Positions 1 through 64,000 of a stretch of DNA of 64,000 nucleotides are shown here, one piece after another. Position 1 is the first letter of the stretch; every line of letters begins with the position of its first letter. The notes below the pieces were generated by a model. It did not search any database. It had not been told where the DNA came from and saw only the letters and a program-made list of their open reading frames with translations. Source of the stretch: Gammaproteobacteria bacterium (GTDB taxonomy: Bacteria > Pseudomonadota > Gammaproteobacteria > Steroidobacterales > GCA-2729495); NCBI GenBank assembly GCA_024229935.1, contig JAAERX010000027.1, positions 1 to 64,000 on the forward strand. The letters run 5' to 3'. The position numbers and the translations under genes are program-made.

Positions 1-929
1 GCATAAATAGCCGCCAGATCCTCATCCGTCATCCCCGCAAACAGCGTCCACGACATCAGCGTGTTGTTACCATCCTCAGCCACCGGCATGGTCTGCCCGG
101 TCTCACTCTGGTAGATACGGAACCTTGCAATAAACTGTTCCTCGGTCCAGTTACCAATACCGAACGCTTTGTCCGACGAAATATTCGTCGCCCGCACCAG
201 CGTGCCATTGGGCAACGCAAATTCGTGCCCGCCGGCGAGCAGCTGGTCCGGAATGGCCTGCTGGGTGGCATTCACCGGCGTATGGCACCAGGTGCAGCCC
301 GCCATCTGGGCCAGATACGCGCCGTATGCCTGCTGCCCTGCTACGGAATCATCCGCCCGGTTCACCGTGCGCGGTTCGGCGGCCAGCGGGATGGCATTAA
401 CGATGAGGTTCAGCGGGAAGTTAAGCTGATGATCGGGGGTGTCGTTGGCTATGGGCTGTAGCGTTCGCAGATACGCAATAATTGCCAGCACATCTGCTTG
501 CGCCATCGTGCGGTAGGCGTCGTAGGGCATTAACGGGAACAATGCATCGCCATTGGCCTGCAACCCGCCGGTAATGGCCCGGTAAAGTTCGCCGTCCGAC
601 CAGTGAGCCACGGCATGCGGCGTGATGTTCTTGGAGATGATAATACCTGGCAGGCCACTGCTCTGGTCGAACACCTCACCACCCTGCCCTAAGGTGCCCT
701 CCACAATAGGACCGGCGTAGTAGTTCCAGTCGCGTTTGGAATGGCAGTCCATGCACACCGCCACGTGATTGGCGAGGTAGCGGCCACGCTCGATGGTGGC
801 GGCGTCGGTGGGCACGGTGATATCGGGAATAGGGATGTCGCGGGGGAGTAATACCGTAAAGCGGAAGAAAAAGAACGCGGTACCAAGTAGCAGCAGGCCG
901 GTTATGGATAGCAGTATTTTTTTAAGCAT
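1..929 (-). CDS. Diheme cytochrome c family protein (3' end cut by window)
   Basis: The reading frame opens at an ATG at 929 and runs off the left edge (309 codons visible). An N-terminal hydrophobic segment (residues about 4-28) looks like a signal anchor, so the protein should face the periplasm. Two CXXCH haem motifs are visible: CMDCH at about residue 59 and CTWCH at about residue 212, each starting a cytochrome c domain with Met-containing segments downstream. The arrangement matches two-domain c-type cytochromes that act as electron-transfer subunits of membrane-bound dehydrogenases, or stand alone. The partner cannot be told because the downstream side is outside the window. No other oxidoreductase gene lies directly upstream. 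Confidence 0.85.
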   Translation of the reverse strand, partial: MLKKILLSITGLLLLGTAFFFFRFTVLLPRDIPIPDITVPTDAATIERGRYLANHVAVCMDCHSKRDWNYYAGPIVEGTLGQGGEVFDQSSGLPGIIISKNITPHAVAHWSDGELYRAITGGLQANGDALFPLMPYDAYRTMAQADVLAIIAYLRTLQPIANDTPDHQLNFPLNLIVNAIPLAAEPRTVNRADDSVAGQQAYGAYLAQMAGCTWCHTPVNATQQAIPDQLLAGGHEFALPNGTLVRATNISSDKAFGIGNWTEEQFIARFRIYQSETGQTMPVAEDGNNTLMSWTLFAGMTDEDLAAIY

Positions 930-948
930 GGGTGCCCCCCCAGACAAT

Positions 949-963
949 GGGGGTCAGACCCCC
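949..963. repeat. GGGGGTCAGACCCCC palindrome, copy 1 of a dispersed family
   Basis: Perfect 7-bp arms around a single central base, just upstream of the cytochrome gene. It belongs to the family of GGGGTCTGACCCC-like palindromes seen between genes throughout the window. Confidence 0.7.
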
Positions 964-1040
964 TCCCCGAACTATATAGTCAGCACGACCATATATAAAA
1001 AGCACGCTCTGTTCAATTAATAAAAGATACGCACACCTGC

Positions 1041-1730
1041 TTACTGTGGTGTTACAGGTGCATCATCCGCTGTCGTCATCACCGTACCCGGCATCACCTG
1101 CCCCATTGCCAGTGCTGAGATATACGCCGGTGTTGCTAAATGACAGTAGGCCTGACCTTCAAATGCTTCAGGCAAAATCCAGGTCGTCCAACCGTCGTAG
1201 TCATGAAACAAACCGGGTGACTGAATATGCACAGCACCATCATCACCGATATAACTCAGTTCAAAATCAGCCAGGTAATCACGGCCGGTCATGAAGGGTT
1301 CGTTATTATCAAGCACAAAGGCTTCAGCATTAGCTGCGGCATCTTTAAGGCCTGCCAACTTTAAACCGGCAATAGCCTGTGCCTGCAGAACACGAGTTAC
1401 ATCTGGGCAAAATAATTGCTCACCCGCCGCATCAGCACCAAATGCATCACGTATATGTGCCGCCCCTTTAATCTTGCATGACACCATAATGGGCATAACT
1501 CCGTCATAGCTCACTACCTGGAAAGTCTGCAGCGGCTTCACCATGGGTTTGGAGTGACGGTATTCGGGCATGTCTGTAAATAGGGTATTGGTGCTTTCTA
1601 CTGCGGTGTTTGACATGAACTTTTGTACGGACTGGCAAAAGTTTGGATCAGTGGGGTCTGGAAGTACCGTAGTTTGGGCGAATGCTGGTTGCAGGAGAAT
1701 GGCTATGATTAGGGGGGAAAAGCGATACAT
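1041..1730 (-). CDS. Secreted hypothetical protein
   Basis: A 229-residue protein with a clear Sec signal peptide (hydrophobic residues 5-18, cleavage likely after AFA-Q). The mature part has several Cys residues that could form disulfides in the periplasm. I recognise no domain. It is transcribed in the same direction as the cytochrome gene downstream, with about 110 bases between them that hold a palindromic repeat, so an operon is uncertain. The upstream side is closed by the terminator of the fasciclin gene, so it probably has its own promoter near 1740-1790. Confidence 0.7.
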   Translation of the reverse strand: MYRFSPLIIAILLQPAFAQTTVLPDPTDPNFCQSVQKFMSNTAVESTNTLFTDMPEYRHSKPMVKPLQTFQVVSYDGVMPIMVSCKIKGAAHIRDAFGADAAGEQLFCPDVTRVLQAQAIAGLKLAGLKDAAANAEAFVLDNNEPFMTGRDYLADFELSYIGDDGAVHIQSPGLFHDYDGWTTWILPEAFEGQAYCHLATPAYISALAMGQVMPGTVMTTADDAPVTPQ

Positions 1731-1793
1731 GGTTAGGACTCCGACATTTATTGGTTATGGGGATAATACAATAGACAGGGCTGGAATATCGCC

Positions 1794-1806
1794 GGGGTCT
1801 GACACC
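1794..1806. repeat. Variant palindrome GGGGTCTGACACC, copy 2
   Basis: Imperfect copy of the dispersed palindrome (arms GGGGTC / GACACC around T), next to the terminator of the fasciclin gene. Confidence 0.5.
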
Positions 1807-1814
1807 AATACACC

Positions 1815-1848
1815 CAAAAAAGTGGCCAGCATTAGCTGGCCACTTTTC
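1815..1848 (-). terminator. Rho-independent terminator after the fasciclin gene
   Basis: A 10-bp perfect stem (AGTGGCCAGC, 1821-1830, with its complement at 1835-1844) closes a 4-base loop. On the minus strand it is followed by a run of T (1815-1821). It lies about 40 bases past the stop of the fasciclin gene. A short T-run also follows on the plus strand. Confidence 0.85.
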
Positions 1849-1885
1849 CTAAGGGGTGTAAACCTGCAGATCAAGCTGCTAAAAC

Positions 1886-2428
1886 CTAGTCCTGAGGCGG
1901 CAGCAATACTGCATCAATAACATGAATGACACCATTGCTGGCCGCTACATCAGGCTTAACAATATTGGCACCGTTAACAGTAACCTTCTTATTTGCCTTG
2001 CTCCAGGCACCATTTGAAACAATCTCAATTGTTGAGCCTTCAAGCGTTTCAGCATTAACCGTACCCTTAATATCGGCATACATCACTTTGCCTGATACAA
2101 CGTGATACAGCAGGATGGCTTTTAACTGTTCTTTGTTTTCCGGTTTCAGCAGGCTATCAAGCGTTCCATCCGGCAATGCTGCAAATGCATCATCAGTTGG
2201 AGCAAACACGGTCAGCGGGCCATCCCCTTTAAGTGCATCAACCAGACCGGCAGCCTGAACCGCAGCTACAAGTGTATTAAAGGAACCCGCACCGGCTGCC
2301 ACTTCAACAATATCACCTGGGTCAGCAGATTTATGTCCACCTGCATTAACGGTCATTGAGAAACTGACCAACAACAGCGCAGTAATGAGTGCAAGGGCTT
2401 TTGAAGATTTATTAAACCAAGTATTCAT
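1886..2428 (-). CDS. Fasciclin (FAS1) domain secreted protein
   Basis: A 180-residue protein with an N-terminal signal peptide (residues about 10-30, ending VNAGG) and one FAS1 domain that fills the rest. The conserved first block is seen as [13 protein letters not shown], then [15 protein letters not shown], and the second block as LYHVVSGKV, with [11 protein letters not shown] at the end. Bacterial single-FAS1 proteins of this size are exported and are thought to serve in adhesion or envelope interactions. A GAG-rich ribosome site precedes the ATG. The gene stands alone, with a strong terminator downstream. Confidence 0.92.
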
Positions 2429-2623
2429 AATGAACTCTCTTATTCAAAGAGGATACAAAAAGGCATCCTATATTCATTATTTCGGCCTAAACCCGGCATC
2501 GGATTCATTGTTTTTAAGGCATGTGCAGCAACTTTTAGTACGCCAATGACCAATCAGCCTATCCTTCACGTCACTAAATAAATTAAGGGCTGCAGCCTTA
2601 TCACCTTCCAACAAAGCACCTAC

Positions 2624-2637
2624 GGGGGGGGTGACCC
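2624..2637. repeat. G-run and degenerate palindrome, copy 3
   Basis: A run of eight G followed by TGACCCC, a decayed form of the GGGGTCTGACCCC palindrome. It sits immediately beyond the stop codon of the methyltransferase gene. Confidence 0.4.
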
Positions 2638-2643
2638 CAAAAA

Positions 2644-3213
2644 TTATTTCTTCCTTGCCAGCACGTAAATTGAATCACCTTCGGACATCTTGGCATGTCG
2701 CTCGAGCGCAAGGATGTCAAAAGAATCCTCCAGCATGGCGGTCAGTTCCTGCTCGTTGTGATACACCAGCGTCAGTCCTTCAAATTCATTTTGGCCTTCA
2801 CCATGCCAGAAGGAATGCATAATCAGGCCGTTATCATTAAGCACTTCATGTTGACAGGCAAATGATTGTTGCAGTTCTTCAAAGGAGAAGTGGATCAGCG
2901 CTTTGTTGGTGAAGATGGCGTCAAAGCAATACTCAGTTTCCAGGGTACGGGCATCAAGTTGCAGCAAATTTGCAGCTGGATCCTGCGCCCGGTAGCGGTC
3001 CAGAAATGCATTGGAGAAATCCGATCCAGTAACTGTAAAGCTCTGCGTTAGCAATTTGTAATCTTTACCCGGCCCCATACCCAATTCCAGCACGGTTGAA
3101 CCCTTCGGCAGATGGGCACTCAGCACATCAACCAACAGCGCACCATCATGTGCCGGGGTGAATTTGCTATAGCTCTCAACATTAGCTGCACTTTCGTAGT
3201 AATTCTTTTTCAT
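2644..3213 (-). CDS. Class I SAM-dependent methyltransferase
   Basis: A 189-residue single-domain protein. The SAM-binding glycine motif is VLELGMGPGKD (residues about 41-51), followed by an acidic end to strand 2 (VTGSDFS) and a methyltransferase-11-like core. The substrate is unknown. It is divergent from recQ, with a short intergenic region that holds a small inverted repeat (3234-3251). There is no sign of an operon with the fasciclin gene, which is more than 200 bases away. Confidence 0.85.
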   Translation of the reverse strand: MKKNYYESAANVESYSKFTPAHDGALLVDVLSAHLPKGSTVLELGMGPGKDYKLLTQSFTVTGSDFSNAFLDRYRAQDPAANLLQLDARTLETEYCFDAIFTNKALIHFSFEELQQSFACQHEVLNDNGLIMHSFWHGEGQNEFEGLTLVYHNEQELTAMLEDSFDILALERHAKMSEGDSIYVLARKK

Positions 3214-3233
3214 GACTTAATCCTGATACCAAC

Positions 3234-3251
3234 AACCCTCTTTAGAGGGTT
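3234..3251. promoter_or_regulatory. Short inverted repeat between methyltransferase and recQ
   Basis: AACCCTCT and AGAGGGTT form an 8-bp inverted repeat with a 2-base centre, located between two divergent genes. It could be an operator or a small hairpin. Only the symmetry supports it. Confidence 0.3.
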
Positions 3252-3336
3252 TAATATACGTCATCTTTGTTGGTGTGCGACACAGTCGGCGGTACTGCCA
3301 AAAAATACCTAACATACCACCAACCTCTGACAGGCA

Positions 3337-5184
3337 ATGCCTGTTATCCTTCCCGCAGTGAACTCCCCCGCCCAGCAAATTCTGCAGGAAGTATATGGCT
3401 ACGATGCATTTCGTGGTCAACAAAAGGCTGCCATCGACAGGGCCCTGGCCGGGCAGGATTCACTGGTACTTATGCCTACGGGTGGAGGCAAATCAGTCTG
3501 TTACCAGATACCAGCACAGCTGGGCACCGGCAAGGACCAGAGTACAGTACTGGTGGTGTCACCACTGATAGCATTGATGCAAGATCAGGTGAGCGCCCTG
3601 CATGCACTGGGCGTACCAGCAGCATTCCTGAATTCCTCTCTGTCACACCATGAGCAGGATGATGTCATTGCCCAGTTACGTAATGGGCAACTGCGACTCT
3701 TATATATAGCACCCGAGCGTTTGGTGCAGCCGGGTACACGGGCCATGTTGCGAGATGTGAACATTGCCTTGATCGCCATTGATGAAGCGCACTGTGTTTC
3801 ACAGTGGGGTCACGACTTTCGGCAGGACTACCTGGCGCTGCATGAGTTACGTAACTGGTTTCCCGGCGTACCACGCATGGCACTCACTGCAACCGCAACA
3901 GAACTGACACGTACTGAAATCATTGAACGACTGGCACTCACCAATGCTGCCACCCTGGTCAGCGACTTTGATCGACCAAATATTCGTTACCAGGTGCAAG
4001 CTAAAACAGATGGCAGCAGTCAACTCAATACATTTTTACAACGGCATAAAGGTGAGGCCGGCATTATTTATTGTTTGTCACGTAAGAAAACCGAAAGCAC
4101 TGCCGAACGTCTGAACAGACAGGGGTACACTGCCCTGCCCTATCACGCAGGCCTGCCACCCGAAACACGCAGTGAACACCAACGCCGGTTCTTACTTGAA
4201 GATGGCGTGATTATTGTGGCAACGATTGCATTTGGCATGGGTATTGATAAACCCGATGTGCGCTTTGTTGCCCATCTCGATTTACCCAAAAGTCTGGAAG
4301 CCTATTATCAGGAAACCGGGCGTGCCGGACGCGACGGCGAACCTGCCGAAGCCTGGATGATTTACGGCCTGCAGGATGTAGTGCGGCTAAGGCAAATGGC
4401 CGAGGAATCCATTGCGGGTGAAGAATACAAACGACATGAACGACAGAAGCTCGACACCTTGCTCGGCTGGTGCGAGGTCACCAGTTGTCGCCGCACACCT
4501 CTACTGGCCTATTTTGGTGAACAAGCTGATGCCGAGTGCGGCAATTGTGATAACTGTCAGCAACCACCCGCAACGCGTGATGGCACTGAAGATGCACAGA
4601 AACTTTTATCGACGGTGTACCGTACCGGCCAACGATTTGGTGCAGCACATGTGGTTGATGTGCTGCTGGGTAAAGACACAGCCAAAATTAAACAACACGG
4701 GCACACCCAGCTCAGCGTATTTGGCATCGGCATCGGCAAACCCGCACAGGTGTGGCGTTCAGCTATTCGACAATTAGTTGTGCAGGGTTGCCTGCGCGTG
4801 GACCCCGAACGCTTTGGTGCACTGGTACTAACTGAAAGCAGCCGCAGCGTGTTACGTGGTGAAGAAACCTTACATCTGCGTGAAGATCCGGCTGCGCCGC
4901 GTTCAGGTAAAGGTGGAGGTAAAAAAACTCGGACAGGCTCAGCCACCGCAGACATCCCCACCGCCGATCTGCCCTTGTGGGAAGCATTACGTGAATGCCG
5001 GCAACGCCTGGCGCTGGAATACAACGTACCGCCCTACGTAATCTTTCACGACAAAACCCTGCGCCAGATGCTCAGTGAACGAAGTGCTGATACCGATGCC
5101 TTTTTACACCTAAGTGGCGTGGGTCAGGCCAAGCTGGAACGCTATGGTGATGAGTTTATGGCAGTTATTCGGGAACATGGGTAA
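3337..5184 (+). CDS. recQ: ATP-dependent DNA helicase RecQ
   Basis: A 615-residue protein with the full RecQ layout. The Walker A motif PTGGGKS is at residues 47-53 and the DEAH box ([14 protein letters not shown]) at about 149. A helicase C-terminal domain follows with the [10 protein letters not shown] motif. The RecQ zinc site is formed by Cys379, Cys384, Cys401, Cys404 and Cys407 (four of these as ligands). An RQC winged-helix region and a C-terminal HRDC domain (about 530-610) complete it. RecQ unwinds DNA 3' to 5' in recombination repair and stalled-fork processing. A perfect 11-bp palindrome of the dispersed family follows directly after the stop codon. Confidence 0.96.
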
Positions 5185-5207
5185 ATGCCGGGGTCTGACC
5201 CCGGCAT
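5185..5207. repeat. ATGCCGGGGTC-T-GACCCCGGCAT palindrome, copy 4
   Basis: A perfect 11-bp inverted repeat around one central T, starting one base after the recQ stop. It is the longest symmetric copy of the dispersed palindrome in the window and may also act as a hairpin at the 3' end of the recQ transcript. Confidence 0.8.
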
Positions 5208-5271
5208 GTCATAAACCGGCAAAACCAAGTAGGCTAGCCACCTAACCAGAACAACAAGAGGATTCACCATC

Positions 5272-5931
5272 ATGAAACTATACGGCGCACTTGCCTCTCC
5301 CTACGTTGCACGTGTCATTCTGTTTGCCCAGCTAAAAGGTATCGACCTTCCACAAGCAGGTATTCCTGGTGGAAGTCCTGGCAAACCTGAATACCGGGCA
5401 TTCACACCAATTGGCAAAATTCCGTCACTAGACGTTGATGGCCAGTGCATTCCAGAATCAGAAACCATTTGCGAGTACCTGGAGGATGTATTCCCGGAGC
5501 CCTCTGGTTTACCTGCAGACGCTATAGGTCGAGCTCAGTCAAGAACAATATCCCGCATAGTTGATTTATATATGGCACCTATCTCCAGTGAGCTGGCCCG
5601 ACAGGTAAATCCTGATAAACGCGATGCAGCTGTCGTAGAAAAAAATGCTGAGGCACTGGCAAAGGTCTGGACCTATCTCGAGCACTTTATGGGCGAAGGA
5701 CCATTTGCTGTTGGCAGTGAACCTACACTGGGTGACTGCGCACTCGGGCCGCATATGGCAATGTTTAAAATACTGGCATTCGATAACTTTGCAGATATTC
5801 CTGATCCAACACTACAAGATGGGCGTATAAAAATATGGTGGGATGCCATGCAGGGAAATGACACCTGCCGTGCACTGCTCGATGACTATGCCGTGGCGTT
5901 TGACAAGATGATGGCCTATTTCCGAGGTTAG
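5272..5931 (+). CDS. Glutathione S-transferase family protein
   Basis: A 219-residue cytosolic protein. The N-terminal thioredoxin-like domain starts KLYGALASPYVARV, with the cis-Pro/glutathione-binding block GKIPSLDVDG and the PESETICEYL motif typical of GSTs. An all-helical C-terminal domain follows from about residue 85. The residue in the catalytic position near the N terminus is Ser (ASPYVARV) and not Cys. The start is supported by an AAGAGGA ribosome site 9 bases upstream. The gene appears to be monocistronic. Confidence 0.9.
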   Translation: MKLYGALASPYVARVILFAQLKGIDLPQAGIPGGSPGKPEYRAFTPIGKIPSLDVDGQCIPESETICEYLEDVFPEPSGLPADAIGRAQSRTISRIVDLYMAPISSELARQVNPDKRDAAVVEKNAEALAKVWTYLEHFMGEGPFAVGSEPTLGDCALGPHMAMFKILAFDNFADIPDPTLQDGRIKIWWDAMQGNDTCRALLDDYAVAFDKMMAYFRG

Positions 5932-6025
5932 TTACCTAGATTGGTTAGGGGTTGAGCTGATTTATTGCTGAAAAATAAGTTCGGCCCCTTATAACTCGAC
6001 TACTTATAAAAAAATCCTAAATTAA

Positions 6026-7414
6026 ATGGAAGCTAAAAACACTACCTGGCTATTGGCCTTGCTGTTTGTCGGCACACTAATGGGTGCACTGGACCTGGCA
6101 ATCATTGGCCCTGCCCTGCCAGTAATTCAGGATGAGTTCGGCATACAGCAACGTGAACTTGCCTGGTTGCTCAATTACTACACGCTGTTTCAGATGATTG
6201 GCGCACTGCTGCTGGCCAAACTGGCTGACCGGCATGGGCCACGGCCTATTTACATCGCCAGCATTACACTATTTGCCGCAGGCTCACTATTGCTGGTAGT
6301 CGCAGAATCAACCTTGATTCTATACATTGGCCGCGCACTTCAGGGCTTTGGTGCCGGGGGTATTTTCCCTGCAGCAGCGGCCGTTATCGGTGCACGGCTG
6401 GCGCCCGCTGAACGCGGCAAGGCACTTGGCATTCTGGGTATGGTATGGGGCCTGGCCTTTCTGGTCGGTCCTATACTTGGCGGCATATTCTTGCGCTATG
6501 CCTGGCAATGGCTGTTTGCAGTCAATCTACCTATTGCTGTCATATTGATTTTCGGTGCTATCAAACTGATGCCCTCTGACGGACAACACGAACCTAAACC
6601 ATTCGATCAAAAAGGCATGCTCATACTCATGGTTATGCTAGGTACATTGATTACATCAATTAATGGCATTGACACCAGCAACGCACTTGATAGTTTACTG
6701 AGCGTGCAGGTCGGTGGCGGTATACTGCTGATTGTTTTACTTTGCACGGTATTCTGGCATATCGAAAAACGTGCACAGGATCCGATTGTACGACCTGCAC
6801 TGTTCACCTCATCACAAATAACAAAAAGCTGCGCCATTTCTTTTGGTTCAAGTGCCGTGCAAGGCGGGAGTATTTTTCTACCAGCATTGCTGGTTATCGC
6901 TCTGGATATTTCACCAGCTAACTCAGCCTTACTACTGTTGCCTGGTGTTATTGCCGCAACCATAGCGGCACCAGTATTTGGCAAAATGATTAACAAAACA
7001 GGCACACGCTTCATTCTTGTCTGGGGTCAGGTGCTGATGATGCTGTCGTTATATGTTTACGCATTTGTGGACATGAACTTTGCTATTTTTATTATAGCCA
7101 GCATTGTCGGCGGCATCGGCTCTGCCGGCCTGGTTGGTGCACCGCTGCGCTATATCCTCCTGGCAGAAACCGGCAAACATGACCGAGCCGCCGCACAGGG
7201 CCTGCTCACCGTAATCTCATCTATCGGTCGCCTGCTTGGCGCCGCGCTGGTTGGTACTGTGACTGTCTCACAAGGTGGGGGTGTTACAGGTTACCAGGCC
7301 GCATTTATCGGCCTGCTCGTACTGGCTATACCACCTTTGCTAACGGCGGTGACACTCAAATCAAAGACAGCCGAACAAAAAGATACAACCACTCCACCAA
7401 CGGCCACTACTTAG
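6026..7414 (+). CDS. MFS transporter, DHA2 (EmrB/QacA-like) type
   Basis: A 462-residue integral membrane protein with 12-14 predicted transmembrane helices. The major facilitator signature is seen after helix 2 as LAKLADRHGPRPIY, and a motif C-like GMVWGLAFLVGPILGG lies in helix 5, which points to a drug/proton antiporter. The first helix holds GALDLAIIGPALP, typical of DHA2 exporters. The substrate is unknown. No strong ribosome site is seen before the ATG. No partner membrane-fusion gene is adjacent. Confidence 0.85.
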   Translation: MEAKNTTWLLALLFVGTLMGALDLAIIGPALPVIQDEFGIQQRELAWLLNYYTLFQMIGALLLAKLADRHGPRPIYIASITLFAAGSLLLVVAESTLILYIGRALQGFGAGGIFPAAAAVIGARLAPAERGKALGILGMVWGLAFLVGPILGGIFLRYAWQWLFAVNLPIAVILIFGAIKLMPSDGQHEPKPFDQKGMLILMVMLGTLITSINGIDTSNALDSLLSVQVGGGILLIVLLCTVFWHIEKRAQDPIVRPALFTSSQITKSCAISFGSSAVQGGSIFLPALLVIALDISPANSALLLLPGVIAATIAAPVFGKMINKTGTRFILVWGQVLMMLSLYVYAFVDMNFAIFIIASIVGGIGSAGLVGAPLRYILLAETGKHDRAAAQGLLTVISSIGRLLGAALVGTVTVSQGGGVTGYQAAFIGLLVLAIPPLLTAVTLKSKTAEQKDTTTPPTATT

Positions 7415-7451
7415 ATAGCTACAGATTCAAAGAGAGCAACTGAGAACCTTT

Positions 7452-7667
7452 TTATTGCCAGCCAGTCTGCCATCTTTGCACATCTTTTAATTCACGCCAG
7501 TCCAGCTGCCGGTCTCGCTGGCTATAAACTGCCTCAAGTGTAACAGCCTGAGGGTTGCCCTCCTCGTCACAGTGCACGGCTGTAACAAGAAAATGCTTTT
7601 CTTTATTTATGGGCAGACGAGCAGTCCATTTTGTGTGCAGAAGTTTTTTTGAGCTGAGGTGATTCAC
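7452..7667 (-). CDS. TIGR02450-type Trp-rich small protein
   Basis: About 71 residues if started at the GTG at 7667 (a TTG at 7697 would give 81). The sequence KKLLHTKWTARLP followed by KEKHFLVT and a Trp-rich C terminus (DWRELKDVQRWQTGW) matches the small Trp-rich family TIGR02450. Its function is unknown. Members are commonly found near photolyase, carotenoid or other light-response genes, which fits the surroundings here. The start is chosen because family members begin a few residues before the KKLLH block. Confidence 0.75.
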   Translation of the reverse strand: MNHLSSKKLLHTKWTARLPINKEKHFLVTAVHCDEEGNPQAVTLEAVYSQRDRQLDWRELKDVQRWQTGWQ

Positions 7668-7733
7668 ATTTATAAAACTCTGCTTTTCTGTCTGCAAACT
7701 TCAATCCTTGGTCATCGAGACAAGAAATTCAAA

Positions 7734-8384
7734 CTACACCGTTTTGCAATAGTTTGTGCCTCCACCGGCTATGATCTCACCATTTTCATCTACCTTTGCA
7801 AATACCCGGTAGGGTTCGTAATCAGGCAGAATGCCAAACTCACCAGTGTATTTATAGCAGGCAAAATGCTCAAACAGAAAGACCTTGGGCGGCAGAAATG
7901 TGAATGTAGAAAACATAAAGATTAGCGTTGCAAAAGCAGCCGTCACATAACGGGGTGAAAAAAGCTCAACCGGATGTGCAGTCAGAATCTTATAACTCGC
8001 AAACTGTCCGGCACTGATGCCTCCAACCATAATACTCAGCATGATTGCCAGATTTGGCTTCACACCACTGCTTAACGCCCAGGACATATAGCTGAAATAG
8101 CAGACAAAAATCATCAGCGGTGTAACCCCAAGTGCAACTACTTTACCCAACCAGTAGTTGTTAGCCTGATCCCGCGTGTAGGTGTACTGTACAAGTGCAT
8201 AAACCACCCCAGGCCAGAAATACATCTTGGAATGTTCCCAGGCACTTTCATTCACCGCTGCAAATAATGCCATGGGCGTCCAGAATTCAGTGAGCTCAAA
8301 GGCAAAGTGAAGTAACGAACCTGCAATGCATACCCATAAAACGCAGCCTACTTCCCAAAGCCCAAGTTTTACTTTCACATTCAC
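7734..8384 (-). CDS. DUF6512-like multipass membrane protein
   Basis: A 216-residue membrane protein with about six hydrophobic helices. NESAWEHSKMYFWP after helix 2 is the conserved block of this uncharacterised family. The start is set at the GTG at 8384 because GGAGG stands 7 bases upstream and lies just past the stop of the hupE-like gene. An earlier in-frame start (8561) would overlap that gene by 160 bases. The 16-base gap suggests co-transcription with the hupE-like gene. The function is unknown. Confidence 0.65.
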   Translation of the reverse strand: MNVKVKLGLWEVGCVLWVCIAGSLLHFAFELTEFWTPMALFAAVNESAWEHSKMYFWPGVVYALVQYTYTRDQANNYWLGKVVALGVTPLMIFVCYFSYMSWALSSGVKPNLAIMLSIMVGGISAGQFASYKILTAHPVELFSPRYVTAAFATLIFMFSTFTFLPPKVFLFEHFACYKYTGEFGILPDYEPYRVFAKVDENGEIIAGGGTNYCKTV

Positions 8385-8400
8385 CCCATGTCCTCCGACC

Positions 8401-9009
8401 TTATCCAGCCGCCCCGAAAAAAAATACAGCACCAACACTGGCAATTGCACCACCACTGAAGCGTAATAAAAGTTTGCCGCGTTGATAGTGGCGAGCAATA
8501 TCACCCGACACCAGACCCAATATGTGTAGTACTGCTGTTCCGGCCATAAAACCAGCTGCATAGGTATAGGGGTTGGCTACCGTGGGCATTTCAGCTCCAT
8601 GGGCATAGCCATGAAAGATCGCAAAAAAACCAACCACAGTCATAACCAGTGAAACTGGCAGTTTCTGGTCTGCCGCAATTGCAAAACCGAGTGCCAGCAC
8701 AGAAATAGCTATACCGACTTCAACAGCCGTAAAGCCCACATACAACCAGCCAAGCAGGCCACCAAACAGCATCACCAACACAAATGTGAGCGGTACCGTC
8801 CAGACAGCACGGCCACCAATCTGTGCACTAACCACACCAACACTCACCATGGCCAGAAAGTGATCCAGGCCAAGCACCGGGTGCGTCAGGCCACCCATAA
8901 ATGACCCATAAGGAAGGCTGGCACCATCATGAGCCAGAACAGCGCCAGAGGACAGCAGCGCTATAAGACTTACTAAGGGGAGAAATAGCTTAGCTGTAAA
9001 ATTAATCAT
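8401..9009 (-). CDS. HupE/UreJ family membrane protein
   Basis: A 202-residue protein with a cleavable signal peptide (ends VLAHDG) and about six transmembrane helices. The family motif HPVLGLDHFLAM is at residues about 43-54, and a second His-rich segment FHGYAHGAEMP follows in a later helix. HupE/UreJ proteins are proposed nickel or cobalt permeases, but members are also found without any hydrogenase or urease, as here. It is followed closely by the DUF6512-like gene and lies 10 bases downstream of the alpha/beta hydrolase gene, so these three may form one transcript. Confidence 0.85.
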   Translation of the reverse strand: MINFTAKLFLPLVSLIALLSSGAVLAHDGASLPYGSFMGGLTHPVLGLDHFLAMVSVGVVSAQIGGRAVWTVPLTFVLVMLFGGLLGWLYVGFTAVEVGIAISVLALGFAIAADQKLPVSLVMTVVGFFAIFHGYAHGAEMPTVANPYTYAAGFMAGTAVLHILGLVSGDIARHYQRGKLLLRFSGGAIASVGAVFFFGAAG

Positions 9010-9019
9010 ATATGCTTAC

Positions 9020-10096
9020 TCAAGCATCTTTTCTGAGAAGGAAGTCAATAATGAGTGAATTAACAAATTCTGGCTGATCATAAATAGCTGCATGACCGGC
9101 ATTGGGGATAACCATAGCAATCACATTGGGCATAAGAGACTCAACCCGTCTGCTAACCTTATAGGGGTCATAAAGAATTTCCTGCTCACCGAAGATAACA
9201 AGTGACTCACTTGAGACATTTTTAATAATCTGCTTAGAATCTGACAGGAAAAATCGTTTCAGAACTTTCAGACCTTTACCTATGGAAACTTTCTGAGTGG
9301 CCTCGTTATAAATACCCAAAGAACGATCAAGGCGAAAATGCCTTGTACACAAGGCCATACCTCGAGCCAGTTGCCGGTCAAAACTTCCAAACGAGCCCTT
9401 ACCACTGGAACCTTTGGCGCTGGGAGAACGAACTGATTTTGCAGTAAGGTCATCTTCCAGTTCATTGGTACTGCGCTTTTTACTTAAAACTTTAGTAACC
9501 CAGATCTTCCAGGGAAGACGTGCATTTGACACACCCATCGGGCTGAGCAGAACAAGTTTTTTTACACGTTCCGGATGCTCCGAAGCGAGCCGCATAATTT
9601 GCCAGCCACCGGCACTGACACCAGCAAAGCTGGCTTTTTCAATATTTAGTTCATCCAGAACATCAACCAGCCAGTCACTGAATTCTGATTTAGCTTCTAT
9701 GTACGAAGGTGAAATGGGGTCACTCAGGCCTGGTTGACCTACCGTATCCAACGCATATACGCGAAAGTGTTTTGCTAAATCCGTTAGCTGATTACGCCAC
9801 AACGGGCCATTGCCTGCGACAGCTTGCACCAGCACCAACGGCTCTGCCGTTTTTGGGCCACACACCAACATGTGCGTGCGGCCAAAGCGTGTTTCCACGT
9901 ATTTAGATTTACAGGGAACCTCAATTTGTTCAACCAGGCCCTCATACCATGCCATGATGGCATTGAAGCCATCTTCTGATTTATAGAGTTTCAGACGATC
10001 ATGATGAGGTGTCTTCTTATTTTCCTGATTAACTACTTTAGCTTGTGGGCTTAATTGAACTCTTACGTCCGAATCAACTTGTTTGTTCATTCTCAT
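9020..10096 (-). CDS. Alpha/beta hydrolase
   Basis: A 358-residue protein with an alpha/beta hydrolase fold. The nucleophile elbow is GVSAG (within FAGVSAGGWQIM, about residue 160), an acidic residue is likely in VIFGEQEILYDP, and the catalytic His is in NAGHAAIYDQP near the C terminus. The oxyanion block appears as LVLVQAVAGNGPLW. About 45 extra residues precede the fold and look unstructured. The substrate is unknown. Its stop lies 10 bases before the hupE-like start, which suggests an operon. Confidence 0.85.
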   Translation of the reverse strand: MRMNKQVDSDVRVQLSPQAKVVNQENKKTPHHDRLKLYKSEDGFNAIMAWYEGLVEQIEVPCKSKYVETRFGRTHMLVCGPKTAEPLVLVQAVAGNGPLWRNQLTDLAKHFRVYALDTVGQPGLSDPISPSYIEAKSEFSDWLVDVLDELNIEKASFAGVSAGGWQIMRLASEHPERVKKLVLLSPMGVSNARLPWKIWVTKVLSKKRSTNELEDDLTAKSVRSPSAKGSSGKGSFGSFDRQLARGMALCTRHFRLDRSLGIYNEATQKVSIGKGLKVLKRFFLSDSKQIIKNVSSESLVIFGEQEILYDPYKVSRRVESLMPNVIAMVIPNAGHAAIYDQPEFVNSLIIDFLLRKDA

Positions 10097-10273
10097 TAGC
10101 CGGGCTCCGATAAAAATTCATCAAGATGAGAAAGGTCATTCCTCACAGACTCCATATTGATATTTACGTCGGGGCGGCATAATTGGATTCATCAGGCGCA
10201 AGTTTCTAACGACCCGGCCAGCTATCAGAAAACGGCAACCAGAGAAGCGCTGGCGCTAAATCAGGGATTCCAT

Positions 10274-11020
10274 CTAGGTCCCCGCAAGGGGCTTTTGAAA
10301 AATCAGAAAATGCTGCTGTGGAAGTAGCGTAAGGTTTTCAACGAATTCGAATCCGACCACTGCCATTTCCTTACGTACCTGCCGCTCGGTCATTTTATGT
10401 AATCGTTTTATAGCGACAGCCGGGTCTTCAGCACGGTATTCGATTAGCACAACTTTACCCCCAGGCACCAGACTGGCATGGATAGCAAGCATTACTTCAT
10501 TTGGCCATTCAAACTCATGATAGGCATCAACAAACAGAGCCATATTGATAGAGTCCTCAGGCAAGCCGGGATCCTGCGCAGAGGCAAGTATGAGTTCAAT
10601 AGTGCTAATACCCTGAGCACTTGCACGCTGCTCAATGACAGCGAGCATTTCCGGTTGTATATCCACCGCAAAAACAACGCCTTCCGGGCCAACAATCTGA
10701 GCCATAGGCAAACTAAAATAACCTGTGCCAGCACCAACATCAGCAGCATTTTGCCCCTGAGTGAGCGGCAGGTTACTAAGCAGCAGGTCAGTACGTTCTT
10801 CTTGCTCTCGACCAGAACGCTCAAGCCAGCCAGCGCCCTGATGGCCCATTACATGCGATATCTCACGACCCTGATAATACTTACCTATACCATCACGACT
10901 GGCACTTTCGTAACGGTAGGCACTACTGGGAACCCCCATATCAACAGGCTCATTTGCACACCCAAATGAGGCTAGACATGACAGGGCAAGCACCAGCAAA
11001 GGAAGCCGGACAGTAATCAT
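10274..11020 (-). CDS. SAM-dependent methyltransferase with lipoprotein-like signal
   Basis: A 248-residue protein. Residues 1-22 form a hydrophobic signal ending ASFGC, a plausible lipobox, so the protein may be an envelope lipoprotein. The rest is a class I methyltransferase: ADVGAGTGYFSLPMA is the SAM loop, VFAVDIQPEM the acidic strand-2 end, and an FVDAYHEFEWP block follows. Similar secreted methyltransferase-like proteins exist in proteobacteria, with unknown role. SAM is cytoplasmic, so either the signal is not used or the fold has another function. It lies 27 bases downstream of folE on the same strand. Confidence 0.8.
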   Translation of the reverse strand: MITVRLPLLVLALSCLASFGCANEPVDMGVPSSAYRYESASRDGIGKYYQGREISHVMGHQGAGWLERSGREQEERTDLLLSNLPLTQGQNAADVGAGTGYFSLPMAQIVGPEGVVFAVDIQPEMLAVIEQRASAQGISTIELILASAQDPGLPEDSINMALFVDAYHEFEWPNEVMLAIHASLVPGGKVVLIEYRAEDPAVAIKRLHKMTERQVRKEMAVVGFEFVENLTLLPQQHFLIFQKPLAGT

Positions 11021-11047
11021 TAAACGTCCCTTGCCGGCATATTGACT

Positions 11048-11779
11048 TTACCCTTGCAGGCCAAGCAAAAATTCTTTGCGTGTATCAGTATTGTTTTTAA
11101 AACGCCCGCCAAGTGATGTTGTCGTGGTGGAACTATTGGCATCCATCACACCACGAGCCTTTACACAAAAATGTGTCGCAGTAATACTAACCGCCACATC
11201 ATCCGTCTCAAGCAGTGTCTGCAGCGCAACGAGCACCTGCTCATTAAGCCGTTCCTGTACCTGAGGACGTTGTGCAAAGAAACGTACCATGCGATTTATC
11301 TTGGACAAACCTATTACTTTCTCATTAGGTATATAGGCAACGGTAGCTGATCCATCAATTGTAATGAAATGGTGCTCACACGTTGATGACAGGTCAATAT
11401 TTTTAACTCGCACCATCTCATCAACGTTCATCTTGTTCTCAATAACAGTTAGTTTTGGGAAATTACTGTAATCAAGCCCAGAAAATATTTCATTGACATA
11501 CATTTTTGCAATTCGTCGCGGCGTATCACACAAACTATCATCGCTAAGATCCAAACCAAGTGTTTCAAGTATCTCGGTAAAGCGGTCTTTAATTTTTAGC
11601 TGCTTCTCATCCGCAGTCAGGTCATTAGAAATAATGGGTGTTTCAAGCCCCCGCGCAAGCAGTGCTTCTCTCACCAAAACGGCTTCCGAACGCAATCCTG
11701 AATCATCTTTTAAAGAGTAACTCTGCTGCGAGTTAACCGGCAGCTCTCTAGCAACAGCTAGTCCAATAGTTGGGCTCAT
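11048..11779 (-). CDS. folE: GTP cyclohydrolase I
   Basis: A 243-residue enzyme that converts GTP to dihydroneopterin triphosphate, the first step of folate/pterin synthesis. Strong family blocks are [26 protein letters not shown] (zinc Cys and His), [16 protein letters not shown] and [10 protein letters not shown] with the second zinc Cys. It matches the E. coli FolE layout with an N-terminal extension of about 20 residues. A folE beside carotenoid genes is typical of light-response islands, where the pterin may feed photolyase cofactors; no photolyase is in this window. It may be co-transcribed with the methyltransferase downstream. Confidence 0.95.
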
Positions 11780-11935
11780 GCAATGTCTCCTCTAAACTAT
11801 TAACAGGTTTCTCAGAAGCCTTAGGACAGCTCAATTTCTGAGCATTCAATTCTTTATACGTATAATAGTAAGGGCCGGATGCAACCCTGGACCGAGGAAA
11901 GCCGGGCTGGCTGGTAACTGCATTCACGCACAGGA

Positions 11936-12877
11936 TTAATGACGTAATTCGTAGAGCCGTTCGGCATAGGCTATATCATCAACCCACAGGCGGCGGGCTG
12001 AACGCTCAATAAGTGGACGAATAAGGCGTTGTATTTTAAGCGCATGGCGGAAGCCTTCACGGTCAGAGGTTGCCAGCGTTGCCTCCACAATAGCTGTATG
12101 ACCTTCATCTATGGGTGCAGCATGTGTTTCCACTACTGAGCCTTTACCCTCACCCTCCAGAATAGTCATGACTATACTGCGCGGGTCAGGGCTAAAAAAT
12201 ATGGCATCTGTTTCAACCACCAACTTACCAATCAAGCGTTTGGCAACTCGAACAGTGATTGAATCTTCTTCCAACGCCAACACCTTTAAACTGGCAAACG
12301 AATAAGGATGAAAATGGATGCCATGCCAGGGGTCAAGTCGGTTGGCAATAACATCTGCAGGTTCACAATGCGCCTCGAGCCGCACCACGCCGGCCATAAA
12401 TCTTTCAGGCCTTACAGGTAACACGGGTAAAGGGACCGTTGGATCAGCCGGGCCAATCCGCACCCAGCTAAGCACACCATCGTCATGCACGGTATAAGGT
12501 TTCCATGTGCCATGACTTTCTTTACCAAAACCAAGGCCATGCCAGGGGCAAATAAGCTTACCGTCTCGTACGCAGGCTCCCGCCAGTGAAGCACCCATAT
12601 GTGGGCAAGCTTCTGGCCCCATAATGATTTCACCATTCGCACGCCAGGCAACAAGGTCTTTACCAGCAATACGAAATTTGCGTGCCTTGCTAGTTATGCG
12701 CCTAGAGGCATCAACGACATACCAGTTACCATGTGGTTGTGCCAGTGCACGTTTTAATGATTTTGCAATTGCATCCGGTTTTGCCTGTTGCCAGTCAGGA
12801 TCACTGGAACTTGCGATGGGTTCAACATCAGCCAAGGGTTGACCAAATTTCCAGAAATCACTCATCTTTAAATCCAA
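11936..12877 (-). CDS. Rieske [2Fe-2S] protein of the carotenoid cluster
   Basis: A 313-residue protein. The N-terminal Rieske domain has both cluster motifs, CPHMGA and CPWHGLG (residues about 91-116). The remaining 190 residues carry the DPWHGIHFHPYSF block and resemble the DUF5914-type C-terminal region. It starts 24 bases after the stop of the CrtU-like flavoprotein on the same strand, so the two are almost certainly co-transcribed. By analogy with other Rieske oxygenases it may hydroxylate or oxidise the carotenoid ring or methyl group, but that reaction is inferred. Confidence 0.75.
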   Translation of the reverse strand: MDLKMSDFWKFGQPLADVEPIASSSDPDWQQAKPDAIAKSLKRALAQPHGNWYVVDASRRITSKARKFRIAGKDLVAWRANGEIIMGPEACPHMGASLAGACVRDGKLICPWHGLGFGKESHGTWKPYTVHDDGVLSWVRIGPADPTVPLPVLPVRPERFMAGVVRLEAHCEPADVIANRLDPWHGIHFHPYSFASLKVLALEEDSITVRVAKRLIGKLVVETDAIFFSPDPRSIVMTILEGEGKGSVVETHAAPIDEGHTAIVEATLATSDREGFRHALKIQRLIRPLIERSARRLWVDDIAYAERLYELRH

Positions 12878-12901
12878 ATTAAATCATTTTCTGACGGAAC
12901 T

Positions 12902-14404
12902 TTAAGAGACTGCTTTTAACCGCGAATGTCGGCCAAATATTCCACGTAAGGGGATTGAATAAATGGGCTCTGGTTTAATTCCCTGCGGCGCAAGTAACGT
13001 ATTTGCTGCCAGATAACCTGAGGCCACGGCTCGCTCCATCAAAGCCGTTGGCAAGGGCAAGCGTACAAAGTCACCCGCCAGTGTAATGCCCTCATGGGCT
13101 GTGGCCACATCAGGTCGAATTGCATCCGAGCCCGGGGCAAAAGCCGGACAATCACCACGCATTAAAAAACGCTCATCAATAACATTAGCACCAACAAATT
13201 CTGGGTAGAAACTATGTAAGGCGTGCAACAGGTCTTCACGCAGTTCTTCTTCAGTGGTACCGGGCTCCACACCATAGGCATGCAGTTCAACAACCGCACC
13301 CCCATGCTGTTCAACCCATTCTGCACTTTCATCTTCAAACAGGTGATACAAGGAAATATTGTCCAGTGAGCCGATACCGGTGGTACCAGCAAAGGCCTTA
13401 CGATCAGAATTAGCAGGCTGATCCAGCCACAAGCGCCATACAGCAAATGGATTTGTAAGACCAAGACTCTCTACGGAACTGCGAAAACCGGCATTATTAA
13501 GGTCGGGTGATGCCGCCACTACCAACTGCAATGCCGGCACATTCAGCGCCAGTACCACATGGTCAGTTTGCACCTGCTCACCATTAAGCTCAACACTCCA
13601 TAGTTTGTCCGTGCCTGTTGCCACCCGGGTCACAGTACAATTACTTCGCACATCCACCCCAAGGTTTTTCAGATAATTCTCCAGAGGCTTCCAAATAGCA
13701 GTAGAGAATGGCTTGTTCACTACATCGAAGATGAGCCCTTCCGGGTTACCGGCAAAATAAAAATGAAACATCATTAAAAGCTCTGCGCCCGACATGTCTT
13801 CACCCGGGTTAAAAAACGAGCGGGCAAAAACATCAAACAACATCTGGTGCGCATCCGGCGGAAAATTAAGTGACAGCAGATATGCACCTGCTGTCATCTG
13901 ATCGTAGTTACCGTAAGTCCAGTCACGCTCATACTGCATCATGGCCAATGCCGCAGTTTTATTAACCTTGATCAGATCCAGGAAGCTCAGTGTCGGCGCC
14001 TGCTTGGTAAGCGCTATAACATTCCACGGCGGCTTGACCGGCAGACCAGAGAAGGACTGCACCTGACCACCCGGGCCTAAAATGGGGTAGTCATCAAGCT
14101 GTTTGAGGCAGGCAAGCTGCGGATCAATCCGGCGCAGCAGTGAGCGAACGTTGTAGTACTGCCGAAAGAAGGCATGAAAGCCTCGTTCCATCTGGAATTT
14201 CTCACCACTAGAAAGCTGGTCAGTCCAGGCCCCCGCACGACCACCAAGGTAATCCTCTCGTTCTGCCAGTACGACTGACACCCCACGTTCTGCCAATACC
14301 ACTGCCGCAGCAATTCCCGCAAGCCCGCCACCAGCAATAACCGCAGTCTGTGCTGAGGATACACGTGGTTGTTCTCCATCCTTTGGAAGGATTAATGTTT
14401 GCAC
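12902..14404 (-). CDS. crtU: CrtU-like carotenoid desaturase/methyltransferase (aryl ring forming)
   Basis: A 500-residue FAD-dependent protein. The dinucleotide fold is GGGLAGIAAAVVLAERG followed by LGGRAGAW. The block ERGFHAFFRQYYNVRSLLRR and the C-terminal GDFVRLPLPTALMERAVASG are characteristic of CrtU/CruE proteins, which convert beta-ionone rings to aromatic phi or chi end groups. Length fits the family (about 500). The neighbours crtY, crtI, crtB and crtE supply beta-carotene, so the assignment is coherent. A related generic amine-oxidase-like function cannot be excluded from sequence alone. The ring type (phi or chi) cannot be read from the sequence. Confidence 0.78.
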   Translation of the reverse strand: MQTLILPKDGEQPRVSSAQTAVIAGGGLAGIAAAVVLAERGVSVVLAEREDYLGGRAGAWTDQLSSGEKFQMERGFHAFFRQYYNVRSLLRRIDPQLACLKQLDDYPILGPGGQVQSFSGLPVKPPWNVIALTKQAPTLSFLDLIKVNKTAALAMMQYERDWTYGNYDQMTAGAYLLSLNFPPDAHQMLFDVFARSFFNPGEDMSGAELLMMFHFYFAGNPEGLIFDVVNKPFSTAIWKPLENYLKNLGVDVRSNCTVTRVATGTDKLWSVELNGEQVQTDHVVLALNVPALQLVVAASPDLNNAGFRSSVESLGLTNPFAVWRLWLDQPANSDRKAFAGTTGIGSLDNISLYHLFEDESAEWVEQHGGAVVELHAYGVEPGTTEEELREDLLHALHSFYPEFVGANVIDERFLMRGDCPAFAPGSDAIRPDVATAHEGITLAGDFVRLPLPTALMERAVASGYLAANTLLAPQGIKPEPIYSIPLRGIFGRHSRLKAVS

Positions 14405-14473
14405 AGTCTCAAAACTCAGCCAATATATTTTTTGAATCCGAAGAATAACGTAAATAGCCCCTGCGGACAGGTT

Positions 14474-14958
14474 TCACTGTTTAATCACTATAAGCACTTG
14501 TTTAGTTTCATCTGGCTCAAGATAAATGGCGGCTTTGTCAAAATCAGGCGGCCCGAAGTATGATTTTGGGTTGTTGGAAAAACCATACCCTTCTTTAGGA
14601 ATACCCAAAGCATTGGTGGCCATCTCCTTGTTACTGTCTGCATCATGTAGCACGGCAATAACAAACCAGCCAGCAGGCACCGATTTAAAGTGTGCCCGTA
14701 TAGTTCCATCATCAGCAAGCTCTGCCGGTAATTGTTGCACCGAATAAGCTTGCTGCCACTCACCCGGGTAGCCCTCATTGGTCAGGTAGAGAGAGAGACA
14801 AACAGAATGCCCTCGCTGGAAGACAAGCCTTGAACCCTAACCTCAATAGCGCCCTCATCACCGGGTCGCTTAAGCACAGCCGTCTCAAAACCCGCTACTA
14901 CCGGCAGCACTGTAAGCAGAAGCAATATTGTAAAACATGACAGCAACCTGGCTTGCAT
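14474..14958 (-). pseudogene. DUF2141 family secreted protein, frameshifted at a TC repeat
   Basis: An ATG at 14958 opens a signal peptide (ARLLSCFTILLLLTVLP) and then a DUF2141 start (VRVQGLSSSEGILFVSL). Translation hits a stop at 14782. The family continues in another frame as YLTNEGYPGEW through IAVLHDADSNKEM and GYGFSNNP to the stop at 14474. The break is in a TCTCTCTCTC tract (about 14788-14798, minus strand). Removing one TC restores a single protein of about 160 residues. It could be a slippage-controlled gene, a decaying gene or a sequence error. It lies downstream of the crtU-like gene's 5' end, divergent from crtY. Confidence 0.7.
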
Positions 14959-15073
14959 TGTGCCCCCATAATACTGGTTGGCCTCCCTGCTTGATTGTAC
15001 AGGTATAGCAATATTCAATTGAAATAGAGAATAAATGCCCCACTGAAGCCCCCGGTCAGATAAGCTAACCCCA

Positions 15074-15589
15074 ATGAACCCAGCACACCAATTCAAACTA
15101 TCCTGCAGTATTTTTATACTGATGGCCTGGCTTACCAGCACCAGTGCAGGTGCAGCCTCACCTTCTGCGCTGCAGGATCAATATGGCATCAATGGCAGCC
15201 TGAGTGACTTCACGGGCCAACCCGTACTGGCCATTATTACATCACGCCGAAAACTTCCCTGGATGGGCCGCTGGGAAAAAGCCATCCGGCCTGAACTACC
15301 CCAACTTAATTCCATTCGTATTGCTGACATCACCGATAAACCCCAACCTACTGAAGCCAGAATTGCCGAGATGTTGCGTAAACGTGCACCGGAGAATGTC
15401 AGTATTCTTATTGACCTTCAGAATCAGTGGGCCTCTATCTATGAACTCGACACGACAGAACCATGCCTGGTTCTGTTCAATAGTGACCACAAGGTTGTGG
15501 CAAAATTTCGTGGCCGGCCCAAAGGCGAACTCATGAATGAAGTAATGACAGCCTTACGCAGCTATTTTCCTGCAGTAACGGAGTCATGA
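15074..15589 (+). CDS. Thioredoxin-fold-like secreted protein without active-site Cys
   Basis: A 171-residue protein with a signal peptide (hydrophobic residues 10-24, ending GAA-SP). Its pattern, including FTGQPVLAIITSRRKLPWM, ILIDLQNQWASIYEL and PCLVLFNSDHKVVAKFRG, resembles thioredoxin-like or AhpC/TlpA-like folds, but the usual CXXC site is missing. Its stop overlaps the crtY start (ATGATG), so it is the first gene of the crtY transcript and translationally coupled to it. A link to carotenoid synthesis or delivery is only suggested by this coupling. Confidence 0.6.
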   Translation: MNPAHQFKLSCSIFILMAWLTSTSAGAASPSALQDQYGINGSLSDFTGQPVLAIITSRRKLPWMGRWEKAIRPELPQLNSIRIADITDKPQPTEARIAEMLRKRAPENVSILIDLQNQWASIYELDTTEPCLVLFNSDHKVVAKFRGRPKGELMNEVMTALRSYFPAVTES

Positions 15590-16740
15590 TGCAGGCTGAC
15601 CTTATTCTGGTTGGTGGCGGGCTGGCCAATACGCTGATAGCGCTGCGGCTGGCTGATGCCCAGCCTGAATTGAAAGTATTATTACTGGAACAGGCTGACA
15701 CACTGGGTGGCAACCACACCTGGTCATTTCATGGCGGCGACCTGACCCCGTCTCAATTCAACTGGCTGGCTCCGCTAATTCAATACAACTGGGATAGCTA
15801 CAGTGTGCAATTCCCAAACTATACACGCACCCTACCCAGCTCTTATCACAGCATCACTTCAGAGCGACTGCACGCAGTTGCTCAAACAAAACTTGCTGAA
15901 TGCATACACACGGGAACGGTGGTTAGTGAACTCCAAGCTGATCATGTAGTACTTGCAGATGGCACACACCTGAGTGCACGGGCTGTAATTGATGGTCGTG
16001 GGCCAGCGCCCAGCCCACACCTTGATGTACGTTTCCAGAAATTCGTTGGCCTGGTTGTCGAACTGGCAAAGCCGCACTATCTGAGCGGCCCCATCATCAT
16101 GGATGCAACCCAAACGCAGGATGATGGTTACCGATTTTTCTATACCCTACCCTTTGATGCACAGACCTTATTAATAGAAGACACCCGCTACAGTGATACA
16201 CCGGACATTACTGCCAGTGAATACGGTGATGCTATCAACCTATATGCAGCTGACAAAGGCTGGCAAATAACCCGTATTCTGCGTGAGGAAGACGGCGTAT
16301 TACCCATTACGCTGGGCGGTGATATCAACGCATTTTGGGATGCGACAGCACTGGTCGCACGTTCCGGCCTACAGGCTGCTCTATTTCAACCTGCCACCGG
16401 TTATTCACTGGCCAATGCAATGCATCTCGCCGATGAACTGGCGCAACTTAAGCATTGGTCAGCCACAAGTGTCTACCAGCTGACTCGTCGAGCAAGTGAG
16501 CGGCTCTGGGAAAATACAGGTTTTTATCGTGCACTGAACCGCATGCTGTTCCTTGCTGCTGACCCGCATGAACGTCGCCATATACTGGAACGCTTTTATG
16601 GGCTCAATGGTGGCCTGATTGCGCGCTTTTATGCAGGACAAAACACTCTGCTGGATAAACTACGTATCCTATCAGGCAAGCCGCCCGTTAAACTGAACCG
16701 GGCATATACAGCTGTATTTAATTATTCCACCAACAAATAA
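15586..16740 (+). CDS. crtY: Lycopene beta-cyclase
   Basis: A 384-residue CrtY-type flavoprotein that forms beta-ionone rings on lycopene. Evidence: N-terminal dinucleotide fold DLILVGGGLANTLIALRL, then LGGNHTWSFH, the family block GRGPAP, and FFYTLPFDAQTLLIEDTRYSD. Length matches bacterial CrtY (380-390). The start overlaps the stop of the upstream thioredoxin-like gene. crtI follows after 131 bases, with crtB coupled to it. Confidence 0.93.
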   Translation: MMQADLILVGGGLANTLIALRLADAQPELKVLLLEQADTLGGNHTWSFHGGDLTPSQFNWLAPLIQYNWDSYSVQFPNYTRTLPSSYHSITSERLHAVAQTKLAECIHTGTVVSELQADHVVLADGTHLSARAVIDGRGPAPSPHLDVRFQKFVGLVVELAKPHYLSGPIIMDATQTQDDGYRFFYTLPFDAQTLLIEDTRYSDTPDITASEYGDAINLYAADKGWQITRILREEDGVLPITLGGDINAFWDATALVARSGLQAALFQPATGYSLANAMHLADELAQLKHWSATSVYQLTRRASERLWENTGFYRALNRMLFLAADPHERRHILERFYGLNGGLIARFYAGQNTLLDKLRILSGKPPVKLNRAYTAVFNYSTNK

Positions 16741-16871
16741 TATTAGTAAACAGAATAAATTGAACTGGCATTGGTACTGCTCAACAACCAGCAACATCCA
16801 TTGAAGCATGAACGACGAAAAAACAGCAGAAATCCCACCAATAACATAAGCACAACCTATATAGAGATCCA

Positions 16872-18398
16872 ATGAATTCAAGTGCCCAGTCTGGCAGCAA
16901 AACATCACGAGCTATTATCATTGGTAGCGGCTTTGGCGGTCTTGCGCTGGCCATTCGCCTGCAGGCAGCTGGGATCCCCACACTGATTCTGGAAGCCCGG
17001 GGAAAACCAGGTGGCCGAGCTTATGTGTACGAACAGGATGGTTTTCGTTTTGATGCGGGCCCCACCGTACTGACAGCCCCCCAGGTCATTGACGATCTGT
17101 TCTCTGCAGGTGGTAAGAACAGAGAGGATTACATTCAATTCGAAGCGCTCTCACCATTTTATCGGTTGCTGTGGCAGGACGGTACGCAATTTGATTACGC
17201 TGGTAATGAAGCTGAACTTGAAGCCGCCATAGCTGCTTTCAGCCCAGATGATATCGAAGGCTATCGTCGCTTCCGTAAATATTCACAGGATGTCTTTAAA
17301 GAAGGGTATGAAAAGCTTGCGCATGTACCCTTTCTTGATATCTGGAGTATGGTGCGCGCCGCACCAAACCTGGTAAAGCTAGAGAGCTACCGTTCGGTCT
17401 ATAGCATCGTTGCCCGCTTTATTAAAGACGAAAAACTCAGGCAGGTATTTAGCTATCACACCCTTCTGGTAGGGGGTAATCCCTTTTCTACCTCTGCCAT
17501 CTATGCGCTTATACATGCCCTGGAACTAAAATGGGGCGTGCATTTCCCTCGTGGCGGCACTGGCGCACTCGTAGCAGCTTTGGTGAAACTTTTTCAGGAT
17601 CTTGGCGGTGAATTACGGCTCAATGCTAATGTCGATGAAATACTGACTGAAGATGCAACAGTCACTGGCGTAAAACTAAAAGACGGTGAGATCATATCAT
17701 CCTGTTATGTAGCCAGTAATGCAGATGTAGTGCATACCTATAAACATCTGCTGCGCGAACATCCACCGGCTCAGTCTGCTGCACGCAAACTTGAACGTAG
17801 TGATCATTCCATGTCACTGTTTCTGATCTACTTTGGGGTCAAGGGAAAATATACAGACCTTGCCCATCACACCATCTTGTTTGGCCCCCGCTATAAAGAA
17901 TTACTGACCGACATCTTTGACCGTGGTGTCCTTGCAGATGATTTCTCGTTGTACCTGCATTCACCCTCAGTGACAGATGACAGCCTCGCCCCACCAGGCC
18001 ACTCCACACATTATGTACTGGCACCAGTACCACATATGGGACACCACAAGAATAAGGGCTCAGTAGACTGGAATATTGCGGGCCCTCAACTGCAAGAACG
18101 CATACTGACCAGCCTTGAAGAGCGCTGTATGCCTGATTTACGAAAAAAAATCGTCACTACACGGATCTTTTCACCGCCCAATTTCGAACAACAGTTAAAT
18201 GCCTGGCAAGGATCGGCTTTTTCACTACAACCTACCCTTACCCAAAGTGCTTGGTTTAGGGTACATAATAGAGACAGAAATATTCATGGTCTCTATTTTG
18301 TGGGAGCCGGCACTCACCCTGGCGCGGGAATACCCGGTGTCGTCAATTCAGCCAGGGCAACTGCCGGGCTGATGCAGGAAGACTGGAGCAACGAGTGA
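16872..18398 (+). CDS. crtI: Phytoene desaturase (lycopene-forming)
   Basis: A 508-residue CrtI. The FAD-binding motif is IIGSGFGGLALAIRLQAAG, followed by GGRAYVYEQDGFRFDAGPTV, which is diagnostic. The C-terminal signature FVGAGTHPGAGIPGVVNSA is present. It converts phytoene to lycopene at the membrane. Its stop overlaps the GTG start of crtB by four bases. The 131-base gap after crtY may hold a separate promoter, but none was clearly seen. Confidence 0.95.
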   Translation: MNSSAQSGSKTSRAIIIGSGFGGLALAIRLQAAGIPTLILEARGKPGGRAYVYEQDGFRFDAGPTVLTAPQVIDDLFSAGGKNREDYIQFEALSPFYRLLWQDGTQFDYAGNEAELEAAIAAFSPDDIEGYRRFRKYSQDVFKEGYEKLAHVPFLDIWSMVRAAPNLVKLESYRSVYSIVARFIKDEKLRQVFSYHTLLVGGNPFSTSAIYALIHALELKWGVHFPRGGTGALVAALVKLFQDLGGELRLNANVDEILTEDATVTGVKLKDGEIISSCYVASNADVVHTYKHLLREHPPAQSAARKLERSDHSMSLFLIYFGVKGKYTDLAHHTILFGPRYKELLTDIFDRGVLADDFSLYLHSPSVTDDSLAPPGHSTHYVLAPVPHMGHHKNKGSVDWNIAGPQLQERILTSLEERCMPDLRKKIVTTRIFSPPNFEQQLNAWQGSAFSLQPTLTQSAWFRVHNRDRNIHGLYFVGAGTHPGAGIPGVVNSARATAGLMQEDWSNE

Positions 18399-19351
18399 AC
18401 GAAAATAAACAAGCAGAAATTATAGATACCAGCCGACTGATCATTAAAAAAGGCTCAAAGAGCTTTGCAACAGCTGCCAAAATATTTGATGAGGAAACAC
18501 GTGATAACGCCTACATGCTGTATGCATGGTGCCGGCACTGTGATGATGTAATTGACAACCAGGAACTTGGTTTTAACAATAAACCTCAAACAGCAGAAAC
18601 CACACAAAAAATCCTTGCAGAATTACGGGAAAAAACTCAGGCAGCTATAGATAACATACCTTCCGAAGATCAGGTTTTTGAAGGCTTACGTTATGTACTG
18701 AAACGGAATGAGATTCCAGGCCGCTATCCACTGGAATTACTCGAAGGCTTTGCAATGGATGCCACAGCCCATAAATACCGAAGCATGGAGGACACCCTGC
18801 AATACTGTTACTACGTAGCAGGTGTGGTCGGCATTATGATGGCCTATGTGATGGGCACAAGAAACCCGGTGGCTTTACAACGTGCAACCGACCTGGGCAT
18901 CGCATTTCAACTCACAAATATTTCCCGCGACATCATTGAGGATGCTCAGGTAGGTCGTATTTATCTGCCCGCTGACTGGTTAACTGAAGCCGGCATACCT
19001 GCAGCTGAAATCACCGAAGCAAAACATTCCCTTAAACTGGCTAAAGTTGTTGAACGACTCCTAAACGAAGCGGACCGTTATTATAATTCTGCCAATGAAG
19101 GGTTACGTGCACTTGGGTTCCGTTCTGCCTGGGCGGTAGCTACCGCAAGGGATATTTACCGTGCTATTAGTGAAACCGTTCGAAAGCGTGGCCAGACCGC
19201 CTGGCAGCAACGTGTCATCATTCGCAAACGAAGAAAATTACTAGGCATCGCAGAAGGCATGCTGGATGCTGCCCGGGCATCACTATTCGATCGACACAAA
19301 ACGCCCACACCCCGTGAAAAGGGGCTCTGGACAGCCCCACCTCTACATTAG
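18395..19351 (+). CDS. crtB: Phytoene synthase
   Basis: A 318-residue squalene/phytoene synthase family protein that condenses two geranylgeranyl diphosphates. The two Asp-rich motifs are CRHCDDVIDN (about residues 47-56) and NISRDIIEDAQVGRIYLP. The GTG start overlaps the crtI stop (GTGA), so the two are translationally coupled. It converges on the ABC permease gene, with only 32 bases between the stops. Confidence 0.95.
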   Translation: MNENKQAEIIDTSRLIIKKGSKSFATAAKIFDEETRDNAYMLYAWCRHCDDVIDNQELGFNNKPQTAETTQKILAELREKTQAAIDNIPSEDQVFEGLRYVLKRNEIPGRYPLELLEGFAMDATAHKYRSMEDTLQYCYYVAGVVGIMMAYVMGTRNPVALQRATDLGIAFQLTNISRDIIEDAQVGRIYLPADWLTEAGIPAAEITEAKHSLKLAKVVERLLNEADRYYNSANEGLRALGFRSAWAVATARDIYRAISETVRKRGQTAWQQRVIIRKRRKLLGIAEGMLDAARASLFDRHKTPTPREKGLWTAPPLH

Positions 19352-19383
19352 TTGCCATTTTATTTGTTCTGGATTCTGGCTAT

Positions 19384-20616
19384 TTAGAGTCTGGCGCGCT
19401 TCAAAGCCAGCCATTGCGCTGCCAGCAAACTCAATAATCCCAACAGCGCCAACAGACCACACGGCAGTAAAATTTCAGCCAGCCCGGCATCACGCCAGAA
19501 CACGGCTGAATAGGCTTCCAGCACCCAGGTATTTGGCGTAAACCAACCAAGTTCTCGCATCCAAATTGGCATAAAAAATCGCGGCACCATACTACCGCCC
19601 AATACCGATGCAATCAGCACAATCACAGTCCATAAACTACGCGCCTGACCTGGTGTATGACAGGCAGCAGCAACCAATAAACTTAAACCCGCAGCTGCCA
19701 TGCACGCCAACACGGTAATTAAGAACCACTCAGTTAAATGTGCAGGCAAATTAACTTCATACACCAACCAGGCGGTGAGAAATATCACCAACATTTGTAC
19801 AAAGCCCTGTACCACCAGAAACATAAATTTACCGTTCACCAGCACTGCCATGCCACCCGGGCCAGCCATGATACGTTCAAGCACACCAGACTCACGTTCT
19901 TCTGTAAGTGAGACTGCCCCTTGCATACAGGAAAATAATAAGAACATAAACGCGACGGCGCCAGCATAGTAAGCAACATGATTGGTAGCTAGTGAACGAC
20001 CAGCCACATCCCTGCGATCAATCATTTCAGCAAAAGACCAGCCACTCTGAGTGCCCATACGAGCACCCGCTCCCATTTCTGCCAAACCAGCAGCTATATC
20101 ACTACGCTGCTCAGGGCTCAGCTCAACAAACTGATCTTCTATAACTGCCACAACACTGCCCAACGCTACATCAGGTAGCGCCTCAAAATAAGCTTTTTGA
20201 ATCTGTCCACTGAGCATCGATGCAGCTACGCCACGCACCGGGTCACTAACAATAAGTATCGGGGCTGGACCAAGACCTGCCACATCATCCAGCGCCCTTG
20301 CGCCCATGGGGAAAACCACACCCACATCAGCAGTACCTTTGGCAACCAGCATCTCTACCTGAGCCCGGCTCTGATTAATATCACCAACTACCTGAAAGGA
20401 ACCACTGGACTGAAGTTCAGTAAGCAGGCGCAGCGCTAACTCATCCTGCACTTCATCTGCAAACGCCACCCGCATCTGTGCAGGCCCACCACTGGTACTG
20501 GAAAAAATAGCGGCCATAACCAGAAAAAATAAAACCGGCAGAAGAAATGCCATCACCAGTGCGCCCCGATCATTTATGAGCGTAAGCAACATGACTCGAA
20601 ACATAGCGCCCGTCAT
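19384..20616 (-). CDS. ABC-2 type transporter permease
   Basis: A 410-residue membrane protein with one N-terminal helix, a large extracytoplasmic domain (about residues 45-215) and five or six helices in the C-terminal half, the ABC-2 exporter layout of the YhhJ/NatB kind. Its start overlaps the stop of the ATP-binding subunit gene by four bases. The substrate is unknown. It sits between crtB and crtE but is on the opposite strand from crtB. Confidence 0.88.
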   Translation of the reverse strand: MTGAMFRVMLLTLINDRGALVMAFLLPVLFFLVMAAIFSSTSGGPAQMRVAFADEVQDELALRLLTELQSSGSFQVVGDINQSRAQVEMLVAKGTADVGVVFPMGARALDDVAGLGPAPILIVSDPVRGVAASMLSGQIQKAYFEALPDVALGSVVAVIEDQFVELSPEQRSDIAAGLAEMGAGARMGTQSGWSFAEMIDRRDVAGRSLATNHVAYYAGAVAFMFLLFSCMQGAVSLTEERESGVLERIMAGPGGMAVLVNGKFMFLVVQGFVQMLVIFLTAWLVYEVNLPAHLTEWFLITVLACMAAAGLSLLVAAACHTPGQARSLWTVIVLIASVLGGSMVPRFFMPIWMRELGWFTPNTWVLEAYSAVFWRDAGLAEILLPCGLLALLGLLSLLAAQWLALKRARL

Positions 20617-21566
20617 TCTGCTGTCCCCGTTTGTCCGAGCTGTTTATCCATCAGTTGCATAAACACACCACCCAGGCCCGGTTCACGTATACGTATTTCT
20701 GCAACATGAGCACCAACAGTTTCCAGATGATGTTCCAACCGGGTGATATCCGCATAATTGCCTGTCAGTGGCCCACTCCATATACGTTCTTCATCAGTAG
20801 AACTTAGACCACTAGTCATAAGTACTTGCTGTGCCTCAGGATTAGCAGCCTGCAGCAACTCAACTACACCTTCTTTTGCGCCACCAAATGCATCCTTGAT
20901 AAGTCCTGCAACAGACCCTTCAAGCAGTAATTTACCTTGTGCCATGAAGGCCGCACGATCGGCAATGGCCGCCGCCTGATCAAAATCATGAGTAATGAAA
21001 AGGATAGCCATACCTGCATTACGCAAATCCTGTAGCAACACATGAATCAACTCACGAGCCTGCATATCTACGCCTACAGTAGGTTCATCAAGCAGCAATA
21101 ACCTGGGGTGATGCAGGGTCCCAGCCACAATATTCAAGCGTCGTTGCATACCACCAGAAAGATTAGTGAGCACATCATCCGCACGATCCTGTAAAGCTGC
21201 ACAGGTGAGCGCTTCATCTACAGCTTTTTTAATTGCACTGCCTTTTAAACCACTGAGCCTGGCGAGCACATCCAGATTATGCCGTGCAGTTAAATGTGGA
21301 TAGAGTGCAATCGTTTGCGGGACAATGCCCAAAGCACTGCGTGCAGAATTATCATTGAGTGGGTTTTTACCCATAACCAGTACACTGCCCGTGTCTAACT
21401 GCAAGCGACCAGCAATTGCACGTAGCAAAGTGGTCTTACCGGCACCGTTCGGCCCCAGCAAAGCCACTATCTCACCCGCTGCCACATTAAGGCTTACATC
21501 ATGTAGCGCCTCACGGCCGACAAAGGCACGACTGGCGTTGCTGATTTTAAGTACGGTTGCAGACAT
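20613..21566 (-). CDS. ABC transporter ATP-binding protein
   Basis: A 317-residue ATPase with Walker A GPNGAGKTTL, signature LSGGMQRRLN, Walker B LLLLDEPTVGVD and the switch His in ITHDFD. The extra C-terminal 90 residues are common in ABC-2 exporters (NatA/CcmA type). It is co-translated with the permease downstream. It lies 96 bases downstream of crtE on the same strand, so co-expression with crtE is possible. Confidence 0.93.
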   Translation of the reverse strand: MSATVLKISNASRAFVGREALHDVSLNVAAGEIVALLGPNGAGKTTLLRAIAGRLQLDTGSVLVMGKNPLNDNSARSALGIVPQTIALYPHLTARHNLDVLARLSGLKGSAIKKAVDEALTCAALQDRADDVLTNLSGGMQRRLNIVAGTLHHPRLLLLDEPTVGVDMQARELIHVLLQDLRNAGMAILFITHDFDQAAAIADRAAFMAQGKLLLEGSVAGLIKDAFGGAKEGVVELLQAANPEAQQVLMTSGLSSTDEERIWSGPLTGNYADITRLEHHLETVGAHVAEIRIREPGLGGVFMQLMDKQLGQTGTAE

Positions 21567-21662
21567 GCTTTACCAAATGTGCGTGGTGTGACAATAAAAA
21601 CTCAGCACCGATAGTACGCGGTTAAGCCGCTAGAGGTAAGACTGCTCTTCAATACTGAAAGA

Positions 21663-22586
21663 CTAATTAAGGGTGTAGTCTTTAGATGCCGGGTTACCAA
21701 GCAAATTCTGGATCAGGCTCTCCAGTGGCTGCATATCGGGTCCAAGTGGCTGCAATGCCTCCATGGCACCTGCAATCATATTGTTTGCATACTCAGTTGC
21801 AGCATCACTGCCAAGCACGCCAACCAGCGTTGGTTTATCAACATCCTGATGAACATCCTTGCCAGTAACAGCTTTGGTGCTATTTACATCAAGTAAATCA
21901 TCGAATGTTTGATACGCAAGTCCAAGATGGGCTGCAAAATTCCTTATGGGCAACAACTGCTCACCCTCCAGACCAGCAACAATGCCTCCAGACTCAGCTG
22001 CTGCTATGAACAGCGCTCCTGTCTTAAGTTCATGTATATGTGTGACTTTATTGCTATCGATTGCAGTTATATCTGCATCAGCTGCAAGATCACGATCCTG
22101 CCCACCTATAAGCCCTTGCATACCAACCGCACGAGCTAAAATCTGTACCAGTCGTGCACGACGAGCATTATCAATGCCCGGAGCTTCACTCATAACCCGA
22201 TAACCCAGGCTCATTAACTCAAGTGCTACCAGAATGGTGGTCGCTTCACCAAAGCGCCGGTGACAACTCAATTTTCCACGGCGAATTTCTGCATCATCCA
22301 TGCAGGGTAAATCATCAACAATAAGTGAAGCGGTATGAATCATTTCAATTGCACAGGCAGGATCAATGGCATCTTCAAATTCGCCACCCAGACACTGCGC
22401 AGAAATCAGGCATATGAGTGGCCGGAGACGTTTACCTGGTGCAAGCAGTGCATAACGCATTGCTGAGGTGAGATTGTTCTCGGAACCCTCACCAGCAATG
22501 ATTTCCCCGAGACGCTCATCAACCCGATGGCATAAATCCTGTGACAGCAACTGAATATTTGCATTTTTTTCAATCATTTTTGGCAA
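21663..22586 (-). CDS. crtE: Polyprenyl diphosphate synthase, probable GGPP synthase
   Basis: A 307-residue trans-isoprenyl diphosphate synthase. The first Asp-rich motif is DDLPCMDD and the second DDLLD, with GKRLRPLICL upstream. The family makes FPP or GGPP. Its location beside the carotenoid genes supports GGPP for CrtB. It is on the opposite strand from crtY-crtI-crtB and apart from them, so it has its own promoter. Assignment as IspA (FPP) is the main alternative. Confidence 0.85.
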   Translation of the reverse strand: MPKMIEKNANIQLLSQDLCHRVDERLGEIIAGEGSENNLTSAMRYALLAPGKRLRPLICLISAQCLGGEFEDAIDPACAIEMIHTASLIVDDLPCMDDAEIRRGKLSCHRRFGEATTILVALELMSLGYRVMSEAPGIDNARRARLVQILARAVGMQGLIGGQDRDLAADADITAIDSNKVTHIHELKTGALFIAAAESGGIVAGLEGEQLLPIRNFAAHLGLAYQTFDDLLDVNSTKAVTGKDVHQDVDKPTLVGVLGSDAATEYANNMIAGAMEALQPLGPDMQPLESLIQNLLGNPASKDYTLN

Positions 22587-22708
22587 ACCAACAAAGGATT
22601 AAAACCACATTAATACTACACTGACACACTGCAACCAGCATGATCAAGTGATATCTGGACTTAATATACGCACCTGGAAATCGCAGATGCTACGCCACAG
22701 ATATAAAC

Positions 22709-23212
22709 CTAGATATTCCTTGAATCATACGCCCAGTGCAGCAATGCCTGTCGCTGTCGGGGTCTGCAGCTCAAATCCCAGGGCTCACAGTTTCTTTTTA
22801 GCTGCGCAATGTGACGACGCATGTTTTTCCAGCGCTTGATCTGCCGTGGATCATCTTCACAACGGCGGCCCATGTAATAACGGCAATACCACTGAAACCA
22901 ACCGCGCGGGTCTTCAGAATATATCCAACCCTTATCACGCCAGTAAGACAATGACCTGGAGGCATTTACTTTAAAATAATTAATCTCCGGGTCATGAAAT
23001 TTTGGGCTTAACCGGGCTTTTATATACCAATGATCTGGAAACTCATCACTACAGTCAGTCATGTATTTACCACCAAAAACCCCAAGCTCCAGCATTTTCC
23101 GGGGGGAAAGTTGTGGCTGGAACTCGGGGGTGAAACAATCACCTACAGGCTGAGTCAGGAAGTATTCGTAATGCGACTGCATACAATCTGAAACAACAAT
23201 CAGCTCTGCCAT
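22709..23212 (-). CDS. Conserved hypothetical protein (RGWFQWYCRYYMGRR family)
   Basis: A 167-residue soluble protein rich in Trp, Tyr and Arg. Recognisable conserved blocks are SPRKMLELGVFGGKYMTDC, DPRGWFQWYCRYYMGRR and CRPRQRQALLHWAYDSR. I have seen this pattern in an uncharacterised family found in bacteria and some eukaryotes; no function is known to me. It starts 11 bases after the stop of a 47-residue membrane peptide gene, which suggests a two-gene transcript. Confidence 0.7.
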   Translation of the reverse strand: MAELIVVSDCMQSHYEYFLTQPVGDCFTPEFQPQLSPRKMLELGVFGGKYMTDCSDEFPDHWYIKARLSPKFHDPEINYFKVNASRSLSYWRDKGWIYSEDPRGWFQWYCRYYMGRRCEDDPRQIKRWKNMRRHIAQLKRNCEPWDLSCRPRQRQALLHWAYDSRNI

Positions 23213-23223
23213 AATGATCTGCG

Positions 23224-23367
23224 CTACTCAAATGGAGACTTATCCAGCTCAGCTAACTTTTGTTTATTTATCACTTTCTTCTTGTAATCAATAAACTGAA
23301 TCACCATAAGTGTAGCCAGACAACTTAGTGCAACGATAACTACTATTACCGATAAAAAGACATCCAT
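23224..23367 (-). CDS. Small single-helix membrane protein (47 aa)
   Basis: ATG at 23367 with AGGAG 8 bases upstream. The peptide has one hydrophobic helix (residues 3-23, FLSVIVVIVALSCLATLMV) and then a basic tail with KKK and an acidic end. The length, ribosome site and position directly before the 167-residue gene support a real gene. No family recognised. Confidence 0.55.
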   Translation of the reverse strand: MDVFLSVIVVIVALSCLATLMVIQFIDYKKKVINKQKLAELDKSPFE

Positions 23368-23457
23368 TACTTTCTCCTCTAAAAAGGTTCACAACAAAAC
23401 CAACTAAGGCAGTAACTTGTGAGCCCTCACCATTTATATCCGTCAATAAAAAGCCAC

Positions 23458-24129
23458 CTAAAAGTCATTTATTACTTCTACATCAACGGGCAGGCTATTT
23501 ACTGCCAACATAACTTCATTGCGGCGCAAGAAGGGCAATGAAAATGGTGCGTTATATGCAGCTCTCTGAACTTCACCAACACCAGAAATATTCTGAGCAT
23601 CAAGATGCGCTCTAAGTTCAGCCTCGCGGTACTCATAATTTTTTTCTGTCCAGCGTCCTGAAAACTGCAATACCGCCATCAATTTTCCAGGGACCTCACG
23701 AACATATACACGCTTGTCGGTCGGAACCGGCGCGGTTTTTAGGGTGTAATCAGTAGGGAGCATAAAAGAAACACGCCAGCCATCAGCAGATTCACCCTGT
23801 TGAACGGGCACTGTCATAGCAATTTTTTCACTGGGAGCCTGCTCAACCGGAGCAGTCATAGCAATCTTTGCCTGACCTTGATTAGCACCAGTTATGTATT
23901 TGAACAAACGCCGGAAACCTTCGTCACCAGCGTCTTTATAATCATCAGTATTTTCAATAACCGTTTCAGATACCAGATAAGGCTCATACTGACGGTATTC
24001 AACAGTGTCGTCCTCATAAAGAACGGTGTAATCAGGCTGCTCATAACTCATGGCACTTTCTCCTGTAAACAGAAAGCCGGTAATCAATACCATCTGGCTT
24101 GACGTTCGCACCCAGTTATTGACTAACAT
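23458..24129 (-). CDS. SOUL family haem-binding protein
   Basis: A 223-residue protein with an N-terminal hydrophobic segment (residues 13-25), so probably exported or anchored. The SOUL domain is recognised by DYTVLYEDDTVEYRQYEPYL, then GEKIAMTAPV-like blocks (AKIAMTAPVEQ and SEKIAMTVPVQQ), and PFSLPFLRRNEVML at the end. Bacterial SOUL proteins bind haem or porphyrin, and their genes often cluster with carotenoid and light-response genes. It is divergent from the CIA30 gene. Confidence 0.9.
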   Translation of the reverse strand: MLVNNWVRTSSQMVLITGFLFTGESAMSYEQPDYTVLYEDDTVEYRQYEPYLVSETVIENTDDYKDAGDEGFRRLFKYITGANQGQAKIAMTAPVEQAPSEKIAMTVPVQQGESADGWRVSFMLPTDYTLKTAPVPTDKRVYVREVPGKLMAVLQFSGRWTEKNYEYREAELRAHLDAQNISGVGEVQRAAYNAPFSLPFLRRNEVMLAVNSLPVDVEVINDF

Positions 24130-24321
24130 TTTAATTCTCCGAATAGGCAGTGTTTATATTTGCTTCACGTCTTCTTTCGATATCAATATTTTTTTAGACC
24201 CATAGAATTTACAAAAATTCTTACGGCAGAAAATTTAATTACCGGGTCTGAATTTCAGCCTTCTGCGTATATATAGATAAGCAAACAAAAAACGGCATTA
24301 CACTGGAGCAGGAGGTTAAAG

Positions 24322-24960
24322 ATGAATACATACAGACGTTCATTAATGGCCGCAGCAGGCGCAGCAACATTAGCCCCACTCATTAATTGCATGGCGAGAG
24401 CAGCACGACCAGACAGAAAGCAGACTGAGAATAACCAGATAAATGAGCAAGCAAAAAAATTAGTGCTCAGTAATTTTACTAATGGCTACATACTGCCCGG
24501 AGCAAACTGGCGTGGCTTTAGTGACCAGGTTATGGGCGGCGTCTCCAATGCTAAACTCGATTCTGCAACTATTGCAGGGAAAAACTGTATACAACTCACC
24601 GGCACTGTTACTCGTGAGAACAATGGCGGTTTTATCCAAATGGCTCTGTATTTTGGTGCTAATAATGATGAATTTGATGGTTCTGCCTATAAAGGCCTGG
24701 AGCTTCTGGTATACGGCAATAACGAAGACTACAACCTGCATGTTCGAACATCAGACTGCGGCTGGTATGATGAATCATATCGCATGACTTTTTATGCTGA
24801 ACCTTTATGGCAGAAAATTCGAATTCCATGGGAAACATTCGAAGCGAACAAGGTAGAGGCACCTCTGAATAGCTCGCATCTACAACGCATTGCTATTCTT
24901 GGCTGGATGCGTGAATTTGAAGCTAATGTAGCACTGGCAGAGATTTCACTTTACAGCTGA
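24322..24960 (+). CDS. CIA30 family protein
   Basis: A 212-residue protein with a YRRSLMAAAGAATLAP leader that resembles a Tat-like or Sec signal. The CIA30 domain (complex I intermediate-associated protein 30 fold, a galactose-binding-like jelly roll) is marked by WRGFSDQVMGGVSNAKL and RNNGGFIQM-like residues. Bacterial members have unknown function and often occur in light-response or carotenoid neighbourhoods. A strong GGAGG ribosome site precedes the ATG. It is divergent from the SOUL gene, with a shared 192-base promoter region. Confidence 0.85.
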   Translation: MNTYRRSLMAAAGAATLAPLINCMARAARPDRKQTENNQINEQAKKLVLSNFTNGYILPGANWRGFSDQVMGGVSNAKLDSATIAGKNCIQLTGTVTRENNGGFIQMALYFGANNDEFDGSAYKGLELLVYGNNEDYNLHVRTSDCGWYDESYRMTFYAEPLWQKIRIPWETFEANKVEAPLNSSHLQRIAILGWMREFEANVALAEISLYS

Positions 24961-25072
24961 CAAGCTAATCTAAATGGGAGCCCTGCACCCACCTGACCAG
25001 GTGAAAAACACAGGCGAGATCTCATTACGGGCACCGCGCTGATTCTTAATAAAATAGAATTAAAAAAAGAGC

Positions 25073-25471
25073 TCAGCCCCCGGAATTAGCAATAACATGT
25101 TCAAGCTGGTTTTTGAGGTCAGTTACTTTAGCAATGTCCTGAAATATAAGTTCCGCACCATCACCTTCTTTTGCGTAAAGCACCAACGTACCAATACCAA
25201 GCATTTTTTGCTTTATTGTCTGAGTCAGTTCAACCTTGTGCAGGTTTTTTAGTTCCAGTGACCGTGTGGTTCTTGTAAAGACCCCCTGATGAGCTTCTGC
25301 TTTATGTTCATTTACTGTGTAGTGCTTTCCACGACGATCAAGAACAGCCCACATGATAAGAAGTACACCAATAGTTAATATTAGTGTAGCTATGCCAAAA
25401 AGAATTAAAAGCCAGTACCCTCGCCATGCAGGCTTGGCATCATAAGAAATATCGGTCAAAGCATGCCTCAT
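25073..25471 (-). CDS. PH domain-containing membrane protein (bPH2-like)
   Basis: About 132 residues from the ATG at 25471 (a longer frame from 25549 adds a less typical leader). Two hydrophobic helices (about 20-47) are followed by a bacterial PH-like domain with YTVNEHKAEAHQGVFTRTTRSLEL, a typical membrane-flanked domain pattern. The role is unknown. The start is uncertain because neither ATG has a good ribosome site. Confidence 0.7.
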   Translation of the reverse strand: MRHALTDISYDAKPAWRGYWLLILFGIATLILTIGVLLIMWAVLDRRGKHYTVNEHKAEAHQGVFTRTTRSLELKNLHKVELTQTIKQKMLGIGTLVLYAKEGDGAELIFQDIAKVTDLKNQLEHVIANSGG

Positions 25472-25685
25472 GGATAAATCACCCGGAACAGTTTCATAGT
25501 CGTTTAGTACAGCAGCACAACAGAGCAACAAAAAACCCGTCGAAGGCATCGCAGTTAATAATATTTAACCTCTGACACCAGACCTTATTAACTGCCAGCG
25601 GCACTCCTGCTGCATACCCGTACTTATACCTAAAGGAAGAAGAATAACTATTCAAACAGGTTAGTTTTTTGAGATCAGCCCTTAA

Positions 25686-26162
25686 TCATTTTTTGCCGTA
25701 GTCACCTTCAAGTGAGCCCGCATCATCATTGCTCGCGGTGCGCCAGCCACCTTCCATCAACCCTAACTGCTGCATCATTCCAAGTGAGTCTTCATTTCCC
25801 CAGCGGGCACAGATTTTCCCATCTCGTATCTGATACGTGTCTGTAGCCGTAATTCTGTAAGTTTTACCGGTGGCGGGTATACCCATAAAGGTACCAGTCA
25901 TAGTGCCTTCAGTAATAGTACGTGATACCACCCGGTCGCCATCACACAGTGTAAATTCGGGCGTTAATAATCGATCGGGAAATGCCTTTTTAAACATAGG
26001 CAAATACGCACGGAATGCAGCCGGGCCTGTCGGCGCTCCAGGGTAGCCATCATGATTGAAAAAATCCTCAGTAAAAAATTCTTCCAGGCGATCCAGGTCC
26101 TGCTGATTAAAGATCACATCGATAACATTAAGAATAAGTGTTTTGTTGGCTTCTGCTGACAT
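25686..26162 (-). CDS. SnoaL-like (NTF2 fold) ester cyclase family protein
   Basis: A 158-residue soluble protein. Residues EFFTEDFFNHDGYPGAPTGPAAFRAYL and GTFMGIPATGK, with an IRDGKICARWG end, are typical of the SnoaL-like polyketide cyclase/ester cyclase family. The reaction is unknown; many members bind small hydrophobic compounds. It is 36 bases downstream of the next gene on the same strand. Confidence 0.85.
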   Translation of the reverse strand: MSAEANKTLILNVIDVIFNQQDLDRLEEFFTEDFFNHDGYPGAPTGPAAFRAYLPMFKKAFPDRLLTPEFTLCDGDRVVSRTITEGTMTGTFMGIPATGKTYRITATDTYQIRDGKICARWGNEDSLGMMQQLGLMEGGWRTASNDDAGSLEGDYGKK

Positions 26163-26198
26163 TAGCGCTCCTGTATTTAGTGAGATCTGAATTTAGCA

Positions 26199-26582
26199 TT
26201 AACCAAACTGGACATGCTCACCATCTGTATCAAAGGAAATGTAACTGGATATATCTCCTCCCCTGAGAATAGTGTGTTCCATTACCTGCATCGGGCCTTC
26301 AACTTCTTCGGCAGTAGGTAACTTACCATTCTCACCTGATACACCAGCCACCATAACGATTTGCCAACTTTGTCCTTTTTGCGCAACCTCTTCAGCCAGC
26401 GCTTCAAAGCTTGTCAGTTCATCAGGGGCCTTACTTATATGCATAACCGGCTGTAATTGCCCACCCTGCCCCTGGCTAAACAAAAAGGCCTCTTCTGGTG
26501 TGTGTTCCTCAGGCAACACGGCATCCAAAAAAATAAACAAGAGCCTCTTTGGCTCTGGCTCCTGCCGGGTCACTTCTAGCAT
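26199..26582 (-). CDS. Conserved small protein often labelled ribonucleotide reductase alpha-like
   Basis: A 127-residue protein from the ATG at 26582. The pattern EPKRLLFIFLDAVLP, then GQGGQLQPVM, FEALAEEVAQKGQSW and MEHTILRGGDI matches a small family often named ribonucleotide reductase subunit alpha without proof. It lacks any catalytic reductase domain, so that name is not used as a function. The frame stays open and family-like upstream (AIEFAT before the Met) as far as a stop near 26666, without ATG, GTG or TTG, so the true start may be unusual. Confidence 0.6.
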   Translation of the reverse strand: MLEVTRQEPEPKRLLFIFLDAVLPEEHTPEEAFLFSQGQGGQLQPVMHISKAPDELTSFEALAEEVAQKGQSWQIVMVAGVSGENGKLPTAEEVEGPMQVMEHTILRGGDISSYISFDTDGEHVQFG

Positions 26583-26813
26583 CGTGGCAAATTCTATCGC
26601 CTCAGGAACTCCAATAGCTTCACCGTTATATTCTGTAGGTTCGATTGTTTTATTCCTTTCTTATTGTCTTTTAATATGGCTAATAAAAAATCAGAATACA
26701 TTTTAAAATCTATTCTGGTGTCAGCCCTCAATTTTTATTTGCCCTACCACACCCACCAAAGCGCATCCGTACTATACCCAATCATCAGGAAATTAGTTGC
26801 TTACACCTAAGAT

Positions 26814-28004
26814 TTATACAACCTGGCCTGCTGCCTGCGCCGATGACCAAGCCCACTGAAAGTTAAACCCACCCAGATGCCCGGTAACATCAACAACCTC
26901 GCCAATACAATACAAACCTGGATGCCGTTTACTTTCCATCGTACGGGATGACAACTCATCTGTATCAATACCCCCAAGTGTAACCTCGGCTGTTCGGTAA
27001 CCTTCCGTTGCAGCTGGTCTCAACTCCCAGTTATTAATCTGCTGGGCAATATTACGCAGCAGTTCATCAGACAATTCACTAAGCCTGACCTCAGAATATT
27101 TGGGCCACCATAGTGCCTGTAATTCAAGTACCAATGCGCGTGGCAATAGTTCTGTAAGTACCGTCCGCAGCAATACCTTTGGTTGCTTCAGCTTGGCCTG
27201 CAGCAACCAGTCCTCTACAGGTTGTTCCGGCAGCAAATTCACATAAATGCTTTCGCCAGGTCGCCAGTAACTGGAAATCTGCAATATGGCAGGGCCACTC
27301 AAACCTCTGTGGGTGAAGAGAATGCTTTCAGTAAATGACACGCCACCCTCTTCATTACTGACTGTTGCAGATACGCTTAGACCAGTTAATCGACCAGTTA
27401 ACTCATGCAAGCCCCCTGTAAAAGTAAATGGCACCAAACCGGCACGTGTATCGAGAACCTGCAAACCAAATTGGCGTGCAAGTCGATAACCAAGATCAGA
27501 TGCACCCATTTTTGGAATTGATAAGCCACCGGTCGCAAGTACCAGTGACTCACTACTAAACGTTGCATTACCGGTAATCACTTCAAAGCATTCATTCTTA
27601 TTTACTGCTTCAATATCTACATCAGTACAGATCTTGACCCCTGCCTGAGTGCATTCGGCTTCCAGCATCGCAAGAATGCCTTTAGCCGTATCATCACAGA
27701 ACAGCTGCCCCAATGCCTTTTCGTGATACGCAATACCATGCAGCTCAACAAGTGCAACAAAATCCCACTGTGTGTAACGACTAAGAGCTGATTTGCAGAA
27801 ATGAGGGTTAGCTGAAATAAATTGCGAAGGCTCACAATGCACATTGGTAAAATTGCATCGTCCACCTCCGGACATGAGGATTTTCTTACCTGTTTTGTTT
27901 GCACCTTCCAGCACCACAACATGACGACCACGCTGACCTGCCGCAATAGCACACATCAACCCCGCAGCACCACCACCAATAATAATGACGTCATAGTTAT
28001 TCAC
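26814..28004 (-). CDS. NAD(P)/FAD-dependent oxidoreductase, HI0933/YhiN family
   Basis: A 396-residue flavoprotein. The FAD motif is [20 protein letters not shown], followed by [16 protein letters not shown], which is diagnostic of the HI0933 (BaiN/YhiN) family, and GGVDT-like residues ([17 protein letters not shown]) with [18 protein letters not shown] at the C terminus. The physiological substrate is unknown. It appears monocistronic and is divergent from ppnP. Confidence 0.93.
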
Positions 28005-28029
28005 TACTGCAATATAGCGGATAACACCT

Positions 28030-28042
28030 GGGGTCTGACACT
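28030..28042. repeat. Degenerate palindrome GGGGTCTGACACT, copy 5
   Basis: Imperfect copy of the dispersed palindrome between the divergent YhiN-like gene and ppnP. Confidence 0.45.
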
Positions 28043-28112
28043 AAAATTTTTGAAGCCCAGCCCCAGGAAAGTAAGTAAACTCAGCCACAGATTCCATAAC
28101 GAGAGAAACAAG

Positions 28113-28427
28113 ATGCCTGAATTCACCAATGTCACCTTAGTTAAAGCAGCCAACATCTATTTCGATGGCAAGGTAACCAGTCGTACAGTCAGATTCACAG
28201 ATGGTAGTCACAAAACACTGGGCATTATGCTGCCGGGTGATTACAGCTTTAATACTGAAGCTGCAGAGGTTATGGAAGTTCTGGCCGGCAGTATGGATGT
28301 CCGTCTGGCTGGTAGTAATGACTGGCATACCTACGGGACTGGCGCCCAGTTCAATGTACCCGCCAACTCAGGTTTTGACCTTAAGGTCACTGAAATCGCA
28401 GACTATTGCTGCTCATATGTAAGCTAA
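28113..28427 (+). CDS. ppnP: Pyrimidine/purine nucleoside phosphorylase PpnP
   Basis: A 104-residue cupin protein of the YaiE/PpnP family, which phosphorolyses nucleosides. Blocks seen are [40 protein letters not shown] and [13 protein letters not shown]. The length matches the family (94-105). The start is the ATG at 28113 with GAGAGAAA upstream; a longer frame opens further upstream inside the divergent gene and is rejected. A half-copy of the dispersed palindrome follows the stop. Confidence 0.92.
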
Positions 28428-28438
28428 ATCACTTGAGG

Positions 28439-28455
28439 ATCAGACCCCGGCATTT
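28439..28455. repeat. Half-copy of the dispersed palindrome, copy 6
   Basis: GATCAGACCCCGGCATT, one intact arm matching the right arm after recQ (5197-5207). It sits between the convergent ppnP and SnoaL-like genes. Confidence 0.4.
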
Positions 28456-29107
28456 ATTCTTCTTTCTTGTGGGTTTCCATGTATTCAGGAAAGTCCTCAC
28501 GGGTATGTCGTTCATACAGCTTAGATATATACGGCATCGGCGATTGCTCACCTTCCTCACGATGTTGCTTGTATAAACGTTGCACATATAAGATGGGGGA
28601 GCCAGGTGATTCGGCCCAGGTTATCAGCCGCCAGCCTGCATCAGTCTTACGAAAAATTGCACTGGCACGGGCATCTGTACCAATTGCATTAGGCAGGAAG
28701 TCCATTTTTGTATCAAAACGTATCCAGAATTTGGCAAAAGCAAGGTCATCTGCAAGCCAACGTGCCTGCACCCCATCAAAACGCATACGTATAGAAGTAA
28801 CCGTGCTGTCACCCGGTGGGTCGAAGTAATCATTCACCTGCTCCCAACCAATACGCCATTCATCCTGTTCTTCAGCCAGATAAAATGGTTCCGGATCATT
28901 CTGATCCCATAACGCAGCCAACCCTGCAGGATCCTGTTTATCCCACAGCACCTCATACTCATTCAGCACCGCATCAATCTCAGCTGTCAGGGCCTGGTCT
29001 TTTGCTATTGCCGGTTTACGGGCCTGGTTATGGCCACCCGCAAACACAAATTGGGTCACCAACAAACCAGCAAGAAAATATCCTAGAATTGCAACTTTAG
29101 AGTGCAT
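28454..29107 (-). CDS. Secreted SnoaL-like (NTF2 fold) protein
   Basis: A 217-residue protein with a signal peptide (hydrophobic residues 6-23, ending VFAGG) and an NTF2-like domain seen in AEIDAVLNEYEVLWDKQDPAGLAALWD, FAKFWIRFDT and AIFRKTDAGWRLITWAE. It is likely to fold as a ligand-binding cone in the periplasm. It is a different subfamily from the cytoplasmic SnoaL-like gene at 25686. The function is unknown. Confidence 0.8.
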   Translation of the reverse strand: MHSKVAILGYFLAGLLVTQFVFAGGHNQARKPAIAKDQALTAEIDAVLNEYEVLWDKQDPAGLAALWDQNDPEPFYLAEEQDEWRIGWEQVNDYFDPPGDSTVTSIRMRFDGVQARWLADDLAFAKFWIRFDTKMDFLPNAIGTDARASAIFRKTDAGWRLITWAESPGSPILYVQRLYKQHREEGEQSPMPYISKLYERHTREDFPEYMETHKKEE

Positions 29108-29199
29108 TATTGATTACCTCTGGCTCCATCAAAAAGACGTAAGTGTGATTACAAGCACACCATCATAAAGCAAAAAAAAACAACTTTTCCGGCCACCAA

Positions 29200-30186
29200 T
29201 TACCCAGGCCAGTCCGTTACCCAAACATCATTGTCCTGTGGCCACGGAGACATAACTTCACGGTCACCACCAAAGGTCCATATTTTGCCATCACGTACTT
29301 CCAGCATGAAATCACTTTTACCGTCACGCCCCAGGTTGTCTTCACAGCCCCACACGTTATCAGTCGTTTTTCTCCAGCCATCCATACTTTCACCACAGGC
29401 TTTTGGGTCCCAGAACCAGCAGTCATGGGCAATATGCTGACGCTTTGCTTTGGGGTCAGGCCCCTGAATATGCCCACCAATCACAACAACCTGGCCATTA
29501 TGGGCAATACCCTGATGTCCAGTTCGTGGCACCCAAGGCGCATGCCCAAGTAACTCCCAGCTCGCACCTTTATCTGCAGATTTCCAAACATCGTTACGAC
29601 GCCCCGGCCAGTTAGCCTGAATCACCGGGTTATCGTGATCACCACCCATAAAATAAATGGTGCCATCTATATGCACTACCTGCATACCAGCACGGCCCAT
29701 ATCTTCGGGCAACTGGCAGCGCAGCTCCCAGGTTTCACCCATATCTTTGCTAACCCAAAGTTCGGGGTAAAGAATTCGGCCAAAGGAATTTTTTCCACCA
29801 CCGAATAAATAAATATCACCATCAATCACGTGACTGTGGTGCCCGGCTCGTGGCTCCCATGGCGCATTGGCACAAACCTGATCCCAATTACGACCCTGAT
29901 CAGCAGAACGCCATACATCATTATAAAAAGTCAACAGACTTTGCCCACCGGTTAGTACCAGGTGACCATTAACAACATCTACATCCGGATAACAGCGTTT
30001 ACCCCAACCCGCTTTTTTGGACATGCATTCCCAATTAATGCCGTCTTTAGTACGCCAGGTATCTGAATAAATTTTGAACATGCCCGTACGGCCACTGACC
30101 ACATAGAAATAGCCATCCATCACTCCCCCGCGTGGCATTGCCCGCACACCCCAGGGCGATTTTTCAGCAACTTGTTTCCACTCCAT
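29200..30186 (-). CDS. Kelch-type beta-propeller protein
   Basis: A 328-residue protein with no signal peptide, made of about six kelch repeats, each with a GG pair and a conserved Trp (for example YLFGGGKNSF, YFMGGDHDNP, VVIGGHIQGP, TFGGDREVM). Repeated ELWVSKDMGETWE, DVWRSADQGRNWDQ and DVWKSADKGASWE blocks resemble sialidase-type Asp-box turns. It may bind a carbohydrate or protein partner; no catalytic site was identified. A strong AGGAGG ribosome site precedes the ATG. Confidence 0.85.
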   Translation of the reverse strand: MEWKQVAEKSPWGVRAMPRGGVMDGYFYVVSGRTGMFKIYSDTWRTKDGINWECMSKKAGWGKRCYPDVDVVNGHLVLTGGQSLLTFYNDVWRSADQGRNWDQVCANAPWEPRAGHHSHVIDGDIYLFGGGKNSFGRILYPELWVSKDMGETWELRCQLPEDMGRAGMQVVHIDGTIYFMGGDHDNPVIQANWPGRRNDVWKSADKGASWELLGHAPWVPRTGHQGIAHNGQVVVIGGHIQGPDPKAKRQHIAHDCWFWDPKACGESMDGWRKTTDNVWGCEDNLGRDGKSDFMLEVRDGKIWTFGGDREVMSPWPQDNDVWVTDWPG

Positions 30187-30479
30187 GGCGAGCCTCCTAA
30201 ATCACCTAAGCACCTAATATAGCTGATTGGTACTTTCAAGGCTTCCCCCAATTGACACACTGGTATTTGCCAAATTTTGACAGACTGACAGGGTCCCTGA
30301 CCTACCCTTTACTAAAGGGACTCTTGCGTCAGAGGCAGTTCTCATTTTGACGATCCAAGAGACTTTCAGAGCAAAATAGTGGCAACAATGCCGGGAATGC
30401 TATTCCTGCACAAAAAATATCTAAATCCTAGGGGGCAAGCCCATGTTAAACTTTTCGTAAATCATCTAGGAATAAAAAT

Positions 30480-31232
30480 ATGGGCAAGCTGGCTAAAGCA
30501 GTTATTGGAATGACCGTTACCGTACTGGTTCTTATGGCTATTGGAACCTGGTTACTGACTTCCAACATTGATGGCATTGTCAAAAAAGTTATCCAAGAGG
30601 TAGGCAGCGAGACCCTTGATACAGATGTCTCTCTTGATAACGTAGTAATAAGCCTGAAGGATGCCAGAGGCGCACTTATAGGGTTGAATATTGCCAACCC
30701 CAAGGGCTTTAAATCAGCTCATGCATTTCAACTGGGCAGCATTGATGTCGACCTTGATGCCAAGAGTCTTACGGGAGATGAAGTTGTTATGCCAAGTATC
30801 ATTATTGATCAGGCAGCACTGACATTTGAGCAGTCCGGAACAGCCACCAATTTACAAACTCTGCTGAACAACATTAACAGTACAGATACTTCAGGCAGTG
30901 ATAACTCTGGCAATGATAGTGCAGAGGATGTGCTTATTGTGATTGAAGAGCTGCAATTAACTGGCGCCACTATGACAGTCATATCAGATCAGCTACCCAA
31001 GTCACTTGATGTAACACTTCCCGATATAACCCTAAAAGATATTGGCCGTCGAGGCGCAGGTGTCACACCTGAACAGGCTGCGGGACTGATTATTAAACCC
31101 ATCCTGAAGCAGGCTGAAACAGCTGCTAAAAATCGTATTACGGATAAGTTAAAAGATCTTACTATAGAAAAAATCGGCGAGGAAAAGGATAAATTTCTTG
31201 ACTCAGCCAAGAAAAAATTATTTGGCAAGTAA
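30480..31232 (+). CDS. AsmA-like membrane-anchored protein
   Basis: A 250-residue protein with one N-terminal helix (residues about 9-27), then an extracytoplasmic beta-rich region, a Ser/Asp/Asn-rich linker (SDNSGNDSAED) and a charged helical C-terminal tail ending KKKLFGK. The pattern VSLDNVVISLKDARGALIGLNIANPKGF resembles the start of AsmA/DUF748 lipid-transfer-like proteins, but the protein is short. A perfect copy of the dispersed palindrome follows the stop. Confidence 0.65.
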   Translation: MGKLAKAVIGMTVTVLVLMAIGTWLLTSNIDGIVKKVIQEVGSETLDTDVSLDNVVISLKDARGALIGLNIANPKGFKSAHAFQLGSIDVDLDAKSLTGDEVVMPSIIIDQAALTFEQSGTATNLQTLLNNINSTDTSGSDNSGNDSAEDVLIVIEELQLTGATMTVISDQLPKSLDVTLPDITLKDIGRRGAGVTPEQAAGLIIKPILKQAETAAKNRITDKLKDLTIEKIGEEKDKFLDSAKKKLFGK

Positions 31233-31233
31233 G

Positions 31234-31252
31234 TTTGGTGTCTGACACCAAA
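31234..31252. repeat. TTTGGTGTC-T-GACACCAAA palindrome, copy 7
   Basis: A perfect 9-bp inverted repeat around a central T, two bases past the stop of the AsmA-like gene. It is a GGTGTC variant of the dispersed family. Its trailing A-run gives it terminator-like potential on the minus strand. Confidence 0.75.
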
Positions 31253-31337
31253 AATTAACGGCTATTTAAAAGGCAAAACTATACATTCAGGGTGGACCTA
31301 AGGGCGTCACTTTGAAAGCTTAAAACGGCTATAAAAG

Positions 31338-31352
31338 TTGGGGCCTGACCCT
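31338..31352. repeat. Degenerate palindrome TGGGGCCTGACCCTA, copy 8
   Basis: Partly conserved copy of the dispersed palindrome in the same intergenic region as copy 7. Confidence 0.35.
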
Positions 31353-31758
31353 AGGTTGTAACTTGCGGTATAGCCAGAATCCACCGGCGTTGTCGCCACT
31401 GCGGAGCGCACTGATCGTAACTTTGTGGCATTCCCCTCGGAAGGCTTCGGCATTGCACCTGCACCGCGTCAATGGGGTGTAAGGACAAGTATGCGCTTTT
31501 AGTATTTTTTAAATATGGAATCCTTCGGGACCTGCTAGGAAAATCTTAGTTACAAGTATAGATAACAATATCCGCCCTGCCCCGATCAACACTTGATAGC
31601 CGGGCACTTCATTTTGGCAGGAAAGAAATTGTCAGCACCCAACTGTCTGGTTCACGGGAACATAACCCCTGAATCAAGCCTCCATTCAAATCTGAATGCA
31701 AATTGCCAACTATATGCGGAACCTTGTCTGCTCCCGCTATATTTGCTTCAACAATTAC

Positions 31759-32442
31759 CTATGGCTTGCTTGTCCCGGCCTGAAGCTGTTCACCCCGCTG
31801 TAAGGGTGCTTGCTCTTTAGCTTCAGGGTCAATCGTGTGATAAATCCTGCCAATGGTTTGGTCATCATCAAGACAATCAATTATTAATGCAGCAAGATCA
31901 GCACGCTGGATCATACCCATAACCGCATGATCCTCAGTCTTAATTGCAGTACCCGTTGCCGGCTCCGAACCCATGCCGCCAGGGCGCAGGATGGTCCAGT
32001 CCAGTGCGCTGTCACTAAGACAAGCCTCAGCCAGGGTTTTTAGTTCCAGCACAGGCCCCAGAAATTTCCAGACATTGTCATTAATGGCTGCACGACTATC
32101 ACCAGCGCCTATAGCGGTTACCAGTACGATACGTTGCACACCATGGTGCAAAGCTGCATTAACAATATTGTGAGCGCCATCTACATCGGGGCGGGGTTCC
32201 GTGCGTGACCCACCAATTGTGCAGACAATGGCACGGATATTCCCAGCACCAACAGCACCATCAACAGACTCAGCATCCAGCACATTGCCTGTTGCATACT
32301 CAACACCCAGTTCATCAAGGCCTGAGCAATCAGAGCTTGGCCGCACAAAGGCACGAACCTTGTCACCACGACCTCTAAGCATTTTTACGGTCTCTAGCCC
32401 CGTACGCTGGCTAGCACCAAATACTAGAATTTCATCAGTCAT
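31759..32442 (-). CDS. NAD(P)-binding Rossmann protein (atypical SDR)
   Basis: A 227-residue protein. LVFGASQRTGLETVKMLRGRG is an NAD(P)-binding glycine motif of the atypical SDR5/NmrA-like type, followed by VRAFVRP and a GNVLDAESV block. There is no catalytic YxxxK tetrad in the classical place. It belongs to the group of genes on the minus strand behind the MarR gene (methyltransferase, beta-propeller, MarR), separated by short gaps, so it may be part of that transcript. Confidence 0.82.
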   Translation of the reverse strand: MTDEILVFGASQRTGLETVKMLRGRGDKVRAFVRPSSDCSGLDELGVEYATGNVLDAESVDGAVGAGNIRAIVCTIGGSRTEPRPDVDGAHNIVNAALHHGVQRIVLVTAIGAGDSRAAINDNVWKFLGPVLELKTLAEACLSDSALDWTILRPGGMGSEPATGTAIKTEDHAVMGMIQRADLAALIIDCLDDDQTIGRIYHTIDPEAKEQAPLQRGEQLQAGTSKP

Positions 32443-32504
32443 AAGTTCTTACCCAAAGTGCTTAGCTCAGGTTCTTACCAAGCTGTGTTTGTCTTGAAAA
32501 TATT

Positions 32505-33125
32505 TCAGCCCCGGCGGAACCAGTAACGGCCGATGCATGCAGATCGACCTATAAAAAACGGCATATCACTGCGATCTTCTGATATATCTTCAACCAGTTC
32601 AAACTCCGGTGCAAACTTCTGGCATATGGTATCTGCATAGATTCGGCTTGGGCCTATTGGCCACCAATCCCACCAACCACGCCGACCAAAATGCACCAGA
32701 ATAAAGTCACCCCCCGGAGCCAGCCAGTTCAATAGCTGTGCCTTGTATGCATCTATAGCTATAGTTCCAGGGGTATGCAGACAACCAATATCCAGAATCA
32801 CATCAAATGTGTGCTTCGTAGTCCACTTACCCACATCCGCCTGCACCGCCTCAATCGCAAGGTCACTAACTGCGATTTGTTTCGTTAACATCGTGATAGC
32901 CTGCGGCATGAAATCAATAGCCGTGACCTGATAACCACGTTCTGCCATGTATATAGAGTTTGTCCCGGCACCACAGCCTATATCCAGTGCTGTACCGGCT
33001 GATTCACGCTGATCAAGGGCTTTAACAAGTAATTCAGGCGGGTCCACCTCATACCAGGGCAGGTCCTCTGGGTTTTCAGCAGAATTATACAGCCGATCAA
33101 AAATACCTTTGCTTTGCCCACCCAT
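32505..33125 (-). CDS. Class I SAM-dependent methyltransferase
   Basis: A 206-residue protein with the SAM-binding loop LDIGCGAGTNSIYMAERG and acidic strand end VTAIDFMPQ. The TIARGNLEDLPWYEV-like N terminus and DVILDIGCLHT block resemble methyltransferases of the thiopurine/TehB-like or UbiE-like group. The substrate is unknown. It lies between the SDR and beta-propeller genes, all on the minus strand. Confidence 0.85.
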   Translation of the reverse strand: MGGQSKGIFDRLYNSAENPEDLPWYEVDPPELLVKALDQRESAGTALDIGCGAGTNSIYMAERGYQVTAIDFMPQAITMLTKQIAVSDLAIEAVQADVGKWTTKHTFDVILDIGCLHTPGTIAIDAYKAQLLNWLAPGGDFILVHFGRRGWWDWWPIGPSRIYADTICQKFAPEFELVEDISEDRSDMPFFIGRSACIGRYWFRRG

Positions 33126-33196
33126 TTTATACTCCGCTTGTTATTTTCAATCTTGTCTAGCTTAATTTACGCACTTTTTTATCTTCACCCTTGCTC

Positions 33197-34156
33197 TTAT
33201 CCCTTGTACTCAGCTACGCCTGCCAGACTGCGATTAGGCGCTTTCATACCGGTATCAATTTCACCAACAATTTCACCGCTTTCTATATTGACCTTAACCA
33301 TCGTGCCTTCCCAGATACAGCTGACAAGACAGTGCTCACCATCCCCACAAATTTCTATATCTGACCAGCCGTAAGTCTCCAGTGGATAGGTACGCAATAC
33401 CTCACCCTGTTCATCCAGCAACTCCATATAATCACCGCGAGTAACAAGCAATCGTCCATCCGGCAGATACTTCACAGCAATAACCCAGACCTTATCCATA
33501 GCACCCGGTTCACCCGGGTAGGTCACCAAATCCGGCAGTTGCTTGTCATTCACCACGTCATAACGCATCAGACGCTTACTGGTTTCGGTGGCATAGGTAA
33601 TAAACTGCTCACTCGGGTGCAAACTGGAGTGGGTCACACCCTTAAAACCAGTCATTTCCAGTGACGTTTCTGTCTTGAAAATATTAAGCAGATTCCAGTC
33701 CGGGTCATACTTATATACATAGCCATAGCCAAGTACATCCTCACCAGGAATAACTGCAAATTTAATAGTTGTACGATTTGCAATTGGATTGTCTGGCTTC
33801 TTCTCAGCTTTCATATGCTCACCAAGGTAGATATTACCCTCAGCATCAAAACTGGCACTACGATAACCACGCGGCAGAAATTTATCGCTTAACGGTAACT
33901 GCCGACCTGTCTTTGGATCAACATGCAACACACTAAGGTCATTAAATGCCCACAGTAGCCCATCGCCATCAAACTCCAGTCCACCTACGTAGTGTTCTCC
34001 ACCCTTAGTCCAGAGCTCCCCTTTCTTTTGCAGGTCCTTACCATACTGCGCAATAAAAGCATCGCCGGCATGATCGTCATCCGGGTCATTTAATAGGGTA
34101 AGTCCTAAAAAAATATCACCCTTTTCAAAAGGCTGCATCGTGTTTTTATTAGTCAT
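33197..34156 (-). CDS. Beta-propeller (NHL/SMP-30-like) protein
   Basis: About 319 residues from the ATG at 34156. Repeats of the type YVGGLEFDGDGLLWAFN, SASFDAEGNIYLGEH, VIAVKYLPDGRLLVTRGDYM and CLVSCIWEGTMVKVNI fit an NHL or SMP-30/gluconolactonase-like six-bladed propeller. No signal peptide is seen. An upstream TTG (34189) would overlap the MarR gene and is less likely. The MarR gene stop lies 13 bases upstream, so both are likely to be on one transcript. Confidence 0.7.
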   Translation of the reverse strand: MTNKNTMQPFEKGDIFLGLTLLNDPDDDHAGDAFIAQYGKDLQKKGELWTKGGEHYVGGLEFDGDGLLWAFNDLSVLHVDPKTGRQLPLSDKFLPRGYRSASFDAEGNIYLGEHMKAEKKPDNPIANRTTIKFAVIPGEDVLGYGYVYKYDPDWNLLNIFKTETSLEMTGFKGVTHSSLHPSEQFITYATETSKRLMRYDVVNDKQLPDLVTYPGEPGAMDKVWVIAVKYLPDGRLLVTRGDYMELLDEQGEVLRTYPLETYGWSDIEICGDGEHCLVSCIWEGTMVKVNIESGEIVGEIDTGMKAPNRSLAGVAEYKG

Positions 34157-34169
34157 ATTTTTAATCCAG

Positions 34170-34625
34170 TTAACTATATTCTTTATCAATCTGCTGACGA
34201 ATGATTTTTACCAGCCGTATTACTGCATCAATATCCGCATCACAGTAGCTGCCTGCAATACTCTGAATCCAAACCTGTTGACGTTGTTCCAGTTCTGTAA
34301 GTAAAGTTCTTCCCGTCGTTGTAACCTCAACCAGTTGTGCCCGCTTATCTTCCAGACTGGGTAAATAATTAATCAATTTTTTATCTGCCAGCACATCGGC
34401 AATACGTTGAACACTTTGACGTGCTAACCCCATTTGTCTGGCAGTTTTAGCAACGGTACCTGGCACTTCATCCTGACCAAATGCACCGAGTACACCCCAC
34501 TGGGTTCCGGTCACGCCCATCCCATCGGTCAGTTGTTGCGCAACATCTACCAGACTGCGGTTCAGCCTGAAACACTCACCCATCATTTCATTGAAGGTTG
34601 CGAGATTTGGCAGGTTATCGGACAT
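34170..34625 (-). CDS. MarR family transcriptional regulator
   Basis: About 151 residues from the ATG at 34625 (an ATG at 34652 adds nine residues and lies inside the operator). The winged-helix core shows GMGVTGTQWGVLGAF, ARQMGLARQSVQRIADVLADK (recognition helix) and YLPSLEDKRAQLVEVT, the MarR wing. It is divergent from the first Rieske oxygenase gene with a near-perfect palindrome between them. It is therefore likely to repress both directions and to respond to an aromatic or cyclic inducer. Confidence 0.9.
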   Translation of the reverse strand: MSDNLPNLATFNEMMGECFRLNRSLVDVAQQLTDGMGVTGTQWGVLGAFGQDEVPGTVAKTARQMGLARQSVQRIADVLADKKLINYLPSLEDKRAQLVEVTTTGRTLLTELEQRQQVWIQSIAGSYCDADIDAVIRLVKIIRQQIDKEYS

Positions 34626-34642
34626 AGTATGAACTTTATAAA

Positions 34643-34680
34643 TTGACAGCATGCTGACTATTATGTCAGTATGCTGTCAA
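34643..34680. promoter_or_regulatory. Probable MarR operator
   Basis: Left arm TTGACAGCATGCTGAC (34643-34658) and right arm GTCAGTATGCTGTCAA (34665-34680) match at 15 of 16 positions around a 6-base centre TATTAT. Each arm starts with a TTGACA-like -35 hexamer on one strand, so a bound MarR dimer could block promoters in both directions. Confidence 0.75.
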
Positions 34681-34700
34681 TATGTCGAGGAATGCCACAC

Positions 34701-35846
34701 ATGTACATTAACTTCTGGTATCCAATAGCCCGCAGTGAAGAGGTCGTCAATGACAAACCATTGCAAGTGAACTTACTAGGTCTTTCATTTGTTGCTTTTC
34801 GGGATGCCAGTGGCAAAGCCGGAGTACTTGCGAACACCTGCGTACACAGAGGCGGCTCATTAAGTAAAGGCATCATGAAGAATGGATGTATTGCCTGCCC
34901 TTATCATGGCTGGCAATTTAATGCTGAAGGTGAATGCACCCATATCCCTTCTCTTATCAATAGCAAAATTCCAGCACGAGCCAAAGCTGATGCCTACCCT
35001 GTACAGGAACGTTACGGCATTGTATTTGCTTTTCTTGGCGACCTTCCTGAAGAAGAACGGCCACCATTGCATGATATCAAGGAGTACGGAACCGAAGGAT
35101 GGAAAACACAACTATATGTTTTTGAAGTAGCCTGCAATTATGAACGCTCCGTTGAAAACGGCCTGGACCCGATTCACAATGAATTTGTACACCCAGCCCA
35201 GGGTGCGCCAATGTTGCCACCTGAACAACAAAGTTCACCCATGCCAATGGAAGACATCCCTTGGGGCAGTAAATTCTATCTTGCGTTCCCATCAAAAAAG
35301 GAAGTCAACACCGAGCTTAATCCTAAAAAAACCGGTAAACGCATTGGTGCAGCCGGCTCGTGGTTTCAGGGGCCCAATCAATTAGTTACTTGGATAGATA
35401 TCTCTGAAGAGAATTCATTCCACCAGTACCTGTTTGAAGCGCCTATAGATGACTCCCATACACGAATCTTCTTTGTAAACATGCGCAGCTGGTTACTTGA
35501 AGACGAGCACGATGAACGTATAAAAAAACCAACTCTGGATATTGTTCATGAAGACGTCAAAATCCTGGAAAGCCTGGAGCCTATCAATACACCTTTAACT
35601 AATACCAAAGAAGTCCTTGTGCCTGGAGATACCGTAGTGCTGCGCTACCGCGAATGGCTGGCAGAATGGGATGCCAAGGGATGGAGGATTGATTTTCCCC
35701 GGCTACAGGCTGAGAAGAAAGCCACTGCCTTCGCTATCCCCTCACCGGGACGCCGTGAATCAGGTAACTGGGTACTGGATCCTGTCCCCTTAAAAGAAGG
35801 CGGTGAACAAACCCGTACCCGACGTACGCTGCCTTCAACGAGCTAA
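34701..35846 (+). CDS. Rieske oxygenase alpha subunit (paralogue 1)
   Basis: A 381-residue ring-hydroxylating oxygenase large subunit. The start is the ATG at 34701 with GAGGAA 10 bases upstream; its first residues MYINFWYPIARSEE match those of the gene at 37777. The Rieske cluster motifs are CVHRGGS and CPYHGW, and the mononuclear iron site is in NGLDPIHNEFVHP (Asp and two His). Such enzymes hydroxylate or demethylate aromatic or other cyclic compounds with an NADH-reductase partner, which is not in the window. Regulated by the adjacent MarR protein is likely. Confidence 0.88.
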   Translation: MYINFWYPIARSEEVVNDKPLQVNLLGLSFVAFRDASGKAGVLANTCVHRGGSLSKGIMKNGCIACPYHGWQFNAEGECTHIPSLINSKIPARAKADAYPVQERYGIVFAFLGDLPEEERPPLHDIKEYGTEGWKTQLYVFEVACNYERSVENGLDPIHNEFVHPAQGAPMLPPEQQSSPMPMEDIPWGSKFYLAFPSKKEVNTELNPKKTGKRIGAAGSWFQGPNQLVTWIDISEENSFHQYLFEAPIDDSHTRIFFVNMRSWLLEDEHDERIKKPTLDIVHEDVKILESLEPINTPLTNTKEVLVPGDTVVLRYREWLAEWDAKGWRIDFPRLQAEKKATAFAIPSPGRRESGNWVLDPVPLKEGGEQTRTRRTLPSTS

Positions 35847-36148
35847 GAGTGCAGAGAACTCTCAACGCGCTTATGGAAGATATTTATAAGGCCCTGCTCT
35901 GTGTGGCAGCGGGTTAGTTTTCTGGTTTATAAGCCCGGGTTCACTCTTACCTATATAAAGTAGGGTTCAGCCTTACACACACAAATCACGAGCAACAATA
36001 AGAACACGTTACAAAGCTTCTCCAGGTTCCCATGCCACCCTCGGTAAATACCTATGCCACTCTATTTTGTAGTATGCAAAATAGAGTGGCATAGGTAGCC
36101 ATACAGACCAATCTGGTCATCTGCCTACCCATAATTAAACAGGAGCAC
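35847..36148. promoter_or_regulatory. 302-base region with a perfect 21-bp inverted repeat
   Basis: Separates two Rieske genes on the same strand. It holds the inverted repeat at 36049-36069 and 36077-36097 (listed separately). The first 150 bases show no gene or clear terminator. Confidence 0.6.
36049..36097. repeat. Perfect 21-bp inverted repeat with 7-base loop
   Basis: The arm at 36049-36069 (TACCTATGCCACTCTATTTT plus G) is exactly complementary to 36077-36097, with loop TAGTATG. There is no T-run after it, so it is not an obvious terminator. It lies about 60 bases before the second Rieske gene and may be an operator, an RNA hairpin or a small mobile-repeat remnant. Confidence 0.85.
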
Positions 36149-36154
36149 ATGATC

Positions 36155-37312
36155 ATGATGTTTACAAATATCTGGTATGTCGCAGAAGAAAGCGACACCA
36201 TTAAAGACCAACCCGTTAAAGTAAAAATACTTGGCCGGGATTTAGTTTTATTCCGTGATGAAAATGGTAAGGCTGTTTGCTTAAGCAGTGTCTGCCCGCA
36301 TCGTGGCTCTGATTTATCTATGGGCAAATGCACCTCTGACGGCACTATTAGCTGTCCCTTCCACGCCTGGCATTTTGATGGCTCTGGAGCTTGCACAAAA
36401 ATCCCATCCAATGAAGACTCAACCGGCAATATTCCTGATGCAGCGCGCGTTGATTCCTATCCAACTGAAGAAAAGTACGGTTATATATGGGTTTTCCTTG
36501 GCGATGAAATAGAGAACGCCACACCCATACTGGACATACCTGAATATGATGACCCTGAATGGCGTCATGTAACCCATGCTGTCACCTGGAATTGCAACCA
36601 GCACTGGGCAAAAGAAGCTGACCTGGATCATGTGCACTTACCCATCGTACACGGCATAGGCTTCGGTGGTGAAAACCCATTAAGACCACCCGAGCATACC
36701 GTTGAACTACGTGAGGATGGTGGCTTTGAAACTGAGATCATTGGCAAGCCTGACATCACCAGTGGCAAGTGGCTGGAGTTACGTGATACTCGCAGTACAG
36801 TTACGTCTGTATTCAAGTATTTTATTCCCGGCTTTACTTCACGTGGCCAGGTTGCTGTTGGTGGTGCCGACTCCGGCATATACAACACCTTCTACCAGTT
36901 CACTACACCTATTGATGAAGAGAATACGCGGATGTACTACACCTTCTTCCGCAACTTCATGATGGAACCAGAAAATGATCTTGAGCATTTACGGCGTAAT
37001 TGTCGGAATGTTTACCAGGACAAATCGCTGGCGGAACAAATGATGCCTAAACGTGCACCAGATGTACCAACATATCCACAAATTGGTGGTGAACTGGTAG
37101 ACAAGCTAATAGGCGTCTATTGGGATTTACTCCAGGATCTGCGTAGCAAAGGCTGGCAAATTGATAGAACAGAACTAGAAGCTCTGGATAAGGTGGGTGA
37201 CTACCGCACCATCCCATCACCTGCACGTCGTGAGCAAGGCCCTGAGAAATGGGTCTATGGCGAAGTGCCCCGGGTTGCCGCCACCAAAAACAAACAGCGT
37301 GACGTAGCTTAG
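36155..37312 (+). CDS. Rieske oxygenase alpha subunit (second family)
   Basis: About 385 residues from the ATG at 36155, which stands 9 bases after AGGAG; the ATG at 36149 is too close to it. Rieske motifs are CPHRGSDLS and CPFHAWHF, and the mononuclear iron site is likely in ADLDHVHLPIVHG. It is clearly distinct from the two MYINFWYP paralogues and resembles VanA/PobA-type demethylases or hydroxylases. It is followed after 31 bases by the carboxymuconolactone-decarboxylase-like gene, so the two are probably one transcript. Confidence 0.85.
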   Translation: MMFTNIWYVAEESDTIKDQPVKVKILGRDLVLFRDENGKAVCLSSVCPHRGSDLSMGKCTSDGTISCPFHAWHFDGSGACTKIPSNEDSTGNIPDAARVDSYPTEEKYGYIWVFLGDEIENATPILDIPEYDDPEWRHVTHAVTWNCNQHWAKEADLDHVHLPIVHGIGFGGENPLRPPEHTVELREDGGFETEIIGKPDITSGKWLELRDTRSTVTSVFKYFIPGFTSRGQVAVGGADSGIYNTFYQFTTPIDEENTRMYYTFFRNFMMEPENDLEHLRRNCRNVYQDKSLAEQMMPKRAPDVPTYPQIGGELVDKLIGVYWDLLQDLRSKGWQIDRTELEALDKVGDYRTIPSPARREQGPEKWVYGEVPRVAATKNKQRDVA

Positions 37313-37343
37313 CTACCTATCAAATACTTTAAGGAGAAGAATT

Positions 37344-37700
37344 GTGTCTCGAGTTAACCAACGAAAACAGGAACAAAGTGACGGACATTGGAATCTTATG
37401 CGGTTCCGATCTGACACATATGATGCATACCAAGCAATGGAAAAAATTGCCTTTGATGAGGGTGCACTAACAAGCAAGACTAAAGAACTAATGGCTGTAG
37501 GTATATCAGTTCAAGCTGGTTGTGAAGCTGCTATCCAAAAGCATATAGAGCGAGCTGCCAGACTGGGCGCATCATTTGAGGAAGCAGTGGAAGCTATAGA
37601 GGTTGGTATTGCTATGGGTGGTGGCACGGCCATCACTGCGGCACATATAGCTTTTCATACGCTCGACCAGCACTACACACGGGAGATTCTGGCCTTATAG
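37344..37700 (+). CDS. Carboxymuconolactone decarboxylase/AhpD-like protein
   Basis: A 118-residue helical protein with a GTG start preceded by AAGGAG. The sequence KTKELMAVGISVQAGCEAAIQKHIERAARLGAS fits the CMD/AhpD fold. The AhpD-type CXXC pair is reduced to a single Cys (GCEAAIQKH), so peroxidase-reductant activity is doubtful. The context with Rieske oxygenases suggests a role in aromatic degradation. A bidirectional terminator follows. Confidence 0.8.
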   Translation: MSRVNQRKQEQSDGHWNLMRFRSDTYDAYQAMEKIAFDEGALTSKTKELMAVGISVQAGCEAAIQKHIERAARLGASFEEAVEAIEVGIAMGGGTAITAAHIAFHTLDQHYTREILAL

Positions 37701-37716
37701 AAAAAATACAGCTATC

Positions 37717-37754
37717 AAAAAAAAGGCGGTCTCCTCTGGAGGCCGCCTTTTTTT
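37717..37754. terminator. Bidirectional rho-independent terminator
   Basis: A GC-rich hairpin (AGGCGG-CTCC / GGAG-CCGCCT, one bulge) is flanked by eight A on the left and eight T on the right. It lies between the convergent CMD-like gene and the third Rieske gene, so it can stop transcription in both directions. Confidence 0.9.
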
Positions 37755-37776
37755 TACTCTATTTATTACAGAAGAT

Positions 37777-38982
37777 TTATACTGCATTCTCAATCTTCTT
37801 ACGCTCTTCACGGTCCTTAATTAAAGGCATTGCTTCAAGCACCCAGTTACCCGAAGTGCGGCGGTCCGGGCATGGAATTGCAAATGCTGTATCAGTCCCA
37901 TTGCGGGCATTAAACTCTTTAACATTGATACGCCAGCCCTTATTGTCAAACTTCTCCAGCCAGGCTCGGTAGGCCACAATTGCTTTGTCAGCAGGCATCA
38001 GCACTTCTTTGGTTGGGCTTAATGGAGTTAGTTCAGGATACAGCTGATCCAGAATCTGGATGTCCTGACCGGCAATGACCTTATTACGGGCATGGATTGG
38101 TCCATTGTGCTTGGGATCAAGCAGGAAATTACGCATGTTTAAAAAGAATATCTTCGTGCGGTGCTCACTAACCGGCTGCTCGAAGAAATACTGACGGAAC
38201 ATCTTGTCTTCTGTGAGATTGATGTACGTAGGCATAATATTCGGCCCATAGGTACCACCACCGGCATAGACATCTCTGTCCTTGTTTTGTGTATCGCCCC
38301 AGGGTGTATCTGTGTTCTTTGAAGTCTGATGACCTTTCTGCGGCAATGGTGGCCCATCAAATCTATGCATAAACCAGAAGCCCCAACCCTGATTATGATC
38401 TTCAACATCATAGTCATGGACCTTGTAGGTATCGCGATTAATCCCTGAGTGACCATGTGTCGGGTGCACAAACTCGTTATGTGCGGGGTCCAGACCATTT
38501 TCTATAGAACGCTCATAGTAATACGGCACATCCAGTACCAGCACATCATTGGCCATCCAGCCTTCCTGACCATATTCCTCAAGCTCAAGCAGCGGTGGGC
38601 GCGTCTCTTCAGGTTCATCACCTAAGAATGCGAACACGATCCCGTATTTTTCCTCAGTCGGGTATGCATCAACTTTTGCACGTGCAGGAACTTTTTCGCC
38701 ATACCCAATAGACGGAATATTCTTAACCTTACCGTCACCACCAAATTCCCAACCATGATAAGGACAGACAACACAACCATTGATAAGACGTGGCGCACTG
38801 CCACCAGACCAGGGACCACCCAGTGATGCACCCCTGTGGGTACAGGTATCACTTATGACATGTGCCACACCATCAATGTCACGAAATGCCACCAGGTTAA
38901 CACCCAGCACCATTGCCTTTTCAGGAGTGTCATAGCCAAGATCCTCACTACGAACAATGGGGTACCAAAAATTAATATACAT
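37777..38982 (-). CDS. Rieske oxygenase alpha subunit (paralogue 2)
   Basis: A 401-residue protein paralogous to the one at 34701: the same MYINFWYPI start, KVDAYPTEEKYGIVFAFLGDEPEE block and SIENGLDPAHNEFVHP iron site. Rieske motifs are CTHRGAS and CPYHGWEF. It has an insertion of about nine residues (GGPWSGGSAPRL) between the two Rieske motifs that the paralogue lacks. RBS AAGAGG stands 6 bases before the ATG. It is convergent with the operon at 34701-37700 and divergent from the cytochrome operon. No reductase or ferredoxin gene is adjacent. Confidence 0.88.
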   Translation of the reverse strand: MYINFWYPIVRSEDLGYDTPEKAMVLGVNLVAFRDIDGVAHVISDTCTHRGASLGGPWSGGSAPRLINGCVVCPYHGWEFGGDGKVKNIPSIGYGEKVPARAKVDAYPTEEKYGIVFAFLGDEPEETRPPLLELEEYGQEGWMANDVLVLDVPYYYERSIENGLDPAHNEFVHPTHGHSGINRDTYKVHDYDVEDHNQGWGFWFMHRFDGPPLPQKGHQTSKNTDTPWGDTQNKDRDVYAGGGTYGPNIMPTYINLTEDKMFRQYFFEQPVSEHRTKIFFLNMRNFLLDPKHNGPIHARNKVIAGQDIQILDQLYPELTPLSPTKEVLMPADKAIVAYRAWLEKFDNKGWRINVKEFNARNGTDTAFAIPCPDRRTSGNWVLEAMPLIKDREERKKIENAV

Positions 38983-39466
38983 TACATGCCTCTTTTTAGT
39001 AGCGCTTGCAGGAGAACACCTGACCGTTGCCCAAGACTAGAACTAACAAAATAGAAATTATCTTAGGGCTTGTACCTAGTCTTGCCTTGGGCATATACCT
39101 AAACCCATAAAGCCATAGCCAGTTATTCCATCAGGGCATTACCCACCTGAGCCCAACCAGCCTGCCCAATACCAGCAGCCTGCTTAGACGGCTATTACAG
39201 GCATAAATCTGATTTAACAATTACCTGTCCAGCACTTGATGGACAAGTAATTACTTAAGTTTACCCCCTGTTAATAATTTAAGAATAAATGCGTATAGAT
39301 AAGCCATATTTCCCGGTGATAGCCTTGATTCATATAAGAAAATGGATAAGACCATGTGGCCCTTTCGGAACGAATTTTGCCGCTTTATGGACCACGCCAA
39401 TTTAATGCTGCAAAGCCGTTATCTTGCAGGTACCAAACGAATACTGATGACGATTAGGAGTACTTA
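38983..39466. promoter_or_regulatory. 484-base divergent control region
   Basis: Lies between the third Rieske gene and the cytochrome operon. It contains an imperfect inverted repeat built of GCCCAAGACTAG near 39030 and CTAGTCTTG near 39077, and another inverted repeat at 39219-39252. No gene seen. Promoters for both directions must lie here, but hexamers were not clear enough to assign. Confidence 0.55.
39219..39252. repeat. Imperfect inverted repeat upstream of the cytochrome operon
   Basis: AATTACCTGTCCA (39219-39231) and TGGACAAGTAATT (39240-39252) pair at 12 of 13 positions around 8 bases. It lies about 215 bases before the operon start and could be an operator. Confidence 0.5.
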
Positions 39467-42400
39467 GTGAATCGTGATCAGGCTTTGGTTCTGACCTGCA
39501 CCCTGGTTCTGCTCCTGGGGCTAAGCGTGTCCCTTATCCGGGTAGAAGAACGCCCGGATGCACCCATAGCAACTGATAGCCAGACACCGGCCCGCAGTAA
39601 AATTCAACAAAACACCAGGTCATGGCGAGCCAGGTCGCTAACCCCGGTTGCCAATATCAATCCGGATGCAGAACCACAGGCCGCCCGCGCCCGACCTTAT
39701 CGTGTTGCAACAAGTCCTGATGGCAAAAAAGCATACGTTACTCTGGCCGGCACAGAACTCAACCCGGGTGATGAAGTAGCTGTTATCGAGATTGCCACAC
39801 GCAAGGAACTCAAACGTATCCATGTCGGCAGTCAACCCTACGGGATGACAGTACACCCTTCCGGTCGCTGGCTTCTGGTCACCAACCGTTTCTCAAATTT
39901 TCTCTCTGTAATTGATATAGCAACGGATGAGGCTGTCACACAAATTCCTGTTGAGTTTTATACTGAGGACCTGGTCTTAAGTGCTGACGGCCTGACGGCC
40001 TACCTCTCTAATTTCTTTCTCAACCAGGTTCTGATCGTTGATCTGAATATTGATAACGACAGGCTGACAGGCACACAACGACAACTGGACTTTGATCGCA
40101 GTGATTTTATCCCACGCCCTGAACCAGGCGACGAAGAAGCACTGGCAGAAGAAACTGTTAACACAACAGGCTCATCACCTGATATCTATACATCACTGCG
40201 ACTCAGTTGCGGCACATCAACCTGCCACATGTATTCCGCCGGTGGTTTTATTGCCGGTCCGGATCTTGAGGAAACTTTTACCAGTGCCAAAGCACATGCC
40301 TGGCCACATGATCCGGAAACCAGTCCGCTGCTACGCGCCGTTATCTCAGAAGAACATGGTGGCTGGGCCGATACGAATACCGGCTATCACCATCCCGGCG
40401 GCATCATTTTTTCTGATCCGGCCAATGACCCCATCTACAATGCATTACAAACCTGGATAGCTGAGGGCTATGAAGGCCCCGGCATCAGTGTCGGTGACAA
40501 ACCACGTGACCTGCTTCTGTCTGCCGATCAGCAAACCCTGTATGTTGCCAATACAGGCTCACTTGATATCTCGGTAATAGACCTGCAGACACTGCGAGAG
40601 ACCCGCAGGATTGCAACACGCTCACCCGTTAATGATCTGGTATGGGCTGAGGACAAACTGGTACTGGCCACACTTGGGGTGGGCTCAGGACACCCGAAAG
40701 AACGGCACGCAGGCCATGAAAGTACAGACCGTAACCATCCGGATGCACATTTCACACTGTTTCGTGACCCTGCCAGCGGCAGCCCCAAACCATTACCCCT
40801 GGCTCAGCAGGAGCCACTGGGGCCGTTTGATGATGTGGATGGCACAGCTCAGGAAAAATTCCGTGATATCACCAATGATGTTGTACTGCTTGATCCAGAT
40901 ACACCCAGCGTTGCCCGCTACAGTGCCAATGAAAATTTTACCCGCTACACCTCAGACTCTTTTGAAGCTTTAGCCGGCGACAAGAAAGGTGATGTGCCTG
41001 CAGAACTGATGAAAGTTGTAGGTGCCTTCCCCGAACAGATAGTGACGCTGGAAGACCGCCTGTACATCACCATGGCCGGCACCTTCCAGGTACAGGAATG
41101 GCATGTAAACCCAGCAGCAGCCCCCGGCAAACGCCTGGTTCCGGGACGGGTATTTGATACCGGTTTCAAACCACTGGGCATTGCCCTCGCAGGTAAAGAC
41201 ACCCTGGTCGTCAGCAACCAGCTGGATGAATCAGTCAGCTTCATAGATTTAGAGACTGGTGAAAGCAACCAGCTGTCTTTAAGCCGTCTCTCCGAGCCTT
41301 TTCCCGCTAATGATTTTGAACGTGGTGAGTTTTTTGTACAGACCAGTATTTTCTCTGTCGATCAGGATCAAAGTTGCGTGCACTGCCACTACCGTGACAC
41401 CTCCGATGGCAAAAAATGGAGCGTCAGCCAGGTCATGGGGCAAAACCGGGCGGGTGACGAAGTTACCGGTGGCAGCCGTGAGGTACCTGATCTGCGTGCA
41501 CTGGTTCATAAGGTACCGTTCTTTGTTGAGGGCATTTTAACGGTCGACGAACCACTGACCATGATGATGGAACACAACCCACTGGTTGATTTCGCCGGCA
41601 AAACTCCGGTTGGTGATTTCAGCGGCATCGTGGCAAGTGATGCAGAAAAGAAACTCTACCCCAGGTCAGCCGATGCCATTATCGTTGCCACGGGACGTGC
41701 ATGGGCCGATGCAAATGTAAAGGTTGTTGATCTGACCAAGCGCCGTGACCTGTTTTTCCGCAACCAGACCAAGCGCTACTTCGGTAAAGAACTCAACCTG
41801 CGCGACATGCAACGGCTTATAGGCATTTACCAGTCTGCCGAACCACGCCTGCTGCCAAACCCACTCGACCCATCTGATCCAATGGTCCGTCATGGTCGTG
41901 AACTTTTTGAGAGCCCCCAGGTGGGCTGTGCGGGCTGCCACCCGGCACCAACCTTCACAGACAAAACCAATGTCTACAATCAGAATAAAAGTTTCCGCCC
42001 GCTGGTCAGCACTGTGCCACGGGACAATATTCATACCCTGATCAGTGCAGACTATCTCGATGGCATTAACAGTTTCGAACGCTACTGGGATCCGGAGGAC
42101 GCAGGCCGTTTTGAAGAGATAGAAGGTAACTTCGTGGCCCCCTCACTGCATGGCCTCTGGGCCCGGCCACCACGGTTCTTACACCACGGCAACGCCATTA
42201 GTCTGCGTGAAATAGTCAGCACCCCCGAGCATCCGGCACTACAACGTATGCCATTTGAACGCCTGCAAGCCAACCGGCCGGGTGGCTGGGAACTGGGGTT
42301 AAACGAGCTGGACGGGTTGTTTGATACCCACGGCACCACATCACATCTTTCAGTCTGGGACATCGCGTGTCTAATAAAATACTTACGCTCTATCGAATAG
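39467..42400 (+). CDS. YVTN beta-propeller / c-type cytochrome protein
   Basis: A 977-residue periplasmic protein: one signal anchor (residues 7-24), then YVTN-type propeller repeats such as PYRVATSPDGKKAYVTL, PYGMTVHPSGRWLLVTN and PRDLLLSADQQTLYVANTG, then a C-terminal cytochrome region. Haem sites: an unusual CX4CH (C248-H254), CVHCH at 637 and CAGCH at 821, the last in a MauG/di-haem peroxidase-like context. It starts with GTG after TTAGGAG. It is the first gene of a nine-gene operon with overlapping or abutting genes. It may be a sensor or electron acceptor; the substrate is unknown. Confidence 0.8.
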   Translation: MNRDQALVLTCTLVLLLGLSVSLIRVEERPDAPIATDSQTPARSKIQQNTRSWRARSLTPVANINPDAEPQAARARPYRVATSPDGKKAYVTLAGTELNPGDEVAVIEIATRKELKRIHVGSQPYGMTVHPSGRWLLVTNRFSNFLSVIDIATDEAVTQIPVEFYTEDLVLSADGLTAYLSNFFLNQVLIVDLNIDNDRLTGTQRQLDFDRSDFIPRPEPGDEEALAEETVNTTGSSPDIYTSLRLSCGTSTCHMYSAGGFIAGPDLEETFTSAKAHAWPHDPETSPLLRAVISEEHGGWADTNTGYHHPGGIIFSDPANDPIYNALQTWIAEGYEGPGISVGDKPRDLLLSADQQTLYVANTGSLDISVIDLQTLRETRRIATRSPVNDLVWAEDKLVLATLGVGSGHPKERHAGHESTDRNHPDAHFTLFRDPASGSPKPLPLAQQEPLGPFDDVDGTAQEKFRDITNDVVLLDPDTPSVARYSANENFTRYTSDSFEALAGDKKGDVPAELMKVVGAFPEQIVTLEDRLYITMAGTFQVQEWHVNPAAAPGKRLVPGRVFDTGFKPLGIALAGKDTLVVSNQLDESVSFIDLETGESNQLSLSRLSEPFPANDFERGEFFVQTSIFSVDQDQSCVHCHYRDTSDGKKWSVSQVMGQNRAGDEVTGGSREVPDLRALVHKVPFFVEGILTVDEPLTMMMEHNPLVDFAGKTPVGDFSGIVASDAEKKLYPRSADAIIVATGRAWADANVKVVDLTKRRDLFFRNQTKRYFGKELNLRDMQRLIGIYQSAEPRLLPNPLDPSDPMVRHGRELFESPQVGCAGCHPAPTFTDKTNVYNQNKSFRPLVSTVPRDNIHTLISADYLDGINSFERYWDPEDAGRFEEIEGNFVAPSLHGLWARPPRFLHHGNAISLREIVSTPEHPALQRMPFERLQANRPGGWELGLNELDGLFDTHGTTSHLSVWDIACLIKYLRSIE

Positions 42401-43446
42401 CGACAGCAACACTCGGACTGATTCTGCTTGCGACTGCCGCACACCTGGTTCGCAACCTGCCCGAGTCACAACTGGGTGCTACTGCAATACCAGGCGACCC
42501 GGCTGCCGGTAGTCTTGTTGAGACTATGCGGCCGCTTATGGGTACCGAGTTTGCTATCACAGTCTGGGCAGCAGCCGGACGCGAACCTGCAGCCAGCAAA
42601 CTGATAGCTGAAGTGTTTGCTGACATAACAGAACTCGAACAACAGATCAGTAGCTGGCTACCCAATAGCGAAACATCCAAAGTAAATGCTGCTGCCGGGC
42701 AAGCACCCGTAACTATCAGTCCTGAACTCCATGAGCTGCTAACCATCTCCATACGCTGGGCACGACGTACCGAGGGTGCTTTCGATATGACCGGTGGACC
42801 TTTGTATGAACTCTGGGGGGAGGCGCGTAAGCAAAACACCCTGCCCTCTGCAGAAGCCATTCAGTCAGTCATGCCGGTGGTGGGTTATCAGAAGGTTGAG
42901 TTGACTGATGACACAGTCCGGTTACCCACAGCCGAAATGAAGCTGGGTTTTGGTTCCGTAGGTAAAGGCTATGCAGCTGATCGTGCGGCAGAAAAACTGC
43001 TGGCCGCAGGCTTTACTAATTTCATTATTGATGCAGGTGGTGACCTGGTTGTATCAGGGCAGCGCGGTAACACCCCCTGGTCGGTAGGTATTCGTCACCC
43101 ACGTAGTAATGAGCTGCTTGCCACCACAGAACTGACAGACATGGCTATTGCCACCTCGGGTGATTACGAACAGTACCTTATAGCAGACGGTAAACGCCTT
43201 GGTCACATCATCGACCCACGCAACGGGTGGCCGGTTGAGACTGTTGCAAGTGTCGTTGTCATTGCAGAAAAAGGCGCAGATGCCGATGCACTTGCTACGG
43301 GTCTGTTTGTACTTGGCCCTGATAAAGGGTTGGCACTGACTGAAAAAATTTCATCTGCAGAAGCGCTATTCATGATGGGTAATGGCGTTATTCACCACTC
43401 TGAAGGCCTCACGATTAAAGATGGCGTACTGGAGCACACACCATGA
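42367..43446 (+). CDS. apbE: FAD:protein FMN transferase
   Basis: A 359-residue ApbE protein with an N-terminal anchor helix (residues 8-27). Family marks are MRPLMGTEFAITVW, EGAFDMTGGPLYELWG, GSVGKGYAADRAAE, INFIIDAGGDLVVSG-like residues (FTNFIIDAGGDLVVSG) and ATSGDYEQY with GHIIDPRNGWPV. ApbE attaches FMN to a Thr or Ser in RnfG, RnfD and related proteins on the periplasmic side. Such targets are encoded later in the same operon. The GTG start overlaps the previous gene by 34 bases. Confidence 0.93.
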   Translation: MSNKILTLYRIATATLGLILLATAAHLVRNLPESQLGATAIPGDPAAGSLVETMRPLMGTEFAITVWAAAGREPAASKLIAEVFADITELEQQISSWLPNSETSKVNAAAGQAPVTISPELHELLTISIRWARRTEGAFDMTGGPLYELWGEARKQNTLPSAEAIQSVMPVVGYQKVELTDDTVRLPTAEMKLGFGSVGKGYAADRAAEKLLAAGFTNFIIDAGGDLVVSGQRGNTPWSVGIRHPRSNELLATTELTDMAIATSGDYEQYLIADGKRLGHIIDPRNGWPVETVASVVVIAEKGADADALATGLFVLGPDKGLALTEKISSAEALFMMGNGVIHHSEGLTIKDGVLEHTP

Positions 43447-46400
43447 ACCCCACGACAAGCAAAATAAACATAGCCCTGCTCCTGTGTTTTCTGTTTGCCC
43501 TGCTGCTCAGTCAGCTTTGGCAGGGTGACTCACCCCCTGTTGAACCCCCTGCGAGCAGCAGTGCTTCCCGGCAGCTTTTTGACACTGAAATAGCCGCATT
43601 GCTCGATCGTCGCTGCAGTAACTGTCATGGCGTTTCTGCAGAAGAGTACGCGCACCTGGAAGAAGACCCGTCGAACAGACTCTTGCTGCGCTGGCCGGTT
43701 GATACTAGCGGCCGAATCTCCACCCCGGAATTACGGGATGTCGCCTATGAGCGTTCCAGCCAGACTCAGACATATGATGGCAGTAAATTTGTACCCATTG
43801 ATACAGGCAACCCGGCACTGGCAAGTAAAATGCTGCTCGCCCCTCTGGCAGATACGTATGCCGGCGTCAGCATGGTTCATCCGGTAACCTTCAGTTCACC
43901 CACAGATTCAGATTTTGTAATGCTGCAGCGCTGGGTACAGGCAGAGATTGATGCACAACCTGCCCCAGCCAGGGCAGTCAATACCCCCGCCGAGGATTTC
44001 TTTATTACAGAGGTCACACCCATACTGGATCGTAAAGGCTGCTTTGGTTCTAATTGCCATGGGCTCGGAGCCTTTAATGATCTCAAGCTGCACCCCGGCG
44101 TACCTGCACTTGAAGGACGTTTCACCCCTGAAATGCATCATCAGAACCGTATCTCCATGCTCGGATGGGGCGGTGCACAGGTACGCATGGTGCAACTCTC
44201 AGGTGATATCACCCAGTCTCGCCAGTTAGTAAAAAACATACCTATTGCTGAGGGCGGTATTCTGCATAAAGGTGGTAATGAATTTTTTAATGTGGGCGAC
44301 CCTGACTACGAGACACTTCTTAAGTGGATAACACTTGAGAGAGTGGAAGCCATTCAGCGTACAAATGCCGCACTGGGTGAAGAACGCGGTATCGTCTTTG
44401 TCCGTCGTCCCCGCAACCTGCCCCAACGTTATTTTGAAGATAATGATTTCCAGCCAGGCGGCGACCTGATCTGGTTGCATGACGGTAAGGAGGTCAACCT
44501 GACTGCAGGCCTCCACCCTGACGGTCCTGCAGATATTCGTACACCCGATGTCAGTTATGACGCTCAACGGGTGGTGTTTGCCATGCGCCGCAATGAACAG
44601 GAAGCCCTGAATATCTGGGAGCTGGAACTCGACACACAGGAAGCACGGCAACTCACCTTCTCTGCCGACCCGGACATACACTTTCAGGACCCACACTACA
44701 CCCCGGATCACGAAGACGCTTCGGGTGAGCAACTGGATAAAATGGCCATAGCCCTGGTCTCAAATATCTCCGGGGAATGGGCTGCCGTCAGTCCCGAAGG
44801 CATCCTGGGTGAAGCTGAAGGTGGCAACCGGCAAACCATTAAAGACACTGAACTTACTGTCAGGCCTGGCACCTACAATGGTCATAGCATCCGCATCGTG
44901 CGTGGCACTAACCAGGGCGAGGTCAGAAAAATTACCCGCCAGACCACAGGAAAAATTGATGTTGATAAACCTTTTAGCAAACCCATTGATGCCACCACTC
45001 ACTATGTGATCGGAACCAGCCAGCGGTATGCGCCCAGTTACGACCTGTATCGCATATCACTGGCTGCCAAAGGTCAGGAACGTGAAACCTTTGACGCCAC
45101 CCTGGCACGCCTGACTTTTGGGCTCGGGCAGATTCGCCGACCCAGCATGCGCAGCTCCGGTGAAATCATGTTTACAACGCTACGTACCGGCTGGCAGGCT
45201 GATCGTCCCTTTTACAACGGAGCAGTCTTTCGCACCTTTTACAACGGTGGCAACTACCACACGCACTACGGCAACCGCTCGGTCATACCTGTACTGGCCG
45301 ATAACAATGAATTGCCAAACGGACTTGAAGTACGCATAGGCCGGGATGCGGACTCTTACTGGGGTGGCACACTCATTGTTTCAGACCACCAGTTTGGACC
45401 CACAATTGACCCGGCCAATCCAATTGATGATCTGAACCATCCCTATGCCAAAGGTATGCCGGAACACGGCATGCACCAGTTTTTCCGTGGCTGGGTTCCA
45501 CTTGACGAAACTGTCACCACACAAGGCATCTCTGCCGGAGGTGCTTACCGTGATCCTTACCCGGCACCGGATGGATCCATACTGGCAGCCTACGCACCCG
45601 GCCCGCTTGACCTTTCCGACCCGGATGCTGCACCTGACTTCAATATCGTTCGCCTGAGTGCAAACCCTTCCCTGCAATCTGCTGATGGTCTTAAAGGGGG
45701 CACAGTAAAACGTACTCCGGTCACCGGCACTAAACAAAGCAGTGAGCTGTGGCCACGACCTGTAGTGGTAAGAGCAAAAGTACGTCTTAAAAAATCACCC
45801 AAATGGGCAACAGACCTGTTTGGCAAGCCGGGAACAGCACAGGGACTACCAAACTACAGCGTAGACACACCGGCACAACTGATTGTCTTTGATCTCGTGT
45901 TACTGGATACATTTTTTGAGCAGAACCTGCCGGCCGGACAACGCACCCTGCTGGGTGAAACATGCACCGATTGCAAAGACCAGGTACGTTTTGCCCGAAT
46001 CATAGGTGCACAACCACTGACTGAAGGTGAGACAGGCCAACCGAAACGATACGTTATTGCAGAAGTACCACTGGAAACAGACGGCTCTTTCCATGTTGTT
46101 GTACCTTCATTAGTCAGCTTTGATATCCAGTCACTCAATGCTGAACGTATGGCACTGCACTCCCCCAACCGCTGGCTGTATACATTACCGGGTGAGAAGC
46201 ACACGCTCTCCATCCCGCGCATGCTTTACACACAAACCTGTGCAGGCTGTCATGGCACCTTATCGGGTGAACACACCAACTCGTTTGGTCGTTTTGATGC
46301 AATAACCAGTGCCTCCAAAACCATGGCAGTCTGGGATAACAAAGAGCACAAAAGTCTGCCGCCGGCAAATTACGACACTGACTCAAAACAGTACCTTGTA

Positions 46401-46733
46401 GCTCCGTACTCTGTTGGCTTTGAAGAGGATATACAACCCATACTGAGTGAACGCTGCATGAGTTGTCATCAGGGCAGCAATGCATCAGGCGGACTGGATC
46501 TCAGCACAGACAATATTTATAGCGAGATACGCAAGCGGGTTGATTATCAGCATGCACTGGCAATACGCAGCCCGTTACTTGAAACACTACTGGGTCGTGA
46601 ACTTATGGCACCGGAATCCCTTGCCGGCAATACCAGCGAGGCACATAAAGATGTATTAACCCCGGAAGAATTACAGCAGCTGATTCGCTGGATTGATCTG
46701 GGCGCAGCACAAACAAGGGTGACACTGCAATGA
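43443..46733 (+). CDS. Large tetrahaem periplasmic protein
   Basis: A 1096-residue protein with an N-terminal membrane anchor (residues 8-26). Four haem-binding motifs: CSNCH at 58, an unusual CX4CH at 200 (C-F-G-S-N-C-H), CAGCH at 933 and CMSCH at 1005. The central 600 residues contain a TolB/WD-like propeller region (DVSYDAQRVVFAMRRNEQEALNIWELEL). Haem domains at both ends resemble small planctomycete-type cytochrome modules (RLLLRWP..., GGLDLSTDNIYSEI). The start ATGA overlaps the apbE stop. It is likely to exchange electrons with the other cytochromes of this operon. Confidence 0.8.
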   Translation: MNPTTSKINIALLLCFLFALLLSQLWQGDSPPVEPPASSSASRQLFDTEIAALLDRRCSNCHGVSAEEYAHLEEDPSNRLLLRWPVDTSGRISTPELRDVAYERSSQTQTYDGSKFVPIDTGNPALASKMLLAPLADTYAGVSMVHPVTFSSPTDSDFVMLQRWVQAEIDAQPAPARAVNTPAEDFFITEVTPILDRKGCFGSNCHGLGAFNDLKLHPGVPALEGRFTPEMHHQNRISMLGWGGAQVRMVQLSGDITQSRQLVKNIPIAEGGILHKGGNEFFNVGDPDYETLLKWITLERVEAIQRTNAALGEERGIVFVRRPRNLPQRYFEDNDFQPGGDLIWLHDGKEVNLTAGLHPDGPADIRTPDVSYDAQRVVFAMRRNEQEALNIWELELDTQEARQLTFSADPDIHFQDPHYTPDHEDASGEQLDKMAIALVSNISGEWAAVSPEGILGEAEGGNRQTIKDTELTVRPGTYNGHSIRIVRGTNQGEVRKITRQTTGKIDVDKPFSKPIDATTHYVIGTSQRYAPSYDLYRISLAAKGQERETFDATLARLTFGLGQIRRPSMRSSGEIMFTTLRTGWQADRPFYNGAVFRTFYNGGNYHTHYGNRSVIPVLADNNELPNGLEVRIGRDADSYWGGTLIVSDHQFGPTIDPANPIDDLNHPYAKGMPEHGMHQFFRGWVPLDETVTTQGISAGGAYRDPYPAPDGSILAAYAPGPLDLSDPDAAPDFNIVRLSANPSLQSADGLKGGTVKRTPVTGTKQSSELWPRPVVVRAKVRLKKSPKWATDLFGKPGTAQGLPNYSVDTPAQLIVFDLVLLDTFFEQNLPAGQRTLLGETCTDCKDQVRFARIIGAQPLTEGETGQPKRYVIAEVPLETDGSFHVVVPSLVSFDIQSLNAERMALHSPNRWLYTLPGEKHTLSIPRMLYTQTCAGCHGTLSGEHTNSFGRFDAITSASKTMAVWDNKEHKSLPPANYDTDSKQYLVAPYSVGFEEDIQPILSERCMSCHQGSNASGGLDLSTDNIYSEIRKRVDYQHALAIRSPLLETLLGRELMAPESLAGNTSEAHKDVLTPEELQQLIRWIDLGAAQTRVTLQ

Positions 46734-47245
46734 AATGGTGGGGCGGCATCATTGTTGCAGTTATTTTATCGATAACGGTAGCCGCTGCCGTGCACTGGAC
46801 GTTTAACAATACCGAGCACAGCAATATGGCAGAAGAAAACTGTTCGCTGTGTCATGCACGTTCTGCCCTGCAAACACACACTCAGGAATTTGTCGCAGAA
46901 GAACATGGTCCGATAGCACTGGCAGACCGCAGCAGCTGCCAGGGGTGCCATGAAGACGCCGCCGAGGAATGTGATGACTGTCATCTGGAACAGGAACCCA
47001 AGTGGCACACCAATGATTTTCGTAACCCGGCTCTGGGCAACATTGAAACCCGTGAACATATTCGTATTGCCAATATTCACCAGGACTCCTGTGCCGAATG
47101 TCACAACACAACCTACATGACGCTGTGTGCTAACTGTCACCGCCCGGAAGAAGACTGGCTGGGCCGCGGCAGCAGCACCTGGGAACAGCCTGCAGCTCCT
47201 GAACAAACCTATAAGGAACAGCAGGCACCTGAGGTGCAACCATGA
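46730..47245 (+). CDS. Pentahaem c-type cytochrome
   Basis: A 171-residue protein with an N-terminal helix (residues 4-21) that anchors or exports it, and five CXXCH motifs at residues 38, 70, 81, 121 and 133. The extra His residues between motifs can act as axial ligands, as in multihaem cytochromes of the NapC/NrfH or c3-like kind, but the spacing does not match one I can name. A Pro/Gln-rich tail ends it. Start and stop are both coupled (ATGA) to its neighbours. It is well placed to take electrons from RnfG/RnfD flavins. Confidence 0.9.
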   Translation: MKWWGGIIVAVILSITVAAAVHWTFNNTEHSNMAEENCSLCHARSALQTHTQEFVAEEHGPIALADRSSCQGCHEDAAEECDDCHLEQEPKWHTNDFRNPALGNIETREHIRIANIHQDSCAECHNTTYMTLCANCHRPEEDWLGRGSSTWEQPAAPEQTYKEQQAPEVQP

Positions 47246-48420
47246 GTTCCCCAAACTGGGTTTTTTCTTCAGTACGTGAGGCTTTATATGGCCGCCAGGT
47301 GCCACGGTTAAAGACTACCCGTGACTCAGCCATTGTTTCAATCCCAAGCCCGGGTCAGGTACGGTTAATTAGCAGCGGACTCACTCCTCTGGTTAAAGTT
47401 GGAGAGACTGTCGAGGGCGGCAAGCTGATTGCACGCAGCCCTGTTAGTGAACGATTCCAGCGACGGGTGCATGCCTCATTAACGGGAATCATTACAGCCA
47501 TACATGATGATTACATCCTTATTGAAGGCGAACTTCCGGAACGACCACCACTGACCCATGGTGTACCCGAATGGATTGCCCCCGAGGCAATCCGTGACAC
47601 CGCACGCGAGGCAGGCCTGATCGGCATGGGTGGCGGCATGTTTCCTACTTACGTGAAACTCAGTCACCCGGCACCCATAGAAGTGGTACTGATTAATGGC
47701 TGTGAGAGTGAGCCCTACCTGACCTGTGATCACCGGGTGCTGACAGAACATCGTGACCAGGCCAACTGCGGAACTGAACTGGCCATGCGTGCAGTCGGTG
47801 CGAAGCAAGGCATGGTTGTAGACCGGGAAATTAATTACCCGGGCGGTTATGAACGCCTGCTTATACGTGACACGCTGGGGAAAGTAGTGCCCAAACGCGG
47901 ATTGCCCCGCGATGCCGGCGTACTGGTCATGAATGTGCAGTCCGCCCTGGCCCTGCATGAAGCCGTCTGCCTGGGCCGTCCCTTAATAGACCGCGTGGTC
48001 ACCGTTGACGGCGATGCGGTAGGACGTCCAGGTAACTACCGGGTACCTATAGGTACTGAGCTAAGTACATTACAGGAAGTATGTGAGATCGACCCGGCAA
48101 AGACAGCCACACTACTTACCGGCGGCCCTATGATGGGTACCGCCGCAGAAGCATCAGATACCGTAACCGGTGGTACCGGTGCCGTCATTGCACTGACCAA
48201 AGAAGAACTCAGTGAACATGAAGCACAACCCTGCATACGCTGCGGGCAATGCATGGAAGTCTGCCCCTATGATTTACCAGTAGCACACCTGGTAGCTAAC
48301 CCGCACAAGGTCGTACTCGACTGCATCGAATGTGGTGCCTGTCAGTTTACCTGCCCTGCACGTATACCCCTGATAGATGAGCTGCGTAAAGCCAAGAAAG
48401 TGGTGACAGCATGGGACTAG
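47242..48420 (+). CDS. rnfC: RnfC-like electron transport complex subunit
   Basis: A 392-residue cytoplasmic-face subunit. The N-terminal part has the RnfC/NqrA fold (SPGQVRLISSGL, VHASLTGIITAI), then a Nuo51-like FMN/NADH domain (GLIGMGGGMFPTYVKL, LINGCESEPYLTCDHRVL) and two [4Fe-4S] motifs, CIRCGQCMEVCP at 331 and CIECGACQFTCP at 361. It lacks the long C-terminal repeats of E. coli RsxC. In Rnf complexes it receives electrons from NADH or ferredoxin. Its partner RnfB is absent here. Confidence 0.92.
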   Translation: MSSPNWVFSSVREALYGRQVPRLKTTRDSAIVSIPSPGQVRLISSGLTPLVKVGETVEGGKLIARSPVSERFQRRVHASLTGIITAIHDDYILIEGELPERPPLTHGVPEWIAPEAIRDTAREAGLIGMGGGMFPTYVKLSHPAPIEVVLINGCESEPYLTCDHRVLTEHRDQANCGTELAMRAVGAKQGMVVDREINYPGGYERLLIRDTLGKVVPKRGLPRDAGVLVMNVQSALALHEAVCLGRPLIDRVVTVDGDAVGRPGNYRVPIGTELSTLQEVCEIDPAKTATLLTGGPMMGTAAEASDTVTGGTGAVIALTKEELSEHEAQPCIRCGQCMEVCPYDLPVAHLVANPHKVVLDCIECGACQFTCPARIPLIDELRKAKKVVTAWD

Positions 48421-48872
48421 TCATTACCCGCAAGCGTGACCGGTTAACAACCGTAGCCATACTGGCAGTGATTTTATTACTGGACCTGGCATGGCCCGCC
48501 CCGGACCGTGAACGACAAATAACCCAGAGCCTGCTGGGTGCTGATGGTGAACGCATCGAACTTAAAACCGGCCCGGCATTCCGGGTGGGTTCACGCTGGC
48601 TATTGTTCTTTGATCACCCGGGCAAAGTGGGGCCGATTCGCGGCGCTGTTTTAGTTGAGGATGACAACATCCACTCATTGCATTTGTTTGAGGCGCACGA
48701 AGGCATCAACCGGGATGCCTTTGCTGACCCAACGCTGGTGCAATCCCTTGCGGGTCTGCCGGCAAAAGCACCCGTAGAAATTGATGTGATTACAGGCGCC
48801 ACTATTTCCAGCCAGATGCTGGCCGATGCGGTAAATGAAACACTTGTGCAGTGGAGGTCTACAGTCCGATGA
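48411..48872 (+). CDS. RnfG-like FMN-binding protein
   Basis: A 153-residue protein with an N-terminal helix (residues 14-30) and an FMN_bind domain. The flavinylation motif is VITGATISS, with Thr131 the likely FMN attachment site. It is shorter than typical RnfG (about 200). It starts ten bases before the rnfC stop. The FMN would sit on the periplasmic side and pass electrons to or from the cytochromes. Confidence 0.88.
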   Translation: MGLVITRKRDRLTTVAILAVILLLDLAWPAPDRERQITQSLLGADGERIELKTGPAFRVGSRWLLFFDHPGKVGPIRGAVLVEDDNIHSLHLFEAHEGINRDAFADPTLVQSLAGLPAKAPVEIDVITGATISSQMLADAVNETLVQWRSTVR

Positions 48873-49540
48873 CCGAAACAAAGCACACAACACCAACAAG
48901 CAAACAAATCTTTGCGGAAGAGATGCACTTTGGCAGGGTGGCACTCAACCTGGGTTTCATTACTGAAGAAGAACTGGAGCGCGCTCTGGGTGCACGTGAG
49001 GAATTGCATGCAGCAGGTGTCGATACCCTGATCGGCGACATCATGCTCGATCGCCAGTTGCTGACATCTGCACAGTGCGAACAAATACTGACAGAACAGG
49101 ATCGTCTGCTCAGGGAAGCAGGATTACTAAGCCGGGTTCGGGCAGCACCCACCATTGGTTTAGTTGTTGCGGGTATGGTGCCCGTGTTGAGTCACATGTC
49201 ACTCAGCAGTGTGCTGACATGGTCAGGCGCATTACTTATAGGCTTTGCCATCAGTAATCGCAGTCCGTGGCGCTGGGTAGGCATAGGCTGGCTCGCCAGT
49301 ATTATTGCGCCCGGCACCAGCATGGCATCCATAGGCAGTAGCGGCAGTTTGCTGCATGGCTGGCGCAGACCGCTGGGCGCTGTATTACTCGGCACCTGCC
49401 TTGCTTTAATACCACTGCCAGAAACCCTGCACCAGGCAGGCCCGTTATTTCTGCTTGCAGCAGTTGTACTTGCCCTGTTCAGAAAACCACCGACAAAGAA
49501 GAATACACAGGATAAAAATCATAAGGGAGAACAGGCATGA
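48869..49540 (+). CDS. Unrecognised membrane protein with GspE-N-like domain
   Basis: About 223 residues from the ATG at 48869, which overlaps the RnfG-like stop. The first 85 residues hold two related helical repeats (HFGRVALNLGFITEEELERAL and IGDIMLDRQLLTSAQCEQIL) like the MshEN/T2SSE N-terminal domain. Four or five transmembrane helices follow (about 95-205). There are almost no Cys residues, so it cannot hold the iron-sulfur site seen in RnfA/RnfE. It replaces a standard Rnf membrane subunit by position, with unknown function. Confidence 0.7.
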   Translation: MTETKHTTPTSKQIFAEEMHFGRVALNLGFITEEELERALGAREELHAAGVDTLIGDIMLDRQLLTSAQCEQILTEQDRLLREAGLLSRVRAAPTIGLVVAGMVPVLSHMSLSSVLTWSGALLIGFAISNRSPWRWVGIGWLASIIAPGTSMASIGSSGSLLHGWRRPLGAVLLGTCLALIPLPETLHQAGPLFLLAAVVLALFRKPPTKKNTQDKNHKGEQA

Positions 49541-49935
49541 CTCCCTATGACGCCATTTTCTTAGCGCTGCTGGCCAGTCGCTGCATCAACCGCCCACAAC
49601 AATGGTGGCTGGTCGTACTCGCACCCCTGCTGTCATTTGTTATTGGCAGTTTGGAGCCACTGGGCAGGCTTACTGAACCCCTCACCGCACTGTTTGCAGT
49701 GGCGCTTGCACCGCGCTGGGCCCCGGTTGGCCTGTTACTGGTCGTACCTGAATACAGCAGCCTGACAGAAAGTATTGTGGCTGCAGCCGCCTGGTTTTTA
49801 CTGGATGCACTGTTCGGCTCATTACTAAAACGTGTGAATGAAGATGCCGTGACTCCCCACTTACGAGGCTGGCCGATACAGCTACTGATACTCGGGGTTC
49901 TTTACTACAGCTTTTTACCGTTGGTGTGGATATGA
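49537..49935 (+). CDS. Unrecognised small membrane protein of the Rnf-like operon
   Basis: A 132-residue, very hydrophobic protein with about four transmembrane helices. It has one Cys (residue 16), so it lacks the paired Cys of RnfA/RnfE. The start overlaps the previous stop (ATGA) and its stop overlaps the rnfD start. No family was recognised. Confidence 0.7.
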   Translation: MTPYDAIFLALLASRCINRPQQWWLVVLAPLLSFVIGSLEPLGRLTEPLTALFAVALAPRWAPVGLLLVVPEYSSLTESIVAAAAWFLLDALFGSLLKRVNEDAVTPHLRGWPIQLLILGVLYYSFLPLVWI

Positions 49936-50876
49936 GCCTATTTACCGGACCCTTAATCCACAGCGGTAAGACCAACCGCATGATGATGACACTGGTGCTG
50001 GTCAGCCTCACGCCTGCACTCATAGCCGCTGTTCTGCATTATGGTTTTACTGCAGCACTGTTAGTTATCTGTGCACTGGCAGGCACCTGGTTAACCGAAC
50101 TGGTGCTCGACCGACAGCATGCGTTTGACGGCAGCGCACTCGTAACCGGCCTCCTGTTTGCCCTGTTGCTACCGGTTAGCGCACCGTGGTGGCTGGCATT
50201 TTTAGGCGGCGTACTGGCAACCGGTTTAGGCAAACATGCCTTTGGTGGTCTGGGGTGTAATCTCTTTAACCCGGCGGCATTATCACGCGTTATTCTGATG
50301 GCACTTATACCAGGTGCCTGGTTTGTATCCACAGCCGTCACCATGGATGGCATCACCACTGCCAGCCCTCTTGCCAGAGAAAGCAGCATGCTGGCACCCA
50401 CCCTTGCAGAGTTACTCAGTGGCAGTACACCGGGCACCTTAGGTCAGGCAGCACCCCTGGCCGTACTGGCAGGTGGCTTACTGCTGGCAAGTCTGCGCAC
50501 CATAGACTGGCGCATACCGTTGACCTTTCTTGCGGCCGTCGCATTTCTTGCACTGCTACTACCCGCCAGTGAACGCATTGCAGGTCATGCACCGTGGTTA
50601 CTGGGCAACCCCTTAATACACATTATCGGTGGTGGCACATTACTGGCTGCGTTCTTTATGCTTACCGACCCGGTAACTGCACCGTTTGCACCCGTTGGGC
50701 GAATCATCTTTGCCATCATTGCTGCACTGGCCATGATGCTGATACGTTATTACACGCCCTACCCTGATGGTGCAGTACTGGCGATATTGATTGCGAATGC
50801 ATGTGTGCCGTTGATTGATCGGTTTACACTGGAGCTTGGTGCAGCACCGAGGATAAAAACCCCACAAAGCTTTTAG
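49932..50876 (+). CDS. rnfD: RnfD-like flavinylated membrane subunit
   Basis: About 314 residues from the ATG at 49932, coupled to the upstream stop. NqrB/RnfD family: TGPLIHSGKTNRMMMTL at the start, several helices, LGCNLFNPAALSR, and the FMN site DGITTASPL, where Ser145 takes the position usually held by Thr. ApbE can use either residue. It would form the membrane core that links flavins across the bilayer. It is the last gene of the operon and is followed by an inverted repeat. Confidence 0.88.
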   Translation: MSLFTGPLIHSGKTNRMMMTLVLVSLTPALIAAVLHYGFTAALLVICALAGTWLTELVLDRQHAFDGSALVTGLLFALLLPVSAPWWLAFLGGVLATGLGKHAFGGLGCNLFNPAALSRVILMALIPGAWFVSTAVTMDGITTASPLARESSMLAPTLAELLSGSTPGTLGQAAPLAVLAGGLLLASLRTIDWRIPLTFLAAVAFLALLLPASERIAGHAPWLLGNPLIHIIGGGTLLAAFFMLTDPVTAPFAPVGRIIFAIIAALAMMLIRYYTPYPDGAVLAILIANACVPLIDRFTLELGAAPRIKTPQSF

Positions 50877-50919
50877 AGTGTAATGGTGCCACCAACGCCA
50901 ACGCAGGCTTAAATGTAAT

Positions 50920-51019
50920 GGTGCCAGTTATTAGTTTATTAGTTTATTAGTTTTTTCACTACAAATCAGCGCCTGCAACGGCTACCAAATAAAAAACTAA
51001 TAAACTAATGACTGGCACC
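50920..51019. repeat. Long imperfect inverted repeat with 8-base subrepeats
   Basis: The left arm (50920-50956) starts GGTGCCAGTTATTAG and carries three TTAGTTTA-type units; the right arm (50991-51019) is complementary except for one unit fewer and one base change. TGTAATGGTGCCA occurs twice at the start (near 50879 and 50914). It lies between convergent rnfD and the kinase gene and overlaps the last codons of the kinase. It may act as a bidirectional terminator or be a miniature mobile element. Confidence 0.65.
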
Positions 51020-52987
51020 AACGCCTGAAGCTGTCTGACTATCCTCAGTGGCCGCCATAGGAAAACTGACAGCTACCGTAGTGCCATGACTGATCTGGCT
51101 GGAGACCTCAATCCGGCCACCATGCTCTTCAACAATACGGCGACAGATAGCCAGCCCAAGCCCCACCCCGTCCTGCTTGGTCGTATAAAAGGGTTCCCAT
51201 ATTTTGATCAGGCTTTCGGTGGAAATACCCTTACCATCATCAATAACTTTAACCATGGCGCCGACAGGCACCTGCTCTGTTGGGTCATCCGACATGACTG
51301 CCGAAATTTTTATAATGATGTTGTTACTTTCCGGTTTTGCATCAGCAGCATTAAGAATCAGATTAATTAATAGTTGTCGTAATTGGTTAAAGTCACCCTT
51401 AACAGAGGGCACGCCCGGATCCGCATCAACTTCCAGCTGCAAACCACGGTGGCGGAGTTCTGCGCCCACCAACGCGACGACACTTTTTACGATAGCTGCC
51501 AGTGAGCTTACTTCGGGCTGAGGGGTCTGTGTCTCAGCAGAGAACAACTGCAATACTTCTTCCATGCGATGCACATCAGCCAGCAGATTATGCGCCAGTG
51601 TTCTTGATGCGGTGTCTTCATCCAGTTCACTGATGGCCTGAACCTTATTCCGGATCGCACTCAGCGGGTCTCTGAGTTCCTGCAGCAGGCCACTGGTTAA
51701 CTGTCCCATTGATGATGATTTCTCTGCATCATCCAGACCGGTCTGCAATCCCTGCAGCCTGCTCTGAGTCTGCTCAAGGCGTTCGGCCATCAGCTGAAAC
51801 TCACGTGATAAAGCATCAAGTTCATTCACGGGACCGGGAGAAGCTACCCGCATAACGGCGCCACGATCAGTCGCTATACGACTCATGGCCTTACGTAATT
51901 CTGCTACGGGTCGGGCCAGGTTGTTACTCACCAGCACACCAATCCATACGACCAGGGCAAGTACCAGGGCGATGATGACAGAAAGATAAATGGTCAGGTT
52001 ACGCACCGGCGCCCCGAACTCATCCAGCGGATGGGAAACAATCAGGCGCCACTGGTTAACAGCGCTATCTGCACTAACAACAACAGGCTCTACCGAGATT
52101 ACAGCATCAGGTGTCTCAAAATGCAGAGCCTGCGGGTCTTCACCCAGCACCTTGCTAACCTCAGCCGCACTAAAGTCATCACTTAAACCACGCTCACTGC
52201 CCAGGCTGTAACTCTCATACTTCTCTTCTGTCGGACCTACATAGCCAAGATAGGTACCCGTGGCATCCACAAAGAATGCTTCTGTACCTACCCGCAGTGG
52301 CTGAATCAATTCAAAAATCTGTTTGGCACCCAAATTAAGGATCAGGCTGCCGGTACGCTCACCACTTTCACCAAACAATGGAATACCAAAACGCAACACC
52401 GGACGGAATGGAATTTCTACCCGGCCACCCTCCATGTTGAGATCCATGGGTGATTTATAGAGTTGTCCGGGAGACAGTTTTAATGACTCCTGCACATAGT
52501 AACGATCACTCTTGTTTTGCAGTTGTGCAACGGGCACTACTTTAGCCTGCCCCTCTTCCACATCAAGGCGCACCACTTCCAGGCCATTAGTATCAATATA
52601 GCGAACCTGATAGAACGATCGCTTACCCTGGGAAAAAAGGATCAGTTCCTGCTCTACCTGCCTGCGCAGCAGATCCACCTGCTCTTGCTGGCCTGCACTG
52701 CGTGCTTCAGCAAGATCATTCAGGAGTCGGCCCTTACTGAGAAAACGCAGATCCGTCTCAACAGCATTAAGAAATTCTTCCAGCTCACGGGTGCGCATGG
52801 AAGTATCAACCACTTCACGCTCAATCGCTGCAGTTCTCATCGAAGTCTGCATATTCACAATTGTGAACAGAGCGATGCCGGCAGCAGGCAAAATAGAAAG
52901 CGCCATCATAGGCACAATAATCTTGCCTTTCAGGGTCATATTTTTTAGCCGATCAAGTGCGCGCATGTAGCTGCCCCATTGCGCCAT
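51005..52987 (-). CDS. Sensor histidine-kinase-like protein with altered H-box
   Basis: A 660-residue membrane protein: helix near residues 26-46, a large periplasmic double-Cache-like sensor (about 50-330), a second helix near 336-356, HAMP, coiled coil, dimerisation region and C-terminal ATPase. ATP-site boxes are intact: LINLILNAADA (N), DDGKGIS (G1) and GVGLGLAICRRIVEEHGG (G2). The H-box reads SGLLQELRDPLSAI, with Gln where the phospho-accepting His is expected. No response regulator is adjacent. It is convergent with the Rnf-like operon. Confidence 0.85.
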   Translation of the reverse strand: MAQWGSYMRALDRLKNMTLKGKIIVPMMALSILPAAGIALFTIVNMQTSMRTAAIEREVVDTSMRTRELEEFLNAVETDLRFLSKGRLLNDLAEARSAGQQEQVDLLRRQVEQELILFSQGKRSFYQVRYIDTNGLEVVRLDVEEGQAKVVPVAQLQNKSDRYYVQESLKLSPGQLYKSPMDLNMEGGRVEIPFRPVLRFGIPLFGESGERTGSLILNLGAKQIFELIQPLRVGTEAFFVDATGTYLGYVGPTEEKYESYSLGSERGLSDDFSAAEVSKVLGEDPQALHFETPDAVISVEPVVVSADSAVNQWRLIVSHPLDEFGAPVRNLTIYLSVIIALVLALVVWIGVLVSNNLARPVAELRKAMSRIATDRGAVMRVASPGPVNELDALSREFQLMAERLEQTQSRLQGLQTGLDDAEKSSSMGQLTSGLLQELRDPLSAIRNKVQAISELDEDTASRTLAHNLLADVHRMEEVLQLFSAETQTPQPEVSSLAAIVKSVVALVGAELRHRGLQLEVDADPGVPSVKGDFNQLRQLLINLILNAADAKPESNNIIIKISAVMSDDPTEQVPVGAMVKVIDDGKGISTESLIKIWEPFYTTKQDGVGLGLAICRRIVEEHGGRIEVSSQISHGTTVAVSFPMAATEDSQTASGVGASH

Positions 52988-53224
52988 AGGAATGCAGATT
53001 TAGCATTTCTTATTAGCTGACACATTTAGCTACCTTATCAGGCCATATGGTATCCGTAGATTTGACTATAGCGGTCTATCCGGCCAGCCACCCTGTACAT
53101 AACAACAAGACTTGTATTTATTACGTATAAATACCTAATGATTCATAGACTTAGATACCTGAGAGTGATGCATCAGAGATACCTAGGAACATCTAAAATG
53201 CCCGGGATGGCAGGAGAGCAACAC

Positions 53225-53992
53225 ATGTCTTTAACAGAAGAACAAATACAAACTTTTTCCGACAAGGGCTTCCTCGTATTGAAGCAATTCTTTGCTAAAG
53301 ACGTTATGGAAAAGATATCCGCCTGGTTAAATGAACTGGAAGAATCTCCGGATGCCAGCAGCCATGCCGCCAAGTATTACGAAAAAAGCCCGGTTACAGG
53401 CAATGACATACTGGTACGTGTTGAACACATACTGGGTGAGCATGATTCGGAAATGGCCTCGCTTATATTAGGGGAGAAAACCATTGCTTCTCTGACCCAG
53501 TTGTTTGCAGAGGCACCTGTGCTGTTTAAGGAAAAAATTAACTACAAGCATCCTGGCTGCCGTGCCGACAAATTACACCAGGATCAGGCTGCCGGCTGGA
53601 ACACCTACGCTGATTTCTTTATCTCCATGTGTATCGCTGTCGACCCTAACCGGGAAGAAAATGCAGCCCTGCGCTTCATGAATTCAGGCAATTACACCAA
53701 AACACTCATGAAAGATGAGTGGCAGCCCCTTTCAGACAGCAGTGATGTAGACTGGGCTGATGATGAATACGTTATGCTGGAAGCAGACCCGGGTGATGTC
53801 ATTTTCTTTGACTGTTATGTACCGCATGGCTCACCGGCTAATGAGAGCAACCTTGACCGGCGTAACATCTACCTGACTTTTAATAAGTCATCAGACGGCA
53901 ATCTTCGTGCCCAATACTATGAAGACAAGTGGAAGACGTACCCACCCAATGACATTGCACATGCCAGGGATGCTGACAGCTTCAGGGTCTGA
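53225..53992 (+). CDS. Phytanoyl-CoA dioxygenase (PhyH) family protein
   Basis: About 255 residues from the ATG at 53225, which has AGGAGA upstream; a longer frame from 53138 has no ribosome site. The Fe(II)/2-oxoglutarate enzyme marks are FSDKGFLVLKQFF, LHQDQAAGWNTY (His and Asp ligands) and VPHGSPANES (distal His) with RRNIYLTFN. Such enzymes hydroxylate acyl chains, terpenoids or small metabolites. Three ATACCT motifs spaced 24 bases apart lie in its upstream region. It is followed by the NnrU gene after 14 bases. Confidence 0.88.
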   Translation: MSLTEEQIQTFSDKGFLVLKQFFAKDVMEKISAWLNELEESPDASSHAAKYYEKSPVTGNDILVRVEHILGEHDSEMASLILGEKTIASLTQLFAEAPVLFKEKINYKHPGCRADKLHQDQAAGWNTYADFFISMCIAVDPNREENAALRFMNSGNYTKTLMKDEWQPLSDSSDVDWADDEYVMLEADPGDVIFFDCYVPHGSPANESNLDRRNIYLTFNKSSDGNLRAQYYEDKWKTYPPNDIAHARDADSFRV

Positions 53993-54006
53993 ATAAGTAA
54001 GATGCC

Positions 54007-54609
54007 ATGACTATTCTTATTCTTGGCACTCTACTTTTCTTTACCTTCCACTTAATTCCATCCTTTAAGGTACTTCATGTACCCCTCATAACCCAGCTTG
54101 GTGAAGGTGGTTTTCGCGGACTGTATATAGCAGGCTCCGTCACCGGCATGATCTTGATCATCGTCGGTAAAGCCACTGCAGACTATGTACCCCTGTGGAC
54201 CCCACCACTGGAAGCCAACCATGCTGCTGCCATCATGATGCTACCTGCCTGCATCCTGTTTGCTGCCATGGCTATACCCACCAATCTCAAGCGCTACACA
54301 CGACACCCTATGCTATGGGGTGTCGTATTCTGGTCAGTGGCACACTGTCTGGCCAACGGGGATCTTGCTTCTATTATTTGTTTTGGTGCTTTTGGCGCTT
54401 TCGCATTACGCAGCATGTGGTCATTAAATCATCGTGGAGCCGCCTTCTCCACGGCAAAAGTCAACGTAGCCTATGACGCTCTTGTAATTATTACTGGGGT
54501 AATTGGCTATGGGTTACTGGTGTGGTTGCACCCTTATTTATTTGGTGTTGCACCCATATCCAAAGTCGCTTTTTTCTTTACGGCCTGGGTAACTAAGGCA
54601 GTTAACTAA
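54007..54609 (+). CDS. NnrU family membrane protein
   Basis: A 200-residue protein with six or so helices and the NnrU block YTRHPMLWGVVFWSVAHCLANGD. NnrU was first seen in nitrogen-oxide reduction clusters, but family members are widely distributed; no such cluster is present. It is 14 bases after the PhyH gene on the same strand. The substrate or role is unknown. Confidence 0.9.
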   Translation: MTILILGTLLFFTFHLIPSFKVLHVPLITQLGEGGFRGLYIAGSVTGMILIIVGKATADYVPLWTPPLEANHAAAIMMLPACILFAAMAIPTNLKRYTRHPMLWGVVFWSVAHCLANGDLASIICFGAFGAFALRSMWSLNHRGAAFSTAKVNVAYDALVIITGVIGYGLLVWLHPYLFGVAPISKVAFFFTAWVTKAVN

Positions 54610-54623
54610 ACTAGTACACTTAA

Positions 54624-55463
54624 TCAGGCTTTAAGTCGATGAGGTGTAGCTGCAAGGCCTAATAATATTGGTCGTAATGCAACACCTGCAATTAGTAAAA
54701 CACTATTTATAATTATAAATAGTGTCCAGCTGTGGGCTTGCCCCTCAATACCACTCTGCATACCCCAGGTACTCACCAAAAATCCCACACCAGCTGAAAG
54801 TGTTGTGAAGCCGTGCAAGAACTGAGCACCGGTAGTTAATACTGCCGTAATAAAATACATCAACACTGCTGATGGCCCAATTATCAGGAAAAATATCAGG
54901 GGGTCACCAAAGGTCATATACATAGCAAGGGTTGCCGGTATACCGCAGAGCACCAGTGCCGGGTATGGAATGCCCCAAACTAAATACACAAAGGGGTAGA
55001 CAACTATTGCACTACAGGAAATTACCACCAGCCAGATATTTTCTCCTGCAGCAGCAACGGTCAGCGCCATCATCCCCAGGATCATAAAGAACCAGAACAG
55101 AAAGTCACAGAATCCCACACCTAAAGCGCTTCCACATTCTTTGGTCAAATACCATTTATCAACCGTATTCTGGGCCACTTCAAATGGACTGGAACACAGA
55201 AACATGGCTACAGCCACATAAAACCAGTACGGCGAGTATGTGTTGAGTAATAAATAGTCCCAGTGCTGGTAAACCACCCACATCATATACAGCGGTATTA
55301 AGGTGGTCACAAAGTGAGCAAACAAAACCCAGACTGCCGTTAGTAGCGGCAGGTCCACTTCATTAGCAACAATTCTATATGGCGGTAAGGATGCTTCCTG
55401 AACGGAAGCGCCTGTATTGTAGCCAGAAGCAGATGACATATAAGGCCCCATAATCAAAGTCAT
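54624..55463 (-). CDS. Unrecognised multipass membrane protein
   Basis: A 279-residue protein with about eight hydrophobic helices and few charged residues. Trp and Tyr are frequent (YMMWVVYQHWDY, FWFFMILGMM). I recognise no family. It lies 50 bases downstream of the flavin-reductase-like gene on the same strand, so it may be co-transcribed. The start is uncertain because no strong ribosome site precedes the ATG at 55463. Confidence 0.65.
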   Translation of the reverse strand: MTLIMGPYMSSASGYNTGASVQEASLPPYRIVANEVDLPLLTAVWVLFAHFVTTLIPLYMMWVVYQHWDYLLLNTYSPYWFYVAVAMFLCSSPFEVAQNTVDKWYLTKECGSALGVGFCDFLFWFFMILGMMALTVAAAGENIWLVVISCSAIVVYPFVYLVWGIPYPALVLCGIPATLAMYMTFGDPLIFFLIIGPSAVLMYFITAVLTTGAQFLHGFTTLSAGVGFLVSTWGMQSGIEGQAHSWTLFIIINSVLLIAGVALRPILLGLAATPHRLKA

Positions 55464-55513
55464 ACCAAGGTAGAACTTACACCTTCCTGCACTAGAGGGC
55501 TTTATTCAGACCT

Positions 55514-56410
55514 CTAATCAACACCTTCACCCCAGCGATTATTGACTGAATTAATAAAATCAACATCCACCTTAACCACATTATCTTTTTTAGCCTTTTC
55601 AATAAACAAACCCAATGCGGCTTCAGCAAAAGGTACCGGAATACCCACCAGCAACTTACAGGCTTCCTCAGTAAAGTGAATTTCTGTATCCATACCATTG
55701 GCTACACGGTAGATACCCTGCTGATCCATACCTCTATTTTCTGGCATACCAATATAAAATGGCTTGCCATGACGGGCAAACCAGAACTCACTCCCACCAC
55801 GAAAGCCAAATGAAATTGGCATATCCGGAAATTCTTTTCGCTCTTCAAGTTTGATCTTAAAACTTTCCCGCATCAGTACACTCTTAATACTGAGCGCAAA
55901 ATAATCCTCAACTAATGAGTCAGCAAGTTGTCGGCTCGGATTGTAGTCAAAGGTTCCTCCCACCTCACACTCAAAAACCTGGAATGCGCCTTTAACAAGC
56001 AGCGGCGCTTCTGGATCATCACAAAATCCTGGTGTAGGGGATTGCATTAACTCAAAGGGAATATCACGCATCTTCTCTTCTGCCGGCACCCCCGGATAAC
56101 CCAACTCAACAACAGTCTTTAGCAGGCCTTTATCAAATTCAATGTAGTTAAGTGCACACTTGCTGCCGCGGCGTAAATTGGTGGCCGTATTAGAACTGGA
56201 ACGACTTACCAACATCATTGAATACTCTTCACAGATATCCAGTGGAAACAGGAGAGAATAAGGACCAATACTTGTAATACCCTGATCATTCTTCGTCGTA
56301 ATAAGGGCAAAGGGCATCGGGAAAAATGAACTGGATTGATAGAAGTTATCCCGCATATGGATCGGCATAAGCGGGTCTTCAACTGGATTAACGTCAAGCA
56401 CAGTAGACAT
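55514..56410 (-). CDS. Flavin reductase-like (FMN split-barrel) protein
   Basis: A 298-residue protein from the ATG at 56410, which has AGGAG six bases upstream. The N-terminal part resembles flavin reductase-like FMN-binding domains (FFPMPFALITTKNDQG, SIGPYSLLFPL, CALNYIEF). The C-terminal 150 residues are not recognised. It may supply reduced flavin or bind a flavin for an oxygenase. Palindromic sequences AGATATCT and CGTATACG and a repeated GATCAGAT lie in its upstream region. Confidence 0.75.
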   Translation of the reverse strand: MSTVLDVNPVEDPLMPIHMRDNFYQSSSFFPMPFALITTKNDQGITSIGPYSLLFPLDICEEYSMMLVSRSSSNTATNLRRGSKCALNYIEFDKGLLKTVVELGYPGVPAEEKMRDIPFELMQSPTPGFCDDPEAPLLVKGAFQVFECEVGGTFDYNPSRQLADSLVEDYFALSIKSVLMRESFKIKLEERKEFPDMPISFGFRGGSEFWFARHGKPFYIGMPENRGMDQQGIYRVANGMDTEIHFTEEACKLLVGIPVPFAEAALGLFIEKAKKDNVVKVDVDFINSVNNRWGEGVD

Positions 56411-56580
56411 GTGCAACTCCTATGACAGAATCAGCAAAGGCATGCAGCCACCCTTACACAGTTCTATGAGTGTCTACCGATCAGATATCTGAGCGTATAC
56501 GTATTAGCACTGATCAGATTTGATATAGGCCAGACATAACGCCCGATATAACATCTCAAAATCCAGAGACCCAAATGAAA

Positions 56581-56608
56581 CAGGCCCCACATATCCATGT
56601 GGGGCCTG
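56581..56608 (-). terminator. Hairpin terminator after the porin gene
   Basis: A perfect 12-bp stem (CAGGCCCCACAT, 56581-56592, with 56597-56608) and a 4-base loop lie 55 bases past the porin stop. A T-rich TTTCATTT stretch follows on the minus strand, so it likely ends porin transcription. Confidence 0.8.
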
Positions 56609-56662
56609 CTATTAGCTTATAAAGACATCAGGGAGAGACGTCAGATCATTAAGCTGAACTAC

Positions 56663-57907
56663 TTAAAAAGAAGCGCCTAGTTGTAACCAAATCTTATCAA
56701 CATCATTTTGCGGTCCCGTTGCGGGCGCATTATTGTCAACATCAAACAGACCAAAACCGGCCAGAACTGAATAATTTTCCAGGAATTTCCATTTGGCAAT
56801 GAAATCAATTTCACTACCATAATCTGCACTACCCGTTTCCTGACTGAAGTCATGATAGACAACCATGAAGCTTCCGCCCAGAGCCTTGGCAGTAGCCTTG
56901 AGATACATATCTTCAAGGCCGCCCACGGGTGTGGTCAGAAACTGGTCAGCAAGACCATTGAATTTATGCAACGTTGCCAGTGGTGTCTGGAAGGAGTCTG
57001 TACCATCACCTGAAAGCACTTCATAACCAGCTGTGGCACCAAAGATACCCATGCCCAAGCCTGCCTCTAACAAGTAGTAGCTTTCACTGTAGTCAGCAGG
57101 ATTATCTTTGTAGTCACCTTGATCCGCATATTCTAGAGCGTAGGTGAAGCTCAGGTCATCACTGAAGTCACCCTTACCATCCAAACGGATACCATAAGTC
57201 TCACTTGATGATGCAGGAGCCTCATCAAAATCGAGCAGGTAAGCATAAGCAGACAAATTAAATAGTGGAGAAAATACATAACTTGCATTAATCAGATGGG
57301 AGTCACTATTCCAGCTAGCTGCTGGAGTCCCTTCATCCGGACCGAAGATGCGCTTGACCTCACCTACATAACCGTAGAAAACTTGGAGCTTATCTGTAAC
57401 AGCATAGTCAATTGTCGCTGCATCATAAGTCTGTTCATTCTGACGCCAGCCTACATTACCTATAAACCGTGAATTTCCACGGATAATACGCTGTCGACCT
57501 GCGACGATTGTTCCACCATCCAGACCAGTATAGGTAACTGATGCCAGGTTAAGGTCAGTACCCTTTGGATCTGCAACTACTGGATAACCTGTTTTACCAT
57601 TACGCGTACTGTTGTAATTACCATTACCAATCGTACGTACATCATCCATATTAATGGTGACGAAAAAATCTTTATATTCAGCACTCTTGAAAACAAGGCG
57701 GGTTCGAAGTGTTGAAGCATTTGCATCATCAGCAAAAGAATCCTGATCAACAAATTCATAGCGATAACGGAAATCGACATTAAACTGGCCGTTCTTAAAT
57801 GCATCAGCAATATCCGTGCCTACATTGGCAGCACTTGCTGGCATTGCCAGTGTTGCTGCAATCAGACCAGCTGATGCCAAACTAACGGCATTACTTGGTA
57901 TGTTCAT
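56663..57907 (-). CDS. Outer-membrane beta-barrel porin (alginate-export-like)
   Basis: A 414-residue protein with a signal peptide (cleavage after ASA-AN) and alternating hydrophobic strands of a 16-18-stranded barrel, including FNVDFRYRYEFVDQDSF, the AGRQRIIRGNSRF motif and a terminal Phe (LQLGASF). It matches the alginate-export/OprD-like group that takes up organic compounds. The neighbours suggest import of an aromatic, terpenoid or lipid substrate. An AAGGA ribosome site precedes the ATG. Confidence 0.88.
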   Translation of the reverse strand: MNIPSNAVSLASAGLIAATLAMPASAANVGTDIADAFKNGQFNVDFRYRYEFVDQDSFADDANASTLRTRLVFKSAEYKDFFVTINMDDVRTIGNGNYNSTRNGKTGYPVVADPKGTDLNLASVTYTGLDGGTIVAGRQRIIRGNSRFIGNVGWRQNEQTYDAATIDYAVTDKLQVFYGYVGEVKRIFGPDEGTPAASWNSDSHLINASYVFSPLFNLSAYAYLLDFDEAPASSSETYGIRLDGKGDFSDDLSFTYALEYADQGDYKDNPADYSESYYLLEAGLGMGIFGATAGYEVLSGDGTDSFQTPLATLHKFNGLADQFLTTPVGGLEDMYLKATAKALGGSFMVVYHDFSQETGSADYGSEIDFIAKWKFLENYSVLAGFGLFDVDNNAPATGPQNDVDKIWLQLGASF

Positions 57908-58181
57908 TGGGTTACCATCCTTAAACTTTCTGAATACTTACAAGACCAGTGCCAGTGCACCAGCTGACTTTGTACGTGCTGATAGTAAGACCTTTTTGCA
58001 CCACACCCATCAGGACAACTACTGATGTACAGAAGTCTTTACATAAGGGGTAATACCTATAATTATTCTAGGCTCTGCACTTGATTTTTTAAGCCCTGAT
58101 TTAAAGAGCGCTTAGACCAACCTGTCTAAAAACTATTCATGCAAACACCGAGTGGCATGCATTGATATCTAACTCAAAAAC

Positions 58182-58922
58182 CTAATTAAGCACCACAAAT
58201 TTTGCCTGCCAATCTACATCTGGCGGCTGCTTAATAGTAAAAACCTCAAAAGTTTTATTCTGCGCTTCCGGGTACGCCAGGACTGCAACACAAACGGCTG
58301 CAACATCAGTACGTGAGATAGCAACAACCTTTACTTCATCAAGCTGCTCAAAAATAATATTATGCTCCCCACCAGACTTATCATGAAGACCACCGGGACG
58401 TATTACCGTGTAAGTAATGCCACTGGCACGCAGGTAATCCTCAGCCTTCATTTTCCAGATCAGCACATCACCAAAGATACGGTTCAGTACATGATCCTCA
58501 TGTGTCACACCCATAGATGATACAAATACAAATTGCTCAGCCCCAGTATTTATAGCAGTATCAATAAGATTCTTGTTACCTTCATAATCAACAAACTCAG
58601 GTGAATTTGGACCTTCCTTCTCACTGGCACCAATAGAACTGATCACTCTTGTTACACCAGTAAAAGCCGGCACGAGAGATTTCGGATCACGTACATCACC
58701 TACAACCAACTCAACATCAGGGCCTAGCTTTTCAGCGGCACTGGTAGCATCGCGAACAAGCGCACGAACCCCATAACCTTGCTCCTGCAGTTGTATAACT
58801 ATCTGTTGTCCGGTACGGCCAGTAGCGCCAGCAACAAGTACAAGCTCATCTGCTGGTGCTGCCGATGCGATAGCCATGACCGCAGACAACAAAAATGTTA
58901 AGCCTATTTTTCTTAAACTCAT
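58182..58922 (-). CDS. NAD(P)-binding protein with a signal peptide
   Basis: About 246 residues from the ATG at 58922, with GAGGGA eight bases upstream. The first 25 residues are a Sec-type signal (LRKIGLTFLLSAVMAIASAAPA), then VAGATGRTGQQIVIQLQEQG binds NAD(P). The SDR5/NmrA-like core resembles the proteins at 31759 and 59217. Export of a dinucleotide-dependent enzyme is unusual; either it folds before export or the signal is an anchor. A perfect palindrome CTTAGGTATACCTAAG lies upstream. Confidence 0.8.
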   Translation of the reverse strand: MSLRKIGLTFLLSAVMAIASAAPADELVLVAGATGRTGQQIVIQLQEQGYGVRALVRDATSAAEKLGPDVELVVGDVRDPKSLVPAFTGVTRVISSIGASEKEGPNSPEFVDYEGNKNLIDTAINTGAEQFVFVSSMGVTHEDHVLNRIFGDVLIWKMKAEDYLRASGITYTVIRPGGLHDKSGGEHNIIFEQLDEVKVVAISRTDVAAVCVAVLAYPEAQNKTFEVFTIKQPPDVDWQAKFVVLN

Positions 58923-59026
58923 TAGATATTCCCTCAACTTCCCGCCGCCGCAATTAAAGGCATTGAGCCCAGCCTATAGCCAAGTGATTTGTATAAAGAC
59001 CTAACACTACGGCATGTATATTTTTC

Positions 59027-59042
59027 TATCAGACACCAAAAA
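59027..59042. repeat. Half-copy of the dispersed palindrome, copy 9
   Basis: TATCAGACACCAAAAA, one arm of the GGTGTC-type palindrome, in the region between the two SDR genes. Confidence 0.4.
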
Positions 59043-59076
59043 TTAAACACGTTTCAAAAAACAGAAACTTTCCACC

Positions 59077-59092
59077 CTTAGGTATACCTAAG
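59077..59092. promoter_or_regulatory. Palindrome CTTAGGTATACCTAAG
   Basis: A perfect 16-bp palindrome about 155 bases upstream of the exported SDR gene and downstream of the NmrA-like gene. Related ACCTA-containing sites occur before other genes of the catabolic group (near 39064, 53155, 53179), so it could be an operator shared by one regulator. Confidence 0.5.
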
Positions 59093-59216
59093 TATCAAAC
59101 ATCGAAGCCCAGAAATAAGCTGTAATCCTTGATGCCTGATTCAATGAAAGTCAGCCTAAAATATTTTCCCGGATAGATGCTAAAAATTTGAAGCACTATT
59201 TTTCCTGCCACTAAGG

Positions 59217-60395
59217 TTATTTCTGGCCCGGCTTGATCTCCGTAATACCCCAGGACTCAAGTTTTTCCTCAAAGCTCCAGCGTGGGTGTATTTTTTCCAA
59301 ATCCGCAAGATCATCATTGCTTTCAAAATCATAGGCATTCCCATCAAACCCGTACCACTGAGAATAACGCAATGGATATACTACTTCAGCTGTAATTTTG
59401 CTGAGAAATTTCATAAGCCACAGTGGAAATTGTTTGTACTTGAAAGTTGTACCGTGTTTATTAGTGCGCTCAGCAATTGCTACTGCTTCATTACCGGTCA
59501 TTGCGCACGATGCAATAGAGAAGTTTTCATTTAAAAATACATCTGGGTATTCAAAACAGGTACCGCACCATTTACCCACATCACGAACATCCACCCAATT
59601 AATAACAACATCCGGGTCATTAATACCCGACAGGTTATTTTCTGTGATTCTTGTCTTAGACATAGACGATTCACCACGTTCCTGGGCTGTATTGGTGTAA
59701 TCCACCCGATGCATAGCATAGTAATACGCTGGGCGATGGATACAGGTGACGTTTATACCGTTATCACGTAAAAAATCCGAAAAGACCAAACGCTGCTCCA
59801 TCCACCAGGGTATTTGCTGGTAGGTATCAGCCAGGCCCGTCACTTTGTCAGGCGGAAACACCAGAGTAATAACCTGCTTTACTGATGGACTGGCCTGAAG
59901 CGCTGCCAATGATGCAGTAACCTGACGCATAAATGCTATACGCCCATTCACAGGATCATTACCGTGATTGGTAATTTTGCCAGCCTTAGCTTCATTAGCC
60001 GTGCAATACAACACAACACCGTCACAATCCTTGAATGCCGCTGTCAGTTTTTCTTCCGAATTCATATCAACACCAGAGTGCAGTGTTAGTAAACCAGGAT
60101 GTTCAGCCTCGGTTGTTTGCAATAGTGTTTCGAGTCGTTCTGCAGCCTGCGTGCCCGGCGTCCGGTAAAGAGCACGCACCCGGTATTTAAGTGTTTTGGT
60201 TAACTCCTCAACTATGGCATAGCACTCCCAGCCCGTAGAGCAGGTCACTGCAATCAGGGGTAATTCAGTAATCGCTTTTTGTGGCTGCAGGTCTTGCTCG
60301 CGTTCCGCCTTGATTTGCAGAACTGCATTAACCAGCCCTTTATTTTTTTCCTTAATGGCTTGTTGTGCCATCATTATCGCTGTATCTCTATCCAT
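59217..60395 (-). CDS. NmrA-like NAD(P)-binding protein
   Basis: A 392-residue protein. An N-terminal 45-residue helical lead precedes the Rossmann block LPLIAVTCSTGWECYAIVEEL, where the glycine motif is unusual (CSTGWE). The C-terminal substrate region contains INWVDVRDVGKWC and a DWYGF-like end. NmrA-like proteins can act as redox sensors or reductases; the altered glycine motif makes catalysis uncertain. It stands alone on the minus strand. Confidence 0.65.
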   Translation of the reverse strand: MDRDTAIMMAQQAIKEKNKGLVNAVLQIKAEREQDLQPQKAITELPLIAVTCSTGWECYAIVEELTKTLKYRVRALYRTPGTQAAERLETLLQTTEAEHPGLLTLHSGVDMNSEEKLTAAFKDCDGVVLYCTANEAKAGKITNHGNDPVNGRIAFMRQVTASLAALQASPSVKQVITLVFPPDKVTGLADTYQQIPWWMEQRLVFSDFLRDNGINVTCIHRPAYYYAMHRVDYTNTAQERGESSMSKTRITENNLSGINDPDVVINWVDVRDVGKWCGTCFEYPDVFLNENFSIASCAMTGNEAVAIAERTNKHGTTFKYKQFPLWLMKFLSKITAEVVYPLRYSQWYGFDGNAYDFESNDDLADLEKIHPRWSFEEKLESWGITEIKPGQK

Positions 60396-60612
60396 TCTCT
60401 GAGCCTCTTAGCTACACTTACCCTTGAACCTGATTATGAAGGAGATGATTATAGTGACTTAATTAAGGCATATGAATATGGGTCATACCGATAGTATTGG
60501 CATCAAATCCAATGACAACCACTGAAATCCATACTCCTGCTAAGGCTGCCAAAATAATACAATCAGAGCAGAGCTCAGTTGCAGGCTATCTGAGGCCTGA
60601 ATGGACAATAAG

Positions 60613-60633
60613 AATTGGGGTCTGACCCCAATT
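60613..60633. repeat. AATTGGGGTC-T-GACCCCAATT palindrome, copy 10
   Basis: A perfect 10-bp inverted repeat around T, in the 282-base region between the NmrA-like gene and the ABC exporter. It is in the same family as the copies after recQ and the AsmA-like gene. Confidence 0.75.
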
Positions 60634-60677
60634 GCTCTATGCTGAAGACAGACTTATAAATATACCAGAGCACCCCT

Positions 60678-62540
60678 TTGAACAGCCCACATAGCCGACT
60701 TCCTTCAGCCCCGCCAGCTGACAACTGGAGGGAAGCGCTTGCCCGCAACTTTGCCGTCTTCGCATATACAAAACGAGCCGTGGCACTGGTCTGGGAAACA
60801 AATCGGCGGCTGACAATAATACTGGTGCTGTTGACTCTGGCGGCAGGATTATTACCTGCAGCAATGGCCTGGATAGGAAAATTAATAGTTGATGGTGTAG
60901 TGCTGCAAATAGCAGTGGTACGCAGCGGCAGTGCTGCAGATTACTGGGCAGTGCTACAACTTGTAGCACTGGAAGGCTGCATTATTGGCCTACTAAATAT
61001 TTCCCAACGTGGCATTAATACCTGCCAGAGTTTGCTACGTGCGCAACTGGGTTTTCGCGTTAATGAAATGATTCTAAAAAAAGCACTAACCCTGGATCTC
61101 AGCCAGTTTGAAGACTCCGAATTCTATGACAAACTGCAACTGGCACGCCGGCAAGCTTCCACTCGACCATTAAGCCTGGTGATACGCAGTTTCACATTGA
61201 TGCAGCAACTGATCTCACTAGTCAGTTTCAGCATCCTCATTGCACAATTTTCTATTTGGGCAATGGTGCTGTTAATAGTAGCCGGCCTGCCAGCCTTCGT
61301 TGCCGAAACCAAGTTCTCAGGTGATGCGTTTCGCTTGTTTCGCTTTCGCGCCCCAGAAGCTCGCGAACAAAACTATCTTGAAACCGTAATGGCACGTGAA
61401 GACCATGTGCAGGAAGTTAAATTATTTGGTCTTGGCTCAATGCTACTCAGACGTTACCACGACATCTTTACCAAAATTTATGGTGAAGACCGGGCGCTGA
61501 CTCTGCGACGTGAAAGCTGGGGGCTGGCTCTTACACTGATCGGTACTATTGCACTGTATGGTGCCTATACTTGGATAGTTATTGCAGCAATAAATATTGC
61601 CATCACACTGGGTGAGATGACAATGTACCTCCTGCTATTTCGACAGGGACAGGCAGCTGTCTCGGCAGGCCTGAGCTCGATAGGCGGGATGTACGATGAC
61701 AATCTCTATCTGACAAACCTCTATGAGTACCTGGAACAGGCACCAACCGGCACCCAGGGCAAGGCACTGGATGGGCCAGCCCCGGATGACGGGATTCGTT
61801 TTGAACATGTAAGCTTTCAGTACCCAGACTCACCTGCAGCAACACTTATTGATATCAACTTGCATATCCAAGCAGGCGAGAGCCTGGCTCTGGTAGGCGA
61901 AAATGGCGCAGGAAAATCTACACTGATTAAGCTGCTCTGCGGTTTTTATAAACCCAACTCAGGTAAGGTTTTACTGCACGGACGTGATGTCAGAGACTGG
62001 GATCAGACAGCATTACACCGCTGCATTGGAGTAATCTTTCAAGACTTTAATCGCTATCAGTTCACCGTAGGTGAAAATATCGGCGTAGGAGATGTAGAAG
62101 GGTATCACGATGAGGGTCGTTGGTTGGATGCCGCCCGTAAAGGTATGGCGATGCCATTTGTTAAAAAAATGCCCTGGGGCTTTAAAACACAACTTGGCAC
62201 CTGGTTTAAAGGCGGCAAAGAATTATCTACAGGCCAGTGGCAGAAGATCGCATTATCACGGGCATTCATGCGCAGTAATGCCGAAGTACTGGTTTTGGAC
62301 GAACCTACCGCCGCCATGGATGCAGCAGCTGAAGCTGAACTGTTTGAGTACTTTCGTGAACACACTAAAGGCCGGATTGCAGTGCTTATATCACACCGGT
62401 TTTCTACCGTACGCCAAGCAGATCGAATTGCAGTTTTAGAAGAAGGTAAAATTATCGAGTGTGGCTGTCATGATGAACTACTAGCCAAAGACGGATTGTA
62501 TGCAAAGTTGTTTCTACTACAAGCAGAAGGTTACAGATAA
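60678..62540 (+). CDS. ABC exporter (fused membrane and ATPase domains)
   Basis: A 620-residue half-transporter. Six membrane helices fill about residues 50-330, then the ATPase: Walker A GENGAGKSTLIKLL, signature LSTGQWQKIALSRAF (a LSGGQ variant), Walker B VLVLDEPTAAMD and the switch His in ISHRFSTV. It begins with TTG at 60678; no in-frame ATG lies upstream before a stop. The substrate is unknown; the type is common for lipid, peptide or drug export. It appears to be monocistronic. Confidence 0.9.
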   Translation: MNSPHSRLPSAPPADNWREALARNFAVFAYTKRAVALVWETNRRLTIILVLLTLAAGLLPAAMAWIGKLIVDGVVLQIAVVRSGSAADYWAVLQLVALEGCIIGLLNISQRGINTCQSLLRAQLGFRVNEMILKKALTLDLSQFEDSEFYDKLQLARRQASTRPLSLVIRSFTLMQQLISLVSFSILIAQFSIWAMVLLIVAGLPAFVAETKFSGDAFRLFRFRAPEAREQNYLETVMAREDHVQEVKLFGLGSMLLRRYHDIFTKIYGEDRALTLRRESWGLALTLIGTIALYGAYTWIVIAAINIAITLGEMTMYLLLFRQGQAAVSAGLSSIGGMYDDNLYLTNLYEYLEQAPTGTQGKALDGPAPDDGIRFEHVSFQYPDSPAATLIDINLHIQAGESLALVGENGAGKSTLIKLLCGFYKPNSGKVLLHGRDVRDWDQTALHRCIGVIFQDFNRYQFTVGENIGVGDVEGYHDEGRWLDAARKGMAMPFVKKMPWGFKTQLGTWFKGGKELSTGQWQKIALSRAFMRSNAEVLVLDEPTAAMDAAAEAELFEYFREHTKGRIAVLISHRFSTVRQADRIAVLEEGKIIECGCHDELLAKDGLYAKLFLLQAEGYR

Positions 62541-62690
62541 GCAATACAAAAATTATCAAACCACATCAGAAATAGCGGAATACTCTTAGGATACAGAGCT
62601 TTACCAGCATTTCAGCGCCCAGAGCAGCAAAGTCTATAAACACAACAATCAGATAAATAAAAGAAAATATAACCCTACCTTTTCAAGCCA

Positions 62691-63380
62691 TTAACGCCGC
62701 AGAACTGCAATCCAGCGCCCTAAATTAAGCAAACTAGCAAGAGAACCTGCTACATAGGTTAATGCAGCAGCTTTAAGTATACGACGTGCATGAGGCAAAT
62801 CACCCGCTTGCAGGTAATCACCCTCCTCCAGTATGGGTAGAGCCTTACCATAACTAGCATCAAGTTCCACTGGTAATGTAACAAGATGAACCAGCGTACC
62901 CATTGCCATTGATGCTACTGCAAGTAATAACATGAGAATACTTAGCTGCGGTAACCGCGCCACAAGTAGCACCAGTGGCGCCATCATTAATATGACCCGA
63001 CCTGCACGTTCACCCATTATGGCAACATTTACCAGCCGTTGCCGGGCATTAAACAGAGCCTCATCACGTGAGTCCTGAAGGGCGTGGCCAACCTCATGTG
63101 CCGCCACCGTTATAGCAGTTAATGAGTAGCCATTAAAATTATTGGCAGACAAACGAACAGCTTTGCTTACAGGGTCATAATGGTCACCTTTGTCTGTTTC
63201 TTCAACCTTCACATCAAGCAATTCAAAATTATCCAGTAAATGGCGAGCCAGCTCCGCACCACTGCCCTCTTTACGATATCGATCGGCTGGTTCACTGTAT
63301 TTTTTAAGCACCTGTTTGACCCAGACACCAGGCAAGATGATGCATGCAAGTAACCCAAGGATGAAAATGACCCATATCAT
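62691..63380 (-). CDS. YugP-type zinc metallopeptidase, membrane bound
   Basis: About 229 residues from the ATG at 63380. Helices at the N terminus and about 130-165 frame the HEVGHALQDS zinc motif (HExxH), with VRLSANNFNGYSLTAITVAAHEVGHA characteristic of the neutral zinc metallopeptidase family. Its role is unknown. An upstream TTG (63398) gives a slightly longer form. It is divergent from the DUF2970 gene. Confidence 0.88.
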   Translation of the reverse strand: MIWVIFILGLLACIILPGVWVKQVLKKYSEPADRYRKEGSGAELARHLLDNFELLDVKVEETDKGDHYDPVSKAVRLSANNFNGYSLTAITVAAHEVGHALQDSRDEALFNARQRLVNVAIMGERAGRVILMMAPLVLLVARLPQLSILMLLLAVASMAMGTLVHLVTLPVELDASYGKALPILEEGDYLQAGDLPHARRILKAAALTYVAGSLASLLNLGRWIAVLRR

Positions 63381-63508
63381 CCTGACACTATAGAACAATA
63401 CTATCAGGATGCTGGATATTATTAATGCAGTCCGGCATGCTCATACTTTTTTGAACATCAGACGCTTGGTGCGTCCTAACCTCTAGCACCCTTCTAAGAC
63501 TTTGCATA

Positions 63509-63727
63509 ATGGCAAGTAAAAAAACCAAGCAAGACAAACCAAACCTGATGCAGATGATATTCAGCATGATTGCGGCATTCTGTGGCATACAAAGCAATCA
63601 AAACCATGACCGTGATAATGACCATATAGACAAAGTCGGCTTCATGCCCTATATCATTATAGGAATAGTAATGACCTTTGTACTAATACTTGCTTTATAT
63701 TTAACTGTTCAACTCATACTGACTTAA
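63509..63727 (+). CDS. DUF2970 family small membrane protein
   Basis: A 72-residue protein with a short soluble N terminus, the conserved FSMIAAFCGIQSNQN block and one C-terminal helix (VGFMPYIIIGIVMTFVLILALYL). Members are small inner-membrane proteins of gammaproteobacteria with unknown function. It is followed after 36 bases by the cut gene on the same strand. Confidence 0.82.
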   Translation: MASKKTKQDKPNLMQMIFSMIAAFCGIQSNQNHDRDNDHIDKVGFMPYIIIGIVMTFVLILALYLTVQLILT

Positions 63728-63763
63728 GAAGCCAGTAAAATTAAGTAAACGGAATCCTTTTTT

Positions 63764-64000
63764 ATGGCATCTTTAAGTAAGAACCACGCGAGCCTAATCG
63801 CCACACTCCCACTATTTCTTATCTGCACTACAGCCCTTGCAGAGCCCGATAACACACTGGTGGAATCAGTCGGCATGCAGACTCAGCTCAGCCCTATGGA
63901 AAAATGCCTTCTGGAAAGCATAAAAACAGCAGCGCCTGATACTGCAGTCAGCAAACTTCAGTCAGAATGTAAAAAAGACATTACAAAAATCACGCATGGA
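63764..64000 (+). CDS. Secreted protein, possibly phospholipase A (3' end cut by window)
   Basis: Starts with ATG at 63764 and is open to the end of the window (79 codons). A signal peptide (residues 8-26, ending ALA-EP) is clear. The mature start MEKCLLESIKTAAPDTAVSKL with a second Cys soon after resembles the N-terminal region of outer-membrane phospholipase A (PldA) proteins. The barrel and catalytic region are outside the window, so the name is a guess. Confidence 0.4.
   Translation, partial: MASLSKNHASLIATLPLFLICTTALAEPDNTLVESVGMQTQLSPMEKCLLESIKTAAPDTAVSKLQSECKKDITKITHG

What the first reader, a model, noticed from the sequence alone, without database searches (positions are those of the whole stretch)
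39467..50876. Nine-gene operon coupling a reduced Rnf-like complex to multihaem cytochromes
The sequence shows ApbE, RnfC, an RnfG-like FMN protein and RnfD with three cytochrome proteins carrying 12 haem motifs in all, nearly all genes overlapping by a few bases. RnfA, RnfB and RnfE are absent. In known Rnf complexes those subunits take electrons from ferredoxin and form the membrane iron-sulfur site. The layout suggests a cytoplasmic donor feeding RnfC, covalent flavins crossing the membrane, and periplasmic cytochromes as acceptors. Related flavin/cytochrome gene sets are known, but I do not recognise this exact composition.
Basis: partly seen in the sequence, partly recalled or inferred. 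Interest (0 to 1): 0.85.

Follow-up and report, generated by a model that had tools for sequence, protein, structure and literature searches.

The report
Hydrazine-synthase-like complex wired to NADH module
A nine-gene operon joins a relative of the anammox enzyme hydrazine synthase to a stripped-down Rnf-type membrane module that probably supplies it with electrons from NADH; it recurs in uncultured bacteria of several phyla, and its substrate is unknown.

Summary
The operon is real: nine genes, 39467-50876, all eight junctions overlapping, 12 haem motifs (10 CxxCH, 2 CX4CH). Two "cytochromes" are homologues of hydrazine synthase (HZS): gene 1 is a fused beta-gamma relative, gene 3 an alpha relative (PDB profile hits 6.5e-24, 5.9e-13, 1.1e-29; Foldseek top hit HZS alpha). 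Catalytic signatures of HZS (alphaTyr591, gammaCys165) are missing, so it is not filed as hydrazine synthase.

The layout is conserved in a 16-member clade spanning six named phyla. A sister operon type replaces RnfC by an NADH-binding NuoF-like protein, fused to RnfD in 5 of 9 loci, plus a 2Fe-2S/4Fe-4S subunit. This points to NAD(P)H as the electron source.

"RnfA absent" needs correcting: the 132-aa membrane protein folds, in prediction, like RnfA/NqrE, but has no conserved cysteines. RnfB is missing from the operon; RnfE was not found there. The genome also carries a canonical rnf set.

Most likely function: NADH to RnfC/RnfD/FMN protein, to the pentahaem cytochrome, to an HZS-like periplasmic reductase. 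The substrate is unknown; a nitrogen oxide is a weakly supported guess. My searches found no description of this combination.

The parts
39467..42400 (+). 'BC': YVTN beta-propeller + di-haem CCP/MauG-type protein (977 aa), homologue of fused hydrazine synthase beta-gamma; haem motifs at C248-H254 (CX4CH), C637-H641, C821-H825
   Evidence: NF052342 HZS beta-gamma fusion E 1.4e-14, far below its cut-off; profile of 30 relatives: 5c2v_B 6.5e-24, 5c2v_C 5.9e-13
42367..43446 (+). ApbE, FAD:protein FMN transferase with N-terminal hydrophobic segment (359 aa)
   Evidence: (PF02424, 286 bits)
43443..46733 (+). 'A': homologue of hydrazine synthase alpha (1096 aa), with extra N-terminal two-haem region; haem motifs C58-H62, C200-H206 (CX4CH), C933-H937 (alphaI-like), C1005-H1009 (alphaII-like)
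   Evidence: PF18582 31.9 of 26.6 bits; 5c2v_A 1.1e-29, sole PDB match at E <= 0.01; Foldseek top hit 5c2v_A 8.5e-26
46730..47245 (+). 'c5': membrane-anchored or secreted pentahaem c-type cytochrome (171 aa)
   Evidence: (Cytochrome_C7, 22.8 bits, below cut-off 24.8)
47242..48420 (+). RnfC (392 aa): PF01512 flavin/NADH domain and two 4Fe-4S motifs, no TM segment found
   Evidence: TIGR01945 268.9 bits; 14 operon RnfCs form one clade, 97/100
48411..48872 (+). RnfG/NqrC-like FMN-binding protein with TGAT flavinylation motif and one N-terminal hydrophobic segment (153 aa)
   Evidence: PF04205; [ST]GAT in all 12 rows
48851..49540 (+). Membrane protein (229 aa) with MshE-type N-terminal motif and a hydrophobic half; not assigned
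   Evidence: NF053729 26.4 bits, below cut-off 38; no profile match to RnfA/E
49537..49935 (+). 132-aa membrane protein with RnfA/NqrE-like predicted fold but no conserved cysteines
49926..50876 (+). RnfD/NqrB family membrane flavoprotein (316 aa); flavinylation-site region reads DGITTAS
51005..52987 (-). Sensor histidine kinase (660 aa); a kinase with a similar sensor half flanks the operon in 5 relatives; probable regulator

Best explanation
The operon encodes one machine: an HZS-like periplasmic multihaem enzyme complex (A + BC, seven haem motifs) with its own electron supply. NAD(P)H is oxidised in the cytoplasm at the flavin of RnfC. Electrons pass to the RnfD membrane subunit, cross the membrane through RnfD flavin(s) and the flavinylated RnfG-like protein (loaded by ApbE), reach the pentahaem cytochrome and then the HZS-like complex, which reduces a small substrate. 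P0008, a cysteine-less RnfA/NqrE-like protein, packs against RnfD without carrying the intramembrane [2Fe-2S] cluster. Shown: gene content, conserved order, homology to HZS, replacement of RnfC by NuoF and NuoF-RnfD fusion in the sister type, absence of two HZS catalytic residues. Inferred: direction of flow, cofactors, that all parts form one complex, reductive chemistry. The substrate is a guess; a nitrogen oxide such as NO or hydroxylamine is my first choice, with low confidence.
For: Conserved operon in the type I clade. Protein distances of eight operon genes are strongly correlated in the 26 of 28 pairs that had enough loci (r 0.80-0.96; 0 of 999 shuffles reach the value in 25 pairs, 3 of 999 in one). 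Operon RnfCs form a clade apart from canonical RnfC (97/100). In type II operons a NuoF-like protein plus a 2Fe-2S/4Fe-4S protein takes the place of RnfC, and NuoF is one ORF with RnfD in 5 of 9 loci (L051, L053, L056, L057, L058; Pfam PF01512 + PF10589 shown for the proteins of L036, L051 and L058). HZS homology. N-terminal hydrophobic segments on A, BC, c5, ApbE and the FMN protein, none on RnfC. Precedent for proposed one-way NAD(P)H to extracytosolic flow in NQR/RNF-like systems (PMC11334425 section 9; PMC8238504 passages). PMC12607021 passages: three HZS haems titrate between about -360 and -30 mV, the fourth was not reducible, so NADH (about -320 mV, recalled) could in principle reduce some of them.
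Against: No activity, cofactor or complex has been measured. RnfD in the window reads TTAS, not the [S/T]GA[S/T] motif, so its covalent FMN is uncertain. ApbE is missing from the operon in L042-L045 and L037 and was not detected in L052 and L056; P0007 is missing in L042 and L043. Two Thiotrichaceae loci break the pattern: L052 has BC alone and L053 has no A within 10 kb upstream. In L046 the RnfC-RnfD block precedes BC, and in L057 the 2Fe-2S gene lies on the other strand at the contig start. Type II has no FMN_bind protein that I could find, so that step is not universal. Direction of electron flow is not shown. Nitrogen-oxide evidence is weak and post hoc.
Confidence: 0.6

Rival explanations
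1. The complex runs outward to inward: A-BC oxidises a periplasmic nitrogen compound or other donor, and the Rnf-like module uses the membrane potential to push electrons to NAD+.
For: Rnf and NQR relatives are reversible, ion-coupled machines (established knowledge); the genome has a separate rnf set, so this set may do a different job.
Against: P0008 lacks conserved cysteines for the intramembrane cluster, no RnfA/E-like part was found in type II, and di-haem CCP-type proteins act as reductases (established knowledge).
Confidence: 0.13
2. A-BC is a peroxidase or MauG-like protein-modifying enzyme; the Rnf-like module simply supplies electrons for peroxide defence or maturation of a partner.
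For: BC's C-terminal half belongs to the di-haem CCP/MauG group.
Against: A was seen beside BC in 15 of 16 type I members, L046 (short contig) being the exception; the place where CCP/MauG carry Trp reads P[FYLM][FYL][VLIFT]EG in 23 of the 24 type I and II rows of the alignment, L065 being the exception (the placement is by motif, not by structure).
Confidence: 0.13
3. It is an unrecognised hydrazine synthase (anammox outside Brocadiales).
For: Homology to all three HZS subunits and fused beta-gamma as in Scalindua (PMC10732223 passages).
Against: Scores far below NCBIfam HZS cut-offs (38.4 of 800, 53.2 of 1250 bits); no Tyr within 7 residues after the alphaI CxxCH in 24 of 24 A proteins; no Cys between the gammaI and gammaII sites in 21 of 30 BC proteins including the window; no HAO-family Pfam match in the genome, although that search had no positive control.
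Confidence: 0.05
4. Flavin/cytochrome conduit for general extracellular reduction of metals or humics, with A-BC as terminal reductase.
For: ApbE/FMN_bind systems serve extracellular electron transfer in other bacteria (PMC8238504 and PMC11334425 passages).
Against: No outer-membrane component was recognised among the nine products; the flanks were clustered but not searched for porins; A-BC is an HZS-type pair.
Confidence: 0.09

Closest known systems
Hydrazine synthase HzsABC of anammox bacteria (PDB 5C2V)
   Same: alpha-type protein plus beta-propeller/di-haem protein; four haem motifs at places corresponding to alphaI, alphaII, gammaI, gammaII; beta-gamma fused as in Scalindua
   Different: no Tyr591 or Cys165 counterpart, three extra haem motifs, far below HZS cut-offs, and a dedicated NADH/flavin/pentahaem electron supply in the operon
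HZS homologues, clades I-IV of Hagglund et al. 2025 (PMC12758564)
   Same: co-located alpha and fused beta-gamma homologues outside anammox bacteria; alphaTyr591 not kept (clades I-III)
   Different: their clades I-III lie beside FG-GAP/CRTAC1 genes and keep a Trp at the gammaHis144 place; no Rnf or ApbE linkage appears in the main text (0 'apbe'; the 2 'rnf' hits are in one reference). Their sequences were not compared here
NQR/RNF-like flavinylated systems (PMC8238504, PMC11334425)
   Same: RnfD/NqrB-type membrane protein joined to a NAD-binding module, with FMN_bind protein and ApbE (type I), lacking a full Rnf set; one-way flow to outside acceptors proposed
   Different: NAD module is RnfC (type I) or NuoF-like (type II), not PF00175; the acceptor side is a pentahaem cytochrome and HZS-like complex; type I keeps a cysteine-less RnfA-like protein
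Canonical Rnf (RnfABCDGE)
   Same: RnfC and RnfD above cut-off; RnfG-like FMN protein; RnfA/NqrE-like predicted fold in P0008
   Different: no RnfB, no recognised RnfE, no conserved cysteines for the intramembrane cluster; operon-linked to cytochromes
MmcA-type multihaem cytochrome with Rnf in methanogens (recalled)
   Same: Rnf module joined to a multihaem cytochrome
   Different: there a full Rnf set is present and no HZS-like proteins (recalled, not tested)

Membership tests
Rnf complex | RnfC | tested here: met
   TIGR01945 268.9 bits of 245.95
Rnf complex | RnfD | tested here: met
   TIGR01946 224.7 of 207.05
Rnf complex | RnfG | tested here: inconclusive
   FMN_bind PF04205 met; TIGR01947 only 16.6 of 102 bits
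Rnf complex | RnfB ferredoxin-type subunit in the operon | tested here: not met
   none of the nine proteins is RnfB by family cut-off; an rnfB lies in the canonical set on another contig
Rnf complex | RnfA | tested here: inconclusive
   P0008 has no Pfam or NCBIfam match. The six best VIA-align chains are RnfA or NqrE (Z 7.3-6.2, 127-129 residues, rmsd 3.5-3.8; next row Z 4.6), below the tool's caution level for helical bundles (chain names). hhalign score 29.8, probability 32%, against at most 18.3 in 40 column shuffles; with only two RnfA/E sequences it gave nothing
Rnf complex | RnfE | tested here: inconclusive
   no family match in the operon; hydrophobic half of P0007 gives no profile match; its fold was not predicted
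Rnf complex | Cysteine ligands of the intramembrane [2Fe-2S] | tested here: not met
   no conserved Cys column in the 10 sequences of the P0008 family or the 10 of the P0007 family
Hydrazine synthase | alpha, beta and gamma homologues together | tested here: met
Hydrazine synthase | NCBIfam equivalog cut-offs | tested here: not met
   38.4 of 800 (NF052339), 53.2 of 1250 (NF052342), 61.5 of 560 (NF052340)
Hydrazine synthase | alphaTyr591, iron ligand four residues after the alphaI CxxCH His | tested here: not met
   no Tyr at +1 to +7 in 24 of 24; residue role from PMC12758564 and PMC12607021
Hydrazine synthase | gammaCys165, third covalent haem link | tested here: not met
   no Cys between gammaI His and gammaII site in the window and in 21 of 30 rows in all
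Hydrazine synthase | makes hydrazine from NO and ammonium | not testable with these tools
   needs enzyme assay
NQR/RNF-like systems (Meheust et al.) | PF03116 membrane domain fused to PF00175 | tested here: not met
   no PF00175 listed; PF01512-type modules instead
NQR/RNF-like systems (Meheust et al.) | ApbE and FMN_bind in the cluster | tested here: met
   window; in type II ApbE but no FMN_bind was found
HZS homologue clades I-III (PMC12758564) | FG-GAP/CRTAC1 neighbour gene | tested here: not met
   none of the nine operon genes; wider flanks not scanned for it
HZS homologue clades I-IV (PMC12758564) | falls inside one of these clades in a tree | not tested
   their sequences were not at hand

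The most novel reading that the evidence does not exclude
A second class of hydrazine-synthase-type catalysis outside anammox: an NADH-driven periplasmic enzyme that couples or reduces nitrogen oxides (NO, hydroxylamine) through a rebuilt active site, spread by horizontal transfer through seven named phyla, and using a cysteine-less RnfA/RnfD flavin path, not an iron-sulfur cluster, to bring electrons across the membrane.
Probability: 0.15. Interest if true: 0.92.

Novelty: new variant of a known kind. Interest (0 to 1): 0.73.

Why it matters
HZS homologues outside anammox bacteria have no known function or electron source in the papers I saw. This operon, with its two interchangeable NADH-side modules, gives a direct lead to both: it says where the electrons probably come from and which small set of genes must be expressed to test the chemistry. 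It also offers a natural test of how little of Rnf is needed to carry electrons across a membrane, since the intramembrane iron-sulfur cluster seems to be lost.

Tried and rejected
Hydrazine synthase itself: rejected on catalytic residues and cut-offs. P0008 as an unrelated membrane protein: first taken so from sequence (hhalign probability 0.3% against two sequences), revised after the predicted fold and a larger RnfA/E alignment. P0007 as RnfE-like: profile score 15.0, within its shuffled controls (up to 17.8); left open. Mapping gammaHis144 by alignment to 5c2v_C: the slice profile did not match 5c2v_C but three di-haem peroxidases at E 0.005-0.05, so the position is by motif only. Plasmid origin: 59 plasmid records match part of gene 1, none covers 80%. 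Host nitrogen metabolism: the HAO-family search gave nothing, but no control genome rang either. c5 against PDB: one weak hit, a cytochrome c3-type chain (E 0.056). Generic HZS_alpha-domain proteins of the same order (35 of 147 genomes with any match, the window's own included): among 15 neighbourhoods fetched, 14 show no BC-profile hit at E 1e-4; the fifteenth (L078) has one weak hit to a frame that also hits the A profile; 5 of the 15 hold an ApbE gene. Among the 29 short loci scanned before, one (L025, genome G089) has adjacent A- and BC-profile hits (2e-16; 2.9e-11 and 1.3e-12), not followed further. VIA-align lists other helical chains for P0008 from Z 4.6 downward. Rows dropped before trees: BC tree without L036 (same as L060), L068, L070 and three second copies under 800 aa (L061, L062, L065); RnfC tree without the type II proteins found by the RnfC query (L054, L057, L059) and without RnfC proteins found by the NuoF query (L041, L048, L055) and L036. 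In the c5 count one spurious frame of L051 without haem motifs is ignored.
Full report
What is there. Nine ORFs run on the + strand from 39467 to 50876, and each overlaps the next. In order: BC (977 aa), ApbE (359), A (1096), pentahaem c5 (171), RnfC (392), FMN_bind protein (153), P0007 (229), P0008 (132), RnfD (316). Haem motifs: 10 CxxCH and 2 CX4CH. In relatives the two CX4CH sites align with CxxCH in some rows (for A: L041, L044, L045; for BC: the type II rows).

The host. The window is contig C27 of a 2.7-Mb genome, 99.5% complete. It is in the same class as G479, whose contig C64 has the same length (177,311) as the record titled Gammaproteobacteria bacterium N3S-Bin_5 (L060). The genome also has rnfA, B, C, D and G in a row on C51, followed by cytochrome oxidase and regulator genes and an rnfE about 8 kb further on (names by sequence reading, RnfA/E by PF02508 and RnfC by TIGR01945). 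So the operon is an extra, specialised set.

Two of the cytochromes are hydrazine-synthase homologues. Single sequences already pointed there. With a profile of 24 A proteins, HZS alpha (5c2v_A) is the only PDB match at E <= 0.01, with E 1.1e-29; the aligned stretches are colinear, two of them significant alone. With a profile of 30 BC proteins, HZS beta (6.5e-24) and gamma (5.9e-13) are the second and third of six matches; the best is a YVTN surface-layer propeller. The AlphaFold model of A (24 sequences, pLDDT 83.9) has 5c2v_A and 5c2v_D as the two best Foldseek hits (8.5e-26 and 5.4e-24; TM 0.57 by target length), followed by TolB propellers at 7e-10 or weaker.

It is not hydrazine synthase by its known signatures. 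Hagglund et al. 2025 (PMC12758564: abstract, sections 7 and 8, other passages) name the key residues. alphaTyr591 sits four residues after the alphaI CxxCH His: no Tyr lies within seven residues there in 24 of 24 A proteins. gammaCys165: no Cys lies between the gammaI and gammaII sites in 21 of 30 BC proteins; L047, L050, L055, L061 and L062 have one each, and the four most distant rows have six each. At the motif where CCP/MauG carry Trp, 23 of 24 type I and II rows have a Glu after an aliphatic, aromatic or Thr residue; this placement is by motif only, because the slice profile did not align to 5c2v_C.

Distribution. In 147 genomes of the order, apart from the window's own A the best match to A is 37% over 108 residues, and the two congeners G015 and G052 have none at E <= 0.001. 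In 369 genomes of the class, three (the window's own, G228, G479) match A at E <= 1e-20. In 398 genomes of the phylum sample only the window's own matched BC at E <= 1e-20. One scan of the 84,980-species collection with the BC alignment gave 32 loci, all titled MAG. In the BC tree of 32 rows, 16 form the type I clade (100/99) and 10 the type II clade (100/100).

Type I (window, L037 = G228, L039-L050, L055, L065). Record titles and taxonomy labels name Planctomycetota, Verrucomicrobiota (Akkermansiaceae), Acidobacteriota, Bacteroidota (Maribacter), Pseudomonadota (Parabeggiatoa) and Myxococcota; L039 is unassigned. Besides the window, eight loci hold the whole stretch in the order BC-(ApbE)-A-c5-RnfC-FMNb-(P0007)-P0008-RnfD: L039, L041 (RnfD interrupted by unknown bases), L042, L043, L044, L045, L048, L049. 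ApbE is missing in L042-L045 and L037; P0007 in L042 and L043. Six (L037, L040, L047, L050, L055, L065) end at a contig edge and are colinear up to it. L046 is rearranged: RnfC to RnfD come before BC, and its A was not seen before the contig ends. c5 has five CxxCH in most and three in L044, L045, L048, L049.

Type II (L051-L054, L056-L060, L063; L060 = G479). Usual order A-BC-ApbE-FGE-c5-RnfD-NuoF-Fe2S2. Pfam confirms Complex1_51K + NADH_4Fe-4S, Fer2_4, FGE-sulfatase and RnfD for G479, and the RnfD-NuoF fusion for L051 and L058. RnfD and NuoF share one ORF in L051, L053, L056, L057 and L058, i.e. 5 of the 9 loci where both were seen; ApbE and FGE share one ORF in L051, L057 and L058 (Pfam for the last two). 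Exceptions: L052 shows BC only; L053 has no A within 10 kb upstream and about 5 kb between c5 and RnfD-NuoF; ApbE was not detected in L056; in L057 the Fe2S2 gene is on the other strand at the contig start. No FMN_bind protein, P0007 or P0008 was found in type II. RnfC and NuoF share the PF01512 domain and cross-match weakly in these searches; the tree separates them.

Meaning of the two types. The same HZS-like pair, c5 and RnfD are served by RnfC in one and by a NuoF-like NADH module in the other. In a tree of 42 sequences, 14 operon RnfCs form one clade (97/100) beside 14 canonical RnfCs, and the type II proteins fall with five NuoF-like proteins (100/100). The shared slot is a PF01512 flavin/NADH domain. 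A fusion of NuoF to RnfD is direct evidence that the two work together. This is my main argument for NAD(P)H as the donor.

Transferred as a unit. The window's BC is closest to L039 (73% identity) and then to a Planctomycetota MAG (L040), not to the other Gammaproteobacteria in the tree. Pairwise distances of eight operon proteins correlate at r 0.80-0.96 in the 26 pairs with at least six common loci; shuffles reached the value 0 of 999 times in 25 pairs and 3 of 999 in one. This shows joint inheritance, not function.

The Rnf-like module. The FMN protein keeps [ST]GAT in 12 of 12. RnfD keeps [ST]xA[ST] in 20 of 20 operon rows, but the Gly varies and the window reads TTAS, so a covalent FMN there is uncertain. 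P0008 had no family match. Its predicted fold (10 sequences, pLDDT 82.1) gives RnfA chains as the two best Foldseek hits, though with E 0.39 and 1.0. VIA-align puts six chains on top (Z 7.3-6.2, 127-129 of 132 residues, rmsd 3.5-3.8), with the next, unrelated row at Z 4.6. A PDB search with the genome's own canonical RnfA names those chains: three RnfA and three NqrE. The tool warns that helical bundles may reach such Z by chance, but all six come from the very complexes the operon resembles. A profile comparison with 34 RnfA/E sequences gives a score of 29.8 (probability 32%, 46 columns) against at most 18.3 in 40 column-shuffled controls. No cysteine column is conserved. I therefore read P0008 as a cysteine-less RnfA-like subunit, with about 80% confidence. 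P0007 stays open.

Regulator. The kinase at 51005-52987 has relatives, by its sensor half, beside the operon in L040, L041, L042, L043 and L045 (E 5.4e-123 to 1e-14).

Substrate. The host has cytochrome-cd1-type and haem-copper genes on the same contig (C27 111-134 kb; NCBIfam did not name the cd1-type or the haem-copper proteins). Among ten gammaproteobacterial carriers, 6 have a cd1-type match at E <= 1e-60 against 31 of 184 other genomes in a class sample: one-sided Fisher p 0.004, or 0.012 without the window, which raised the question. Several carriers are close relatives, G228 and three Thiotrichaceae have none, and of 16 other carriers only two (L045, L049) have one. So NO chemistry is a lead, not a finding.

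What is in print. PMC10732223 (passages) reports hzsABC-like genes in Phycisphaerae and other MAGs, suggests a broader enzyme family, and has no 'rnf' in the main text. PMC12758564 treats co-located homologues from RefSeq genomes, with no ApbE in the text. PMC11334425 (sections 8, 9 and passages) and PMC8238504 (passages) describe NQR/RNF-like systems and have no 'hydrazine' in the main text. PMC12607021 was seen in passages. No held paper has 'hydrazine synthase' with 'flavinylat', or with homolog, Rnf and ApbE. The library lacks most subscription papers, so this is not proof of absence.

Verdict. A conserved, horizontally spread operon that couples an HZS-homologous complex to a reduced Rnf-like, probably NADH-driven, membrane module. 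New combination of known kinds; function inferred.

Noticed in passing
L003 5062-17960 (G000 contig C51): The canonical rnf set is interrupted: rnfABCDG, then cytochrome oxidase genes and regulators, then rnfE about 8 kb away, next to an endonuclease-III-like (nth) gene; names by sequence reading.
   Followed up: partly
G000 C27:111-134 kb (L106, L107), about 60-80 kb from the operon: Cytochrome-cd1-type proteins (PF02239 501.7 and 404 bits), two PF00115 haem-copper proteins, and a molybdopterin oxidoreductase with iron-sulfur and NrfD-like subunits.
   Followed up: partly
L065 1158-9045 (-), L066, L067, L069: A second, distant A-BC pair in Myxococcota; in L065 it lies beside a type I operon, and L066/L067 come from the same assemblies as L048/L049 by accession prefix and isolate name.
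   Followed up: no
L074, L076, L077, L078, L080: Generic HZS_alpha-domain proteins in the window's order lie in stretches that also hold an ApbE gene, with no clear BC partner.
   Followed up: partly
L025 991-2927 (-) (genome G089): Adjacent frames matching the A and BC profiles in another genome of the order.
   Followed up: no
L061, L062 (Verrucomicrobiota): BC homologues next to a second YVTN/CCP-type protein and two FGE-type genes; no A or Rnf part was found in the locus.
   Followed up: no
type II loci, e.g. L057 7967-9898, L058 6480-8195: ApbE fused to a formylglycine-generating-enzyme-like (PF03781) domain; role unknown.
   Followed up: no
window 34671-38982 and 53138-53992: Three Rieske-type oxygenase genes and a phytanoyl-CoA-dioxygenase-like gene flank the operon (by sequence reading); no link to it seen.
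   Followed up: no
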